Made by a program: the position numbers and the translations under genes. Of a stretch of 64,000 nucleotides of DNA, positions 1-64,000 are shown piece after piece. Location of the stretch: NCBI GenBank assembly GCA_963682175.1, contig OY821771.1, positions 29,532,201 through 29,596,200 on the forward strand, in the 5' to 3' direction. Source of the stretch: Triglochin maritima (taxonomy: Eukaryota > Streptophyta > Magnoliopsida > Alismatales > Juncaginaceae). Positions within the stretch are counted from its first letter, which is position 1, and each line of letters begins with the position of its first letter. The notes under the pieces were generated by a model. That model saw nothing but the letters and a program-made list of their open reading frames with translations. It was not told where the DNA came from and made no database searches.

Positions 1-1438
1 TCCGTATACCAAGGTCATCTATGAATATGAATGCATAATACAATGACCTTATCATACTAGTGTATCGTGGGACAAAAGAATGCAACAAGTAAACCTTCCC
101 CATCCATGGCAAACAAGGACAATTGTCCCACTAACAACATCAGGTCCCTCAAGGGGACCTATTGCAGGCACACGCGGACTTACAAAGAGTACGCGATGCA
201 CTCCACTCGCAACAATACTAATCATGAGGGTTACACGCACTTCCGCGTCATAGATACAAATCTGATCTCGTGGACTACAATGCCACATCCACTAGAGTCG
301 TCGCTCTGGACGGTCATACTCTCCGAATTGTGCCACAGTCAGGCGATCATACCCACCGGAATAATCATCGGTCTGTCATCTCCGCCGTCATCAAGGTTAG
401 TTGGTCATCTTGTTCCGTGGAGTTGCGTAACAACGCATTGCATTAGGATCCACGATCCCTCGAGTCTACTACATAGAGTGACTCCATGAAATGCAATATG
501 CTATACTAAGCTCATAAATATAAGGTGACATGTGTACCAAGTGTCCATACTCTTTTTCCCGGCGGTCCCTAGGGAGGCATGCTCATCACACCCACTGTCA
601 CCTCCTGGCTCACGCTCAAGGAGAGGACACGAGTTTTTGAGGAAAACTGCATGACGCAAGACACAAGGCAAGAACCCAAATCTGAGCACCAACGATCGAC
701 CAAAAATGACAGAGTGGTTGATCGTTTCTTTATGAATAGGAAAAAGTTCGAACAGAAACACAAGTCGGTCAAACACTGGATCTAGAAAATTAAGCAAACA
801 GTCGAACCAAAGTCTATGGACAGTCAACCATTGAGAAGGTCTTGGCTAGGGTGAAATCTAAATAATTAGGAAATGGTCGGACCAAAGAGAAAATCGTTCG
901 ACCGAAAATATCAAGGACTTCACAAGTCCGGATTACTCTACACCTGCTTGACCGCCAACCAGGTATCGGTCGACCGATTACTAGGCTATGCCAGACAACG
1001 CCTAGGTCCAAGTCCCTCCGGCCATCCCTCGTCGCCGGCGAGACCTCAACCTCTAACGACGAGCCTAAAATCCCTCGCATGCCTTGTGTGAGCAAATGAA
1101 TGAACTTGGCATACCATTCCCGAGGTCACCAGAGTTTCAGCACTGTCAGTAACCTCCCTCATGCATGAGCACCACCGGAAGCCACTACTCATACGTATTC
1201 TTCCTTGCGCCTAGTACACATTCCTCATGCCTTCAAGTCACTTGCTTCTCCTGGCATAGCTACCATCCGCCATAGCCACCACCAACTCTGGCAGCTCAGA
1301 TCACCAGAGAAGAGAGGGAGAGAGTTGGGTGGAGAAAAGTTGGAGTTGAGGGAGAAAATGAGGGAGAGATAAGTGTGTGTGTGTGTGTGTTAGTGTGTGT
1401 TTTTCTTCCCTAAAATACACCACCCATCAAATGCATGG
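1..1438 (-). mobile_element. Gypsy-type LTR (family G3), inner part, copy 1
   Basis: This segment recurs almost base for base at 53671-53904 plus 61281-62496, where its outer end is visible as TGTAACGTTCCCG at 53397. The other LTR end is at 3161-3167 (TCTAACA). TGTAAC...AACA ends, and the block near 550-650 resembling the G1 LTR at 34120-34190, place it with the Gypsy LTRs at 14997 and 27379. The orientation is inferred from those LTRs, whose internal genes are on the minus strand. It carries one exact GGTCGACCG (about 967) and several decayed versions. No coding sequence is credible. The window starts inside the LTR, so the left end is missing. Confidence 0.7.
1373..1401. repeat. (GT)n microsatellite
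   Basis: A GT dinucleotide run with one interruption. The matching run at about 62425-62457 in copy 2 has a different length and interruptions, as expected for a fast-changing microsatellite inside a duplicated block. Confidence 0.9.
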
Positions 1439-3018
1439 TGATTATTTAAGTTATACTACCGGAACTGCATGACGTCGGTGAAGACGAAGCAAGTACGGCT
1501 CGAGTCCACAGGGAGCACGCGCGAGTCTAAGTCTACAATACTCGAGCGGGGGAGAAGAAGAGAGATGAATGTTAGCTGAATTAAACTACGATGCAAGTGA
1601 AATAAAAAACAAACTATAAAATAAAACCCCTTAGGGGGTAGAAAAAGAATACGAAAATAAAAATATTTGTAGTGTGTGTTCAATTGCACTCATCACAACA
1701 TGTAGTACAAGAAATCCATAAATCAAATCCAACTTTACCTCCACATGAAATAAGATAAAATATTATTATTAAAGCATATAAGACAATAATTGAAATGTGA
1801 CTAATCTGAGCGCATGTAAAATGACCACATCCAACTTTGTCTCCACATTAAATAAGATTTGATACAATCATTAAAACATACAACACAAAAATTAGGATGA
1901 TGCCAACATGAGCTCATGCATGCACATGTCATGTTTTCTTCTTCCACCCCATCCTTATCCTCACCTCATCATTCCCTATAAAATATGTCCACTAATCTAA
2001 GCATGTGCTAAGCTTCACTCAAGAGCATTAACACATCAAAGATAACAGTGAAAATCGTATTAGATGGTTATGGAACTCATGTGAGGTTCAAAGGTAGGAT
2101 TAACACATATACTAATATATCACATAATCACAACACCTTCTTCTCCACCCCCAATGGGGATGGCTACTCTCTACTCATCTCTAAACTAAAGAAAGCATAA
2201 AAATAACCCAACACCATAATACAAAATTCAGAAAACTAGAAGAAGGAAAAACAAGCACAAAGGGAATGGCATCAAATGAAAGTCATCAAAATAAATAACA
2301 AGACTAAACTACAATAAAATGAAATCTTACAAAGTTTCTCATTTTCTCCTTCTCTAAACTACTAAACAAGAAATGAAACATGCTCTACTAAACAAAAAAG
2401 GAAACTAACCAAAGGCTAAGAGGGAGGAATGAGAAGAAATGAGGCATTACAAGTGTATTTATAAAAGATTAGAGGTTTTGGATGGATCTGGGCACTATCA
2501 GACGGCAGTAAATCAGATCTGGAAGTTGCATATTTCTTTAACCCGACAACCCGACCCACCATAGAAATCCAGCTGCCAAACACTTAACCGGATCCGCTAA
2601 TCCGCCACTAAACGATCATTTTTTTCCGATTGTCTTCAAAATTTGACCACAGCTTTAGTTAACATAATAAACACGTAGGGTGCGCCCGGAGCAGCTGGTT
2701 CGAGCTCATTTGGTTTTAAGTGTCAAATTACTTCTCAGGTTCAGGAGATCTGGACTTTTGCTACCAACATATTTTCTTTACACTTAAGTCCCTCTGGGTT
2801 TTCATTTGGGTCCTTCTTGAGTTACAATCTAGTCCTTGGGCATTACAAACAAGTCCAGAACCTTCCAAATCAGTCCATTCTTCTTGCGTTTACATCCTTT
2901 TCTCTTCCTTTCTCTTCTTTATTGGGGTAACACATCAAATAAACACTTGACTAGCACAATATTGGGGTAAAATAAAGAATATATAACATGAATGTAATGT
3001 ATGATATGCTACTAATCA
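1439..3018 (-). mobile_element. Athila-like LTR nested in G3 LTR, copy 1
   Basis: It begins TGATTATTTAAG and ends GCTACTAATCA. Near the left end it has the block ACTGCATGACGTCGG..GCAAGTACGG..TCCACAGGGAG, which is the reverse-complement R/U5 signature shared with the LTRs at 8783, 18345, 43081 and 53905. The tail has the 'aagtccctctggg / ggtccttcttgag' motifs common to those LTRs. No interior or second LTR is present, so it reads as a solo LTR. The flanks are CATGG on the left and TGTGG on the right, a poor target duplication if it is one. The same insertion is present at the same site in copy 2 (62497 onward). Confidence 0.65.
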
Positions 3019-3167
3019 TGTGGCTAGTCACACCTTGACCATGCCCACCATGCCTCCCTCACGTCAACCTAGTCCTACCCTCATCCTCCCCAAAGTCAAA
3101 GCAAACATTAGTGCTAACCAAACCCACTAATCATGCTTAGCCCCATAAGAAGGATTAGGGTCTAACA
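3019..3167 (-). mobile_element. Gypsy-type LTR (family G3), outer end, copy 1
   Basis: Resumes the G3 LTR after the nested Athila-like LTR and ends GGATTAGGGTCTAACA, like the ends of the G2 LTR (29101-29110) and G1 LTR (26998-27009). The sequence beyond it is a Copia pol remnant and not Gypsy interior, so this looks like a solo LTR end. Confidence 0.55.
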
Positions 3168-4600
3168 ATTGGTATATACTTGCTCCTATTAAACCTTTTC
3201 ATGATCCTGATCATATCATGGTTGATAATGAAAATCTTCTTCCTATAACTTATGTAGGTTTAGTATCTAACTCTTAATTCTTATTTATGCTTGAATTGAA
3301 ACAAAATGTTATTGCAATTAGTTTGTCAATTGATTACAATCCTTGTTATGTTATAGTTTAGGTGTAATTAGTTTCCAAGAAAACTTAAGAAAGTGAGAAG
3401 AATTGGACTTCTGAGATTAATTTGGGGTAATTGTTTTGCAGAAAAAAAACTTTTAAAACTGTAGTTCAATGAGTTGCAAGACTACCCAAAAATTATTTGA
3501 AATCAGTTTCCTCACTTCTAATAAAAAGCTAGAGGAGGTTCAATTTCGTGAAGTTTAACTAAAAATATTAATTTCTAGTTTTTATCCAAAAAATAATAAA
3601 TTTTCTAACTTTATTAAAAGATACATTTTTGTATTAATCAAAACTAAAATTCTGAGAACAAGAGTTCAGAGAACTAAACTTATAATAACTAGACTTCAAG
3701 ATTTTTCTCTACTTCATTCAAACCAATCATAACTTCAAGTGTTACTTCAAATTGTGCACAAAAACACATAAGATCAAATTGTTGAACAAATTAGAAGAAG
3801 ACACAATCTAAAAGGTTCCTTATCATATTTAAGTTTCTAGTCGCTTACCTTTGTTTTCTTCTAAACATAAGCGTTACGTTTATCTGATAAGGTCCATTAT
3901 GTCCTAAGCGGACCTGCATATATCTTTCGCATTTCCACTATAGGTGTTCTGTAAGTTTAATTTGTCGACACCAAGCAAAGGTTAAGTTGGTTGTTTCCAT
4001 TGAAGAAGAAATCTGATTTCTACGAGTACTTTGTTTAGTTTCGAAAACATGTTTTAGGCAATTTTCTACTATAAGTAAGAATGTTCGATGTGATGGTGGA
4101 GAGGAATTTTCATTCAAAGATTTATAGATCATTGTTAAATATAGGTGTCATTATTAACCATTCTTGCCCTTTAATGCCAGCTCAAACTGGCGTGACTGAG
4201 CAACGACACAAAATAATCACTCAAATAGGTCTCAATTATTTGTTATTTAGTGTTGGGTACCTAAGAAATTTCAAGTCGAAGTCGATCTTTTGCACTGCAT
4301 ATTTTAAAATAATAATAATAATTTCCACCTTTTGAAGGAGAAATTCCTTATTCAAAGTTTTCAAACAACTACTGATCGTTTTTCTTTTAAAGTTTCTGGT
4401 TCTCATCGCTTTTCTTTTTCTAGAGATTATTGTTCTTAAATATTAGTTTTATATCTTCGTCCGGTGTTCTCTTTGGCGTCTACACGGAGGGCATACATGT
4501 TTGTGTTATTAGTTTTACATTTTGCGACATGCTTGTGTTTTGTGAAAGCAATTTTCCTTACATAAATCCTAAGTCTAGTCATCACAACAATTTTTGATAA
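3168..4600 (+). pseudogene. Decayed Copia pol (protease tail to integrase)
   Basis: Translating in shifting frames gives recognisable Copia pol pieces in the right order. At 3171-3280 there is WYILAP..HDPDHIMVDNENLLPIT, like the segment just after the Copia protease active site. At about 3900-4080 there are stretches like the integrase core (..FENMF, then VRCDGGEEF at 4082 in a shifted frame). At 4120-4250 there is LLNIGVIINHSCP, PAQTGVTEQRHKII and a following GL, matching the Copia consensus SCP-TPxQNGxxERKHR. At 4330-4500 there are GEIPYS-like and CF-FLRDY-like segments. Many stops and frameshifts are present, and no reverse transcriptase follows. It is an old, dead fragment. Borders are approximate. 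Confidence 0.7.
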
Positions 4601-5360
4601 TTCTTTAGTTTCTTTTTCTAATTAGCTGGGTTGATCACTCTCATGTTTTAGATTAGGAGATAATAACAAATGTGCTTCATATTTATAAAAAATGTTGAGG
4701 GTTGGTAGTTCTAGCCTTCTAGGGAATGTTCTTATTTCTAGTCTCTAGTATCCTGAACAACTAACATCCTACATTTATACCTATGAGATTCGGAACAGAC
4801 CATTGCAAAGATCGTGGTAGTGTATTATTTGCGTTCTTAAACTTGCATGCATTAATGGCACCGCACATTACAAGTGGGTTCTTTTATGAGATATAGGTAT
4901 TAATGTTTTTCTCTTTTTATTTGTGCTACTTAGTTGCATCATTAATTATTTAAATAAAGAATCAACAATTTCAGTATGGACACCCAACTCCAAGTATTCT
5001 TAGATCGATGTTGATGCGTTGGTAGACAATGACAGAGCCATACCGACATTGATGCCTCGTATTCAATTACTATCAAGTGGTCATTTTATTCTATATATAT
5101 AATAACTAATCATAATTCATTTAAAAATTCAATCTCGTACATTTTTACATATCCAAGGGGTGTTAGATGTGACATCATCATCGATATGGTTGCCGGTCGA
5201 CTATGGTCTTCAATATGCAATAACTTTGATGCTTAACAATATCAAGAGGTTTATTAGTTTAAACGTAGGACAATGGATGCCTCAACAGGAACGGTTTTAA
5301 CTTTTAAGCTGGGGATGATATAGCGGATTGGGAACACCAATTAGCAAACTCTATGCATGC
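4601..5360. other. AT-rich stretch, nothing recognised
   Basis: Between the Copia pol remnant and the candidate MITE I see no coding frame of useful length, no terminal repeats and no known motif. It may hold further decayed retrotransposon sequence. Confidence 0.5.
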
Positions 5361-5363
5361 TTA

Positions 5364-5840
5364 GGTTGCGTTTGATTAAGTCACTTAAATCTAGAATTTC
5401 ACATGAACATGAAACTTCAAAGTGATACATTTGTAATTACCAGGTTTGAATGGTATTGTGTCGGAATTCGCAAAATATTTCATGTTATTTTGAATTTCAC
5501 CTTTATATAAAATCTGTTAAAACCAAATTCCATGATGAAAGGTGAGATTTTGAAATTTCATGAAATAGTTTTTTAACTTTAGTCACTCAAATTAAGATGA
5601 AATATTAATGTTATGTTTCAAATATGATTTTATCCATATTAACATGTGATTTTCAAGGTTTGTGTACAACTCCTGATTGAATAGCTAAAATAACTTTTAA
5701 ATTTTTTGTTGTTATTTTGAATAAACATGTTTGTCCAAACATAATAAATATAAATTATGTCATTTATAAATTCTGGGATTTGTAAATCTCATTGATTGCA
5801 AGTTCCATGAAACTTGCAAATACTTATTTAAACAAAACAT
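5364..5840. mobile_element. Candidate MITE with TTA target duplication
   Basis: The left end GGTTGCGTTTGATTAAGT is flanked by TTA (5361-5363). The right end, read in reverse complement, is ATGTTTTGTTTAAATAAGT, flanked by TTA (5841-5843). The two ends align over about 18 bases with several mismatches. AT-rich, about 480 bp and non-coding, which suits a PIF/Harbinger-like MITE. The flanking 3-mer is weak evidence because the region is AT-rich. Confidence 0.35.
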
Positions 5841-5846
5841 TTAGAG

Positions 5847-6468
5847 TGTTAGACACGGGAGAAAGACGGGGAGCACCAGATCAAACCACCCCAGAAACCC
5901 GCCCTCCACCAGGCGCACATGGACCGCCAATCAGCGGTCCTAAACCGCCAATTGGTGGTTCAGAAGTTGCACATGGTGCACATGTATTGCCATCACTAGA
6001 TCCATACTGTGATCTACTCAATTGGTGGGTACGAATGAAAGAAGAAAACTAACTAATTATCACTTATAAGTAAAACGGGATTTGCAACGAACTCAACTTT
6101 TTCTTTCTTCTTTCTCACTTACATTCTCCTTTCTTTTTCTTTTTTTCACTCATTCTATGAGTTGTTACAAATGGAGAACTCTTGTGCTTATATAGGCACT
6201 TACAATGACTCTTCAACTTAGCCTAAAATATAAACATAGCATACACTACATAAAGATGATCATTCAAGATCATTACAACCTCTACTTAAATTGCATCATA
6301 AAATAAGGACGAAAATCATAGAGAAATTAAGAGACTCTTTGTCTCTTCCTTTCCTTCAACCTTTCATCTTCCAACTTGTTGAGTCATCAACTCCTAGATG
6401 ACTCACCCTCCATAGATGATGTGGCTAGTGATTAGGATGTCACTTAGGATTAAGTTCAATTCTCAATA
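5847..6468 (-). repeat. Copia element 3' LTR
   Basis: About 622 bp, matching 8132-8574 plus 11485-11696. A TATA-like TATATAAG is present on the minus strand near 6190. At 5927-5964 there are palindromic motifs of the form ACCGCCAATCAGCGGT and ACCGCCAATTGGTGGT. The interior next to it, read on the minus strand, is TTCAAAGAGGAG, a good polypurine tract. Confidence 0.88.
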
Positions 6469-6559
6469 CTCCTCTTTGAACTTAATCATCTTCCATCCAC
6501 CATCCCAAGTAGGCTGTGCATCCTTTCTTGCAACCTTATTGACAACTCTTTTTCTTGAG

Positions 6560-6862
6560 CTAAAAGACACACCATGTGAACCTTACTTGTTCATAAGCCA
6601 CACAAAGAGGGATTGTCTCCATGCATGCCACCGGTGCGAACACTTCTTCATAATCTATGCCGGTCCTTTGCTTGTAGCCTTTTGCTACTAAACGTGCCTT
6701 GCATCGCTCGACCTCTCCTTGGGGTGTTGTCTTCTTCTTATACACCCACTTGACACTAGTGGTTTTGTGACGTTTTGGAAGCGAAGTTAGCTCCCAAGTC
6801 TCATTCTTTTCTATCGATTGCATCTCCTTATTCATGGCTCGCCTTCTTGCTTTTGCCACCAC
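6560..6862 (-). pseudogene. Copia reverse transcriptase, N-terminal fragment
   Basis: The minus-strand frame begins [18 protein letters not shown], then [41 protein letters not shown]. These are the opening motifs of the Copia-type reverse transcriptase domain (RVT_2), in order. Similarity stops right after the FAPVA motif, and the remaining residues lead straight into the polypurine tract region. The catalytic YVDD region, RNase H and everything between are therefore deleted. The fragment overlaps the end of the gag frame in a different reading frame. It is non-functional. Confidence 0.85.
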
Positions 6863-8094
6863 CGCTTCTTCGAACGGGATGCTCTCGCCTTGAGAGGAGA
6901 GGAAAACAAGTGAAGCCCACTTGTTTCCTCGTATAGATCACGAAGACTCCTTTTCTTCCTCGGTCTCGTCTTTTCATCATCGGATGATACAACTTCGTGC
7001 TCGGTGGAATCTGCCACCTCCGCCTCTTGCTCCTCATTTTCATTGTTTTCTTCGTATTCCTCCTTATGCTCATCATCAACTTGAGCATGCATGATATGAT
7101 TTGTCACCTCCTCGTGGTTAACAAACAAGCCCATTCCATCACCGTGGGCAACTTCCTCCTCGGCAATAAGGTTGGAACTCTCTTCCACCTTCTTCTTCGA
7201 CCAACACTCACTAGCATTGTGTCCATGCTTCCCACAGTTGAAGCACTCAATCTCCTTCTTTGAACCACGATCACCACGGCAACGGTTGGAGCTCTCCTCC
7301 ACCTTCTTTTGCGACCAACACTCTTTCGCAAAATGGCCACGCTTCCCACACTTGAAGCACTCGACCTCCTTCTTTTTTGGACGGCCTCCATAGTCACGAC
7401 CGCTTCCATGATCTACGTTGCGAGGTTTCTCCACCTTAAGCGACATCTTCGCTTGCAACGCCTCCTCCAAGACATCTTGCCTCTTCTTCTTCTTCTTTCT
7501 TTGCTCGTGTGCCTCCAACGAGTTTGCTAGGTCGTCGACGGACATATTCTCGAGGTCCTTTGATTCCTCGATAGCACACACAACATTTTCAAAGTCTTCA
7601 GTGAGAGAACGCAGCACCTTCTCCACCACTCTTCCTTCAGTCATCGCCTCCCCATTTCTCTTCAATTTGTTCGCCACCATGCGAACCCTCGTCATGAAAT
7701 CGGCAACACCTTTTGATTCCTTCATTTTCAACGCCTCGAACTCACCTCGAAGCATTTGGAGGCGCACTTGCCTCACTCGATCAACACTCATGTAGCTCTT
7801 CTCAAGGGTGTCCCACGCCTCCTTCGACGTCTTCGCTTCAGCGATCTTCTCAAAGCCACACTCATCCACCGCTTGGAAGAGAAGGAAGAGAGCACTCTTG
7901 TCTTTGGATTTTCTCTCCTTTTGTGCTTTGATTTGTGCAACGGTTGCTACCCCCGTCACGGCCTCCTCATCGAAACCGCTCTCCACAAGATCCTAAGCAT
8001 CATGCGCACCAAGCAGGGTAGGCTTTTGGATACTCCAATTGTCGTAGTTCCCCTTCGAAAGGCGAGATAACGATACATGACCAAATGAGGTCAT
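6832..8094 (-). pseudogene. Copia gag (UBN2-type) fused to pre-RT linker
   Basis: The likely start ATG is at 8094-8092, opening MTSFGHVSLSRLSKGNYDNW, the usual Copia gag N-terminus (DUF4219-like). Codon 34 (7995-7993) is TAG where the family has tryptophan, so the frame is closed early. The frame then stays open for about 384 codons. It holds a UBN2-like capsid domain, two zinc knuckles (CFKCGKRGHFAKEC and CFNCGKHGHNASEC), and then an acidic and basic linker ending [10 protein letters not shown], which in complete Copia elements lies just before reverse transcriptase. The deletion that removed protease and integrase thus joined gag to the linker in frame. Gag would form the particle; this copy is disabled by the stop. 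Confidence 0.85.
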
Positions 8095-8117
8095 TCCTGA
8101 GCTCCCCATCAGACGAG

Positions 8118-8129
8118 GCTTTAACACCA
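8118..8129 (-). promoter_or_regulatory. Degenerate tRNA-iMet primer binding site
   Basis: On the minus strand the sequence next to the 5' LTR is TGGTGTTAAAGC, three transitions away from the standard Copia primer site TGGTATCAGAGC. It confirms which LTR is 5' and shows decay. Confidence 0.7.
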
Positions 8130-8639
8130 GATGTTAGACATGGGAGAAAGATGGAGAGTACCAGACCGAGCTACCCTAGAAACCCGCCCTCCACCAGGCG
8201 CACATGGACCGCCAATCAGCGGTCCCAAATCGCCAATTGGCGGTTCCGAAGTCGCGTCTGGTGCACGTCTTTGGCTCGCCTTGTTCTCCATGTTGAGGGT
8301 CTCCTATTGCCATCACTAGATCCATACTGTGATCTACTCAATTGGTGGGCACGAATGAAAGAAGAAAACTAACTACTTATCACTCATAAGCAAAACGGGA
8401 TTTGCAACAAACTCATCTTTTTCTTTCTTATTTCTCACTTAGATTCTCCTTTCTTTTTCTCCTTTTCACTCATTCTATGACTTGTTACAAATGAAGAACT
8501 CTTGTGCTTATATAGGCACTTACAATGACTTTTCAACTTAGCCTAAAACATAAACATAACATACACTACATAAACACTACTACAGAAAAGGTCATATACG
8601 TCGGATGTTAAGGCCTATACATGTCGGATATCAGCACCC

Positions 8640-8782
8640 TCACATCCGACGTGTATTCGCACGACGTCTATTCTTAGACGTCGGACGTATAGACATCCGA
8701 TGTCTATTGTCCAAGGAATAGACGTCGGATATTCAAGACATCCGACGTTTATTGTCCAGTCCAAGGAATAGACGTCAGATAT
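8640..8782. repeat. CACTA subterminal palindromic repeats, left part
   Basis: Repeats of a unit of about 50 bp containing AGACGTCGGATATTCAAG and ACATCCGACGTCTATTG. The array continues after the nested solo LTR at 10010; positions 8778-8782 (GATAT) form one side of the solo LTR target duplication. Confidence 0.85.
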
Positions 8783-10009
8783 TGATGAGAATTAAATTTA
8801 TACCGCAAGTGCACGGCGTCAATGAAGACGTGGCAAATACGGGTCGAACACAAGGAGAGAGAGAGATCTTGTTATTTTTGTGATTTTCGATTAAGGGAAA
8901 GGAAGAGGGAGAAATAAGTTGGTTTTGAGATTTTTGGGTTTTAATTATCTAAAGCAAGAAACATGAACAATTAAAACTAAAACAAGAACAAAGATGGTGA
9001 ATTCCGTTTGGTGGAGGTTTAGATTTAAGGTTTAGATTAGAGAATTCAGAAACTTATAATAAATCATATTAGTTATGAAGCATTACATGATAAATGATTT
9101 AACATAAACTCAAGTAAACAAAATAGACTAATACGAACTTAAAATAATAACATTTATTCGTCTTCTCTTCACCCTAAATCCGTCACCACCACCCTTTGGA
9201 AAGAGTTAGAAACTCATGAAGGGAGGGAGAAGGGATCCTAGAGGCATTACAAAAGAAAAGTAAAAACAAGAAATAAAAGACAGAATTTTATTACTAAAAT
9301 AAAGACAAATACAAACAACAACTAAAAACTAGGTCTAAGGCCAATGACCTTTCTAACATCGTTCTCGAGGGTATTTATAGTTGTTACAAGAGACCTAAGT
9401 ATAGAATTGGAGAGTACACGTGTCCAGACACGACTGGACGAAATTTGAGCCCACGGATCGCCTCTGGTGCGGCGGAAACGCCGCACATTGTGTGTGTTGT
9501 GCGGCGGAAACGCCGCACAATCTGGTCGGATTATCTCTGGATTTTGGCAGAATGTTTATGGTATGATTTGATCCTCCTTTGCGCGTCTGGATTGATTCTT
9601 TCCATTCTTTTGAGCTCCGGATTAATTCCTTCATATATTTGGAGATCCACATTGATTTTTCTTTAGATTTTCTCCAAGATAATAAAAGCTACTCGTGAAT
9701 TGCAATTAGGTCCTTGACTTTTTGCAATTAAGTCCCCGGCTACTTTTGTGCTTAAGTCCTTGTTCTTTTTGCAATTAGGACTTGAATGCTTTTATGCCTG
9801 GATACATTTCCATTTGAAACCCGATAACCTTGAACTTGGTCTCTATGATAGAAATGAGTCTGTTGCACGCGTTTATGCTCGGGATGTGGGTAATTTGCAT
9901 TCAGGTCCCTTTAATCTGTAAATATGACTAAACACATACCTTAGTAGCATTTATTGATATAAAATTAATCTAAATGAAAGACATATGATGCAATGTATGC
10001 AATGCATCA
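8783..10009 (-). mobile_element. Athila-like solo LTR inside CACTA repeat array
   Basis: It starts TGATGAGAATTAAATTTATACCGC and ends ATGTATGCAATGCATCA, the reverse complement of the LTR at 53905-55092 and of the same family. Flanks are GATAT at 8778-8782 and GATAT at 10010-10014, a perfect 5-bp duplication. About 1227 bp, no interior, so a solo LTR produced by recombination between two LTRs. Two GTGCGGCGGAAACGCCGCAC hairpins are present at 9467-9486 and 9499-9518, in the U3 portion. Confidence 0.92.
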
Positions 10010-10415
10010 GATATTCAAGACATCCGACGTCTATTGTCCAGTCCAAGGAATAGACGTCGGATATTCAAGACATCCGACGTCTATTGTCCAGTCCAAGGAA
10101 TAGACGCCGGATATTCAAGACATCCGACGTCTATTGTCCAGTCCAAGGAATAGACGTCGGATATTCAAGACATCCGACGTCTATTGTCCAGTCCAAGGAA
10201 TAGACGTCGATATTCAAGACATCCGACGTCTATTGTCCAGTCTAAGGAATAGACGTCGATATTCAAGACATCCGACGTCTATTGTCCAGTCCAAGGAATA
10301 GACGTCGATATTCAAGACATCCGACGTCTATTCCTAAACATTGACATCCGATTGTCCAGTCCAAGGAATAGACGTCGATATTCAAGACATCCGACGTCTA
10401 TTCCTAAACATTGAC
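10010..10415. repeat. CACTA subterminal tandem array, about eight units
   Basis: Units of 49-50 bp, each with GATATTCAAGACATCCGACG, TCTATTGTCCAGTCCAAGGA and ATAGACGTCG. Each unit contains inverted copies of ATCCGACGTCTAT / ATAGACGTCGGAT, so it can fold on itself. From about 10200 the units lose one G, and the last two carry a different spacer (CCTAAACATTGACA). Confidence 0.9.
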
Positions 10416-10754
10416 AAAAAAAATAAATAGCATCCTGCTCAAACACAAACATACAAGCATATATAGACAATCATTCATTCATTCATTACAAAGAAATATA
10501 CAACACAATTAATTTACAAAAAAAAGATAGTGACAGGAGAAATACAGGATACACATAAGTCTTCAGTTGCCACGTCGAGAATTTCCTCCATGTATCTCAT
10601 CACGTAGTGTGGGCTGAAAGGAAAGGAAAAGGAAAAGGAAAAAGTTGTTAGTTAGTGTATTAATTAGGATTTTAGCTAGGTAAGGAGGAGACACCATGAG
10701 GAGTTTGTTGACAATTTTGCAGACCAAGGTCTTGGGTAAACCAAGCGGAGGCAT

Positions 10755-10842
10755 GGCGTCGACGACGACGTTAATCCTCTTTAAATCTACCTGCAGACAG
10801 AGGAAGGTAGGTTTAAAGATGATTGACGCCACCGTCGACGCC
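10755..10842. repeat. 37-bp inverted repeat hairpin within CACTA
   Basis: The arm at 10755-10791 (GGCGTCGACG...CTACC) pairs with the arm at 10806-10842 with 31 of 37 matching positions and a 14-base loop. Several mismatches would be G-U pairs in RNA. The arms start and end at GGCGTCGACG / CGTCGACGCC. Apparent open frames across both arms (10563-10844 minus; 10696-10884 plus) are explained by the repeat and show no known domain. Confidence 0.8.
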
Positions 10843-11701
10843 ATACAATTACTTGTACATCATTGTTTGGCCATATCGATGTAAATAAAATGCTGAGCAT
10901 ACCGTATCGCCTTCACATACGCCGTGTGAATGTTTTTATCTATCTAATTATTCAAACATAATTAGAAAAGTGAACACATCATTGTTAGAGGAAATAAACT
11001 ACAAATGAACAAAAATAAAGCTTTACTTACATGGAATCTGATGTCCCCATAGTGGAACTGTAGTGGCGGAGGAGATCGCGGGATGGATCGGAGAAATCAG
11101 ACGGGATGGATCGGAGGAATCAGACGGGATGGATCGAGGAATAGGATCGCGGCGGCTTGGGTTTCGTATTTTCTATCTGGAAAGAGTGAAAGAAAACACA
11201 ACTGTCTGATTTCTTTTAAAGACATATAGACGTCGGATATTGCATATCTCCGACGTCTATTCCCCGACGTCACCAATAGACGTCGGCTTCTGTGAAGTCC
11301 GACGTCTATTGAATATAGACGTCGTATTATAACAGACGACGTCTATTTCCAGACGTCTATTGGGTATAGACGTCAGAGTTATATGCGGCCGACGTCTATT
11401 CGATCTTCTCTATATTAGACGTCGGCCTTTGTAACAGCCGACGGCGATTAGGCGACGAGTATTCCCAATTCTGCAGTAGTGAAAGATGATCATTCAAGAT
11501 CATTACAACCTCTACTTAAATTGCATCATAAAATAAGGACGAAAATCATAGAGAAATGAAGAGACTTTGTCTCTTCCTTTCCTTCAAACTTTCATCTTCC
11601 AACTTGTTGAGTCATCAACTCCTACATGATTCACCCTCCATAGATTATGTGGCTAGTGACTAGGATGTCACCTAGGATTAAGTTCAATTCTCAATATAGA
11701 G

Positions 11702-12598
11702 GTCTTCTGTATGTATGCCTTCCCGTAGTAACCTCATGTGCTCAGATTTAAGATTTCTCCAATTTCATAATTATTTTTTAAATTCCGACCTTGCTGAATT
11801 ATCCATGCTTTTGAATTTTTCCCCATTTTTATTTTTTCTGAATATATACCATTAATTTGATAGGCGATAAAATTTATTCCAATAGTTTAGTTAAAATATA
11901 TTTTCGGGAGAATAAATTTAGCTATTTAAAGTTAGATACCCAATTAGAATACAAACTATCTTACAAATAAAATGTCTCTTTGGATTGTTCTTACAAACTT
12001 CAATCCCTCTACTTTAACTTGTAACGTGGCCTTTGTTTGCAACCCTCTATTTTTCAAACGAAGGAGATCTACTACCTTGTGATAAAGTTTTACCAAGCAT
12101 TAATTAAATTAGCACAGTCCTGATGTTTAATTCAGTTCTCGTGTACACATGCCATGTTTTGACAACTATTTACGTATGTCATGTTGTAAAGTGTAAACAA
12201 ACGTTACGCTAAAGTTGAGCTTGCCTTCGGTTCTATGGCATGAGTGCTAACAACTCAGTTGTGGTCCACCTATTAGAGAAGATCTAACTGGATATCTATT
12301 AATAACGTGATATGTAATGTTGCCTCCTACAATCATGGATCAAAAAAAGTATGTTTTAAGGTATTGTCTTCTATTATATAAATACTACGAATTGGAATTA
12401 AGCATATAAATGGAGCCCAAATAAATCCTCCAAAATATGAACATAAATGTTTAGAGCAAGATCCACTCTAACAGAGTGGGGTATATTGCTCTTGACTCAC
12501 GGATCAGATTTCGAGCAAGATATTCTTTCTTTAATATATTTGTGTTGGTACGAGATTTCCTCCCTCTGTCATCTTTACTGTGTTATCTTGATGGCATC
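11702..12598. other. AT-rich stretch, nothing recognised
   Basis: Between the Copia element and the hAT MITE no coding frame, terminal repeat or known motif stands out. Confidence 0.5.
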
Positions 12599-12606
12599 CA
12601 TTTCCA

Positions 12607-12857
12607 CAGGGGTGACCATAACTCGGTCCGGACCGGATCCAATTTGTTCGGGTTCCGATCAAAAAAATTTTGAAATTTTGGTTCCAGTTTGGACCGGTCT
12701 GATTTTCATTTTTTTATTTTAAAAAATCCGGTTTTGGACCAGACCGGATCGGTCAGGTCCGGTCCGGTCCGGTCATCGGTCCAAAGCCATCCGGTCCTGT
12801 CCGGTCTTCGGTCCGGACCTCGGAAAAATTCCAGTCCGGACCGGATGCTCATCCCTA
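12607..12857. mobile_element. hAT-type MITE rich in GGTCCGGACC
   Basis: Ends are CAGGGGTGACC on the left and, in reverse complement, TAGGGATGAGC on the right, typical hAT termini. Both flanks carry the 8-bp duplication CATTTCCA (12599-12606 and 12858-12865), perfect. The 251-bp body is full of GGTCCGG / CCGGACC palindromic units and has no coding capacity. Confidence 0.9.
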
Positions 12858-12865
12858 CATTTCCA

Positions 12866-14029
12866 TCAATAAAAAGACCTAGGGATTATACGTGGTAAAA
12901 TGTATGAAATGCTCTTGTTTACCAGCAAGTGGTTCCCTTGTAATCAGGTTTCTGACTAATAGCATAACACCTCAACTTTGTTCGTCTCCATGTTCATTGA
13001 AGTTTCCTCCATTTGGAGCTTCCTACCATTCCACTTTCTTGCAGTCATTCCAGCTAAACTTCGCGAAACACATAAACTACCATATTTTTATATCCTAAGC
13101 CATTGCGCGCGGCGTAGAAGAGGACACTTTTTTGTCCTCATGTGTAAGACAATGATGTTGCAAAATGTGTATTGTCCTCAAATGTAAGTCAATGAGTTGT
13201 CAATGACGTTGCAAAATGTGTTGCATTGATACTGTTACGTAGAAAATTTATACAAGAGACCTCAACATCATTATTATTTTATTATATATATTGTGTGTGT
13301 TAAATGCAATTTGCTTCTTTATTGTTTCGTCGGTTGGCACTTTGTTAAATGCAAATGCAGTTTCTCTATTTTTTTTCTTTTTAATTGTCAACATTTTACC
13401 TCTATTTTTTTAATTTTGACCCAAAAAATAACAAAAGTATCCTCAATTTTAAAGTCCAAAGTTACCACTAATTAAAAAAATTCGGAAAATATTACAAGTG
13501 ACTCCCTCAAATTATCTTCTTCTTTTTTTAAATCAATTTTTTTAATGTTTCTTCAAATATATGGTATTAACTTTGGATTTTTCGATTGACAGCACTATGG
13601 AAGGGACAACACGAATTCGTGTTAAAGATCCTTTGAATCCTCTGCGGTAGGGTACCTTGATTGCAAAGCAACATTCTCAATTAAATATGCTACCTTAATA
13701 CATCACGAAATACTACAATCGTGGCACATACTCGAATTATTAAAAAGAGATACATTGTCGTAAATAAACTAAAGTTGCATACCATCATCATAAGTTTGAT
13801 AATGAGATTCTTCATAGTGATGTCATGCATTTGCAGAACTCATCGTCATGCCAAAATATTCAACAGGAAGGAGGCAGCACCATCCAAATCGAACAACCTC
13901 CAAAACTGATCAAAACCATTTGGAAACAATGATTCCAGATCCTTCTAAACTATTCTCTACCAATCTTGAGATACAAGATCATCTGAGGGTATTCATTTGG
14001 GTGACTGGTACATGCACTTACAATAGCTA
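12866..14029. other. AT-rich stretch, nothing firm
   Basis: Mostly AT-rich non-coding sequence with T-rich and A-rich runs. Short frames show no domain. The right end may include unrecognisable remains of the Copia fragment that follows. Confidence 0.45.
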
Positions 14030-14034
14030 ATACT

Positions 14035-14215
14035 TGGCTTCTGCTTTTAGTCTTTCACCACAAACTTTGATTTAAATTAGTCGACTTAACCATTTGGTCT
14101 GTACTTGGACTTTTGCATACATTTAACGCCATTGAGCTTCTTACCTTGAGGTAAAGATGTTAGCTTCAATGCGTGTGTCGATCCAGTTAATCTCCTCTCC
14201 AAGTGCATGGAAGCA
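14035..14215 (-). pseudogene. Decayed Copia reverse transcriptase fragment
   Basis: The minus strand reads LTSLPQGKKLNGVK, then KYRPNG, VD, FKSKFVVKD, KQKP, with stops replacing E, R and Y codons. This follows the Copia order LTSLPxGKKxxGVKWV / [23 protein letters not shown] frameshift precedes it (EEIN-like residues in another frame at about 14200). Only about 60 codons survive. The Athila-like LTR begins about 35 bp to the right, so the fragment is probably what that LTR landed in or next to. Confidence 0.6.
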
Positions 14216-14248
14216 TCTTTTATCTACTAGTACATTGGTCGCCGGTAC

Positions 14249-14996
14249 TTGAATCCAGGCAACTTAACCGCAAGTACATGATGTGGAGAAGACCCGGCAA
14301 ATACCGGTCAATCCCACGAGAAATTCTGTGTCCTTAAACAAAGTCTCAATCCATACTTGAATGGAAATATATATGGACAGGAGATTGATAACACTACACA
14401 CTTGAATCGAAATTGCAACTAATGTAACAACTAAACTAACCACTAAGTAGGAAATTAAGTGATGAGAAAAGCAATTTAAATGAGCTTGAGGATGAAGAAG
14501 TATGTAGTGACAAGTGTGCAAATGTGTATGTCATACACATTATATTAAGTAAAAGTGAGTGTGTGATTGTACTAACCATGATAGTTAGTGTCGAAACCAT
14601 TAATTTCTAGTTCATAACATATGTATCAATTCAAAGCATGAAAACATGCACTAAACTTGTATATTATAAACATTAGCTTAACCTAAGATCCTATAGTCAT
14701 CATTCGGATATTAAGAGTTCAAAACTACAAGAAGTGCAAACATGAAACATGCATCAAAGCTAGAGACATACACATCAACGTATTACATTCAATAGATATA
14801 GTGACATGCAAGCATGAGAAGAAATCTTGCTAGCATGATCAATCAAGATCCTAAGTGGTCATTGACCCATCATACCTAAGCATCAACCACAAACATGTAT
14901 AGATCTAAGCATTTATAACAAAAAATGTACAAAAACTGCCTACACGTAACAAACACATCCATAACTACATCATCATCCACCCTTAAGGATGAATCT
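14249..14996 (-). mobile_element. Athila-like LTR, left part
   Basis: Near the left end it has TTAACCGCAAGTAC..GACCCGGCAAATACCGGTCAATCCCACG, the reverse-complement R/U5 signature of the Athila-like LTRs in this window. It breaks off at 14996 where the Gypsy G1 LTR begins, and a matching tail resumes at 35702-36041. Compared with the complete relative at 1439-3018, several hundred bases between the two parts are missing, so the host LTR also suffered a deletion. The exact start (TGAATCC at 14249) is uncertain and no target duplication is evident. Confidence 0.6.
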
Positions 14997-16012
14997 TATA
15001 ACATCCCGAAACAGCGGAAATTTTGAAAATTCATAATCACAACAATAAAGGCTAATAATCAAAGACGGGACTGTTACTTCTCATAAAACAAATAGTGGTG
15101 CACCAAATTACATCAGAGTTTGTCAAAATGATACATGATTACAACAGAACAACAAAAGAAGATAAAACGTAATCATGTTGACCTCAGTGGTCCGAGTAGA
15201 GGATCCGACTCCAAAATGCGCGTGCCCGCCGATCACCACCCAACTGGACCTACTGCGGTCCTGAAAAATATATAACAACAATGCCTGAGTTTCCAGAAGG
15301 AAACCCCGTATGCCAACTCACCTATATGCATGCGTTACACAAATGAACTTATCATACTAGTAGCATGTCATGGTATCAACAGAAAGGAAAACAGTTTCCC
15401 CGAAGGGTAAAACAGGACATCAGTCCGACAGTCAACATCGGGTCTCCCGAGGAGACCTACCGCAGGCACATGTGGTCTTACAGCACGCGACATCGCACCT
15501 CCCACACGCGGCTACACTACACAAGGGTTCGGCAGGGAGCCTCTGTCACGCCTGCGGGCCGATAGAAAACAGATCTGCAAATCTCTGTGGTCGGTGCCAC
15601 TGGGGACCAACGGGGCCGTCGCCCGGAAGGTATAACAACATCATCTCGATATGTGCCCAGTCGAGGAATCAACATAGCCGGAACAGCCTCGGCCCAACAA
15701 TCATCATCGCCGGCACAACCTCGGCGGCATCACCGGCACAGCATCGGTGGTCCATCACAAACGTCCGGCACAGCATCAGACGGGTCCAGATCGAAGTATG
15801 CCAGGTCATCAGGCTCCACGAGCCGCAAACACCAACCACGCCGCTATAAAAGCAGGGCAGCGACCTCCGTAGTCCATAGGCCGGTAGTCACCTCACCCAA
15901 CGCCAGGTGCGTGCCCGCACAAACATCATACATTGGGATCCGTGATCCCTCAGGCCTGCTACATTACAATGAGTCCAAACAATCCATCATCTTAGTCACG
16001 GTCCATACTGCA
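14997..16012 (-). repeat. G1 3' LTR, left part
   Basis: Starts TATAACATCCCG (TG changed to TA) and matches 33186-34075 from position 15114 on. It contains the short stems GGTCTC/GAGACC (15441-15457) and ACCGCA/TG(T/C)GGT just after it. It stops at 16012, where a Sirevirus LTR begins. Confidence 0.85.
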
Positions 16013-17521
16013 GGATCGTGTGGGTTATGGGTCTAACATTAAGGCTAATTAACAAATTTAATCCTAATCAAACTCTACTTGTTTAGACAATGAAAAGATG
16101 CAGCGGAAATTAAAACAAATACATAAGTAGGAAATAGAAAATGCAAACCACAAGCACACGGGGGATTTATAGAGGTTCGGCACCCCACCGGGTCCTAGTC
16201 CTTCTTGTAAGCTCCGCTCGACTCCGCGAGCTCCGCCTACGTCTTCACTAACCACTCCCCGTTCCGGGCCGGGAGAGAACGCCTTTTACAAAACAAACTC
16301 CGCGAACAACCTCGCGAGCTTGACTTTCTTCTCTCACAATCCGAGAGGAATGCTTCGGGCTTTCACCGAAACCTTTACTTCACTTTGATAGCAACAAACT
16401 TGAGTGGAATACACTCTCTAAACTTGAGCACACTTGAATGAGATTGGATTTGTGATTAAAGTGTGGAAGGTTTGAGGCTTTGAGTGTGTTGGGTTTCTCT
16501 CTAATGCATTGGACAAGTATGAGTGGGAGAGTTGTGTTAAAATGTGTTTTACAACTCCTTATATAGGCATTAGAGAGAATAGAGTCGTTGGGATTGATTG
16601 AGTATGAGTTGATGTGTGATTACACAAAACAGAAAGTTCAGAACCCAATTCTGGCTGAATTCAGTCGACCGAAACGGGAAGAACGGTCGACCGTTAGACA
16701 GTTTTTCACTAAGATCGGTCGGCCGGTTAGGCAACGGTCGACCGCCCAACTCCACGACTTAGGTACACTTAAGTCATCGGTCGAACACAAGAAAGAGGTT
16801 CGGTCGACCGATTTTGTCCAGGCACTTTGGGGTTGACAAACAATTTGGTATTCGGTGGACCGAAACAAGTTTGGCGGTCGACCGATTTTGGGCAGGAGAT
16901 TTGGGTTTGTCAAGAGATGAACAAACGCTCGACCGATCGTGGTCCTCGGTCGACCGATACATGAAATGTATTTGGGGTATTTTTGGTTTAATACGAATAC
17001 GACCGTTGGGTATATACGACAAAAGTAACGGTCGAAAAATAAGTTCGGACGGTCGACCGAAAGGCAAAACACGGTCGACCGAAAATGGGCAGTGAAAACA
17101 CATATAGGATTCTTGGTCATCCGGTCGACCGAACGGCCTGTTGCGGTCGACCGAATGTGGGCAGACTTTCAGAGTTCAGGTTTAGTGTTTTCCGGTCTAA
17201 GTTTGGGTGATCTATTGAAGTCCAAATAATGTGAAATTTCGTGTGTGACTTCTATAAGGAACCTAGTGTGTGATTAAGTTGATTTTAGCTCAAGTATGCT
17301 CAATTACACTTTGTTCCTAAGACTCAAAAGAAATCAAGATTACATGTCTTCGATATAGCTTTAATTACATGTCTTGACTTCATTTCCATCTTTCTTGAGT
17401 CTTGATCACCTGTAGAGGTTAGCACAATACAATATATATGCAATGCATAGTGTGTGCTACTCTAATTAAGATTAGGTTGATTAAATCATCAAAACGTAAG
17501 ATTAAGGCCAAAAAGCCAACA
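16013..17521 (-). repeat. Sirevirus-like LTR A (3' LTR)
   Basis: On the minus strand it begins TGTTGGCTTTTTGGCC, right after the polypurine tract, and ends ..CCCACACGATCCT. A TATATAA box lies on the minus strand at 16559-16565. Upstream of it, at 16660-17152, the U3 region contains at least nine exact GGTCGACCG motifs plus several one-base variants. The outer boundary may be either 16013 or 16019. Confidence 0.85.
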
Positions 17522-17784
17522 ATCTCCCCCTTTTTGATGATGGCAACTGATATCTTAATACTTGAAATTTGTATATGTAAACTATGCATATAAATGCTCC
17601 CCCTATGGATGTGCATAGTTTTTGTTCAAATTTTACCCCCTTAATTATCTCTCCCCCTTTGACATCCATAAAAAACATTGATAATTATATAAGTCAAAAG
17701 GATGTCATCGTAATGAAGTTGCTCCCCCTAAATTTTGCACTTCATTACTCTAATAAAAGATATAACATTTAAGCTCCCCCTATC
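17522..17784 (-). promoter_or_regulatory. Cluster of polypurine tracts before LTR A
   Basis: On the minus strand AGGGGGAG appears at about 17524, 17597, 17651, 17723 and 17774, with a further GGGGG at about 17634. The one touching the LTR (AAAAAGGGGGAGAT) is the probable second-strand primer. Multiple such tracts are a known Sirevirus trait. The same cluster is at 22735-22997. Confidence 0.8.
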
Positions 17785-18126
17785 AATAAGGCTAAATGAA
17801 AACAATGAGTATGATGAAATTTTATGTTCAATTAAGTTTCTACTTAAGCCTTATTCCAACATCCATTTAAAATTGACATTTAAAATCAATGGATGTGATA
17901 TATGATTGATTTGCAATGAATGGGGTATATGATTTGCAATGAATTAAACATCTAAGGATATGACAATTAAGCATATAAAGACTAGACTTGAACCAATTTG
18001 ATTGAAAAGTTTATAGGATGGGAAATTATACCAACTTGAAGCATGAATTTGTTCCAACCTCATTTGGTGATGCAACCGGATTTGAATTTGACTCTTGAGC
18101 TCACCCGGTCACCACCAATCTCCTCC

Positions 18127-21100
18127 TCAAGCACCTACAAGTGTAGATTTAGGTACCCAAACAACTTTGGGTCCTTGAATGTTAGCTTTGGGAATCCAAA
18201 CCATTTTGGTTTTGGGAGCCCACACACTTGAAGAACTATGGTTAATGAACATATGCTTGTCATTTAGTGTAGTGTGAGATACATGATTTTTCAATTTAGA
18301 GTTGTATCCTAAACCATGTTTTTGCAAGGATTGTCTTTGACTGCTGTTGAACGTTTTAATTAAACCGCAAGTGCACGGCCGCGATGAAGCGGTGGCAAGT
18401 ACGGGTCGTCCTCTGGGAGGTGAGTAGCCTCTTGCTTGTACGAAATCAAGTGGCAAAATAGGGAAGAGAAAGATTGATTATGCTAATCTAGACTACGCTA
18501 CACTAAAAAGTATGAAATGCGAACGAAACAAACAAACGATGGAATAACAACTAAACTAAGAACAAAACAAGAATGCTGGAATACAGAAATGGGAAAACCC
18601 CTAAGGGGTGGAGTGAGTGCACACATGCAAAGAGGTGGGTGTAGAATACATTCTTTAAGCACATGAAGGTGGTGTTTATCAAGCATAGGAAGTGTCTAAA
18701 TGTTATGGCAAAACCTATCAATCTATTCACCAACTTAGTTGATTAACATTTACATATGCAAGGTGTTTATTTCAGAACCTAAACAAGCATGAGAGGTGTC
18801 TAATCATTTTGGCAAAACTCATCAAGTTGTAAATTCTATCCTAAACAAGCAAGCATACATTCATGTTTAATCAACACATTGAAATTAAAGCATTCATCCC
18901 ATTCTCTAATGCATGTATGTACATCTACTCCACCCCCAAAGGGGATGGAACTACTCACTAAACATTACACTAATTATTAAACTATGGAAAGAAAGCATAT
19001 TAAAACTAAGCTAGAATTAAAAGACGATTAAACTAAAACATGCACAACAATAAAAGAAGCATAAAACAAACAATGAAAGAAACATAAAACTTTATTGATA
19101 AAATGACTCACATTAAAAGTAGCATCCTCCTACTTTAGTGTGTGCTTCAAGGCCTCACTTCTAGTAGGAAGAATAGCCACTTAAAATATGGAGTGATTAC
19201 AATGGAAGGTGAAGAGTTCTATTTATAGCCATGGAAAAAGGCAAACCGGGACAATCCCCCGATGTGGGACTAAACAAACACCAAAAATAGCCTAAACGAA
19301 CATTAATACAAGTCCAGGAGAAATTTGAGCGCATTGGGGCCAAAAGTGACCGCTAATTAGCGGTCTACAGTGTCCGGATCGGTCTGGAATTTCTTGTGGG
19401 CTTTTCTGGAAGGCTTTGTTGGTATTTGATGCATCTATTTTGCATGTTGGAGCTCCGACCCGAATAGAATTGCCAAAATACTCCCCATGATGGTGAGGAG
19501 TATTCTGTTTTGCTCTTAGGTCCTTCGGTCTTGCATTCAGGTCCTTCTTCCTTGCATCTTGGTCCACAGATCTCACAATTCAGTCCTTTTTCCCAGCTTT
19601 TGGGTCCTTTTATGCTTCATCTCTTCAAACCTATTTATTCCTGAAAACTAAACATAAAACTCGTAACATAGCATTATTTAGGTGAAAGATAATGGATATA
19701 AGATACAAATATGAGCATGAAATGATGTCAATCAACTACCTAATAACATGTTGAGCATATGAGTTCCATTTGTGAATCTTTCTAAATCTTTTCTTAATTG
19801 CAAGTTACAAGCTTGAAGATTTAGTTGATCACAATCTATGGGTGTTGCTTTTAATTTATCAATATTTGATGCATTCTTTTCAAATTTAGCAATCACCTCA
19901 TTCTTCTCATTCATGCATGTTTCAATTTGACTTTGGAGATCTTTGATTAACTTTCTAGCATTCTTGTTTTTATCACAAATGATCTCATATTGTTTAACTA
20001 AGTCATGAAATGCATTTTGAAGCTCATCATGTGTGTAATTTTCTTCATTAACACTAGAATGTGAGCTATCACTATAATAAGACTTAGTTGAGCATGAATT
20101 ATTAGAGCAAGAGTTAGATTCTACCTCACTTCCTTCATCTTGAATTGCCATGTAGCACATGTGTGCATATTTTTTTGTTGATGAAGGTGTGGTTGATTTG
20201 GATGACGATGAAGACGATGAATCATCCCATGTAGCCTTGTGAGCTTCCAACCTCTTTTCTTTTCTCTTACTCTTCTCCTTTTCTCTTCTTCTCTCCCTCC
20301 TCTCATTTTTCTTCTCCTTCTCTTTTCTCTCATTTCCACTCTCTTCGTTCTCCTTCTTTTCTCTCTTTTCACTCCTTCTACCTCTTCTTTCATTCTTTTC
20401 TTCTTTATCCTTCTTGAGGTATTTGAAGAAGTCTTTGGCTAGGACTTCAATGTCCTCATCTTCTACACTCCTCCTTGGTTCATCTAAATTTGCATGTAAT
20501 GCCAAGGTGGATTTGTTCTTGGTGGCTTCCTTCTCCTTCCGATGGTTGATTTGAAGTTCATAAGCCATCAAGTTTCCAATGAGCTCCTCCATCTTTAATT
20601 TTGAAAGATCATGCGTCTCTTCAATTGCGACGACTTTATCTTCCCAATCGATGCTAAGTGACCGGAGGAACTTCCTTGTCATCTCTCCTTTATTGATTTT
20701 TCTTCCAAGAACCAAAAGAGAGTTAGTGATATCGGTGAAGCGAGTGTTCATTTCGCTTATGTTTTCACCGATTTGCATAGAAAAAATCTCATATTTATGC
20801 ATGAGGAGACTAATGCGGGTTTCCTTAGTTTTGCTATCCCCCTCATGATGCATTTGCAATCTATGCCAAATCTCATATGCACTAACACACCCTCTAATCC
20901 TATTATATTCACCCTCATTTAGCCCACAATATAGAATGTTCATAATTTTTGAGTTCATCTCAATTTCTTTCATTTCGGGCCTAGTGAGTGAATCTAATTC
21001 ATCTTCATTTGGGGGTGTGTATGGATTTTGGAGAAACATCCAATACTTAAGGTCATTAGAAATTAGGAAAATCTTCATCCTATTCTTCCAATAATCATAA

Positions 21101-21168
21101 TTTGACCCATTAAGCAAAGGAGGTCTAGTGGTGCATAAACCCTCTACATGATTAGATGTACTAGCCAT
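18127..21168 (-). pseudogene. Sirevirus-like gag, interrupted by a solo LTR
   Basis: True ATG at 21168. The 478-codon part to 19735 opens MASTSNHVEGL and has a DUF4219/UBN2-type Copia gag domain (GSNYDYWKNRMKIFL, IWHRLQMHHEG, LRSLSIDWEDKVVAIEET). A long charged region follows, rich in K, E and R (20240-20460), then a serine run and a predicted coiled coil. The remaining 70 or so codons lie at 18344-18127 and end with repeated WxPKxN/T motifs (WAPKTK, WIPKAN, WVPKST). Removing the solo LTR (18345-19734) and one 5-bp copy restores one frame with no other stop. Gag would build the virus-like particle. No protease, integrase or reverse transcriptase follows. No zinc knuckle is visible. Confidence 0.85.
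18345..19734 (-). mobile_element. Athila-like solo LTR inside Sirevirus gag
   Basis: Starts TGTTGAACG, ends GATGTCAATCA; 1390 bp. Flanks are ACTGC (18340-18344) and ACTAC (19735-19739). The uninterrupted second gag copy at 23553-23558 shows that ACTAC is the original target. Same family as the LTRs of the element at 43081-51720, including ACCGCTAATTAGCGGT at 19350-19365. Confidence 0.92.
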
Positions 21169-21206
21169 GCTAAAAATGCGATTAAGTATAGAATTTAGCT
21201 AACAAG

Positions 21207-21218
21207 GCTCTGATACCA
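21207..21218 (-). promoter_or_regulatory. tRNA-iMet primer binding site, first interior
   Basis: A perfect TGGTATCAGAGC on the minus strand, separated from LTR B by a few bases. The equivalent site of the second interior (24947-24957) has lost one base and reads TTGTATCAGAGC. Confidence 0.9.
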
Positions 21219-21223
21219 AATTT

Positions 21224-22734
21224 AGGATCGTGTGGGTTATGGGTCCAAAATTAAGGCTAATTAAAAAATTAATCCTAATCAAACTCTACTTGTTTAGACA
21301 ATGAAAAGATGCAGCGGAAATTAAACAAATACATAAGTAGGAAATAGAAAATGCAAACCACAAGCACACGGGGGATTTATAGAGGTTCGGCACCCCACCC
21401 GGGTCCTAGTCCTCTCTTGTAAGCTCCGCTCGACTCCGCGAGCTCCGCCTACGTCTTCACTAACCACTCCCGGTTCCGGGCCAGGAGAGAACGCCTTTTA
21501 CAAAACAAACTCCGAGAACAACCTCGCGAGCTTGACTTTCTTCTCTCACAATCCGAGAGGAATACTTCGGGCTTTCACCGAAACCTTTACTTCACTTTGA
21601 CAGCAACAAACTTGAGTGGAATACACTCTCTAAACTTGAGCACACTTGAATGAGATTGGATTTGTGATTAAAGTGTGGAAGGTTTGAGGCTTTGAGTGTG
21701 TTGGGTTTCTCTCTAATGTATTGGACAAGTATGAGTGGGAGAGTTGTGTTAAAATGTGTTTTCCAACTCCTTATATAGGCATTAGAGAGAATAGAGTCAT
21801 TGGGATTGATTGGGTATGAGTTGATGTGTGATTACACAAAATAGAAAGTTCAGAACCCAATTCTGGCTGAATTCGGTCGACCGAAACGGGAAGAACGGTC
21901 GACCGTTAGGCAATTTTTCACTAAGATCGGTCGACCGGTTAGGCAACGGTCGACCGCCCAACTCTACGACTTAGGTACACTTAAGTCATCGGTCGAACAC
22001 AAGAAAGGGGTTCGGTCAACCGATTTTGTCCAGGCACTTTGGGGTTGACAAACAATTGTGTATTCGGTCGACCGAAACAAGTTTGGCGGTCGACCGATTT
22101 TGGGCAGGAGATTTGGGTTTGTCAAGAGATGAACAAACGGTCGACCAATCGTGGTCCTCGGTCGACCGATACATGAAATGTATTTTGGGTATTTTTGGTT
22201 TAATACGAATACGACCGTTGGGTATATACGACAAAAGTAACAGTCAAAAAAATAAGTTCGGACGGTCGACCGAAAGGTAAAACACGGTCCACCGAAAATG
22301 GGCATTGAAAACACATATAGGATTCTTGATCATCCGGTCGACTGAACGGCCTGTTGCGGTCGACCGAATGTGGGCAGACTTTCAGAGTTCAGGTTTAGTG
22401 TTTTCCGGTCTAAGTTTGGGTGATCTATTGAAGTCCAAATAATGTGAAATTTCGTGTGTGACTTCTATAAGGAACCTAGTGTGTGATTAAGTTGATTTTA
22501 GCTCAAGTATGCTCAATTACACTTTGTTCCTAAGACTCAAAAGAAATCAAGATTACATGTCTTCGATATAGCTTTAATTACATGTCTTGACTTCATTTCC
22601 ATCTTTCTTGAGTCTTGATCACCTGTAGAGGTTAGCACAATACAATATATATGCAATGCATAGTGTGTGCTACTCTAATTAAGATTAGGTTGATTAAATC
22701 ATCAAAACGTAAGATTAAGGCCAAAAAGCCAACA
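21224..22734 (-). repeat. Sirevirus-like LTR B (shared middle LTR)
   Basis: Full-length copy; between matched TG and CA ends it is 1504 bp against 1503 for LTR A. Differences from A are scattered and are often CG to TG or CA changes inside the GGTCGACCG motifs. It acts as 5' LTR of the first interior and 3' LTR of the second. Confidence 0.87.
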
Positions 22735-23338
22735 ATCTCCCCCTTTTTGATGATGGCAACCGATATCTTAATACTTGAAATTTGTATATGTAAACTATGC
22801 ATATAAATGCTCCCCCTATGGATGTGCATAGTTTTTGTTCAAATTTTACCCCCTTAATTATCTCTCCCCCTTTGACATCCATAAAAAACATTGATAATTA
22901 TATAAGTCAAAAGGATGTCATCGTAATGAAGTTGCTCCCCCTAAATTTTGCACTTCATTACTCTAATAAAAGATATAACATTTAAGCTCCCCCTATCAAT
23001 AAGGCTAAATGGAAACAATGAGTATGATGAAATTTTAAGTTCAATTAAGTTTCTACTTAAGCCTTATTCTAACATCCATTTAAAATTGACATTTAAAATC
23101 AATGGATGTGATATATGATTGATTTGCAATGAATGGGGTATATGATTTGCAATGAATTACACATCTAAGGATAAGACAATTAAGCATATAAAGACTAGAC
23201 TTGAACCAATGTGATTGAAAAGTTTATAGGATGGGAAATTATACCAACTTGAAGCTTGAATTTTTCCAATCTCATTTGGTGATGCAACCGGATTTGAATT
23301 TGACTCTTGAGCTCACCCAGTCACCACCAATCTCCTCC

Positions 23339-24908
23339 TCAAGCACCTACAAGTGTAGATTTAGGTACCCAAACAACTTTGGGTCCTTGAATGTTAGCTT
23401 TGGGAATCCAAACCATTTTGGTTTTGGGAGCCCACACACTTGAAGAACTATGGTTAATGAACATATGCTTGCCATTTAGTGTAGTGTGAGATACATGATT
23501 TTTCAATTTAGAGTTGTATCCTAAACCATGTTTTTGCAAGGATTGCCTTTGACTACCTAATAACATGTTGAGCATATGAGTTCCATTTGTGAATCTTTCT
23601 AAATCTTTTCTTAATTGCAAGTTACAAGCTTGAAGATTTAGTTGATCACAATCTATGGGTGTTGCTTTTAATTTATCAATATTTGATGCATTCTTTTCAA
23701 ATTTAGCAATCACCTCATTCTTCTCATTCATGCATGTTTCAATTTGGCTTTGGAGATCTTTGATTAACTTTCTAGCATTCTTGTTTTTATCACAAATGAT
23801 CTCATATTGTTTAACTAAGTCATGGAATGCATTTTGAAGCTCATCATGTGTGTAATTTTCTTCATTAACACTAGAATGTGAGCTATCACTATAATAAGAC
23901 TTAGTTGAGCATGAATTATTAGAGCAAGAGTTAGATTCTACCTCACTTCCTTCATCTTGAATTGCCATGTAGCACATGCGTGCATATTTTTTTGTTGATG
24001 AAGGTGTGCTTGATTTGGATGACGATGAAGACTATGAATCGTCCCATGTAGCCTTGTGAGCTTCCAACCTCTTTTCTTTTCTCTTACTCTTCTCCTTTTC
24101 TCTTCTTCTCTCCCTCCTCTCATTTTTCTTCTCCTTCTCTTTTCTCTCATTTCCACTCTCTTCCTTCTCCTTCTTTTCTCTCTTTTCACTCCTTCTACCT
24201 CTTCTTTCATTCTTTTCTTCTTTATCCTTCTTGAGGTATTTGAAGAAGTCTTTGGCTAGGACTTCAATGTCCTCTCTTCTACACTCCTCCTTGGTTCATC
24301 TAAATTTTCATGTAACGCCACGGTGGATTTGTTCTTGGTGGCTTCCTTCTCCTTCCGATGGTTGATTTGAAGTTCATAAGCCATCAAGTTTCCAATGAGC
24401 TCCTCCATCTTTAATTTTGAAAGATCATGCGCCTCTTCAATTGCGACGACTTTATCTTCCCAATCGATGCTAAGTGACCGGAGGAACTTCCTTGCTTATG
24501 TGTTTCACCGATTTGCATAGAAAAAATCTCATATTTATGCATGAGGAGACTACTACGGGTTTCCTTAGTTTTGCTATCCCCCTCATGATGCATTTGCAAT
24601 CTATGCCAAATCTCATATGCACTAACACACCCTCTAATCCTATTATATTCACCCTCATTTAGCCCACAATATAGAATGTTCATAATTTTTGAGTTCATCT
24701 CAATTTCTTTCATTTTGGGCCTAGTGAGTGAATCTAATTCATCTTCATTTGGGGGTGTGTATGGATTTTGGAGAAACATCCAATACTTAAGGTCATTAGA
24801 AATTAGGAAAATCTTCATCCTATTCTTCCAATAATCATAATTTGACCTATTAAGAAAAGGAGGTCTAGTGGTGCATAAACGCTCTACATGATTAGATATG
24901 CTAGCCAT
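23339..24908 (-). pseudogene. Second Sirevirus-like gag copy, broken
   Basis: ATG at 24908 (MASISNHVERL). Same protein as at 21168-18127 but with several lesions. About 77 bp are missing at 24494 (equivalent to 20679-20755), which shifts the frame. One base is missing in a CTCATC motif at about 24286. A TAG replaces a serine codon near 24033. The C-terminal third, from about 23977 to 23339, is open and continuous, and shows what the first copy looked like before its solo LTR insertion. It ends with the same WAPK / WIPK / WVPK motifs. Confidence 0.85.
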
Positions 24909-24962
24909 GCTAAAAATGCGATTAAGTATAGAATTTAGCTAACAAGGCTCTGATACAAATTT

Positions 24963-25977
24963 AGGATCGTGTGGGTTATGGGTCCACAATTAAAGCTAAT
25001 TAACAAATTTAATCCTAATCAAACTCTACTTGTTTAGACAATGAAAAGATGCAGCGGAAATTAAAACAAATACATAAGTAGGAAATAGAAAATGCAAACC
25101 ACAAGCACACGGGGGATTTATAGAGGTTCGGAACCCCACCCGGGTCCTAGTCCTCTCTTGTAAGCTCCGCTCGACTCCGCGAGCTCCGCCTACGTCTTCA
25201 CTAACCACTCCCCGTTCCGGGCCGGGAGAGAACGCCTTTTACAAAACAAACTCCGCGAACAACCTCGCGAGCTTGACTTTCTTCTCTCACAATCCGAGAG
25301 GAATGCTTCGGGCTTTCACCGAAACCTTTACTTCACCTTGGCAGCAACAAACTTGAGTGGAATACACTCTCTAAACTTGAGCACACTTGAATGAGATTGG
25401 ATTTGTGATTAAAGTGTGGAAGGTTTGAGGCTTTGAGTGTGTTGGGTTTCTCTCTAATGTATTGGACAAGTATGAGTGGGAGAGTTGTGTTAAAATGTGT
25501 TTTACAACTCCTTATATAGGCATTAGAGAGCATAGAGTCGTTGGGATTGATTGGGTATGAGTTGATGTGTGATTACACAAAACAGAAAGTTCAGAACCCA
25601 ATTCTGGCTGAATTCGGTCGACCGAAACGGGAAGAACGGTCGACCGTTAGGCAGTTTTTCACTAAGATCGGTCGACCGCCCAACTCTACGACTTAGGTAC
25701 ACTTAAGTCATCGGTCGAACACAAGAAAGGGGTTCAGTCGACCGATTTTGTCCAGGCACTTTGGGGTTGACAAACAATTGTGTATTCGGTCAACCGAAAC
25801 AAGTATGGCGGTCGACCGATTTTGGGCAGGAGATTTGGGTTCGTCAAGAGATGAACAAACGGTCGACCGATCGTGGTCCTCGGTCGACCGATACATGAAA
25901 TGTATTTGGGGTATTTTTGGTTTAATACGAATACGACCGTTGGGTATATACGACAAAAGTAACGGTCGAAAAGTAAC
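24963..25977 (-). repeat. Sirevirus-like LTR C, truncated
   Basis: Matches LTR A to about 17037, then stops within the palindrome-rich U3 and continues directly into G1 LTR sequence (GGATCGTGGCGCCCACCG). It lacks its U3 start and therefore any target duplication. Confidence 0.85.
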
Positions 25978-27009
25978 GGATCGTGGCGCCCACCGTCACC
26001 TCCCGGCTCACGCACAAGGCGAGGAAACGGGTTTCCGTGGACAAAGTTGGCATTCAAAAAGGAACCAGGAATCTATTCTGGGCTCAAACGCTCAACCGTA
26101 AAAGGTGATTCAGTCGATCACTTCAATAAAGGAATCGGTCGATCGTACTCCTAACACGGTCTACCGCTGCGCTCAAAACACAATCCCCAACGGTCGAACA
26201 AAGGTCTAAAACCGGTCGACCGAACGAAGTCAAAATCCGGAGTCTAGTCAATATCAAAATCGAATCTATCGGTCGACCGACTCAGGGGTCTCGGTCGACC
26301 GAAAACTAACAAGGTCATCCTATTATTTCTTCGTCAAAACGGTTGAACGCTAACACATGCATACTCCCGGTACACTTAAGTTCCGGTCGACCGAACACAA
26401 GGAACCGGTCGACCGAACCACAACACACAGATAAAAATACACTACTTCGGTCGACCGCCCGAAGGGCCCGGTTGACCGTTGGTCGTCTTTTACCTCGTGC
26501 CAGCCGAGGTTTTACGAAGAATCTCGCCGCCGGAGAGTTCTCCAACCTCTCCCGGCCGACCAACACCTCCCCCACACTTGGGTGAGCAACCAAACCACAC
26601 TAATGAGTCGACATACCTCAATGTGCGAAGAACGATGAAGAACACCGGAGCTCCAACGACACGCCTCCAATTCGCACCTCACGCACGACCTCCTCCTCCT
26701 CGCGACGACCTCCGCACGCCCAACGTCGACGCCGACTCCCGCACCTCGCCGTCCAACTGAGCCACTGAGAAGAGGGAATGGAAATGGAGAGAATGAGAGA
26801 GAGAGAGAGAGAAACGGGTTTTCTCCACTTAAACCCAACAAAATTGCACCAACAGTCCTCTACTCAACCCAACCCATCACTCTCCCTCCAAGCCTACAGT
26901 GCACGCCCCCCCACTCTTCCCCATGCACCCACTGTGCAGCCCATCACCCCATGCAAACTCCTCCTCTAATCCCCTCATTAGCACCTATAATGGGTTTAGG
27001 GTTCTTACA
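25978..27009 (-). repeat. G1 3' LTR, right part
   Basis: Matches 34138-34797 up to 26664, then continues alone to GGGTTCTTACA, the LTR end next to the polypurine tract. Contains exact and variant GGTCGACCG motifs at 26090-26480 and a short (GA)n run at about 26796-26812. Confidence 0.85.
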
Positions 27010-27378
27010 ATCCTCCCAACTTAAAAGAATTTCGTCCCGAAATCAAAACAACAACTCATCGAAAAGCTCTGGATACTGCCTTCTGACATCCTCCTCGATC
27101 TCCCAAGTGGTCTCGCGCTCGCTGTGATGCTGCCACCGAACCTTCACCATCGAAATGGTCCTCCTCCTGAGCTAGTGATCCATGCGATCGACGATCTCGA
27201 CCGGTCTCTCCTCGAGCGACAAGTCCTGCTGAATCTCTGGCACCGCTATCTCAATAACGTGAGCTGGATCTGCAACGTACTTCCTCAGCATCGAAACATG
27301 GAAGACATTGTGAAGACCCAAAAACTACGGTGGCAATGCAATCCGGTAGGCAACCTCTCCAACTCAGTTGAGGATCTC
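27010..27378 (-). pseudogene. G1 pol C-terminus with chromodomain-like end
   Basis: The minus strand reads NVFHVSMLRKYVADPAHVIE, then LSLEERPVEIVDR, VKVRWQHHSERETTWEIEED and YPELF. This is the Tekay/Del integrase C-terminal region, ending in a chromodomain-like WExE motif. A stop interrupts it near the DRMDH motif, and another follows the LF. The upstream part of the same domain is on the far side of the G2 solo LTR at 29111-29250. Confidence 0.8.
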
Positions 27379-29110
27379 TGTAACGACCCGAAACAGCGGA
27401 AAAATTTAAAACTTAAAACATATAAGAATCAACACTGGGGTCGTCACCAAACCACAAGTATATATATAATATAAGGTGGTAAACTGTACAAGACAAGAGT
27501 CAAGCATGATTACAACCCAACACAAAAGATATACAACACATGTAAAAGAGAAAATCATCCACCTCGAAGAACAAAAAGACAGGATCTGGTCTGGGTGCTC
27601 CTGTTCGCAGTCACCACCTCCTACTGACGTGCACGACCTGACATGTAAACAAACAATGCCTGAATTTCCCCTAGGGAAACCCCGTATGCCAAACCCCTAA
27701 ATATGAACATAACATGCGTAATGAAACATGAAATGAAAAATGCAGTAAAAGCATATCAATCTCCTGTGCACACAAGGCACCGCCGGAAAATCATCGGCCA
27801 CGGGTCTCAAGGGTCCTCTCACCCCAACCCCACAATACACGTGCACACAAGGCACTCGCTCCTCAGAGCCACAACAACGTGCACACAAGGCACCCGCTCC
27901 GTAGAGCCACAACAACGTGCACACAAGGCACCCGCTCCGTAGAGCCACAACAACGTGCACACAAGGCACCCGCTCCTCAGAGCCACAACAACGTGCACAC
28001 AAGGCACCCGCTCCTCAGAGCCACAACAACGATCTTCCTCTCAGGCCGGCAATGTTTGTACCGTCGCCCCAAAAAAGGCCGGAGACCCGTTCCCCTCGAG
28101 GCGGATCCAACCACACACGACACAAGCATCCATATGCAAACTGTGCCCATTCGGTCGAACGGAAGACCCCAAACGGTCGACCGAACACCACAACTATTCC
28201 GCAGAAAAACCGAAATAACGTCCAACCGGTCGAACGGCAAAGGGGCCCCGTCCGACCGAAATCCAACAGAGAAAAATCCTCTCTAACTCAAAAAATACCA
28301 ACGGTCGAACGACTCTCAATTACGGTCGACCGATTTCCTCCAGTAGAAATCCCCAACAAATCCGCACTACACGGTCGACCGAAACCACACTCCCGGTCGA
28401 CCGGCCACTAAGTTAACTTAAGTTCCGGTCGGACGAAGTCAATGAGCGGTCGACCGTTTAGATGGTCAACGCCCCCAACCGACTTACAACAGTGCTTTCG
28501 GTCGACCAGCAAAGGGGACCCGTTCGACCGAAAACACCCAGAGTATTTTTCCCTTGTTAAAACGTACCACCCGGTCGACCACTCGAAGAGTATCGTTCGA
28601 CCGGTGCAAGGGATTTTGCTCGAATCACACTACGACCGGTCGACCGTTGTAGAGCAGAAAAGCTGCTGCAAGGTTCTCGACGAGCCTTTCGGCCTACCGT
28701 CGGCCACTCCAACCCTCGCAAAGGCTAAAAGGAGGACTACACTAAAGCTTGGCATACCTTTAAGGCTTGAAGAAGCCTTCGAAGAACCCACGAAAGTCGC
28801 CTCCACAAGCACTTCTCCTCCTTCTCCGGCGAATCCAACCGAGCAACCGATGAACACGATCCTCGCGCACTCCACTGAGTCGTCTCCTCGCCGATCCACA
28901 CCACCACACACTGGTTGGTGAGAGGGAGGGAGAGAGTTGAGCGGGGAAGAGAGGATCGCACGAGTGAGAGAGAGAAAAGTGAGAGAGAGAGAAGAGAGAA
29001 ATCCAACCTTTTATACCCAAACAAAATCAATCTCAGTCGTCCATCACGATCTCCTCTAATCTACCACCTAATCACAATTAAACCCAAATAACAAGGGTTA
29101 GGATGTAACA
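27379..29110 (-). mobile_element. Gypsy solo LTR (family G2) inside G1 pol
   Basis: Starts TGTAACGACCCG, ends TTAGGATGTAACA; 1732 bp. Target duplication ATCTC at 27374-27378 and 29111-29115, perfect; removing it rejoins the G1 integrase C-terminus. It carries at least six exact GGTCGACCG motifs between 28140 and 28645 plus variants, and a five-unit tandem repeat. The orientation is inferred from the relation to the G1 LTR ends. Confidence 0.92.
27840..28029. repeat. Five exact-length 38-bp tandem repeats
   Basis: Units start at 27840, 27878, 27916, 27954 and 27992, each CGTGCACACAAGGCACCCGC, then TCC(TC or GT)AGAGCCACAACAA. Only a few positions vary. The period is not a multiple of three, so the open frames on both strands across it are not genes. 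Confidence 0.93.
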
Positions 29111-30734
29111 ATCTCAAACGGCCCAACATACCACGGACTGAGCTTCCCCTTCTTCCCAAACCTCATCACACCTCGGGCTGGGGAAATCTTCAGAAACACA
29201 TAGTCGCCCACCTCGAAACTCAACACACGTCTGCGTCGATCAGCATAACTCTTCTACATGCTCTGTGTTGTGACCAGTCTCCTCCTGATCACCTCAACCT
29301 TCTCTGCGTACATTTGCACGATCTCTGGCCCCACTAACTGTCTCTCGCCCACATCACTCCAGCATACCGGTGATCTGCAAGGCCTCCCGTACAACACCTT
29401 GTACGGTGTCATCCCAATACTCGAGTGGTAGTTGTTGTTGTAGGCGAACTCTATCAGCGGCAAGTGCTCGTCCCAGTGCCCTGCCCAATCCAGTGTGCAT
29501 GCCCTCAGCATATCCTCCAAGGTCTGAATCGTCTTCTCTGACTGGCCATCTGTCTGAGGATGGAACGCCGTACTGAATCTCAGAGGCGTCCCCAATGCCT
29601 GCTGCAGACTCCCCCAAATCTGGAAGTGAATCGAGGATCTCGATCGGAGATGATGCTCACTGGCACTCCATGCGACCTGACTATCTCCTCCACGTACAAC
29701 TTAGCTAGACCCTCCAAAGGCAACGTGGTCCTGATCGCTAAGAAGTGCGCCGACTTGGTCAGTCGATCGACTATCACCCAAATCGCGTCGTGGAATCTCC
29801 TCGTCTTCGGCAATCCTGTGACAAAATCCATCGTCACGTGCTCCCACTTCCACTCAGGAAGCTCAATACACTGCATCGGTCCTGCTTGTCGGTGATGCTC
29901 AATCTTCACCTGATGACAGACTAAGCATCGCTCAACAAACTCTGCGATGTCCCTCTTCATGCCCTTCCACCAGAAGTTCCATTGTAGGTCCTTATACATC
30001 TTCGTGCTCCCCGGGTGAATGGTGTATCTAGCTCTGTGTGCCTCCTCCATGATGTCATCTCTCAGCCCATCGAACTTCGGCACCCACATCCGACTCTTGA
30101 ACCTCAGACCACCATCAACCCCCACACTGAAGTCTGACTCAGCTCTGGAAGCCAACTGTAGCAGACCAGCTAACTCATCATCCCCATGCTGAGCCTGTAC
30201 CACCCGTGAGACAGTCTGTGGCTCCACCCGAAGCCCAGCAATCACTGCTCCCTCTGAACCCTCTGTGAACGGTCTCCACTCTGACAATGCCTCGAGTAGC
30301 CTCCACTCCTGGATGCACAGACTCGCAACTGAAACCTCCTCCTTCCTGCTCAGTGCATCTGCAACCGAATTCGCCTTCCCCGAATGATAGGAAATGGTGA
30401 AGTCGTAGTCCTTAATGAACTCAAGCCATCTGTGCTGCCTCATATTCAGCTCCTTCTGCGAGAACAAATACTTCAGACTCTGATGATCGGTGAAGACCTC
30501 GAACTGCTCACCATACAGATAGTGCCGCCATGTCTTCAACGCGTGAACTACCGCTGCTAACTCCAGATCATGAGTAGGGTAGTTCTTCTCGTGCACCTTC
30601 AGCTGCCTCGAAGCGTACGCCACCACCTTCCCATGCTGCATCAGAACACAGCCCAAGCCAATCCCTGATGCATCGCTGTAAATCACATAGCCTCCTCTGC
30701 CACTCGGTAGAGTCAGAATCGGTGTGATCGTCAA
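29111..30734 (-). pseudogene. G1 RNase H and integrase
   Basis: From 30734 down: RNase H with [37 protein letters not shown] and TDHQSLKYL. Then the integrase zinc-finger region ([11 protein letters not shown] ... [11 protein letters not shown]), then the catalytic core with [17 protein letters not shown] and SDRDPRF, carrying the first two acidic residues of the D,D-35-E triad. The frame shifts near 29590. In the other frame TAFHPQTDGQSEKTIQTLED gives the final acidic region, followed by YGRPCRSP. Domain lengths are normal for Ty3/Gypsy. The frameshift and the later G2 insertion inactivate it. Confidence 0.9.
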
Positions 30735-30797
30735 TCGCCTCTTCAGCTCCTGAAAGCTGTCCTCGCACTTCTGGGACCAAACGAACTTGACGCCCTT

Positions 30798-31538
30798 CTA
30801 CGTCAGCGCTGTCAGCGGCGACGCAAGTCTGGACAAATCCTGGATGAACCGTCTGTAATACCCTGCCAGTCCCATAAAACTCCTGATCTCCGTCACGCTA
30901 GTCGGGGCTCTCCACTGAGTCACAGCCTCGACCTTCGCCAGATCTACCGAAATCCCATCCGCTGACACAATATGCCCCAGAAAAGCCACCTGATCCAACC
31001 AAAACTCACACTTCGTGTACTTGGCATAAAGCTGCTGATCTCTCAGGATGCTAAGCACCATCCCCAGGTGCTCTCGATGCTGCTCCCTGTCAGGCGAGTA
31101 TACTAAGATGTCGTCCACGAATACAACGACGAATCTGTCGAGGTACGGCTGGAAGGTCCTATTCATCAAATCCATGAATGTTGTAGGTGCATTCGTCAGT
31201 CCAAACAGCATCACCAAGAACTTGTAGTGGCCGTACCGCGTTCTGAAGGTTGTCTTCTTAACATCTGCCTCCCTGATCCGTAACTGGTGATAACCCGAAC
31301 GCAGATCGATCTTCGAGAACACTCTCGCTGTCTGCATCTGATTAAACAAGTCATCAATCCTGGGCAATGGGTACCGGTTCCGAACGGTAACCTTATTCAA
31401 CATCCTATAGTCAATGCACATCCACAACGACCCATCCTTCTTCTTCACGAAGAGAACAGGCGCTCCCCATGGAGAAACACTCGGTCGAATGAACCCGGAC
31501 TCCATCAACTCCTGCAACTGCTTCTTTAGCTCTGTCAA
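30798..31538 (-). pseudogene. G1 reverse transcriptase
   Basis: A clear RVT_1 domain: [68 protein letters not shown], then the connection [10 protein letters not shown] and [12 protein letters not shown]. The catalytic pair is kept as FVDD (usually YVDD or FVDD in Gypsy elements). The frame ends with a TAG at 30797, where the family continues into RNase H, so the polyprotein is broken there. Synthesises cDNA in intact relatives. Confidence 0.92.
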
Positions 31539-31667
31539 CTCAGCAGGTGCTATCCGATAAGGTGCCTTCGACTAAGGTGTTGTACCCGCGACCAACTCGA
31601 TGCTGAACTCGATCTCTCGATGCGGCGGTAATGTTGGAATCTCTGCTGGAAACACATCCGGGAACTC

Positions 31668-32252
31668 CTACACAACCTCTATGTCCTCCAGCCTCCTCGT
31701 CTCAGGATCAGGAACAACCAGCGTGGCCACAAATGCTCTGCATCCCTGATGTATCAGTCTTTGTGCCTTAACTGCAGACACAATCAAACGACCATCTCTG
31801 CTCCTCGCACCTCTGATCAAAACATCTGACAAGCCCTCCATCGGAATCAGGATCTTCTTCTCACGGTAAAAGACCTGCACGTCGTACTGTGACAACCAAT
31901 CCATCCCTAGTATGACGTCGAAGTCCTCCATCGGTAACAAGACCAGATCAGCCGGAAAATCATGGTCTCGCGAAGCAACTGTGGTGCCGGGGAAAAATCT
32001 CCCCACAGTGCCCACCTCACCCATGGGCGTGCTGACCTCCAAAACATCAGTCAGCAGCACAAGGGTCTGACCCAACTCGCCAGCAAACTTCTCCGAAATG
32101 AGGGAGTAAGTGGCACCGCAATCAAACAACACACGCGCCACCAAGCCAGAAACAGAAAGTGTACCTTCCACGACGGTGTTGGAGTCCCTCGCCTCCTCAG
32201 CCTGAATAGTGAAGACTCGCCCGGTCTTCCTGCCCTGACCCGGTGACACCAC
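31668..32252 (-). pseudogene. G1 aspartic protease region
   Basis: Contains VLFDCGATYSLIS, the DxGA active-site loop in the DCGA form common in Tekay-type elements, followed by ILGMDWLSQYDV, the family signature after the protease. It is separated from gag above and from reverse transcriptase below by stop codons (a TAG lies at 31572-31574 and another at 31667). It would cut the Gag-Pol polyprotein if functional. Confidence 0.88.
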
Positions 32253-32275
32253 AGATCGGCTGCCTCCGCCTCTGC

Positions 32276-33183
32276 CTACTGCTGGTGGTCCTGGCCTCCT
32301 GCTCGGCTACCCCTGCCTCTGAGGACAATCACGGATGAAATGTCCCATCTGACCGCAACCCATACACGCTCCAGTCCGACAGGGACACTCCTGTCCTGGG
32401 TGAAACCTCCCGCAGTAAGTGCACGCTCCTGACTGACGTGCTCCTCCTCCATCAAACTTGGGCCTCTTGCCCGGGTTTCCCGCTCCACGACCGGCTACAC
32501 GGCTACCGATGCTCACTCATACCTTCCTAGCCTCCTGAAGACACTCCCTCTGGTCCTGCTCGATGATAGTAGCATGCTTCACCTCATCTGCAAGGGTCCC
32601 CGGCATGCTGTTGATCACACATGATCAGAGCGGCTGCCTCAGTCCCTTCACAAACTTCCTCGCCTGCTGCTCTGGGGTCACACAAATCTCTGGGCAGTAA
32701 CGCTCCAAGGCGTTGAACCTGCTGATGTAGCTCGCCAGAGTCATCTCCTTCTGCTCCAGTGACATGAACTCCTCCTGCTTCTGATCCCTGACGTGTTGGG
32801 GAAAGTACAGCTTATGGAACACCTCTAAGAACTCCTCCCAGCTGACATCCACACGGTCTTCAAACAACACCGTGGATGTGGACCTCCACCAGTTGGCGGC
32901 CTCGCCATCGAACACATAGGTGGCCAGCTCCACCATCCTCTCTGGTGCTACTCCAATCGCGCGGAAGATCTTCTTTATCCTGAAGATCCAGTCCTCCGCA
33001 ACCTCTGGGGTCCTCCTGCCATCAAAACTCGGTGGGTGCTGAGGCATGAAACGATCGTGCTCAGCTCCCACCCCGCCCTGCGCATTCTGAGCCCCCTGAC
33101 GCTCCAGGAACTCGCCCAACCTGTCCCAGTGAGCGCCCGAAGTGTCGTCACTGGGATCACGACCACGTGGAGAACTCCTCACG
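32276..33183 (-). pseudogene. G1 gag, N-terminally truncated
   Basis: The segment from 33183 carries a Retrotrans_gag domain: AEDWIFRIKKIF, ATYVFDGEAANWW, WEEFLEVFHKLYFP, YISRFNALERYCPE. Stops lie at about 32624 and 32518. In the next open stretch two knuckle-like motifs appear (CTYCGRFHPGQEC and CMGCGQMGHFIRDC, the second a CCHC zinc knuckle). The coding sequence runs directly into LTR sequence at 33184, which means that the start codon, leader and primer site, along with the first 115 or so bases of LTR, have been deleted. Any upstream methionine at 33197 is LTR-derived. Confidence 0.85.
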
Positions 33184-34797
33184 CTCGAGTTTGTCAAAAT
33201 GATACATGATTACAACAGAACAACAAAAGAAGATAAAACGTAATCATGTTGACCTCAGTGGACTGAGTAGAGGATCCGACTCCAAAATGTGCGTGCCCGC
33301 CGATCACCACCCAACTAGACCTACTGCGGTCCTGAAAAATATATAACAATGCCTGAGTTTCCAGAAGGAAACCTCGTATGCCAACTCACCTATATGCATG
33401 CGTTACACAAATGAACCTATCATACTAGTAGCATGTCATGGCATCAACAGAAAGGAAAACAGTTTCCCCGAAGGGTAAAACAGGACATCAGTCCGACAGT
33501 CAACATCGGGTCTCCCGAGGAGACATACCGCAGGCACATGCGGTCTTACAGCACGCGACATCGCACCCCCCCACACACGGCTACACTACACAAGGATTCG
33601 GCAGGGAGCCTCTGTCACGCATGCGGGCCAATAGAAAACAGATCTGCAAATCTCTGTGGTCGGTGCCACTGGGAACCAACGGGGCCGTCGCCCGGACGGT
33701 ATAACAATATCATCTCGATAGGTGCCCAGTCGAGGAATCAACATAGCCGGAACAACCTCGGCCCAACAATCATCATCGCCGGCACAACCTCGGCGGCATC
33801 ACCGGCACAACATCGGTGGTCCATCACAAACGTCCGGCACAGCATCGGACGGGTCCAGACCGAAGTCTACCAGGTCATCAGGCTCCACGAGCCGCAAACA
33901 CTAACCGTGCCGCTATAAAAGCAGGGCAGCGACCTCCGTAGCCCGTAGGCCGGTAGTCACCTCACCCAACGCCAGTTGCGTACCCGCACAAACATCATAC
34001 ATTGGGATACGTGATCCCTCGGGCCTGCTATACTACAATGAGTCCAAACAATCCATCATCTTAGTCACGGTCCATACATGGAGGTGACGCGTCCCGAACA
34101 CCCACACTTTTCCACACGGCGGTCCCTGGGCAGGCACGCGGAACGCGCCCACCGTCACCTCCCGGCTCACGCACAGGGAGAGGACACGGGTTTCCGTGGA
34201 CAAAGTTGGCATTCAAAAAGGAACCAGAAATCTATTCTGGGCTCAAACGGTCGACCAGAAAAGGTGATTCGGTCGACCGCTTCCATAAAGGAATCGGTCG
34301 ACCGTACTCCTAACTCGGTCTACCGCTGTGCTCAAAACACAATCCCCAACGATCGAACAAAGGTCTAAAACCGGTCGACCGAACGAGGTCAAAATCTGGA
34401 GTCTGGTCAACATCAAAATTGAATCTATCGGTCAACCGACTCAGGGGTCTTGGTCGACCGAAAACTAACAGGGTCATCCTATTATTTCTACGTCAAAATG
34501 GTCGAGCGCTAACACATGCATACTACCGGTACACTTAAGTTCCGGTCGACCGAACACAAGGAACCGGTCGACCGAACCACAACAGACAGATAAAAATACA
34601 CTACTTTGGTCGTCTTCTACCTCGCGCCAGCCGAGGTTTTACGAAGAATCTCGCCGCCGGAGAGGTCTCCAACCTCTCCCGTCCGACCAACACCTCCCCT
34701 ACACTTGGGTGAGCAACCAAACCACACTAATGAGTCGACATACCTCAATGTGCGAAGAACGATGAAGAACACCAGAGCTCCAACGACACGCCTCAAC
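33184..34797 (-). repeat. G1 5' LTR, truncated at both ends
   Basis: Matches 15114-16009 and 26000-26664 in order, including 63 bp (34076-34138) lost from the left LTR at the Sirevirus junction. Lacks about 115 bp at the gag side and about 345 bp at the outer side. Has at least six exact GGTCGACCG motifs between 34230 and 34580. Confidence 0.85.
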
Positions 34798-35701
34798 CAG
34801 AATCATAACCATGTGGAAAATACAGAATATGACATTCAGTCAATGAGCACCATCAAGAGACATGTATCACTAAAAATATGCATGCATAACAATCTGGAAC
34901 CCCCATTCGGATTCGACTACATCCTGTGTTGATGAATCTATCAGTCAGTCAGGCACACCTGGTAGCTCCACACTAACGACAGGTAACCCTTTCCTCTCTC
35001 GGGTGGCTCCATGTTGCTCGCTAGGTAGCTATTTCCTATGTGGCTCAGTCAGAAACATACACACAGCCACAAGACATGTCGATCGAAACACCACCATGCA
35101 ATCACATGCATATCAATAAATTCAATATCGATACTCAGCATGCATGCAACTACGAATATTGAAAGAGACAAACATGACATGAAACTGAAGATAAAGAATC
35201 AGTACATGCCTGTCTCACAACCACAAGATTTTCATAAACCACATCCAAACTTCATCAATTTCCTTTATATCTGTTGCACCATAAAAACCTCACCTTCTTC
35301 TTCCAACCTTTTTCTTCCCCTTTTGACTCTCAACCCTCTCTCTCTCTACCTTCACTTCACATTTTCTATCAAGCAAAACCTTCCTTCCGATTTCACCATC
35401 TCATCTCCTATATATACTTACTTTAATTCAACACCTCACATACCCACACATTTTACCTCATCTCAGTATATATACTCATCTTTTAACTTACCACCTCCAA
35501 AGCTTCCACTCACGTCAGCACCTCAACCTCTATAAATCACAACAAGCATTTCTCACCGACCAAAAGAAAACCATTAAATCAACTTTAGCCTAAATCTTAT
35601 CTTCCAAAAGCCAAACCAATCCATTAAACTAAAACCCATCCAAAGCATAAATAGTTCTTAATTAGGGATTAGTCTTTTAAGTAGGTTTTAGGATTCTAAC
35701 A
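34798..35701. other. Unplaced LTR-like fragment
   Basis: It joins the truncated G1 LTR without a visible seam and ends GGTTTTAGGATTCTAACA, an end like those of the Gypsy LTRs here. It does not match the corresponding part of the left G1 LTR (26665-27009). It may be the outer end of another Gypsy LTR joined by recombination. No coding sequence; the open frame at 35038-35535 is low-complexity. Confidence 0.45.
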
Positions 35702-36041
35702 ATATGAGATGCACCCCTGGTCCTGTGGTTCGAGCATGTTTGTTCTTAATTGCTTGAAAACTCCTCAGGTTTTTTAGTTTGTGCGAATTCTTCATTAAGA
35801 TCTATTTGTTTGCTCTTTGGTCCCTCAAGATTTGGAATTAGTTATCTGGACTTTTCAACCAAGAGAAAAAAGCTTCCGTTTCAATCCAAAACCCCTCCAC
35901 TCGTGTCCTTTTTGTTCCATCTTCTTTTTTCAACTTCCAACACCTAAAATGCACAAAACAAAACCGAGTAGTGCCAAAATTGAGTAAAATTTAAGATGTA
36001 TAGCAATAATGGATATATGATATGTTACCAGTGATGCATCA
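35702..36041 (-). mobile_element. Athila-like LTR, right part
   Basis: Resembles 2670-3018 in order (GGTGCGCCCGG / ATGCACCCCTGG, then GGTTCGAGC, CTCAGGTT, TTGGTCCCTC, GATATATGATATG) and ends CCAGTGATGCATCA. Taken as the continuation of 14249-14996. Confidence 0.6.
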
Positions 36042-37757
36042 ACAACATCAGTAAAAAATTAGAGACTTTCTCATCAATAACTTTATCATTATCACTATTG
36101 TCAACTCTAGCTTGAATAAATGAAGCAACTCTACTAGTTGCTTCCTGGGCTATGCAGCTTTCAACAATATTATCTAGCATCAGGCCTTCATCATTGTTAT
36201 TGTAAACTTCCAACATAGCCATGTACCGCTCAAAATGATATATCTACCTCAGAAATACCAGCCAACTATTTTAATTTCTCTAACTAGATGGACCACCTAA
36301 TAAACCATAATATCAAAAAATGATGGTGGAAGTATATCTCCAGCTGACATACTGTATCATCAACTTCATTCTACAAGTTATCTAAATAGGTCGGATCAAG
36401 TACTTTGCTGCAAATCATGTTGAAGAAAAAACAAAGTTTTCCGTGTTCGAGAATATTGATCTAATTAAAATAAACAAAAGTTGTTGCATCAATGCATGAC
36501 AATCAAAGAATTCAAACATAATTGTTTCAAATCTTCAATCGAAACCAGACTACTAATAGTTGAAGAAAGCCCTTGCGGCACTTTGACACTGTGTAGACAT
36601 CAACACAAAGTTAACTTCTCTTTTATGAACAATTTGTAACAAGTAAGTTATAAATATTTGCAATTCCATTATCCTCTAGTGCTACTTTTGATCTTATACC
36701 AAATTCTACTTGATCAAGTCTAGCATATATCCATCTTAAGTCTAGATCAAGTCTAGCATATATCCTCTGTGTAGACATCAACACAGTATTTTACTGTGCA
36801 AAAGATCATCACACGCATTACTAAATGATTGTTAACGATGGGCATCCCACATTTGCCCGCCATTATCCCACAATTTCTATATGTCATCAATTAAACATCC
36901 TAAATACACATCGATGCCAAAGCAACTGATCAGTGACGACAACATCATGTATCTACGTTTCATACTTAACCATAGAGGGAGATTGTAAATAACAAGTAAA
37001 ACATGTCACGAACTGTGAAGGCTACTTAAACTATCACAATGATTCATTCCATTGGTACACAGAGCAAGTTTCAGATTTCAGGATTCTTCACCAAATAACG
37101 GAAAGTCGCAATGAACTTTCTTCTACTAGGGAGAATATGTAGGATGCTGAAGCAACTGATCATTCACTGTATCTCGATCTGCATGACATGTCAGGTTCTT
37201 CGAGTCATCAAAACATGTAAACAAACGCTTGAACCTTGGAATTATCGGAAGATACCGCAGTACCTTTGCAGGAGGCCCTTGTAGTTTTCCATTCTCATGA
37301 GCACTCATATTTTTCTTTTGTTTGTACCGTGAGACATTACAAACATGGCAATAATGTAGATTTTCAAGCTCACCCTTATATAAGATACAATCATTGGGAC
37401 ATGCATATATTTTACAAACATGATCTGGAAGTTCATTGCCACCTAAAAGTATCTCATTCAACAACCTTAGTAAGGCAGTGAAACTGACATCACTCCAACT
37501 ATTTGTTGTTTTCACGGTATACAACTTTAAAATTACGGACAACCTACTAAACTCAAGTTGAAGTTCAACTTTGATGAAGCAAACAATCTTAGATTGCCTA
37601 GGATTTGGGAAGTGATTTTATCACGTACCATATTGAGAGTGATCCTAATACTTTCAAAGATCTTATGGTTTCTTCTAAAGCAAAGCATTGGAAAGACATA
37701 ATCAAGACCAAAATTGAATCCATTGTCTTCAACAATTGGTTGTAAATGGATATTCAA
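36042..37757 (-). pseudogene. CACTA transposase (TNP2 plus DUF4218) remnant
   Basis: Read on the minus strand from right to left. At 37542-37126: NSWSDVSFTALLRLLNEILL, HVCKIYACPNDCILYKGELE, CHVCNVSRYK and VLRYLPIIPRFKRLF, matching the TNP2 transposase N-terminal half. At about 36985-36830: VIYNLPLWLSMKRRY, then IDVYLGCLIDD, KLWDNGG, DAHR. At 36400-36240: VCQLEIYF and following residues of the DUF4218 domain. At 36222-36050: LEVYNNND ... ESCIAQEATSRVASFI, the end of that domain. Order and strand are consistent, but stops and frameshifts are frequent. The coding similarity ends at the Athila-like LTR boundary (36041). It would have encoded a CACTA transposase; it is not the source of the element at 8575 as it stands. 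Confidence 0.8.
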
Positions 37758-37778
37758 GAAGAAATTGAAACAAGACAG

Positions 37779-39004
37779 TGTTGACTTTTTGGCCTTAATC
37801 CATGTTTTGTTGATTTCATTAACCTAAACTTAATCACAATAAAATGTAGAGTAACACACATCATGCATAGAACATATATTGTATTGTGCTAACATCTACA
37901 GGTGATCAAGACTCAAGTAAGAATGGAATGAAGTCAAGACATGTAATCAAACTATTTGAAGACATGTAATTTTATATTTATTTGAGTCTTAGGAACTTAT
38001 GTGAACTTGAGCATACAAGAGTTAAAATCTATTCACATACACATTAGGTTCCTTGTAGAAGTCACAAACAAAATCTCACATAAATTGGACTTCAATAGAT
38101 CACCCAAACCTAGGTCGGAATATCACTAAAATTTTACACCTAAACTGCATGTGCAAAACAGTCGACCGAAACCAATTTTGCTAGTTATTCGGTTAACCAA
38201 AGTGATTTCACCTAGCTCCCCCGGTCGACTGACTCTGACCTTATGGTTAACCGATGACCCGTAATTTTTGGACGACCGTCAACCTTGTCGTATTATATAA
38301 CAGTTGTATTCGTACTTTCTACTTAACACCTAGAATACATTTGGTCACTGGTCGAACATTAACCTAAAAAGAGTCGACTGGATGAAGACTAATTTTCCAC
38401 TAAAAAGGCCTGTTATTTTCGGTCCAACGAACCATTTCCTTGTGCTCGACCATTTACATCTACCCTAGCCAAAACCCTTGTATCGATCGACCGACCGCTG
38501 ACCTGGTTCGACCGATAACTTAAGTTATAGCTGCTTTGTTCGATCGATGGCTTGTTGGTTTGAACATTTTCAAATTTCATGGAAATGGTCGACCGTTTAT
38601 CCCGTACCGGTCGACCAGTTTAGACAGATTTGCTGAACCTAAGTTTTCTGTTTTGTGTATCATGCACAAACTTGAACCAAATCTTCCCCAATGACTATAA
38701 CAGTTTAGGAGCTTATAAATAGATATTTCCACATCTTATTATGGTGATCTCTCCTACACCAAAGTCATACATACACTAGAGAGCAAACTCCCACTCCTAA
38801 AGTCCTAATCTTATAAACTACAAACTTAATCTTCCACACTCTTGATTCAACTCCAATCATACTCAAAGTGCGCTCAAGTTAAAGAGTGTTTGAATCACTC
38901 AAACTCAATTGTTAAATAAGCAAAGGTCTCAGTGAAAGCTCGAGGCATCTTGTAAAGGTTTCAATGAAAGTCCAAAGCATTCCTGTAAAGTATTGACTTT
39001 ACCT
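37779..39004 (+). mobile_element. Old Sirevirus-like LTR, plus orientation, truncated
   Basis: Begins TGTTGACTTTTTGGCCTTAA and follows the reverse complement of LTR A through GGTGATCAAGACTCAAG, the palindrome-rich U3, TATA region and the GAGAAAGTC-like part, stopping before the LTR end. The palindromes are eroded: GGTTAACCA, GGTCGACTG, GATCGACCG and few exact GGTCGACCG (about 38608). CG to TG or CA change dominates. It sits next to the CACTA transposase remnant. Confidence 0.75.
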
Positions 39005-39163
39005 TTTTCTTTGGGGGTCTTTTTGATATCCCCCTCCCCATTTAGCTTAAATAGATTAGGATATTTTCGGGTGGGATCATGATGTCTAGGGCTCTTTTTT
39101 CTCTTCCTCCCATTCCAAATCCAAATTGAAATCTCTTCTCCTCCGATTTTTACCTAAATCCAA

Positions 39164-39430
39164 ATGGGTTTCATCTTTCCCCAACCCCATCCTTCATCTT
39201 CCTCTTCTTCGAAGGTGCAGCAGCAGAGCAAGATCTCCTACCTCTACACGGACGCCCTAAACGAGGCCCAAGGACAACTCTCAGTGCGTGACCGATTACA
39301 AGAGGATCGTTGCGACGATGCATAGTGGGAGCAACAAGGCGAAGCAGCTGGCAGCGTAGTTGATTCCGAGATTCTTCAAGTTCCTCCCCAATCTTGCTAG
39401 TTCGGTTGTGGATGCGCACAATGACCTCAT
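39164..39430 (+). pseudogene. API5-like (apoptosis inhibitor 5) gene fragment
   Basis: From ATG 39164 the frame has a serine run, then KISYLYTDALNEAQGQLS, which resembles the IEKLYEFGERLNEAKDKSQ start of plant API5 proteins. After a frameshift near 39288 the next frame reads VTDYKRIV, SNKAKQLAA, stop, LIPRFFKFLPNLASSVVDAHNDLIK. The motif KAKQLAxQLIPRFFKFFP is the API5 signature (helical-repeat nuclear protein family), and the stop (TAG at about 39355) replaces its glutamine. The similarity ends around 39430 and I cannot follow further exons. About 90 codons of a roughly 550-residue family are present, so it is a broken fragment. Residue assignments are from memory of the family. Confidence 0.6.
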
Positions 39431-40920
39431 TAAGCTCTCCGTGCGTTGTTTCCATCAAGGATGCGTAGTGGTTAGAAAATAGGGCTCGATCGATTAGACG
39501 GACTCGGAAATGCAAGTATGTCGCTGGATCTACTTACTCAAACTTTGTATTAGTCATCTTAATCTTTGATAAAATTCTTGTGTTAATGTTTAATGGTTTT
39601 TTTCACTTTAAAATGTTTTTAAACCCATTGAACATAATGGAGATCATGCCACTCTTTTTGGGTATTCTTGATTGATGTTTTGAAGTGTGTTGTTTTATGC
39701 CCACAAGGTGTATGATAAAATGCTAGGTTAATGCACCTATTGTTGTTTTATGGCATAAGTGTATGCATCAATATGTTTTTCCATTTGAGGTCTAGAATAA
39801 GATTTCTTATGACCCTTTCATTTGCATTTGGTAATATTTGTGTGGAAGCTAGTAATGAGATTACAATTGTTGCACGGCAATATTTGCCGTTTCACATTGT
39901 AGTGGAACAATTGAAAGGTCATCGTTATCGGTTTCCATGTTTTTGAATAATGTAGAATGATTGAGTTGCCAAATCAACCTATTGGTTTGTTATTGATTGA
40001 CATAAGAGTTTACCTTTCATTACTTGTGCCCTGGATAGATTTAGTCTTAAGAGCTAAAAGTATTACAGCTAGTAGTAAGGTTTTAGTTAATATAAGAAAA
40101 AAATGATTTAAGGTACTTGATTTCTAGCAGCTTGGCTGGAAGTGAAACTCTTTAATAATAAGTTGTGTGTGTTAGGTGAATGGAGTTTTGTTTTGCATGA
40201 TTTGGGTTTATGTTTCAGACAACCCAGCTATGATCGAGGTGACTTCCTACATCTTGTGGCTTATGTTGAAGTATTTCATGCATAGAAATAGGAACGGAAT
40301 TGAGATGTGATCTTTATACTTTGTTTCAATTACTGCATATGTTCGTATTTGAGTTGTAAGATATGTTTTCAAATCTGAATTGAATGGTAGAAATGCTTAG
40401 ACGTATATCACAATTTATGTAATGGATTAATCGAGTTCTTTGATTATCCCTTGTTGTACATGTCAGTGGATAAGCCTTGTAAACCAAGATTCGGACTTCA
40501 TTTGAATCTGAGATTTAGATGTTTTTTTGTATTGATCAAAACCCTTGAAGAGTATATTAATGTCTAGCTTTTTCCACTGGATGTGATTAGGCAAGAGAAT
40601 AACTAACTAAGTTGAATAACTTAATAGTATCTGATGGTCGTCACTAGATCGTTATGTAAATTACTCTGTATAGTGAACGGATAACAATGAATAAGATGGT
40701 TACTTGACATGAATTGTGATCTGTCATTGTCAAGTTTGACTAAGGATAAAAATGTGTTTTTGGTTCCAATTCTTGTGAAAGTTGGAGGCAATCCAGTTTA
40801 GATTTTATTGCATATAATTATGTTGTACCAGCATTAGGTTGATGTGATTTGAATCCATCAACTAATACATGTTAGCATATTTATTGCATGTATGATGAGT
40901 AACTTTAAGTTTGATCACCG
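39431..40920. other. AT-rich stretch, nothing firm
   Basis: No convincing frame or element ends. It could include intron-like sequence copied with the API5-like fragment, since gene-like base composition falls away gradually, but nothing proves it. Confidence 0.4.
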
Positions 40921-41049
40921 TCCAAGATGGACAGTGAGTATTGAATTTTATTTCATTGGTCTTGTTGCTTAGATGTTTATGAGTAACTTGTGATTTAATT
41001 ATTACCAAAGACACAGTATCTAACCAATGAGTTAGTGATTATTGATAGA

Positions 41050-41434
41050 CAAAATTGAGAGTTATTCCAAAGGAATAACCAATGATGAATTACAAACTAT
41101 AGGAATAATACTAAAAAATGAATGGGGGTTTGGCACTATTGTAACTCTTCGGAGTATTGGGCCCGACAGGGCAAATCTCTTATGAGATTTTGGCGGTTTT
41201 TGGACCGCAGATAGTGATCTGTTATCTATCGTATTGACACAAGTTGGTGTATGGGACCCCACAATGAACTAAAATGGATTGGAAGATATTGAAACTAAAA
41301 GTGTTCTAAATTATTATGATTACAGAGTTGGTGTGGGTATGGGCCATACACTAACTGGAAGACCGCACATGTCAGCGGTGGGTTTCCTTTGGAATCCCTT
41401 ATACATGTATATATCATTAATGAAATGAGTGACT
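41050..41434 (+). mobile_element. Possible diverged Gypsy LTR, plus orientation
   Basis: At 41160-41215 there is a stem AAATCTC/GAGATTT followed by a GGCGGT/ACCGC pair, and at 41380-41402 GGTGGGTTTCCTTTGGAATCCC. The G1 LTR has the same sequence of features in the opposite orientation (GGTCTC/GAGACC, ACCGCA/TGCGGT, then TTTCCTTCTGG). Boundaries are not visible. Identification rests on this structural parallel only. Confidence 0.3.
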
Positions 41435-41695
41435 GAATTGAATTGGGAACTAAGACACATGCTTGTTCTTTAGTTCATATTGATATTGATTGTTATTGAA
41501 TTGAATTGGGAACTAAGACACATGCTTGTTCTTTAGTTCATATATATTGATATTGATTGTTATTGAATTAAGTTGGGAACTAAGACACATGTTTGTTATT
41601 TAGTTCATACTGCTTATTGATTGTTATTGAATTGAAATGGGAACTAAGATACATGCTTGTTCCTTAGTTCATTTTGATTGTTATCGATTTGAAAT
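41435..41695 (+). repeat. Tandem repeat, four units of about 57-68 bp
   Basis: Units contain GAATTGAATTGGGAACTAAG, ACACATGCTTGTTCTTTAGT and TCATATTGATATTGATTG. Four recognisable copies, the later ones shorter and more diverged, followed by a fifth partial copy (GATTTGAAATGAGAAATATG). Confidence 0.85.
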
Positions 41696-42599
41696 GAGAA
41701 ATATGATGCAAGTTTATGATCTAACTCATCATGCCATTTTGTTTATTGAAGTTATTATAGAGTTGTGAACTATGATTCACTTCTAAATTCGAATTCTTTA
41801 AATTGTGGTACTTGATCATATTGGAAATGGCTTTTGTGGAGCATTTATGCTCAAGTTCAACGTATCGTTAGACTTTTACTTCCAAGAAAATATGAACTAG
41901 AAATGTTACTCATATGGTTTTGTCTTTGTTGAACATGTTATTTCTCTTGAACCATTAATGTATTGATTTATGTGTTTCAGCCTTGAGCTATATTACTAAG
42001 GTCATTCTCCTTTTTGGAAAATTGGTTATTGGATTGCATTTATTGATTGAGTTTGACTTCAAAATTGCTTGTTTAAGTTTGATCCATTGACATACGAGTT
42101 TTCCCAAACTCATAATGTGGTGAATTTATATTTTGCTAGGTAACCATCTTGAAGTGGCGGTACAAGCATGACATTCATGGCATATAGTTGCATAGGTGGT
42201 GTTTAGTTTTCTTTTATGTCTTTATGCACCTAGATTTTGATTGGCAGTTATTATTGATTCTTGTAATACCTCTTGAATGTATTTATTTTCGGATTTGTAC
42301 GTCATGTACATGTCTTATTCTTGAATCCTCAAACACGCATTCGTTTATTTGAACTAATGGAGCTTCTATTATCTTCTATTGTCTTCCAGTAACTATCTCC
42401 TTCCATTTTTTATTTTTTTCGTCTTCCACTTTGATTGTTCGAAAAGGAATGTTAGAGTTCCTTCTCAGATAATGAGAAGAGGAAACCAAGCTTGTGAGGG
42501 TGTTCACAAGCTTGTGAGTACATATAGGGCCTATTGTAGAAATCGCAACCAAGGGTGCTTGCATATTAGAGTTTATAGTTTATAATTCTAGTAGTTGCA

Positions 42600-42900
42600 T
42601 TGTAGTTAGCTAGCGCAATCGCTCTTTCAAGCATAGTGGAAAGCAAAGACTACAACTAGTTCTTCCAAGCCTTGGACTTCGAGAGAAGAGTTCAATGCTT
42701 GCAAATACCTTGGAAGTCAACAAGAAAAGCCAGCAAGCAATGATGTGCTTGGCTCGGTCTAATTCCTCTTTCTGTCCCTACGCAAAGTCCAATCTTGGCA
42801 CTTTCTATGCCCGATTTCCTCTTTCAAATAAGAAAAAAGAGCTTCAACCGGTTTGTGTGACGCAAACAAAGTCAGTCCTTTTCATCGCATAAGCTAAAGA
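42600..42900. other. Possible organelle-derived insert
   Basis: The base composition is visibly richer in G and C than the AT-rich flanks. The style (GCTAGCGCAATCGCTCTTTC, GGCTCGGTCTAATTCCTCTT, CGATTTCCTCTTTC) resembles plant mitochondrial intergenic DNA. No gene is recognised. This is a composition-based guess. Confidence 0.25.
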
Positions 42901-43080
42901 AGAAAAACAAGATTCTCCACAAGTGCTCACGTATGTCTTCCTGAGATTAAAGTTATAATTGGGGCCCTCTTTAAAAATTCCTGGGTCTGCAACTTTCCAA
43001 ATGAATTTCCTTTGTTGGACATTGACATTAACCAATGAGATTGATGTAGTACAAAAACTCCACCCAAGTGAAAGTACTAA

Positions 43081-44486
43081 TGATTGATTCGTTTTATATT
43101 AAACCGCAAGTGCACGGCCGCGTTGAAGCGGTGGCAAATACGGGTCGATCCACAGGGAGGTGTGTCGACTTTTGGTTTGTGCGAAGGCGAGTGGGAAAGA
43201 AAGGGAGAAAGATTGATTACACTAACTACACTAATCTAAACTAGTAAACTAGGAAAGCTGAAATGAAATCACAAAACAAACTAAACTAAGCAATTAATGA
43301 AAGGAGATAAAACTCAAGAATGGAAAACCCCTAAGGGGTGGAGTGTGTGTGCACATGAAATAAGTGTGGTGAATGCATACAATAAGCTCAAGTGTGGTTA
43401 GTGTTTGTTAATGCATAAGAAGTACCTCATGGCAAGACCTATCATTTACAACACTAACCTAGGTGATTAATATGAGTAATGCAAGGTTGTTATTAAGAAC
43501 ATAACGAGCATGGAGTGTACCTAACTATGGCAGAAACCATCAAGTAAAGTTCTTATTAATTCAAGCAAGCATACTAATATCTCTCACAAACAATAATATC
43601 TAGCATTCATACCACCTACATAACATGTACATACATCTACTCCACCCCCAAAGGGGATGGAACTACTCACTAATCATTACATTACCTACATTAAAAAATG
43701 AGTCATTATACTGAAAGGAAATTTAACAAAGCAAGAAAGGAACATTAAAGACGCTAATTGAAAGAAACATAAACTAAAGAAACATGCAAGAATTAAAAGA
43801 CAAGATTAAAAGAAACTAAGAACAATTATTTTATTAACAATGGCTCACATTGAAGATAGCATTATTCTCCACCTTGAGTTTTGCTTCAAGGCTTACTCCT
43901 TAGTAGAGAGAATGCCACCAAGCAATGGTTGATTACAATAGAAGGTGAAGAGTTCTATTTATAGCCATAGAAAAAGGTAATCCGGGACAATCCCCCGGTG
44001 TGGGATTAAACAAATACCAGAAATGGACTAAATACACACTAATACGCGACCCACCCAAATATTAGCGGATTTGGGCCAAAATAGACCACCAATTAGCGGT
44101 CTTGGACCGCCAATTGGTGGTTTATATGGTCTGGATCACGCTGGATTTTATTCTGGGCTTTTCTGGATGTCTTTGTTGGTCTTTGATGCATCTACTTTAC
44201 TTGTTGGAGCTCCGACCCGAATAGAATTGCCAAAATACTCCCCATGATGTTGTGAAGTTTTCTGTTTTGCTCTTTGGTCCTTCGGTCTTACGTTTAAGTC
44301 CTTCTCCCTTGCATCTTAGTCCCCAGGTCTCACAATTAAGTATTTTTTCCATGCTTTTGGGTCCTTTTATGCTTCATCTCTTCAAACCTATTTATTTCTG
44401 AAATTCAAACATGAAATTCCATGCATTGGTTAGGTGTAAGATAATGGATATAAGATACAAATATAAGCATGAAATGATGTCAATCA
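43081..44486 (-). repeat. Athila-like element 3' LTR (family E)
   Basis: TGATTGATTCG...GTCAATCA, about 1406 bp. Minus-strand TATA (CTATAAATAGAAC) at about 43953. Palindromes GACCACCAATTAGCGGTC and GACCGCCAATTGGTGGTT at 44084-44122, upstream of it in U3. Confidence 0.9.
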
Positions 44487-45727
44487 AATACCCCACACCT
44501 AAGTTTTTGCTAGTCTCGAGCAAAACAAAGAAAGAGAAAAGTAAACGAGAAACAAGAAATCCTAACTCACTTTCGTAGAAATCACGGTTGCACTTAGCAC
44601 GTGCAACAAGCCGTTAAACCTCCTTGTTGCCAACGAGGAGGAGTATTGTCTCCTGAGGATTTTCAGCGGATATACCCACAAAATCCGAACAAGATGCATT
44701 ATTCAATCTAGACACTCGACTCATTGGACATATGTTGTCGATCATTGGACGCGGTAATCCTACGGGCCGACTCTATATAGGTAATCAGTCCACGCACCTA
44801 ACCTAATGAACCATTTGTGCAAGTTAAATAAGGAATTAAGTGAAATACATGGACAACCTCAACATCCTCAAGTGATACACAGTGTAAGGTCCATTGAGGA
44901 TCTTATTTGCATTACCATTTTTTTTTCTTTTTCTTTTCTCATTTTTTTATTAGTTGGAGTTTCATTCTCCCAGGGTCAGGTTTCATGCATCATCGCCCAT
45001 GACAACTTACACTATCACGTACACTCTTCCCCAAATCTCCACATAGGGCTATCCCTACCACCCGTGTAACGGGAGTTCGGTCGGTGCATCCCAAGTCAGA
45101 TGACTCTAAAGTACCAGGCACAAAGTCCCCTCAGACCTATTTTCCCAAGTGATTGGAGCCGTGCGAGAAGAGAGAACACCTACTCACTTATTTCTTATCT
45201 ACACATGAACCAAAACCCTACACTTAATGTCTCACAACAAGATGTAAAGGGTCCTTGACTACAACAAACTTCCTTATGTTAACAGACACGAATTATTGAC
45301 TCACTGGGTTCAGGGTGGACTTCATTACATGTTTGAGCACTGAAACCATATGATTACTCACCCCAAGGGAAAACTGGGGTGTATCCTAACGACTAGATAA
45401 ATCTTAAAGCTACTGTACTAGATATCCTATTGCATCAAGTTGAAGACAATTTTGGGAGTTTTCTTTTTACTTTGCCTCTCAACGGTTTTGCACATGCTAA
45501 ACACACAAAACCCACAAAACATTTTCTTTCGCAAACACATGAAGATTTTGAAAGAAATGTGAAAATTTTGAAGTACTAGGTAAGCAAAAGAAGACAAGTC
45601 ACCCAAGGATCATGGCAAGCAGATATATCGATATTAAATGCAGCACACTAACATGACCCTAAAAATGCACACAAAAGAAAACAAAAATCAAAGGAAAAGA
45701 CTTGACTATGTACACACGTAAAACACC

Positions 45728-45741
45728 CCCCCCCCCCACAC
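45728..45741 (-). other. G-run in conserved 3' region of element E
   Basis: On the minus strand the context is GGACAATGCATGAAGTAGGT, then GTG, a run of about 13 G, then TGTTTT. The element at 53905-61280 has the same block with 7 G at 59050-59081. In full Athila-type elements a similar block follows pol, so it marks where the missing pol would have ended. The run length may be affected by sequencing error. Confidence 0.6.
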
Positions 45742-46034
45742 ACCTACTTCATGCATTGTCCCCGATGAATGCGAACAAGATACTACATGGATTTATGCAT
45801 GAAAAAGGATAGATCTCACCAACGTGAAGTACAAAGGGAAGTTCGCGGTTATGTTGATGGACACAAACCCGAATTCCCTCAAAACCTGTGAGATGCTAAA
45901 GAAGGGACACAAATACATGAAAGAAATGGAGCCCAAATATACAAAGGTTGGAGCCCACAACAATTGATGCTCACTGAAGGAGTCTTTCTTTTCTTTTCTT
46001 TTCTTTAACTATGTACAAAAATGGGCTCCCATCT

Positions 46035-47030
46035 TCATATGTCAAGGGACATCAAATGGGAACCCGCCATCTCTCGAGCCAAAAATGCACATGCATGGGC
46101 TCGCGACATACAAAATAGAATTACTTGACCACCTGATACCCATATAAGCGTTGTGGTCGTTTGATGCCTCTTGAGAGTGAGCAAGATAGGAGGCATGAAT
46201 GAGAGGTGAACCTCTATCAGGTAGAAGGGTATCAGGTGGTTGATTCTTAACCCACATGGGGTCCTCAGCAGATACCGCTGTGGCCCAAAGGCCATAAAAA
46301 TGGTATCGTGTGGCTCAAGGGCCACGTGATCCAAAGGATTTGGCTCAAGGGCCACGTGATCAAAAGGATGTGGCTCAAGGGCCACAAGATCAGAAGAATG
46401 TGGCTCAAGGGCCACAAGATCAGAAGAATGTGGCTCAAGGGCCACAAGATCAAAAGGAGGTGGCACTGAGGCCAAGTAATCAGAACATAAGGCACCTTCT
46501 TGTGTCAGCCCAGGTGAAACATCTTCACCACCATCAGGATCTCCATCGAACAATTCTCTGAAGTACTTGAAGGTGCCTTCAACTTCAATCTCATCCAAAC
46601 CCTGGATAAGGTTGACCCCAACAGGGTCATTGAAGGCACCGGGCTTTTTGCCGATGGTGAAGATGTTGAAATCAGCGCATTGACTACCATAAGTCAAGCG
46701 CATCAGACCATTGCGACAATTGATCAATGCATTGGAAGTCACAAGGAATGGTCGCCCCAGAATGACAGGAATTTGTCCAAGTGGGTTTGGCACAGGTTCA
46801 GTATCCAAGACAAGGAAGTTGACTGGATAAATGAACTCTCCCACTTTCATCAGCACGTCTTCCACCACACCCCTCGGTTTCTTCATAGAGCTATCAGCCA
46901 ATTGAAGAGTGGTCTTTGTTTGTTTGAGGTCTCCAATACCGAGGTGGACGTAGACAGAATATGGCAGAAGATTAACAGATGCACCAAGGTCCAATAAGGC
47001 TCGATGTATGGACACATCACCAATCACAAA
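46035..47030 (-). pseudogene. Athila-type aspartic protease region, frameshifted from gag
   Basis: Opens IGDVSIHRALLDLGASVNLL, the DLGAS active-site motif of Athila-type protease, then LQLADSSMKKPRGVVEDVLM, FIYPVNFLVLDTE and PVILGRPFL. Gag ends at KYKDPGC in another frame (about 47035), whereas the same junction is in frame at 58297 in the relative, so a small indel separates them here. The C-terminal third contains decapeptide repeats of the DLVALEPHSS type (46309-46488) absent from the relative. Processes the Gag-Pro precursor in intact relatives. Confidence 0.85.
46309..46488 (-). repeat. Six 30-bp in-frame repeats (decapeptide)
   Basis: GTGGCTCAAGGGCCACAAGA plus TCAGAAGAAT repeats at intervals of 30 bp from 46312, five close copies and one diverged. 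On the minus strand each encodes DLVALEPHxx. The period preserves the reading frame. A more distant copy may lie at about 46282. Confidence 0.9.
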
Positions 47031-49273
47031 AGAGATAGTAGGCAGCCAGGGTCCTTGTACTTGACTTGTATGGGTTGTGCCAACAAAGAATTCACGTTAG
47101 CCGCAAGAAAAGCTTTCTTTGGAACATGAGTTTTTCTTTTCTTGGTGCATAAGTCCTTGAGAACCTTGGCATAAGGTGGCATTTGCTGAATCACCTCCAA
47201 AAGAGGGATATTCACCTTAACTTGCCGAAACATGTCAAGCATCTTGTCATGCTGATCCGAGGTTTTCTTTTTAAGGCGCTCAGGGAATGGTGCCTTCGGG
47301 GCATAAGAGTGTTGCAAAGGAAGATCAGAATTCTGGTCCAAAGAAGCATGAGTGGGGACCTCAGAATCTGATTCATTCGACACAAGAGGGGACAATGGGA
47401 CCTCAGGGTTCGGCCCCATTGTCGAAGGAAAAGTAGAAGGAACCTCAGGATTAGGCTTCTTCCTGGAATTATTGGTGGAGGGAACCTCAGGATCCAGCTC
47501 CCTCAGAGATGCAGGTATCACCGCAGGTCTGGTGACACCAAGAGATGGTGATGACAAGGAAGGCACCCCAATGTGGTTATCAACCTCCTTACCATACCTC
47601 AAAGTATGAATCACATTAATATGATGGGTCGGTTCAGAGGTAGCATGAGGTACAGGTGGCCTTCCTTGAGAATGGGTACCCCGAGGATTCACCTCGGGTT
47701 GACTCGGTAACTGACCCTTCTCGCGTTCATGGAGCTGAGTAGCCAACTGGCTAACTTGGATTTCCAAAGCCTTGACAGTACTTTGCATGCTCTGGATGAA
47801 CGCTTGAAGGGTGGGATCACAAGAAGGGTTCTTTGGGTCAACCCACTGGGGTGGTGGAGTTTGGCTAGAATAACCCGACGATGAGGTCTGAGGAGATTGG
47901 TAAGTATAATGCTGAGACCTTTGATGTGGGGGTTGGTAGGTCGCCGATGGGTGTGGAGGTTGATAAGGCGGAGGTTGAGGTTGAGCGTGCGAGCTCTGAC
48001 CGTTACCACCACTAGACCATCAAGAGAAGTTAGGATGGTTACGTCATCCCGGGTTGTAGGAGTGACTGTACGGGTCGTTACGGGGCCCCTATTGATACAT
48101 CACATTTGCATGCTCAGTATCCCTTAGAGCGTAAGCGCATTCCAAGTCATCATGGCCCGTAAGTCCACACCTGCCACATCCTGGAGTAGCGACCTGAGCT
48201 AGAGGAGCTCGGTCCAACTCTAAACTCTCAATCCTACGCATGAGAGCAACCATTTTTGCCTCAGACGCGATAGATGACTCAACTTGATAAGACCCAACTC
48301 GACCAGAAGACCTAGCGACTGGTGGCTCTCTCATGGTGTCCCACTCAAAGGTGCGTTCAGCCATTAACTCAAAAGTGTCCCATGCCTCATCGATGGGTTT
48401 CATTTGGAAGTCACCCTGAAATATCGACTCCAACAATGTGCGGGTGTTGTAGTTGAGGCCCTCATAAATAATCTGGCACAGCTTCCATAGCTCAAGTCCA
48501 TGATGAGGGCACTGCTGGAGAAGGTCCTTGAACCTCTCAAAGAAACCATGAAAGGATTCGGTCTCAGTCTGATACATTTGATGCATCTGGTGCCGTATCT
48601 GTTGAGTTTTCCTTTGAGGGAAAAATCTCTTCAGAAATACGGTCACAAAGTCATCCCATGACCGAATAGAGCTCGTCGGGAGGCCGTACATCCATTTCTT
48701 CGCGTTATCCTTCAACGCGAAAGAAATCTTCCCCAACCGGACTGAATCCTCGTCAAGCTGTTGAAGCTTGAACATGGAGCATACTTCCTCGAATTCGCGT
48801 ATAAAAATATACGGATCCTCCTTATTGGCAGTAAAGGTTGGAAGCATGCTCACATATTGAGGTTTCAGCTCATAGTTGTTCCCGCGAGCAGGGGGAAGAA
48901 CTATGCAAGAAGGCTGCGCGGCCCGAACAGGATGGGTCTGCTCCCACAAAGTCATTGGTCTATCCTGTCGAGCTAAAGGTGGTGGTGCACACTGAAATCG
49001 ATCCTGACCGAATCTCCCTTCCTCTCGAGTCAGAGGAGGATGAGAAGGAGGTCTACGTGGCGGTGGGAGCGGACCGAGGTAATCCATGAATGGACCCCGG
49101 TCTCCCCCGTCACCACGAGATGACTCGGCCTCATGCTCCAAAGGAGCACGAGGTGGAGATGGTCGATCACAAAGACCGTCCATCTCAGAAAAATGCACTC
49201 TCTCAAGTCGAGCGCTCTCACCAGAACGAACACAACCTCGCATAAAAATGCTCGACTCGAGTCTAAACAACAC
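47024..49273 (-). pseudogene. Athila-type gag with in-frame stops
   Basis: Frame open from 49273 (GTG; the first internal ATGs give MRGCV and MDGLCD, so the start is uncertain) to a TGA or TAG cluster at 48089-48010. The capsid-like Retrotrans_gag domain runs from AAQPSCIVLP through QYVSMLPTF, DPYIFIREFEEVC, KKWMYGLP, SWDDFVTVFLKRFFP and CPHHGLELWKLCQIIYEGL. It is followed by a zinc knuckle CGRCGLTGHDDLEC. Two tryptophan codons in the NPGWRNHPNFSW motif are TGA. After them the same frame continues to 47024 with KAPFPERLKKK, YAKVLKDLCTKKRK and KYKDPGC, the spacer before protease. Builds particles in intact relatives. Confidence 0.87.
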
Positions 49274-50130
49274 ACAACAGAAGGTGTACTCAGAGGAGGA
49301 GACTACACGTAGAGAATAGATGGGGAGAGGACTCAGATGAGGAGGGAAGAATCCTTAGATCTAGCGTGGGTAATGGGACCAGCTAGAAGCCTAACTAGCA
49401 AGCACGGCTCAATCAGCTTAAGGCTATGGGTCCTTAGGCTAGACGACGCCTAACTTCGAGGTCACTAGCCTCGACACGCCTCACCTCCCTACAATGAGGA
49501 CCACAATGCCAAGCAAGTGATACCAGATCCGGAGATCTAGTACCTCCTACTATCGACAAGGTAGGCAACGCCGATCAGGCAGTGGCGGTCTCAACTAGAT
49601 TAGTCTCCTAGTGCGTCCGAAATCCTAGGGCCAATGTCTACTTGCTTTTAGTTAAGGCTTGATTAAGAGTGATTTTTGGGGCCAAGGAAAGGGTGATGAA
49701 ATCCCCCACCTTATCTTTTATGGGACAGCCCATCCTTAGTCGCGTTTTGATCCTAGATCTAGCAAGCAATCGCTCCAATCAAAACGCTCAACTCACTCTT
49801 TTCCTGATGCAATTCCTACTAACTAATGCATGGGCATACCAGATGCATGAATGAGTGTAGGAAATGCGTACCTCACGCCAGCGCTCAACAACTGAAGATA
49901 AAGCTAAAAGAAAAGACGACTATATGCCTAAGTCAAGTTCATGATGCGTGACCTAAACAAATAAGAATGTCTAATCTTTTGCTTTGGATTTTAAGGCCAA
50001 GTTGATTAATGAGGGAGTGATTAATGATCTGGGAGCAAACTAGAAGTCACAGCATGCAAAATAGGGCTCTCAGATAACGAAAATGAAGCAAAAAACTACC
50101 AGAAGAAAAATGAAAGCAAGAAAATCTCAC

Positions 50131-50175
50131 CAGGCCGCCAATTGGCTGTCTCAAACCGCTGATTGGCGGTCCCTG
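50131..50175. repeat. Leader palindromes matching the LTR palindrome (element E)
   Basis: Between the primer site and gag lie GGCCGCCAATTGGCTGTC and ACCGCTGATTGGCGGTC. The second is nearly the reverse complement of GACCGCCAATTAGCGGT in U3 of the right LTR (51335-51351; one mismatch over the 17-base overlap). Confidence 0.75.
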
Positions 50176-50306
50176 TTGATGCTTAGGTGCTCCAACTCCT
50201 CCAGTAGCCTCCCCGTGATCTCTAGGATCCCTGAAACTAAGAAAAACTGAAAACAAAAAATTAAAAACCACTCGAATCGTCTAAACCAATGTCTGGACAA
50301 AGCACC

Positions 50307-50324
50307 TCCCCGACAACAGCGCGA
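50307..50324 (-). promoter_or_regulatory. tRNA-Asp type primer binding site (element E)
   Basis: The minus strand reads TCGCGCTGTTGTCGGGGA, three changes from TGGCGCCGTTGCCGGGGA, which is complementary to the 3' end of plant tRNA-Asp. The spacer to the LTR is AGTTTT, as in the element at 53905. Confidence 0.85.
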
Positions 50325-50330
50325 AAAACT

Positions 50331-51720
50331 TGATTGATTCGTTTTATATTAAACCGCAAGTAGACGACCGCGTTGAAGCGGTGACAAATACGGGTCGATC
50401 CACAGGGAGGTGTGTCGACTTTTGGTTTGTGCGAAGGCGAGTGGGAAAGAAAGGGAGAAAGATTGATTACATTAACTACACTAATCTAAACTAGTAAACT
50501 AGGGAAGCTGAAATGAAATCACAAAACAAACTAAACTAAGCAACTAATGAAAAGAGATAAAACTCAGGAATGGAAAACCCCTAAGGGGTGGAGTGTGTGT
50601 GCACATGAAATAAGTGTGGTGAATGCATACAATAAGCTCAAGTGTGGTTAGTATTTGTTAATGCATAAGAAGTACCTCATAGCATGACCTATCATTACAA
50701 AACTAACCTAGGTGATTAATATGAGCAAAGAAAGGTTGTTATTAAGAACATAACGAGCATGGAGTGTACCTAACTATGGCAGAAACCATCAAGTAAAGTT
50801 CTTATTAATTCAAGCATGCATACTAATATCTCTCACAAACAATAATATCTAGCATTCATACCACCTACATAACATGTACATACATCTACTCCACCCCCAA
50901 AAGGGATGGAACTACTCACAAATCATTACACTACCTACATTAACAAAATGAGACATTATACTGAAAGGAAATTTAACTAAGCAAGAAAGGAACATTAAAG
51001 ACGCTAATTGAAAGAAACATAAACTAAAGAAACATGCAAGAATTAAAAGACAAGATTAAAAGAAACTAAGAACAATTATTTTATTAACAATGACTCACAT
51101 TGAAGGTATCATTCTTCTCCACCTTGAATTTTGCTTCAAGGCTTACTCCTTAGTAGAGAGAATGCCACCAAGCAATGAGTGATTACAATAGAAGGTGAAG
51201 AGTTCTATTTATAGCCATAGAAAAAGGTAATCCGGGACAATCCCCCGGTGTGGGACTAGACAAATACCAGAAATGGACTAAATACACACTAATACGCGAC
51301 CCACCAAAATCTTAGCGGATTTGGGCCAAAACAGACCGCCAATTAGCGGTCTATATGGTCCGGATCACGCTGGATTTTATTCTGGGCTTTTCTGGATGTC
51401 TTTGTTGGTCTTTGATGCATCTACTTTACTTGTTGGGCTCCAATCCCAATAGAATTGTCAAAATACTCCCCATGATGGTGTGGAGTTTTCTATTTTGCTC
51501 TTTGGTCCTTCGGTCTTACGTTCAGGTCCTTCTCTCTTGCATCTTAGTCCCCAAGTCTCACAATTAAGTATTTTTTTCCCTACTTTTGGGTCCTTTTATG
51601 CTTTATCTCTTCAAATCTATTTATTTCTGAAATTCAAACATAAAACTCGTCACGTAGCATTGCTTAAGTGTAAGATAATGGATATAAGATACAAATATAA
51701 CTATGAAATGATATCAATCA
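50331..51720 (-). repeat. Athila-like element 5' LTR (family E)
   Basis: TGATTGATTCG...ATATCAATCA, 1390 bp. Minus-strand TATA at about 51210. Has GACCGCCAATTAGCGGTC at 51335-51352, about 120 bp upstream of TATA. One palindrome present in the left LTR is missing here (deleted), and scattered substitutions separate the two. Confidence 0.9.
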
Positions 51721-51725
51721 AGTAA

Positions 51726-52109
51726 CGATGAAGGCTTGAAGGTTAGATAAGGTCATCTGGCCAACATCAATTTATAACCAACACACTAAATAGTGGTAAC
51801 TAGATGAGTTGGTTAAGCAACCACATACTTTCTAACTTTCACGAAAATGTTTTAGTGTAGTCTGCACCACTGTCCACGTCCCATCATGCATGTATTGTTG
51901 CTTGGTCGTTCCGATGTCAAGGGTTATTAATTGGAGGTTGATGTTTGTGGTAGTTCACAGAATCACACTTAGATTACTTTGTCATAGCATACCGTTACAA
52001 GCATGGCAGTCAATGAGCATCATGTGGTCACTATAATGGAAAGTGCCCACCAACTACTGAGGTTTTAGATGTCATGGTTACTTTTTGAGTAAATATCTTA
52101 TGGCTATTA
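51726..52109. other. Non-coding stretch, nothing recognised
   Basis: No frame, repeat or element end is visible between the Athila-like element and the hAT element. Confidence 0.5.
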
Positions 52110-52117
52110 CCAACAAT

Positions 52118-52832
52118 CAATGTTTTAAAAACCGAACCGAAGAGTGAACCGAAAACAGCTCGGTTTGGTTCAAAATGGTCGAACCGATGGTTCAACCTGG
52201 TTCAACGTCAGCATGACATCAGCATTTTGTGAACCGAGGGTTGAACCGAACCGACTCCGTAGCGGCGGTCCAACTGACGGTCCGACCGATTGAACCGATT
52301 TTTCCTATTATTTTTTAACATAATAAGTAATAACCAAGTACTTAAACTATGAACAATTCAACAAAAATTATCCATTTGTAAAATAACTTAATTAAAATCA
52401 GTAAAAAAATGAACAAACATGTAACTAAGTAATATTAGTCTTTCTTCTAACAAATGAACAAACATTTACTTCAACATCTAAAGCAGTAGGAGTGGTAGAC
52501 TGTCCTAGAGATCCGTCGGTCTGCCGGCCTTGGTGGAGATTCCGAGCGGTGGCGGTGCGATGAGGGGTGGACCGGTGGAGGTGTGGTGAGGGGTTGGGGA
52601 AATGAGTAGTAAAAAGTAAAAATCTTAGAATTTTGGTCAAAATTGAACAAAAAATAAAACATTAAAAACCAATTTTTTTTTAAATTGAAAAAACCGATCG
52701 GTTTTTTCGGTTTTCTTCGGTTCGCTCCGGTTCATGAGAGAAACCGGTTTTTTGACCGAACCGACCGGTTTGCTACCGGTTCACGGTCCAACCCGGTCCG
52801 ACTGTCGGTTCGGTCTGGTTTTTAAAACAGAG
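52118..52832. mobile_element. hAT-type non-autonomous element rich in GGTTCGG
   Basis: Ends CAATGTTTTAAAAACC on the left and, in reverse complement, CTCTGTTTTAAAAACC on the right. The 8-bp duplication CCAACAAT lies at 52110-52117 and 52833-52840, perfect. The 715-bp body has clustered GAACCGA / CGGTTC units at both ends and no transposase. Confidence 0.9.
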
Positions 52833-52840
52833 CCAACAAT

Positions 52841-53396
52841 AACCAACATCATATTTATTATCATAAAACCAATAACCAACATCACTTTGATATTCATGGA
52901 AACGTGATAGTCACGGAGGACATATGGCTATGCAATTAAAGCGCGGGATATAACAGCAAACAGGGCACACAAACAACTCAGAATGCATCTACCAATCAAA
53001 TGAAAAGAGCCGAAGGACCAAACCACAAATACAAAAATGTAGTGCGCTATAAAGATGTATGACGAAATTCATGAATAGCAGGATGGAATCGTTGTACCAA
53101 CTTTTTTACTGACCGCAAAGAGTAGCAAAAATACCGATTGAAAAACACATTGGTAGCTTTAGTCGACAAAATCAACACAGGACAATGAGAGCCAAACAAA
53201 ATTAATTTCAACATTAAAACTTTTCAGAATCTTGTCATGAGTCCTGAAATTACTGCAATCACTTGCATCATTCCTCTCAATCAAAAGTTTGTAAGCCTCG
53301 TGCTGTGCTGCTATAGATGTTCCTGAAGATGTTGTGGACAATGAATGACTTCATGACTCCACTTGTCATGTAACAACAAGAATAGTTGTAACGTTC
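52841..53396. other. Non-coding stretch before the G3 LTR
   Basis: No convincing gene or element. It is the only visible sequence flanking the left side of duplicated block copy 2. Confidence 0.5.
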
Positions 53397-53904
53397 CCGA
53401 AAAATAAAAAATTTAAAACGAAATTTCAAAATAGAAACAGGAAAATTACTCATATAAGATTCAATAAGGTGAATCGTTACAAAAGATTTCAAGTTTGATT
53501 ACAACCGAAGACACGAGATGGTACAAAATACAGACAATAACAACAACCTAGAAGATAAGACTCGAGGATCTGGTCCTAGTGTGACCTTGTCCGCGGTCGC
53601 CACCTACTTGGTACCTAACGAGGCGCTGAAATGCAAACATGATAAAATAACTAAATTTTCATAACGTAAACTCCGTATACCAAGGTCATCTATGAATATG
53701 AATGCATAATACAATGACCCTATCATACTAGTGTATCGTGGGACAAAAGAATGCAACAAGTAAACCTTCCCCATCCATGGCAAACAAGGACAATCGTCCC
53801 ACTAACAACATCAGGTCCCTCAAGGGGACCTATTGCAGGCACACGCGGACTTACAAAGAGTACGCGATGCACTCCACTCGCAACAATACTAATCATGAGG
53901 GTTA
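53397..53904 (-). mobile_element. Gypsy-type LTR (family G3), copy 2, left part
   Basis: Starts TGTAACGTTCCCG. From 53671 it matches window positions 1-234. It is interrupted at 53904 by the young Athila-like element. Contains the stem GGTCCC/GGGACC at 53813-53830, parallel to that in the G1 LTR. Confidence 0.75.
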
Positions 53905-54376
53905 TGATGCATTGCATACATTGCATCATATGTCTTTCATTTAGATTACTTTTACATCAATAAATGCTACTAAGGTATGTGTTTAGTCTTATTTACAGAA
54001 TACAGGGACCTGAATGCAATTTACCAACATTCCGAGCATAAACGTGTGCAAAAGATTCACTTCTATCATAAAGACCGAATTCAAGTTTATCGGGTTTCAA
54101 TTGGAAATGCATCCAAGCATAAAAGCATTCAAGGAACTAATCACAAAAAGGTCAAGGACTTAATTGCAAAATGCCAAAGACCTAATTGCAAAAGAAAAGG
54201 ATCAAGTTATTTTGTTGGAAAAGTCAAAAGAAAAATCAACTATAAATCTCCAACAATGGAAGGAATTAATCCGGAGCTCAAGACAATGGAAAGAAATCAT
54301 CCAGACACGCAAATAAAGTTCAAATCATACCATAAACGCGTGACAAAAATCCTGATTAAATCCGACCAACGTGGGA

Positions 54377-54423
54377 GGCGAATCCGCCGCACAATACACA
54401 TGATGTGCGGCGATTCCGCCGCC
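54377..54423 (+). repeat. GC-rich hairpin in U3
   Basis: GGCGAATCCGCCGCAC and GTGCGGCGATTCCGCC face each other across a 12-base loop, within an otherwise AT-rich LTR about 90-135 bp upstream of TATA. The right arm continues GCC, making 54406-54423 the exact reverse complement of 55250-55267 in the leader. Confidence 0.9.
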
Positions 54424-54510
54424 CATTGGTCGATCCGTGTGTCCCAATTTCGTCCACTCGTGTATGGACACGTGTACTATCCAATTCTATACCTAAGTCC
54501 CTTGTAGCAA

Positions 54511-54520
54511 CTATAAATAG
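54511..54520 (+). promoter_or_regulatory. LTR TATA box
   Basis: CTATAAATAG, in the expected position between U3 and R. In the 3' LTR the same site reads CTATAAATTG. Confidence 0.7.
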
Positions 54521-55098
54521 ACCCGAGAACGATGTAAATAGGGTCCTTGGTTGTTGTTCTTATTTGTGTACCTTAGTTTTATTAATAAAATTCTGTTCTT
54601 TTAATTCTTGTTTTAGTTTTCTTTTAATGTCTCAAGGACCTCTTCTTCTTCCTCCCTCCATGAGTTTCTAACTCTCTCCAAAGGGTGGAGGTGATGGAAT
54701 TAGGGTTAGAGAATGTTGAATGCATGTTATTATTTTAAGTTCATGATTAGTGTATTTTGATTACTTGAGTTTATGTTAAGTCATTTATCTTGTAATGCTT
54801 CATAACTAACATGATTTACAATAAGTTTCAGTAATTCTCTACTCTAAACCTAAGTCTAAACCTCCACCCCACGGATTTCTCTCTTTGTTCTTGTTTTAAT
54901 TTTAATTGCTTTTGTTTCGTACTTTAGTTAATTAAACCAAAAACCCCAAAAACCCAAATTAATTCTTCTCTCCCTTCTTCCCCTCAATCGAAATCACACT
55001 AACAATGAAATCTCTCCCTCCTTGTGTTCGACCCGTACTTGCCACGTCTTCATTGACGCCGTGCACTTGCGGTATAAATAAAAATCTCATCAAGTTTT

Positions 55099-55116
55099 TG
55101 GCGCCGTTGCCGGGGA
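55099..55116 (+). promoter_or_regulatory. tRNA-Asp primer binding site
   Basis: TGGCGCCGTTGCCGGGGA, exactly complementary over 17 bases to the CCA end of plant tRNA-Asp as I know it; this primer is typical of Athila-type elements. It follows the LTR after the spacer AGTTTT. Confidence 0.92.
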
Positions 55117-55249
55117 GGCGACGCAGATTTTGTGTTTTTGTGTTTTCGATTTTATCCTGTCTACCTTATGCGCGATCTAAGTAGTTGAATTTGTGTAGCA
55201 GGAGACAACAGAGCGCGCGGCAAAATCCGGGAGCGTTCTGAGACACTTG

Positions 55250-55299
55250 GGCGGCGGAATCGCCGCATCTTCAAGAGGACTTGCGGCGGAATCGCCGCA
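55250..55299 (+). repeat. Leader palindromes complementary to U3
   Basis: GGCGGCGGAATCGCCGCA at 55250-55267 and TGCGGCGGAATCGCCGCA at 55282-55299. Each is a near-palindrome; the first is the perfect reverse complement of 54406-54423 (and 60594-60611). Confidence 0.92.
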
Positions 55300-56438
55300 C
55301 AAGCGAGGGCTCTGGTCTTCAAATTTCTGGGGCATCGTCGGCATCTCTGGGTGGTCGCATTGAGCTACTGGAATCTCCGAGAGCGGGCGGCGAACCCGAC
55401 TGAGCATTGCGGAGGTAACGTTTCTTGCCCTTCTCGTAAAATCTGAATAGTTGAAAAGTTTCCTTTCGTAGAATTGCACGTGTTAGGGTTACAATTCCAT
55501 AATTGGCAATAATTCAACTCTGACCTAAAATTGGCAAAATTAGAAAGACCTTAGTGCATGCATCATATAATGTTTTGCTTGCATTATTCTTGCTAAATTC
55601 TTGCAAATTAATACTTGTTGAAGATTGCTGGAGGCAAGGTACGTATCGAGGTTTTTATCGATTGCATTAGAGCATATAATTTAGCTGCATACAACCTTGC
55701 AATTGCCCCCATTAAAAGGACCATTGTTTGACTATCTTTGCTAGATTTAAGTTAAACTATCTTAAGGGCAACTCCGTAGGAAAAGATACGGTGGGGATTT
55801 CATCACCCTCCCGTAGCCCACAAACCACAATCCTGAAGTGTCGCCTAAGCCTAAAATTTAAAATCAATTAGACATTGGCCCCTAAGGACTCGGACTCAAT
55901 TAAGGAGGAGATTGGTTTGACTTGCTATGACCTGAAGCTAATTGAACTCAATTTGGTGTCTAGAAAGTGTTTTTGTGTCGACGAAAGTCTTCCAAGCGAC
56001 GTGGTTGTCTAATTGGCACCGACTCTGTCGGAAGCGCCCCCACTAGCTATACACTAACTGGCCAACTTGGTTTGATTGGTGAGGGAGGTGAATCAAGCAA
56101 ATCAATTCGACTCAACCAGTTAGGAGTCGTCTAGATCTAAGTGACACTAGGTCTAGGATTGTTTTGACCGTGCTTGTTCAGGAAATTTCTGACCAACCCT
56201 AATTTTTATCCTTTAGAGTTAAGTTTCCCTTCTCGTCTGAGTCTTCTTTCCCTTCTCATCCTTACCTTTCTATTGTTTGTTTCCTTTAAAAAAAACAAAA
56301 AAAAAGAAAAAAAAAGAAAAAAAAATTAAAATTCAAAAATTCAAAAAAAAAGAGTAATTGATTCTTGGAATTGAATTTGAAATTTAAATTTCGAATTCAA
56401 ATTCAAAAATTAATTCAAACCGGTGCACTCAGATTTGG

Positions 56439-57713
56439 GTGCGGGATTTAAGCAATCGACTCTCACGAGTTCATCTGGATTCCAGTCTAGAGCTTAACCC
56501 CAACCCATCTGTTGCGCCACCTCACCCGGATCTAATGGGTGAGAACGTAGTGGACCCGCTTGTTGCGCAACCTATAACTTTGAGGGATCGGTGCTACCCA
56601 ACGATGGCTGCTCAGCCATCGTGCATCGTTATGCCCACCATCCCGGGTCGCGACTTCGAACTTAAGGCACAATACATGAGTATGCTGCCTAAGTTCACCT
56701 CTAGGGAAGACCCATATCTCTTCCTTAGAGAATTTGAAGAAATCTGCTCTCTTATGCAATACCAGCATATCCCTGAAGAGGCAGTGCGTCTGAAATTCGT
56801 GCCTCTAGCACTGAAGGACGACGCTAAGAAATGGCTATATAGTCTAGCCGAAAGATCTATTAGAAGTTGGGCCGAATTTGTTCAAGTTTTCCTAAAAAAA
56901 TATTTCCCCAACCATAAGACTATGAAGATTAGGAATGAAATTGTTGCATTCGTTCAGTCTGAGAGCGAGCCGTTCTATTCCTATCTTGAGAGATTTAAGA
57001 GTGTCTTGACCCAATGCCCTCATCACGGAATTCCGAAGTGGCAATTATGCCAAATTATTTATGAGGGATTGACACCCACATCTAGAGTTATGCTAGAATC
57101 TGTGAGCCAAGGGAATTTCATGTCGAAAAACGAAAATGATGCCTGGACTTTTCTTGAGGATTTAGCTGAAAACAGTATGCAATGGGACAATGCTAGAACA
57201 CCCATCAACCCGAGTATTGGATCTAGAATAGCAAGTCAACCCCGACCAGGTGTCTTAGCTATAGATGCCAATATAGCGGCTGAGGCAAAACTAGCTACCC
57301 TAATGCGTAGAATGGAAAGTCTAGAGCTACAAAATCAATCCCGAATGAATCAACCCTTGTCCATCCCCTGCTCTAGATGTGGTCAGACTGGTCATTTAAT
57401 GGAGGACTGTGTGGACCTGGAACATGTTAATGCCACATTTAACAATTCTAGAAATGATCCTTACGCATCAACCTATAACCCAGGTTGGCGTAATCATCCC
57501 AATTTTTCGTGGACCCAACAAGGACAACCTCCTAGACAACAACAAACCCCATATAACCAAAATAATACATCATCTGGGGGTAATAACAATGGAAATCATG
57601 AGGTTAGGTTGACAAAATTAGAAACTTTAATGACAACTTTTATTCAAACAACCAACCAATCAATTCCAAAGGCTAGAGACACAGGTCAGCCAATTAGCAC
57701 AGATAATAGGTGA
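56439..57713 (+). CDS. Athila-type gag, young element
   Basis: Open for 424 codons from a GTG at 56439; the first in-frame ATG is at 56536 (MGENVVDP), so the true start is unclear. The Retrotrans_gag region runs from AAQPSCIVMP through QYMSMLPKF, DPYLFLREFEEIC, KKWLYSLAERSIRSW, FLKKYFPNHKT and CPHHGIPKWQLCQIIYEGL, then MRRMESLELQ and a zinc knuckle CSRCGQTGHLMEDC. A Q/N-rich segment follows with NPGWRNHPNFSW intact (these tryptophans are stops in the relative at 48010-48050). It leaves frame at about 57672, where the family sequence RLETQVSQLAQIIGE continues one frame on. Gag assembles the particle and binds RNA by the knuckle. Confidence 0.88.
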   Translation: MRDLSNRLSRVHLDSSLELNPNPSVAPPHPDLMGENVVDPLVAQPITLRDRCYPTMAAQPSCIVMPTIPGRDFELKAQYMSMLPKFTSREDPYLFLREFEEICSLMQYQHIPEEAVRLKFVPLALKDDAKKWLYSLAERSIRSWAEFVQVFLKKYFPNHKTMKIRNEIVAFVQSESEPFYSYLERFKSVLTQCPHHGIPKWQLCQIIYEGLTPTSRVMLESVSQGNFMSKNENDAWTFLEDLAENSMQWDNARTPINPSIGSRIASQPRPGVLAIDANIAAEAKLATLMRRMESLELQNQSRMNQPLSIPCSRCGQTGHLMEDCVDLEHVNATFNNSRNDPYASTYNPGWRNHPNFSWTQQGQPPRQQQTPYNQNNTSSGGNNNGNHEVRLTKLETLMTTFIQTTNQSIPKARDTGQPISTDNR

Positions 57714-58969
57714 AAGAGAAAAGGGCCAATTACCAAGTCAACCTGAGGTGAACCCAAGAACTAATAATCAATATCAATCTTATCAACCACCTTCAGGAAC
57801 TAACAACCCTAGACCGGTTCAAATGGTTAATGAGGAAGGACCGTTCCAACAAATCAATGCTGTAGTATCATTACGGTCCGGAAGACAAATTGACAATAAT
57901 GTGGTAAACCCAAGAATGACTAATCAATCTAGCCATCAAGCACCCACATATGACTTGACCATTGAACCCGACGTCCAAATTGAAAAGCCCAATCCACCTA
58001 CCCAACCTGAACCTGTAGCTCAACCTGAACCTGAGCGAGTCTATGTGCCTAAAGCCCCATTTCCCAATAGACTCAAAAAGAACTCTAGTGCACAAATAGA
58101 GAAAATCTTGGAAGTATTTAAGCAAGTTAAGGTAAACATTCCACTCTTAGACATGATTCAACAAATACCTGCTTATGCTAAATTCTTAAAAGATTTGTGC
58201 ACTAAGAAGAGAAAAACGAATGTACCAAAGAAGGCATTTTTAACTGCAAACATATGCTCAATTCTTTCCAACACATCTCCTATAAAATATAAGGACCCGG
58301 GGTGTCCCACAATTTCATGTTCAATAGGAGATACGTTTATCAATAAAGCCCTTCTAGACCTTGGTGCAAGCGTTAACTTGCTCCCATTTTCTGTCTACGA
58401 GCAACTCAACCTTGGTCCACTGAAACCCTCTAGGACAACCCTCCAATTCGCTGATTGTTCTGTTAAGAAACCGAGAGGTATAGTAGAGGACGTTTTGATT
58501 AAGGTTGGTGACTTCATTTACCCAGTGGATTTTGTCGTACTTGATACTGAACCTGTTGTAAATCCTAATCGACAAATCCCTGTAATTCTAGGTAGACCCT
58601 TTTTAGCCACTTCGGAAGCATTAATAAACTGTCGAAACGGACTCATGCAATTATCTCCGAGGGAACTTAAAAGCAGAATTTAATATCTTCCATATTGATA
58701 ATGAGCCAGAAATAATATGCAACCCAAGTGATGTTGTGATGAGAGCACGTATTTATCAGAATTCTGAATCAAATAAATCATCACATAAGCAAAAAGGAAG
58801 TAAGAAAAAAGGGAGTGATTCATTTACTCAACCACCATCACTCGAGCAAACAAGCGAACCAATTCAAGTGAGAAGAGTGGAATCTTTTCCTCAAGTCAAC
58901 ATGGGGAACAATTCAACTGGATACATGCACCAACATGGTGTCATTCAATCCAGTTCTGATTATGGTTGA
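57673..58969 (+). pseudogene. Athila-type gag spacer and aspartic protease, two frames
   Basis: Continues gag in the next frame: EREKGQLPSQPEVNPR, a proline-rich spacer, KAPFPNRLKKN, FLKDLCTKKRK and KYKDPGCPTISC. Then the protease: LLDLGASVNLLPFSVY with the DLGAS active site, FADCSVKKPRGIVEDVLI, DFIYPVDFVVLDTE and VILGRPFLATSEALI. A second +1 shift near 58655 (after GLMQLS) is needed to reach the last part, GNLKAEFNIF through IYQNSESNKSS, ending at 58969. Neither lesion is at the site of the lesion in the element at 43081. No reverse transcriptase domain follows. Confidence 0.85.
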
Positions 58970-60077
58970 CTTTGAGCAAACTCAACCCCTCTACCGCAAG
59001 CCGACTCAGGTAATAAGCGCATTTATTTTATCTATGCATACATTGAGGACAATGCATGATTTAGGTGTGGGGGGGTGTTTATATATGTACATATCTATCT
59101 ATTTGATTTTCTGTTCTGCTTTATTTTTAAAAAAAAAATTAAAAAAAAATTAAAAAAAAAAATTCAATATTCTATGACATAGCTTAAGATTGAACTGCCA
59201 AAACCCGTGTACAAATTGCATTAAGTTTTTGTTTCTTATTATATAGTTCTGCTTATGACATAAATCTATGTTCCAAAGAAATAACCCATGACCCTTGTAA
59301 GACATGTATGCACTTAAATTGGATGAATCAAATCTTTGAAGTGGTTGATAAAAAGCAGAGGTTGAGGAAAATATACCGGGAAGTGTGGACTTCTAATAGC
59401 AATTAAGCCTTGAGGAAAATAAAAGTAAAATAAAATAAAAATAAAGTGAAGAAAACACATTTTGCAAAATGATTACAAAAACCCAAGCCTTTGAGTCACT
59501 GGTCCGTAGGGGTATCTTGAAACCTGGTAACTTGAGTCTACCAGCTCGGGATTATCGACCAAACTCGCTACACAAATGCCAAAAGGGTAAAAGTGTCAAA
59601 AAGCAAATGTGTTGAATCACGGAAGAAAAGAAAAAAATAATAATACTCAAGGCCCAAAGCTAAAAGAATGATCCATGCCATGGTTGATCCGAATGATACT
59701 TCACCACCAGAGGAGGCGTGCAAAATAATTCAAGTGATAAACATGTATAGAAGGGTTAGTGGTGTGAATGTTGGAGGAACAAAGACCAAGTCATATTTTT
59801 TGAGCTAGATTTATATAATGAGCATGCGAGAACTTTAAGTGAGATGTATAAGGTGAAGGCAGAAATATTAAGAGCTATTAATGGAATGTTGAATTAAGAC
59901 TTTGTGGGTATATCTGCTGAAAACCCTCAGGAGACAACACTCCTCCCCCTTGGCAACAAGGAGGTTTAAAGGCTTGTTGCACATGCTAAGTGCAACCGTG
60001 ATTCCTACGAAAGTGAGTTAGGATTTCCCTGTTTTTATTTTTCTTATATTCTGTTTTGCTAGGGACTAGCAAAATCT
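58970..60077 (+). other. Non-coding 3' region where pol is absent
   Basis: Begins near the conserved block GAGGACAATGCATGATTTAG / GTGTGGGGGGG (59043-59080), then T-rich and A-rich runs and sequence similar to 44500-45700 of the other element (reverse strand), such as GACTAGCAAAA next to the purine tract and CTCCTCCCCCTTGGCAACAA at 59940-59960. No pol domain in any frame. Confidence 0.75.
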
Positions 60078-60092
60078 AGGTGTGGGGGTATT
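60078..60092 (+). promoter_or_regulatory. Polypurine tract
   Basis: AGGTGTGGGGGTATT immediately before the 3' LTR; the other Athila-like element has AGGTGTGGGGTATT in the same place. Confidence 0.85.
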
Positions 60093-61280
60093 TGATGCAT
60101 TGCATACATTGCATCATATGTCTTTCATTTAGATTACTTTTACATCAATAAATGCTACTAAGGTATGTGTTTAGTCTTATTTACAGAATACAGGGACCTG
60201 AATGCAATTTACCAACATTCCGAGCATAAACGTGTGCAAAAGATTCACTTCTATCATAAAGACCGAATTCAAGTTTATCGGGTTTCAATTGGAAATGCAT
60301 CCAAGCATAAAAGCATTCAAGGAACTAATCACAAAAAGGTCAAGGACTTAATTGCAAAATGCCAAGGACCTAATTGCAAAAGAAAAGGATCAAGTTATTT
60401 TGTTGGAAAAGTCAAAAGAAAAATCAACTATAAATCTCCAACAATGGAAGGAATTAATCCGGAGCTCAAGACAATGGAAAGAAATCATCCAGACACGCAA
60501 ATAAAGTTCAAATCATACCATAAACGCGTGACAAAAATCCTGATTAAATCCGACCAACGTGGGAGGCGAATCCGCCGCACAATACACATGATGTGCGGCG
60601 ATTCCGCCGCCCATTGGTCGATCCGTGTGTCCCAATTTCGTCCACTCGTGTATGGACACGTGTACTATCCAATTCTATACCTAAGTCCCTTGTAGCAACT
60701 ATAAATTGACCCGAGAACGATGTAAATAGGGTCCTTGGTTGTTGTTCTTATTTGTGTACCTTAGTTTTATTAATAAAATTCTGTTCTTTTAATTCTTGTT
60801 TTAGTTTTCTTTTAATGTCTCAAGGACCTCTTCTTCTTCCTCCCTCCATGAGTTTCTAACTCTCTCCAAAGGGTGGAGGTGATGGAATTAGGGTTAGAGA
60901 ATGTTGAATGCATGTTATTATTTTAAGTTCATGATTAGTGTATTTTGATTACTTGAGTTTATGTTAAGTCATTTATCTTGTAATGCTTCATAACTAACAT
61001 GATTTACAATAAGTTTCAGTAATTCTCTACTCTAAACCTAAGTCTAAACCTCCACCCCACGGATTTCTCTCTTTGTTCTTGTTTTAATTTTAATTGCTTT
61101 TGTTTCGTACTTTAGTTAATTAAACCAAAAACCCCAAAAACCCAAATTAATTCTTCTCTCCCTTCTTCCCCTCAATCGAAATCACACTAACAACGAAATC
61201 TCTCCGTCCTTGTGTTCGACCCGTACTTGCCACGTCTTCATTGACGCCGTGCACTTGCGGTATAAATAAAAATCTCATCA
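60093..61280 (+). repeat. 3' LTR of young Athila-like element (family F)
   Basis: 1188 bp, 1184 positions identical to the 5' LTR by eye. Followed directly by GGTTA and the resumed G3 LTR. Confidence 0.95.
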
Positions 61281-62496
61281 GGTTACACGCACTTCCGCGT
61301 CATAGATACAAATCTGATCTCGTGGACTACAATGCCACATCCGCTAGAGTCGTCGCTCTGGACAGTCATACTCGCCGAATTGTGCCACAATCAGGCGATC
61401 ATACCCACCGGAATAATCATCGGTCGGTCATCTCCGCCGTCATCAAGGTTAGTTAGTCATCTTGTTCCGTGGAGTTGCGTAAACAACGCATTGCATTAGG
61501 ATCCACGATCCCTCGAGTCTACTACATAGACTGACTCCATGAAATGCATTATGCTATACTAAGCTCATAAATATAAGGTGACATGTGTACCAAGTGTCCA
61601 TACTCTTTTTCCCGGCGGTCCCTAGGGAGGCATGCTCATCGCACCCACTATCACCTCCTGGCTCACGCTCAAGGAGAGGACACGAGTTTTTGAGGAAAAC
61701 TGCATGACACAAGACACAAGGCAAGAACCCAAATCTGAGCACCAACGATCGACCAAAAATGTCAGAGTGGTCGATCGTTCCTTTATGAATAGGAAAAAGT
61801 TCGAACAGAAACACAAGTCGGTCAAACACTGGATCTAGAAAATTAAGCAAACAATTGAACCAAAGTCTATGGGCAGTCAACCATTGAGAAGGTCTTGGCT
61901 AGGGTGAAATCTACATAATTAGGAAATGGTCGGACCAAAGAGAAAATCGTTCAACCGAAAATATCAAGGACTTCACAAGTCCGGATTACTCTACACCTGC
62001 TTGACAGCCAACCAGGTATCGGTCGACCGATTACTAGGCTATGCCAGACAACGCCTAGGTCCTAGCCCTCCGGCCATCCCTCGTCGTCGGCGAGACCTCA
62101 ACCTCTAACGACGAGACTAAAATCCCTCACATGCCTTGTGTGAGCAAATGAATGAACTTGGCATACCATTCCCGAGCTCGCCAGAGTTTCAGCACTGTCA
62201 GTAACCTCCCTCATGCATGAGCACCACCGGAAGCCACTACTCATACGTATTCTTCCTTGCGCCTAGTACACATGCCTCATGCCTTCAAGTCACTTGCTTC
62301 TCCTGGCATCGCTACCATCCGCCATAGCCACCACCAACTCTGGCAGCTCAGATCACTAGAGAAGAGAGGGATTGAGTTGGGTGGAGAAAAGTTGGAGTTG
62401 AGGGAGAAAATGAGGGAGAGATAAGTGTGTGTGTGTGTGTATGTGTGTCAGTGTGTGTTTTTCTTCCCTAAAATACACCACCCATCAAATACATGG
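61281..62496 (-). mobile_element. Gypsy-type LTR (family G3), copy 2, right part
   Basis: Resumes at window position 230 equivalent and runs parallel to 230-1438 with scattered substitutions, including the GGTCGACCG at about 62020 and the (GT)n run at 62425-62457. Confidence 0.75.
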
Positions 62497-64000
62497 TGAT
62501 TATTTAAGTTATACTACCGGAACTGCATGACGTCGGTGAAGACGAAGCAAGTACGGCTCGAGTCCACAGGGAGCACGCGCGAGTCTAAGTCTACAATACT
62601 CGAGCGGGGGAGAAGAAGAGAGATGAATGTTAGCTGAATTAAACTACGATGCAAGTGAAATAAAAAAACAAACTATAAAATAAAACTCCTTAGGGGGTAG
62701 AAAAAGAATACGGAAATGAAAATATTTGTAGTGTGTGTTCAATTGCGCTCATCACAACATGTAGTACAAGAAATCCATAAATCAAATCCAACTTTACCTC
62801 CACATGAAATAAGATAAAATATTATTATTAAAGCATATAAGACAATAATTGAAATGAGACTACTCTGAGCGCATGTAAAATGAGCACATCCAACTTTGTC
62901 TCCACATTAAATAAGATTTGATACAATCATTAAAACATACAACAACAAAAATTAGGATGATGCCAACATGAACGCATGCATGCACATGTCATGTTTTCTT
63001 CTTCCACTCCATCCTTATCCTCACCTCATCATTCCCTATAAAATACGTCCACTAATCTAAGCATGTGCTAAGCTTCACTCAAGAGCATTAGCACATCAAA
63101 GAAAACAGTGAAAATCGCATTAGATGGTTATGGAACTCATGTGAGGTTCAAAGGTAGGATTAACACATATACTAATATATCACATAATCACAACACCTTC
63201 TTCTCCACCCCCAATGGGGATGGCTACTCTCTACTCATCTCTAAACTAAAGAAAGCATAAAAATAACCCAACACCATAATACAAAATTCAGAAAACTAGA
63301 AGAAGGAAAAACAAGCACAAAGGGAATGGCATCAAATGAAAGTCATCAAGATAAATAACAAGACTAAACTATATTAAAATGAAATCTTACAAAGTTTCTC
63401 ATTTTCTCCTTCTCTAAACTACTAAACAAGAAATGAAACCTGCTCTACTAACCAAAAAAGGAAACTAACCGAAGGCTGAGAGGGAGGAATGAGAAGAAAT
63501 GAGGCATTACAAGTGTATTTATAAAAAATTAGAGGTTTTGGATGGATCTGGGCACTATCAGACGGCAGTAAATCAGATTTGGAAGTTGCATATTTCTTTA
63601 ACCCGACAACCCGACCCACCATAAAAATCCAGCTACCAAACACTTAACCGGATCCGCTAATCCGCCACTGAACGATCATTTTTTCCGATTGTCTTCAAAT
63701 TTTGACCACAGCTTTAGTTAACATAATAGACACGTGGGGTGCGCCCGGAGAAGCTGCTTCGAGCTCATTTGGTTTTAAGTGTCAAATTACTTCTCAGGTT
63801 CAGGAGATCTGGACTTTTGCTACCAACATATTTTCTTTACACTTAAGTCCCTCTGGGTTTTCATTTGGGTCCTTCTTGAGTTACAATCTAGTCCTTGGGT
63901 ATTACAAATAAGTCCAGAACCTTCCAAATCAGTTCATTCTTCTTGCGTTTACATCCTTTTCTCTTCCTTTCTCTTCTTTATTGGGGTAACACATCAAATA
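62497..64000 (-). mobile_element. Athila-like LTR nested in G3 LTR, copy 2 (cut by window end)
   Basis: Same insertion as 1439-3018, at the identical point (CATGG then TGATTATTTAAG). It runs parallel to 1439-2941 with about 3 percent differences in the stretch I compared (2461-2910 against 63521-63970). The window ends inside it. Confidence 0.75.

What the first reader, a model, noticed from the sequence alone, without database searches (positions are those of the whole stretch)
16660..34580. CGGTCGACCG palindrome clusters shared by Copia and Gypsy LTRs
Exact GGTCGACCG occurs at least nine times in Sirevirus-like LTR A (16660-17152), at least six times in the G1 Gypsy LTR (34230-34580), at least six times in the G2 Gypsy LTR (28140-28645) and once plus variants in G3 (about 967 and 62020). 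Flanking sequences differ between families, so this is not a shared insertion. Sireviruses are known to carry CGG-CCG palindromes in U3; finding the same 10-mer clustered in unrelated Ty3/Gypsy LTRs is unexpected. Possible causes are convergence on a host DNA-binding protein, transfer of a cassette, or shared small-RNA targeting. Each motif holds three CpG sites.
Basis: partly seen in the sequence, partly recalled or inferred. Interest (0 to 1): 0.75.

Follow-up and report, generated by a model that had tools for sequence, protein, structure and literature searches.

The report
Shared palindrome arrays in unrelated retrotransposons
In this plant genome the same ten-letter palindrome, repeated in arrays, sits in the control regions of several unrelated families of jumping genes, which suggests that they came to use the same DNA-binding protein.

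Summary
CGGTCGACCG occurs 43 times in the window (chance 0.01) and 359,535 times in the 1.06-Gb host genome (an alismatid monocot by matK); the reversed word occurs 90 times. Arrays lie in LTRs of a Sirevirus-type Copia, two Copia families lacking the Sirevirus polypurine tract, and a chromodomain Ty3/Gypsy lineage including the window's G1 and G2. A 100%-identical LTR pair around a Gypsy pol carries 10 copies per LTR. Elements with another Gypsy-like gag carry none.

In 11 pairs of diverged LTRs, motif columns are 81-98% identical and flanks 47-76%. Neighbours are most often 21-22 bp apart, and longer distances favour multiples of 10.5 bp: strongly in Copia, weakly in Gypsy (absent for exact motifs). 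This fits a protein binding one face of the helix.

Recent cassette capture between Copia and Gypsy is unsupported; an old one is not excluded. CGGTCGACCG is published as the Vitis Sirevirus motif, and CpG islands are published for Gypsy Del LTRs. Identical motif and similar spacing across superfamilies appears new in my searches. The binding protein is unidentified; all evidence is computational.

The parts
16009..17521 (-). Copia (Sirevirus-type) LTR-a; array 16662-17153, 9 exact motifs
   Evidence: AGGGGGAG-AT|TG junction beside it
21221..22734 (-). Copia LTR-b, shared by two tandem units; array 21874-22366, 9 exact motifs
24963..25976 (-). Copia LTR-c, truncated; array 25615-25890, 6 exact motifs
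19735..21198 (-). Copia gag ORF (Retrotran_gag_2); no pol ORF of 200 aa or more in the tandem
25986..27008 (-). G1 Gypsy 3' LTR, first part; 6 exact motifs at 26213-26457
14996..16008 (-). G1 Gypsy 3' LTR, remainder, split off by the Copia insertion; no motif
33187..34850 (-). G1 Gypsy 5' LTR (outer end not fixed); array 34248-34574, 5 exact motifs
29111..33184 (-). G1 Gypsy gag-pol region (RVP_2, RVT_1, RT_RNaseH, integrase H2C2), about 92% DNA identity to E6
27009..27378 (-). G1 internal 3' end, beyond the G2 insertion
27379..29110 (-). G2: solo LTR of a related Gypsy family inserted in the G1 pol; flanks repeat ATCTC (27374-27378, 29111-29115); 6 exact and 7 one-mismatch motifs
37779..38984 (+). 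Old diverged Copia LTR, same family group; 0 exact, 5 one-mismatch motifs (decayed array)
1..2941 (.). G3 repeat (taken as an LTR), one exact motif at 967
61281..64000 (.). G3 repeat (taken as an LTR), one exact motif at 62020

Best explanation
The arrays are cis-regulatory modules in the U3 part of the LTRs: clusters of binding sites for one sequence-specific, two-fold-symmetric (dimeric) DNA-binding protein of the host. Neighbouring sites are most often 21-22 bp (two helical turns) apart and further sites mostly at whole turns, so several dimers sit on the same face of the DNA and can act cooperatively. They would drive, or shield from silencing, the downstream LTR promoter. Unrelated Copia lineages and a chromodomain Gypsy lineage use the same site, by convergence or by rare early gain, and each keeps the sites while the intervening DNA turns over. 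Shown: identity of the motif, membership of the elements, genome-wide number, constraint on the motif against its flanks, spacing preference. Inferred: that a protein binds, that it is a host protein, that it activates or protects.
For: Exact 10-mer 359,535x, reversed word 90; 47,017 pairs at spacer exactly 12, 100,280 at spacers 0-30. It is the commonest palindromic 10-mer in a 200-kb block, 115 against 58 for TATATATATA. The centre matters: 115 of 189 CGG-N4-CCG there are TCGA, and CGG-N5-CCG total 20. Gypsy E6: LTR 2192 bp at 100% identity, 10 motifs per LTR, Gypsy pol between; E2: 99.7%, 9 and 9, RVT_1. Motif/flank identity: copA-E5 0.90/0.48, E2-L012g 0.89/0.57, E6-L005 0.98/0.74. With motifs masked they still fall within 2 columns of each other in 9 of 13, 9 of 14 and 12 of 13 cases. 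Distinct adjacent distances of 28-130 bp are in phase with 10.5 bp in 31 of 33 (Copia, exact), 28 of 38 (Gypsy, up to one mismatch) and 59 of 73 (both, up to one mismatch); jitter null 0 of 1000 in each superfamily at up to one mismatch. In the window Copia a TATA box (956) follows the array (369-860).
Against: No binding, expression or methylation data. Gypsy phasing with exact motifs is weak to absent: 23 of 1000 jitter sets reach its 10.5-bp value and 271 of 1000 its best period; at 28-130 bp 11 of 19 are in phase and 500 of 500 uniform sets match its best period. Even at up to one mismatch 114 of 500 do. Loci L001-L008, E6 among them, were found through a 12-base-spacer pattern, so each brings at least one 22-bp pair by selection. 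No clear TATA downstream of the Gypsy arrays; E2 has one inside its array. Two E3 pairs show little or no excess of motif over rest (0.94 against 0.94; 0.93 against 0.84). The motif-bearing Gypsy elements are one related lineage, so Gypsy gain may be a single event, and their arrays do not co-align at depth (E2-E6 2 of 14, E2-G2 1 of 14, E6-G2 2 of 13).
Confidence: 0.6

Rival explanations
1. Cassette transfer: a Gypsy LTR once captured the array from a Copia LTR (or the reverse) by template switching or gene conversion, and the flanks have since diverged. This concerns origin and could be true together with protein binding.
For: Families are nested in each other in this window. In masked alignments 3 of 8 Copia-Gypsy pairs exceed all 15 of their shuffles: E5-E6 6 of 9, cop24-E6 5 of 11, E5-E2 4 of 9. 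One 16-base E5-E6 match outside motifs has E 0.003. The best flank pair, 25 of 40, is above all 20 shuffle maxima (19-24).
Against: The near-identical LTR E5b gives 1 of 9 with E6, E5 with the E6 relative L005 gives 1 of 9, and cop16 and cop21 give 0, so the coincidences are not stable. 0 of 1134 Copia-Gypsy flank pairs reach 28 of 40, though homologous Copia families also give 0 of 269, so only recent capture is excluded.
Confidence: 0.2
2. A retrotransposon- or transposon-encoded protein, not a host one, binds the arrays and lifts silencing (as VANC proteins do for VANDAL elements in Arabidopsis); other families parasitise it by carrying the same site.
For: VANC targets are short motifs at high density in non-coding regions that evolve rapidly (PMC5735166, abstract and passages). 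Copia elements in which I see only gag keep the array.
Against: VANC21 motifs are reported as enriched in one family and rare in other elements; here at least four lineages share the site. The published Vitis Sirevirus motif is identical, which fits an old, conserved factor. No candidate element gene was seen in the Pfam scans; I did not search further.
Confidence: 0.15
3. The palindromes matter as RNA: they fold into hairpins that seed or attract small RNAs, and the arrays are shared targets or side products of silencing.
For: All six arrays tested fold far more stably than 60 shuffles each, z -5.4 to -10.3. Palindrome regions of maize Sireviruses are reported small-RNA hotspots (PMC5311732 and PMC10760457, passages).
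Against: Any array of one palindrome folds this way. Hairpins do not predict spacing at multiples of 10.5 bp out to eleven turns, nor preservation of an exact 10-mer in active families if it only attracts silencing.
Confidence: 0.08
4. Neutral amplification: local tandem duplication and CpG-rich drift built the arrays without function.
For: Some places are triple arrays with repeated 9-nt spacers. Between recent copies the motif is no better kept than its surroundings (3 pairs).
Against: Motif columns are conserved above flanks in 11 of 20 pairs compared, in both superfamilies; 70 of 77 motif contexts are distinct; an old LTR has lost the motif (0 exact at 37779-38984).
Confidence: 0.05

Closest known systems
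Sirevirus repeated motif (RM), Bousios et al. 2010, PMC2829016
   Same: Palindromic CGG-CCG boxes in high copy in the U3 half of the LTR, upstream of a TATA box. The Vitis RM is printed as CGGTCGACCG (Table 3). Linker copies are probably here too: by position I read 9 of 17 unassigned block sites as 1.3-2.2 kb upstream of Sirevirus-type LTRs.
   Different: That paper calls the RM Sirevirus-specific and compared Ty1/copia only. Here the same 10-mer is in Ty3/Gypsy and in Copia without the Sirevirus polypurine tract, and the spacing shows helical phase, which the sections I read do not report.
5' CpG islands of Del (Tekay-type) Gypsy LTRs, Cruz et al. 2014, PMC4029996
   Same: CpG-rich, length-variable, poorly conserved region in the 5' half of LTRs of monocot Gypsy elements (sections 15, 21).
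   Different: No palindrome is mentioned (term search). Here the region in a chromodomain Gypsy is an array of the Sirevirus motif. Del membership of G1/E2/E6 is not proved; Del = Tekay is recalled.
Maize Opie/Ji palindrome CACCGGAC-GTCCGGTG, also reported in Helitrons (PMC10760457, passages)
   Same: One palindrome shared by Copia and another element class in a genome.
   Different: Other sequence; the sharing there is with Helitrons, reported as secondary-structure regions.
VANC21 target arrays YAGTATTAY (PMC5735166)
   Same: Short protein-bound motif in dense arrays in transposon non-coding DNA (passages).
   Different: Non-palindromic, same orientation, family-specific, bound by an element-encoded protein.

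Membership tests
Sirevirus (window Copia, block E5) | AGGGGGAG polypurine tract followed by AT/TG at the LTR junction | tested here: met
   copA, copB and E5 all read AGGGGGAGAT|TG
Sirevirus (window Copia, block E5) | several polypurine copies in the linker | tested here: met
   5 and 5 in the two window linkers, 4 in E5
Sirevirus (window Copia, block E5) | CGG-CCG palindromes in the LTR, upstream of TATA | tested here: met
   array 369-860, CTATATAAG at 956 in copA; in E5 a looser TATAAATA at 935 after an array ending at 839
Sirevirus (window Copia, block E5) | reverse transcriptase in the Sirevirus clade | not testable with these tools
   no pol ORF of 200 aa or more in the window tandem
Sirevirus (block E3 and locus L004) | AGGGGGAG polypurine tract | tested here: not met
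   E3 reads AAGTGGGAGAT|TG, no octamer in the stretch searched; no octamer in L004 or L003 (3 kb each)
Ty3/Gypsy (G1, E2, E6) | RVT_1-type pol with RNase H before integrase, between the motif-bearing LTRs | tested here: met
Chromovirus | chromodomain at the integrase C-terminus | tested here: met
   E6 Chromo 26.4 bits (cut-off 25.1); E2 20.8 bits, below cut-off
Del/Tekay | U5 att type A: GGG at -8 to -10, conserved -1, -2, -3, -6 | tested here: inconclusive
   LTR ends ...GTTACA give A, C, A and G at -1, -2, -3, -6, as I recall the consensus (the paper's logo is not held); in E6 and G2 GGG sits one base further out
Del/Tekay | place in the RT tree | not tested
   no reference set at hand
VANC-type anti-silencing target | bound by an element-encoded VANC protein | not testable with these tools
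   no binding data
LBD/LOB-domain binding site | CGG half-sites bound by a LOB dimer | not tested
   recalled lead only; the structure paper was not held

The most novel reading that the evidence does not exclude
One conserved plant DNA-binding protein is the common docking factor of retrotransposons from both LTR superfamilies. Unrelated elements converged on the same palindrome and a similar helically phased arrangement. It has kept its specificity since before monocots and eudicots split (identical motif in Vitis Sireviruses), and in this genome it faces about 360,000 retrotransposon sites.
Probability: 0.3. Interest if true: 0.88.

Novelty: new variant of a known kind. Interest (0 to 1): 0.7.

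Why it matters
The role of Sirevirus palindromes and of Gypsy Del CpG islands was left open by the papers that described them. If unrelated superfamilies keep the same 10-mer at helical phase, the site is a functional docking site for a definable protein. That makes the question directly testable by pull-down, DAP-seq and reporter assays with 5-bp spacing shifts, and it points to a shared host factor that retrotransposons depend on.

Tried and rejected
Recent cassette capture: flank comparison and masked alignments gave nothing stable; old capture stays open. RNA hairpins as the sole cause: strong folding but no account of phase. Relatives outside this genome: the pair pattern in viral contigs gave 12 contigs that I did not study; I took them for phage DNA without testing. 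Gag homologues gave no useful species name. Solved structures: a G1 piece matches Ty3, which only confirms Gypsy. Search for a known plant factor with GGTCGACC (40 papers, 12 listed): I checked one of them, and its hit was a primer. The LBD idea rests on recall; the review I opened held no motif text (term search). Genome-wide counts by phase: only the 3.5-turn bin was answered (363 at spacer 25-28); the 4-turn bin did not complete, and the 3-, 4.5- and 5-turn bins were asked once without answer.

Full report
What is there. CGGTCGACCG occurs 43 times in the 64-kb window, where dinucleotide shuffles give 0.01. 41 sites lie in LTRs, and 2 in the G3 repeats, which I take as LTRs. The window is a nest. 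A Ty3/Gypsy element, G1, lies on the minus strand, with its 5' LTR from 33187 upwards, pol at 33184-29111 and 27378-27009, and its 3' LTR at 27008-25986 plus 16008-14996. Its 3' LTR is split by a Copia tandem, LTR-gag-LTR-gag-LTR, at 16009-25976. Its pol is split by G2, a solo LTR at 27379-29110 with the flanking repeat ATCTC. G1 pol has RVP_2, RVT_1, RNase H and integrase zinc-binding matches.

Genome-wide. The window lies in a 1,063,122,952-base assembly. The motif occurs 359,535 times there; the same word read backwards, an imperfect control because it has no CpG, occurs 90 times. Two motifs with a spacer of 0-30 occur 100,280 times, with spacer exactly 12 47,017 times, and with spacers 25-28 363 times. 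In a 200-kb block of C1 the motif is the commonest palindromic 10-mer (115). Of 189 CGG-N4-CCG in that block, 115 have the centre TCGA.

Which elements. In that block I examined five LTR pairs with coding sequence between them. E2 has LTRs of 1959 bp at 99.7% identity, 9 and 9 motifs, and a Gypsy gag-PR-RT-RH-INT. E3 has LTRs of 2050 bp at 98%, 6 and 6 motifs, and Copia RVT_2. E1, by LTR similarity an E3 relative, has an aligned LTR part of 709 bp with 1 and 2 motifs, and a Copia gag. E5 has LTRs of 1548 bp at 98.7%, 7 and 6 motifs, and a Copia gag (by tblastn). E4 has another Gypsy-like gag (Retrotrans_gag; no RT seen), LTRs at 99.2%, and no motif; the related window LTR at 53905-55096 has none either. 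E6, elsewhere on C1, has LTRs identical over 2192 bp, 10 motifs in each, and pol pieces 91-93% identical in protein to those of G1, with a chromodomain over Pfam's cut-off (in E2 it is below). Locus L004 holds a Copia RT 41% identical to E3 that ends about 260 bases before a 7-motif array; no second LTR was sought there. By the Sirevirus polypurine test the window Copia and E5 pass, and E3 and L004 fail. So at least four lineages carry the array: Sirevirus type, E3 Copia, L003/L004 Copia, and one chromodomain Gypsy lineage.

Of 115 block motifs, 47 fall in Sirevirus-type LTRs, 30 in Gypsy, 21 in E3 Copia and 17 were unassigned, by similarity to reference LTRs with motifs masked. Of nine 4-kb stretches on other contigs three hold motifs, 17 in all: Gypsy 9, E3 Copia 7, Sirevirus type 1. 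I read 9 of the 17 unassigned block sites as linker copies 1.3-2.2 kb upstream of Sirevirus-type LTRs, from their positions and allowing for the nested E3 in one case.

Constraint. I compared 20 LTR pairs. In 11 diverged pairs motif columns are 0.81-0.98 identical and the 15-base flanks 0.47-0.76, e.g. copA-E5 0.90/0.48, copA-cop16 0.94/0.57, E5-cop24 0.81/0.47, E2-L012g 0.89/0.57, E6-L005 0.98/0.74, E6-L002 0.96/0.69. Seven of these are Copia pairs among related copies, so they are not independent. The other nine: the decayed 38-kb LTR, 0.69/0.49; three recent pairs, no excess; two E3 pairs, 0.94/0.88 and 0.93/0.84, little excess; three deep Gypsy pairs whose alignment I do not trust. Exact words can attract an alignment, so I masked them: motifs still coincide within 2 columns in 9 of 13 (copA-E5), 12 of 13 (copA-cop16), 9 of 14 (E2-L012g), 12 of 13 (E6-L005) and 8 of 13 (E6-L002), where random placement gives 1.1-1.5. 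At depth within Gypsy they do not (E2-E6 2 of 14, E2-G2 1 of 14, E6-G2 2 of 13). I infer constraint in evolving families and none in dead copies.

Spacing. Distances between neighbouring motifs peak at 21-22 bp and recur near 31-32, 42, 52, 63, 73, 83-84, 94, 104 and 115. Several loci (L001-L008, which include E6) were found through a 12-base spacer, so they bring a 22-bp pair by selection. Counting each non-homologous spacer once, Copia distances of 28-130 bp are in the right half-turn in 31 of 33 (exact; 0 of 500 uniform sets as periodic). Gypsy gives 28 of 38 at up to one mismatch (114 of 500 uniform sets match its best period) and 11 of 19 with exact motifs (500 of 500 match), which is no evidence. 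Jittering the gaps by up to 5 bp destroys the signal in each superfamily at up to one mismatch (0 of 1000 each); for exact Gypsy motifs 23 of 1000 reach the 10.5-bp value and 271 of 1000 the best period. Raw counts, not de-duplicated, in nine whole-turn bins from three to eleven turns sum to 109, and in the nine interleaved half-turn bins to 39 (sums mine). Distances within a cluster are not independent, so I do not lean on the Rayleigh values.

Origin of sharing. Flanks of 27 Copia and 42 Gypsy motifs: no pair of 1134 reaches 28 of 40; the best is 25, shuffle maxima are 19-24. The mean, 13.5, exceeds the null 11.5, which I put down to shared A/T preference next to the motif. But homologous Copia families also give 0 of 269 at that level, so this rules out recent capture only. 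In masked alignments of eight Copia-Gypsy pairs, three exceed all 15 of their shuffles (E5-E6 6 of 9, cop24-E6 5 of 11, E5-E2 4 of 9) and five do not, among them E5b-E6, 1 of 9, although E5b is 98.7% identical to E5. Capture is thus unsupported, and an old one not excluded.

Host. matK on contig C167 is 82% identical to Butomus, 81% to Stratiotes and 80% to Aponogeton among named records (99% to an unnamed one), hence an alismatid monocot. The printed Vitis Sirevirus motif is the same 10-mer, and rice Osr8/Osr10 motifs have one central base inserted (PMC2829016; sections 6, 7, 9, 10, 11 and 19 and passages read).

Literature. That paper calls the motif Sirevirus-specific within Ty1/copia, finds mainly stress-related factor sites in PLACE, and could not name one common factor. 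Cruz et al. (PMC4029996; abstract, sections 14, 15, 21, passages) describe CpG islands in the 5' half of LTRs of monocot Del Gypsy elements; the word palindrome is absent. My searches for a published link (the lists of 12 and 83 were capped) found none; most subscription papers are outside that library, and Bousios et al. 2016 was not held.

Mechanism. I favour arrays of dimer-binding sites in U3, on one face of the helix, used by one host protein. A plant LOB-domain (LBD) protein is my lead, from recall only, because such proteins are said to read CGG-type half-sites as dimers.

Noticed in passing
window 16009-25976: Tandem LTR-gag-LTR-gag-LTR Sirevirus-type Copia with no pol ORF of 200 aa or more; block element E5 (C1 20,086,350-20,091,768) is short and shows gag homology between its LTRs, so this looks like a non-autonomous family.
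   Followed up: partly
window 18352-19735: About 1.4-kb insertion in the first Copia unit, about 75% identical to repeats at 43090-44492 and 50340-51724.
   Followed up: no
window 53905-61280: Young element (LTRs 99.3% identical, Retrotrans_gag, no motif in its LTRs) inserted in a G3 repeat; flanks repeat GGTTA.
   Followed up: partly
window 25976-25986: Right Copia-G1 junction lacks about 480 bp of Copia LTR and about 67 bp of G1 LTR compared with the other copies: a deletion across the junction.
   Followed up: no
host genome, e.g. C1:55638316-55638445: Triple arrays with repeated 9-nt spacers: local tandem duplication also feeds the arrays.
   Followed up: no
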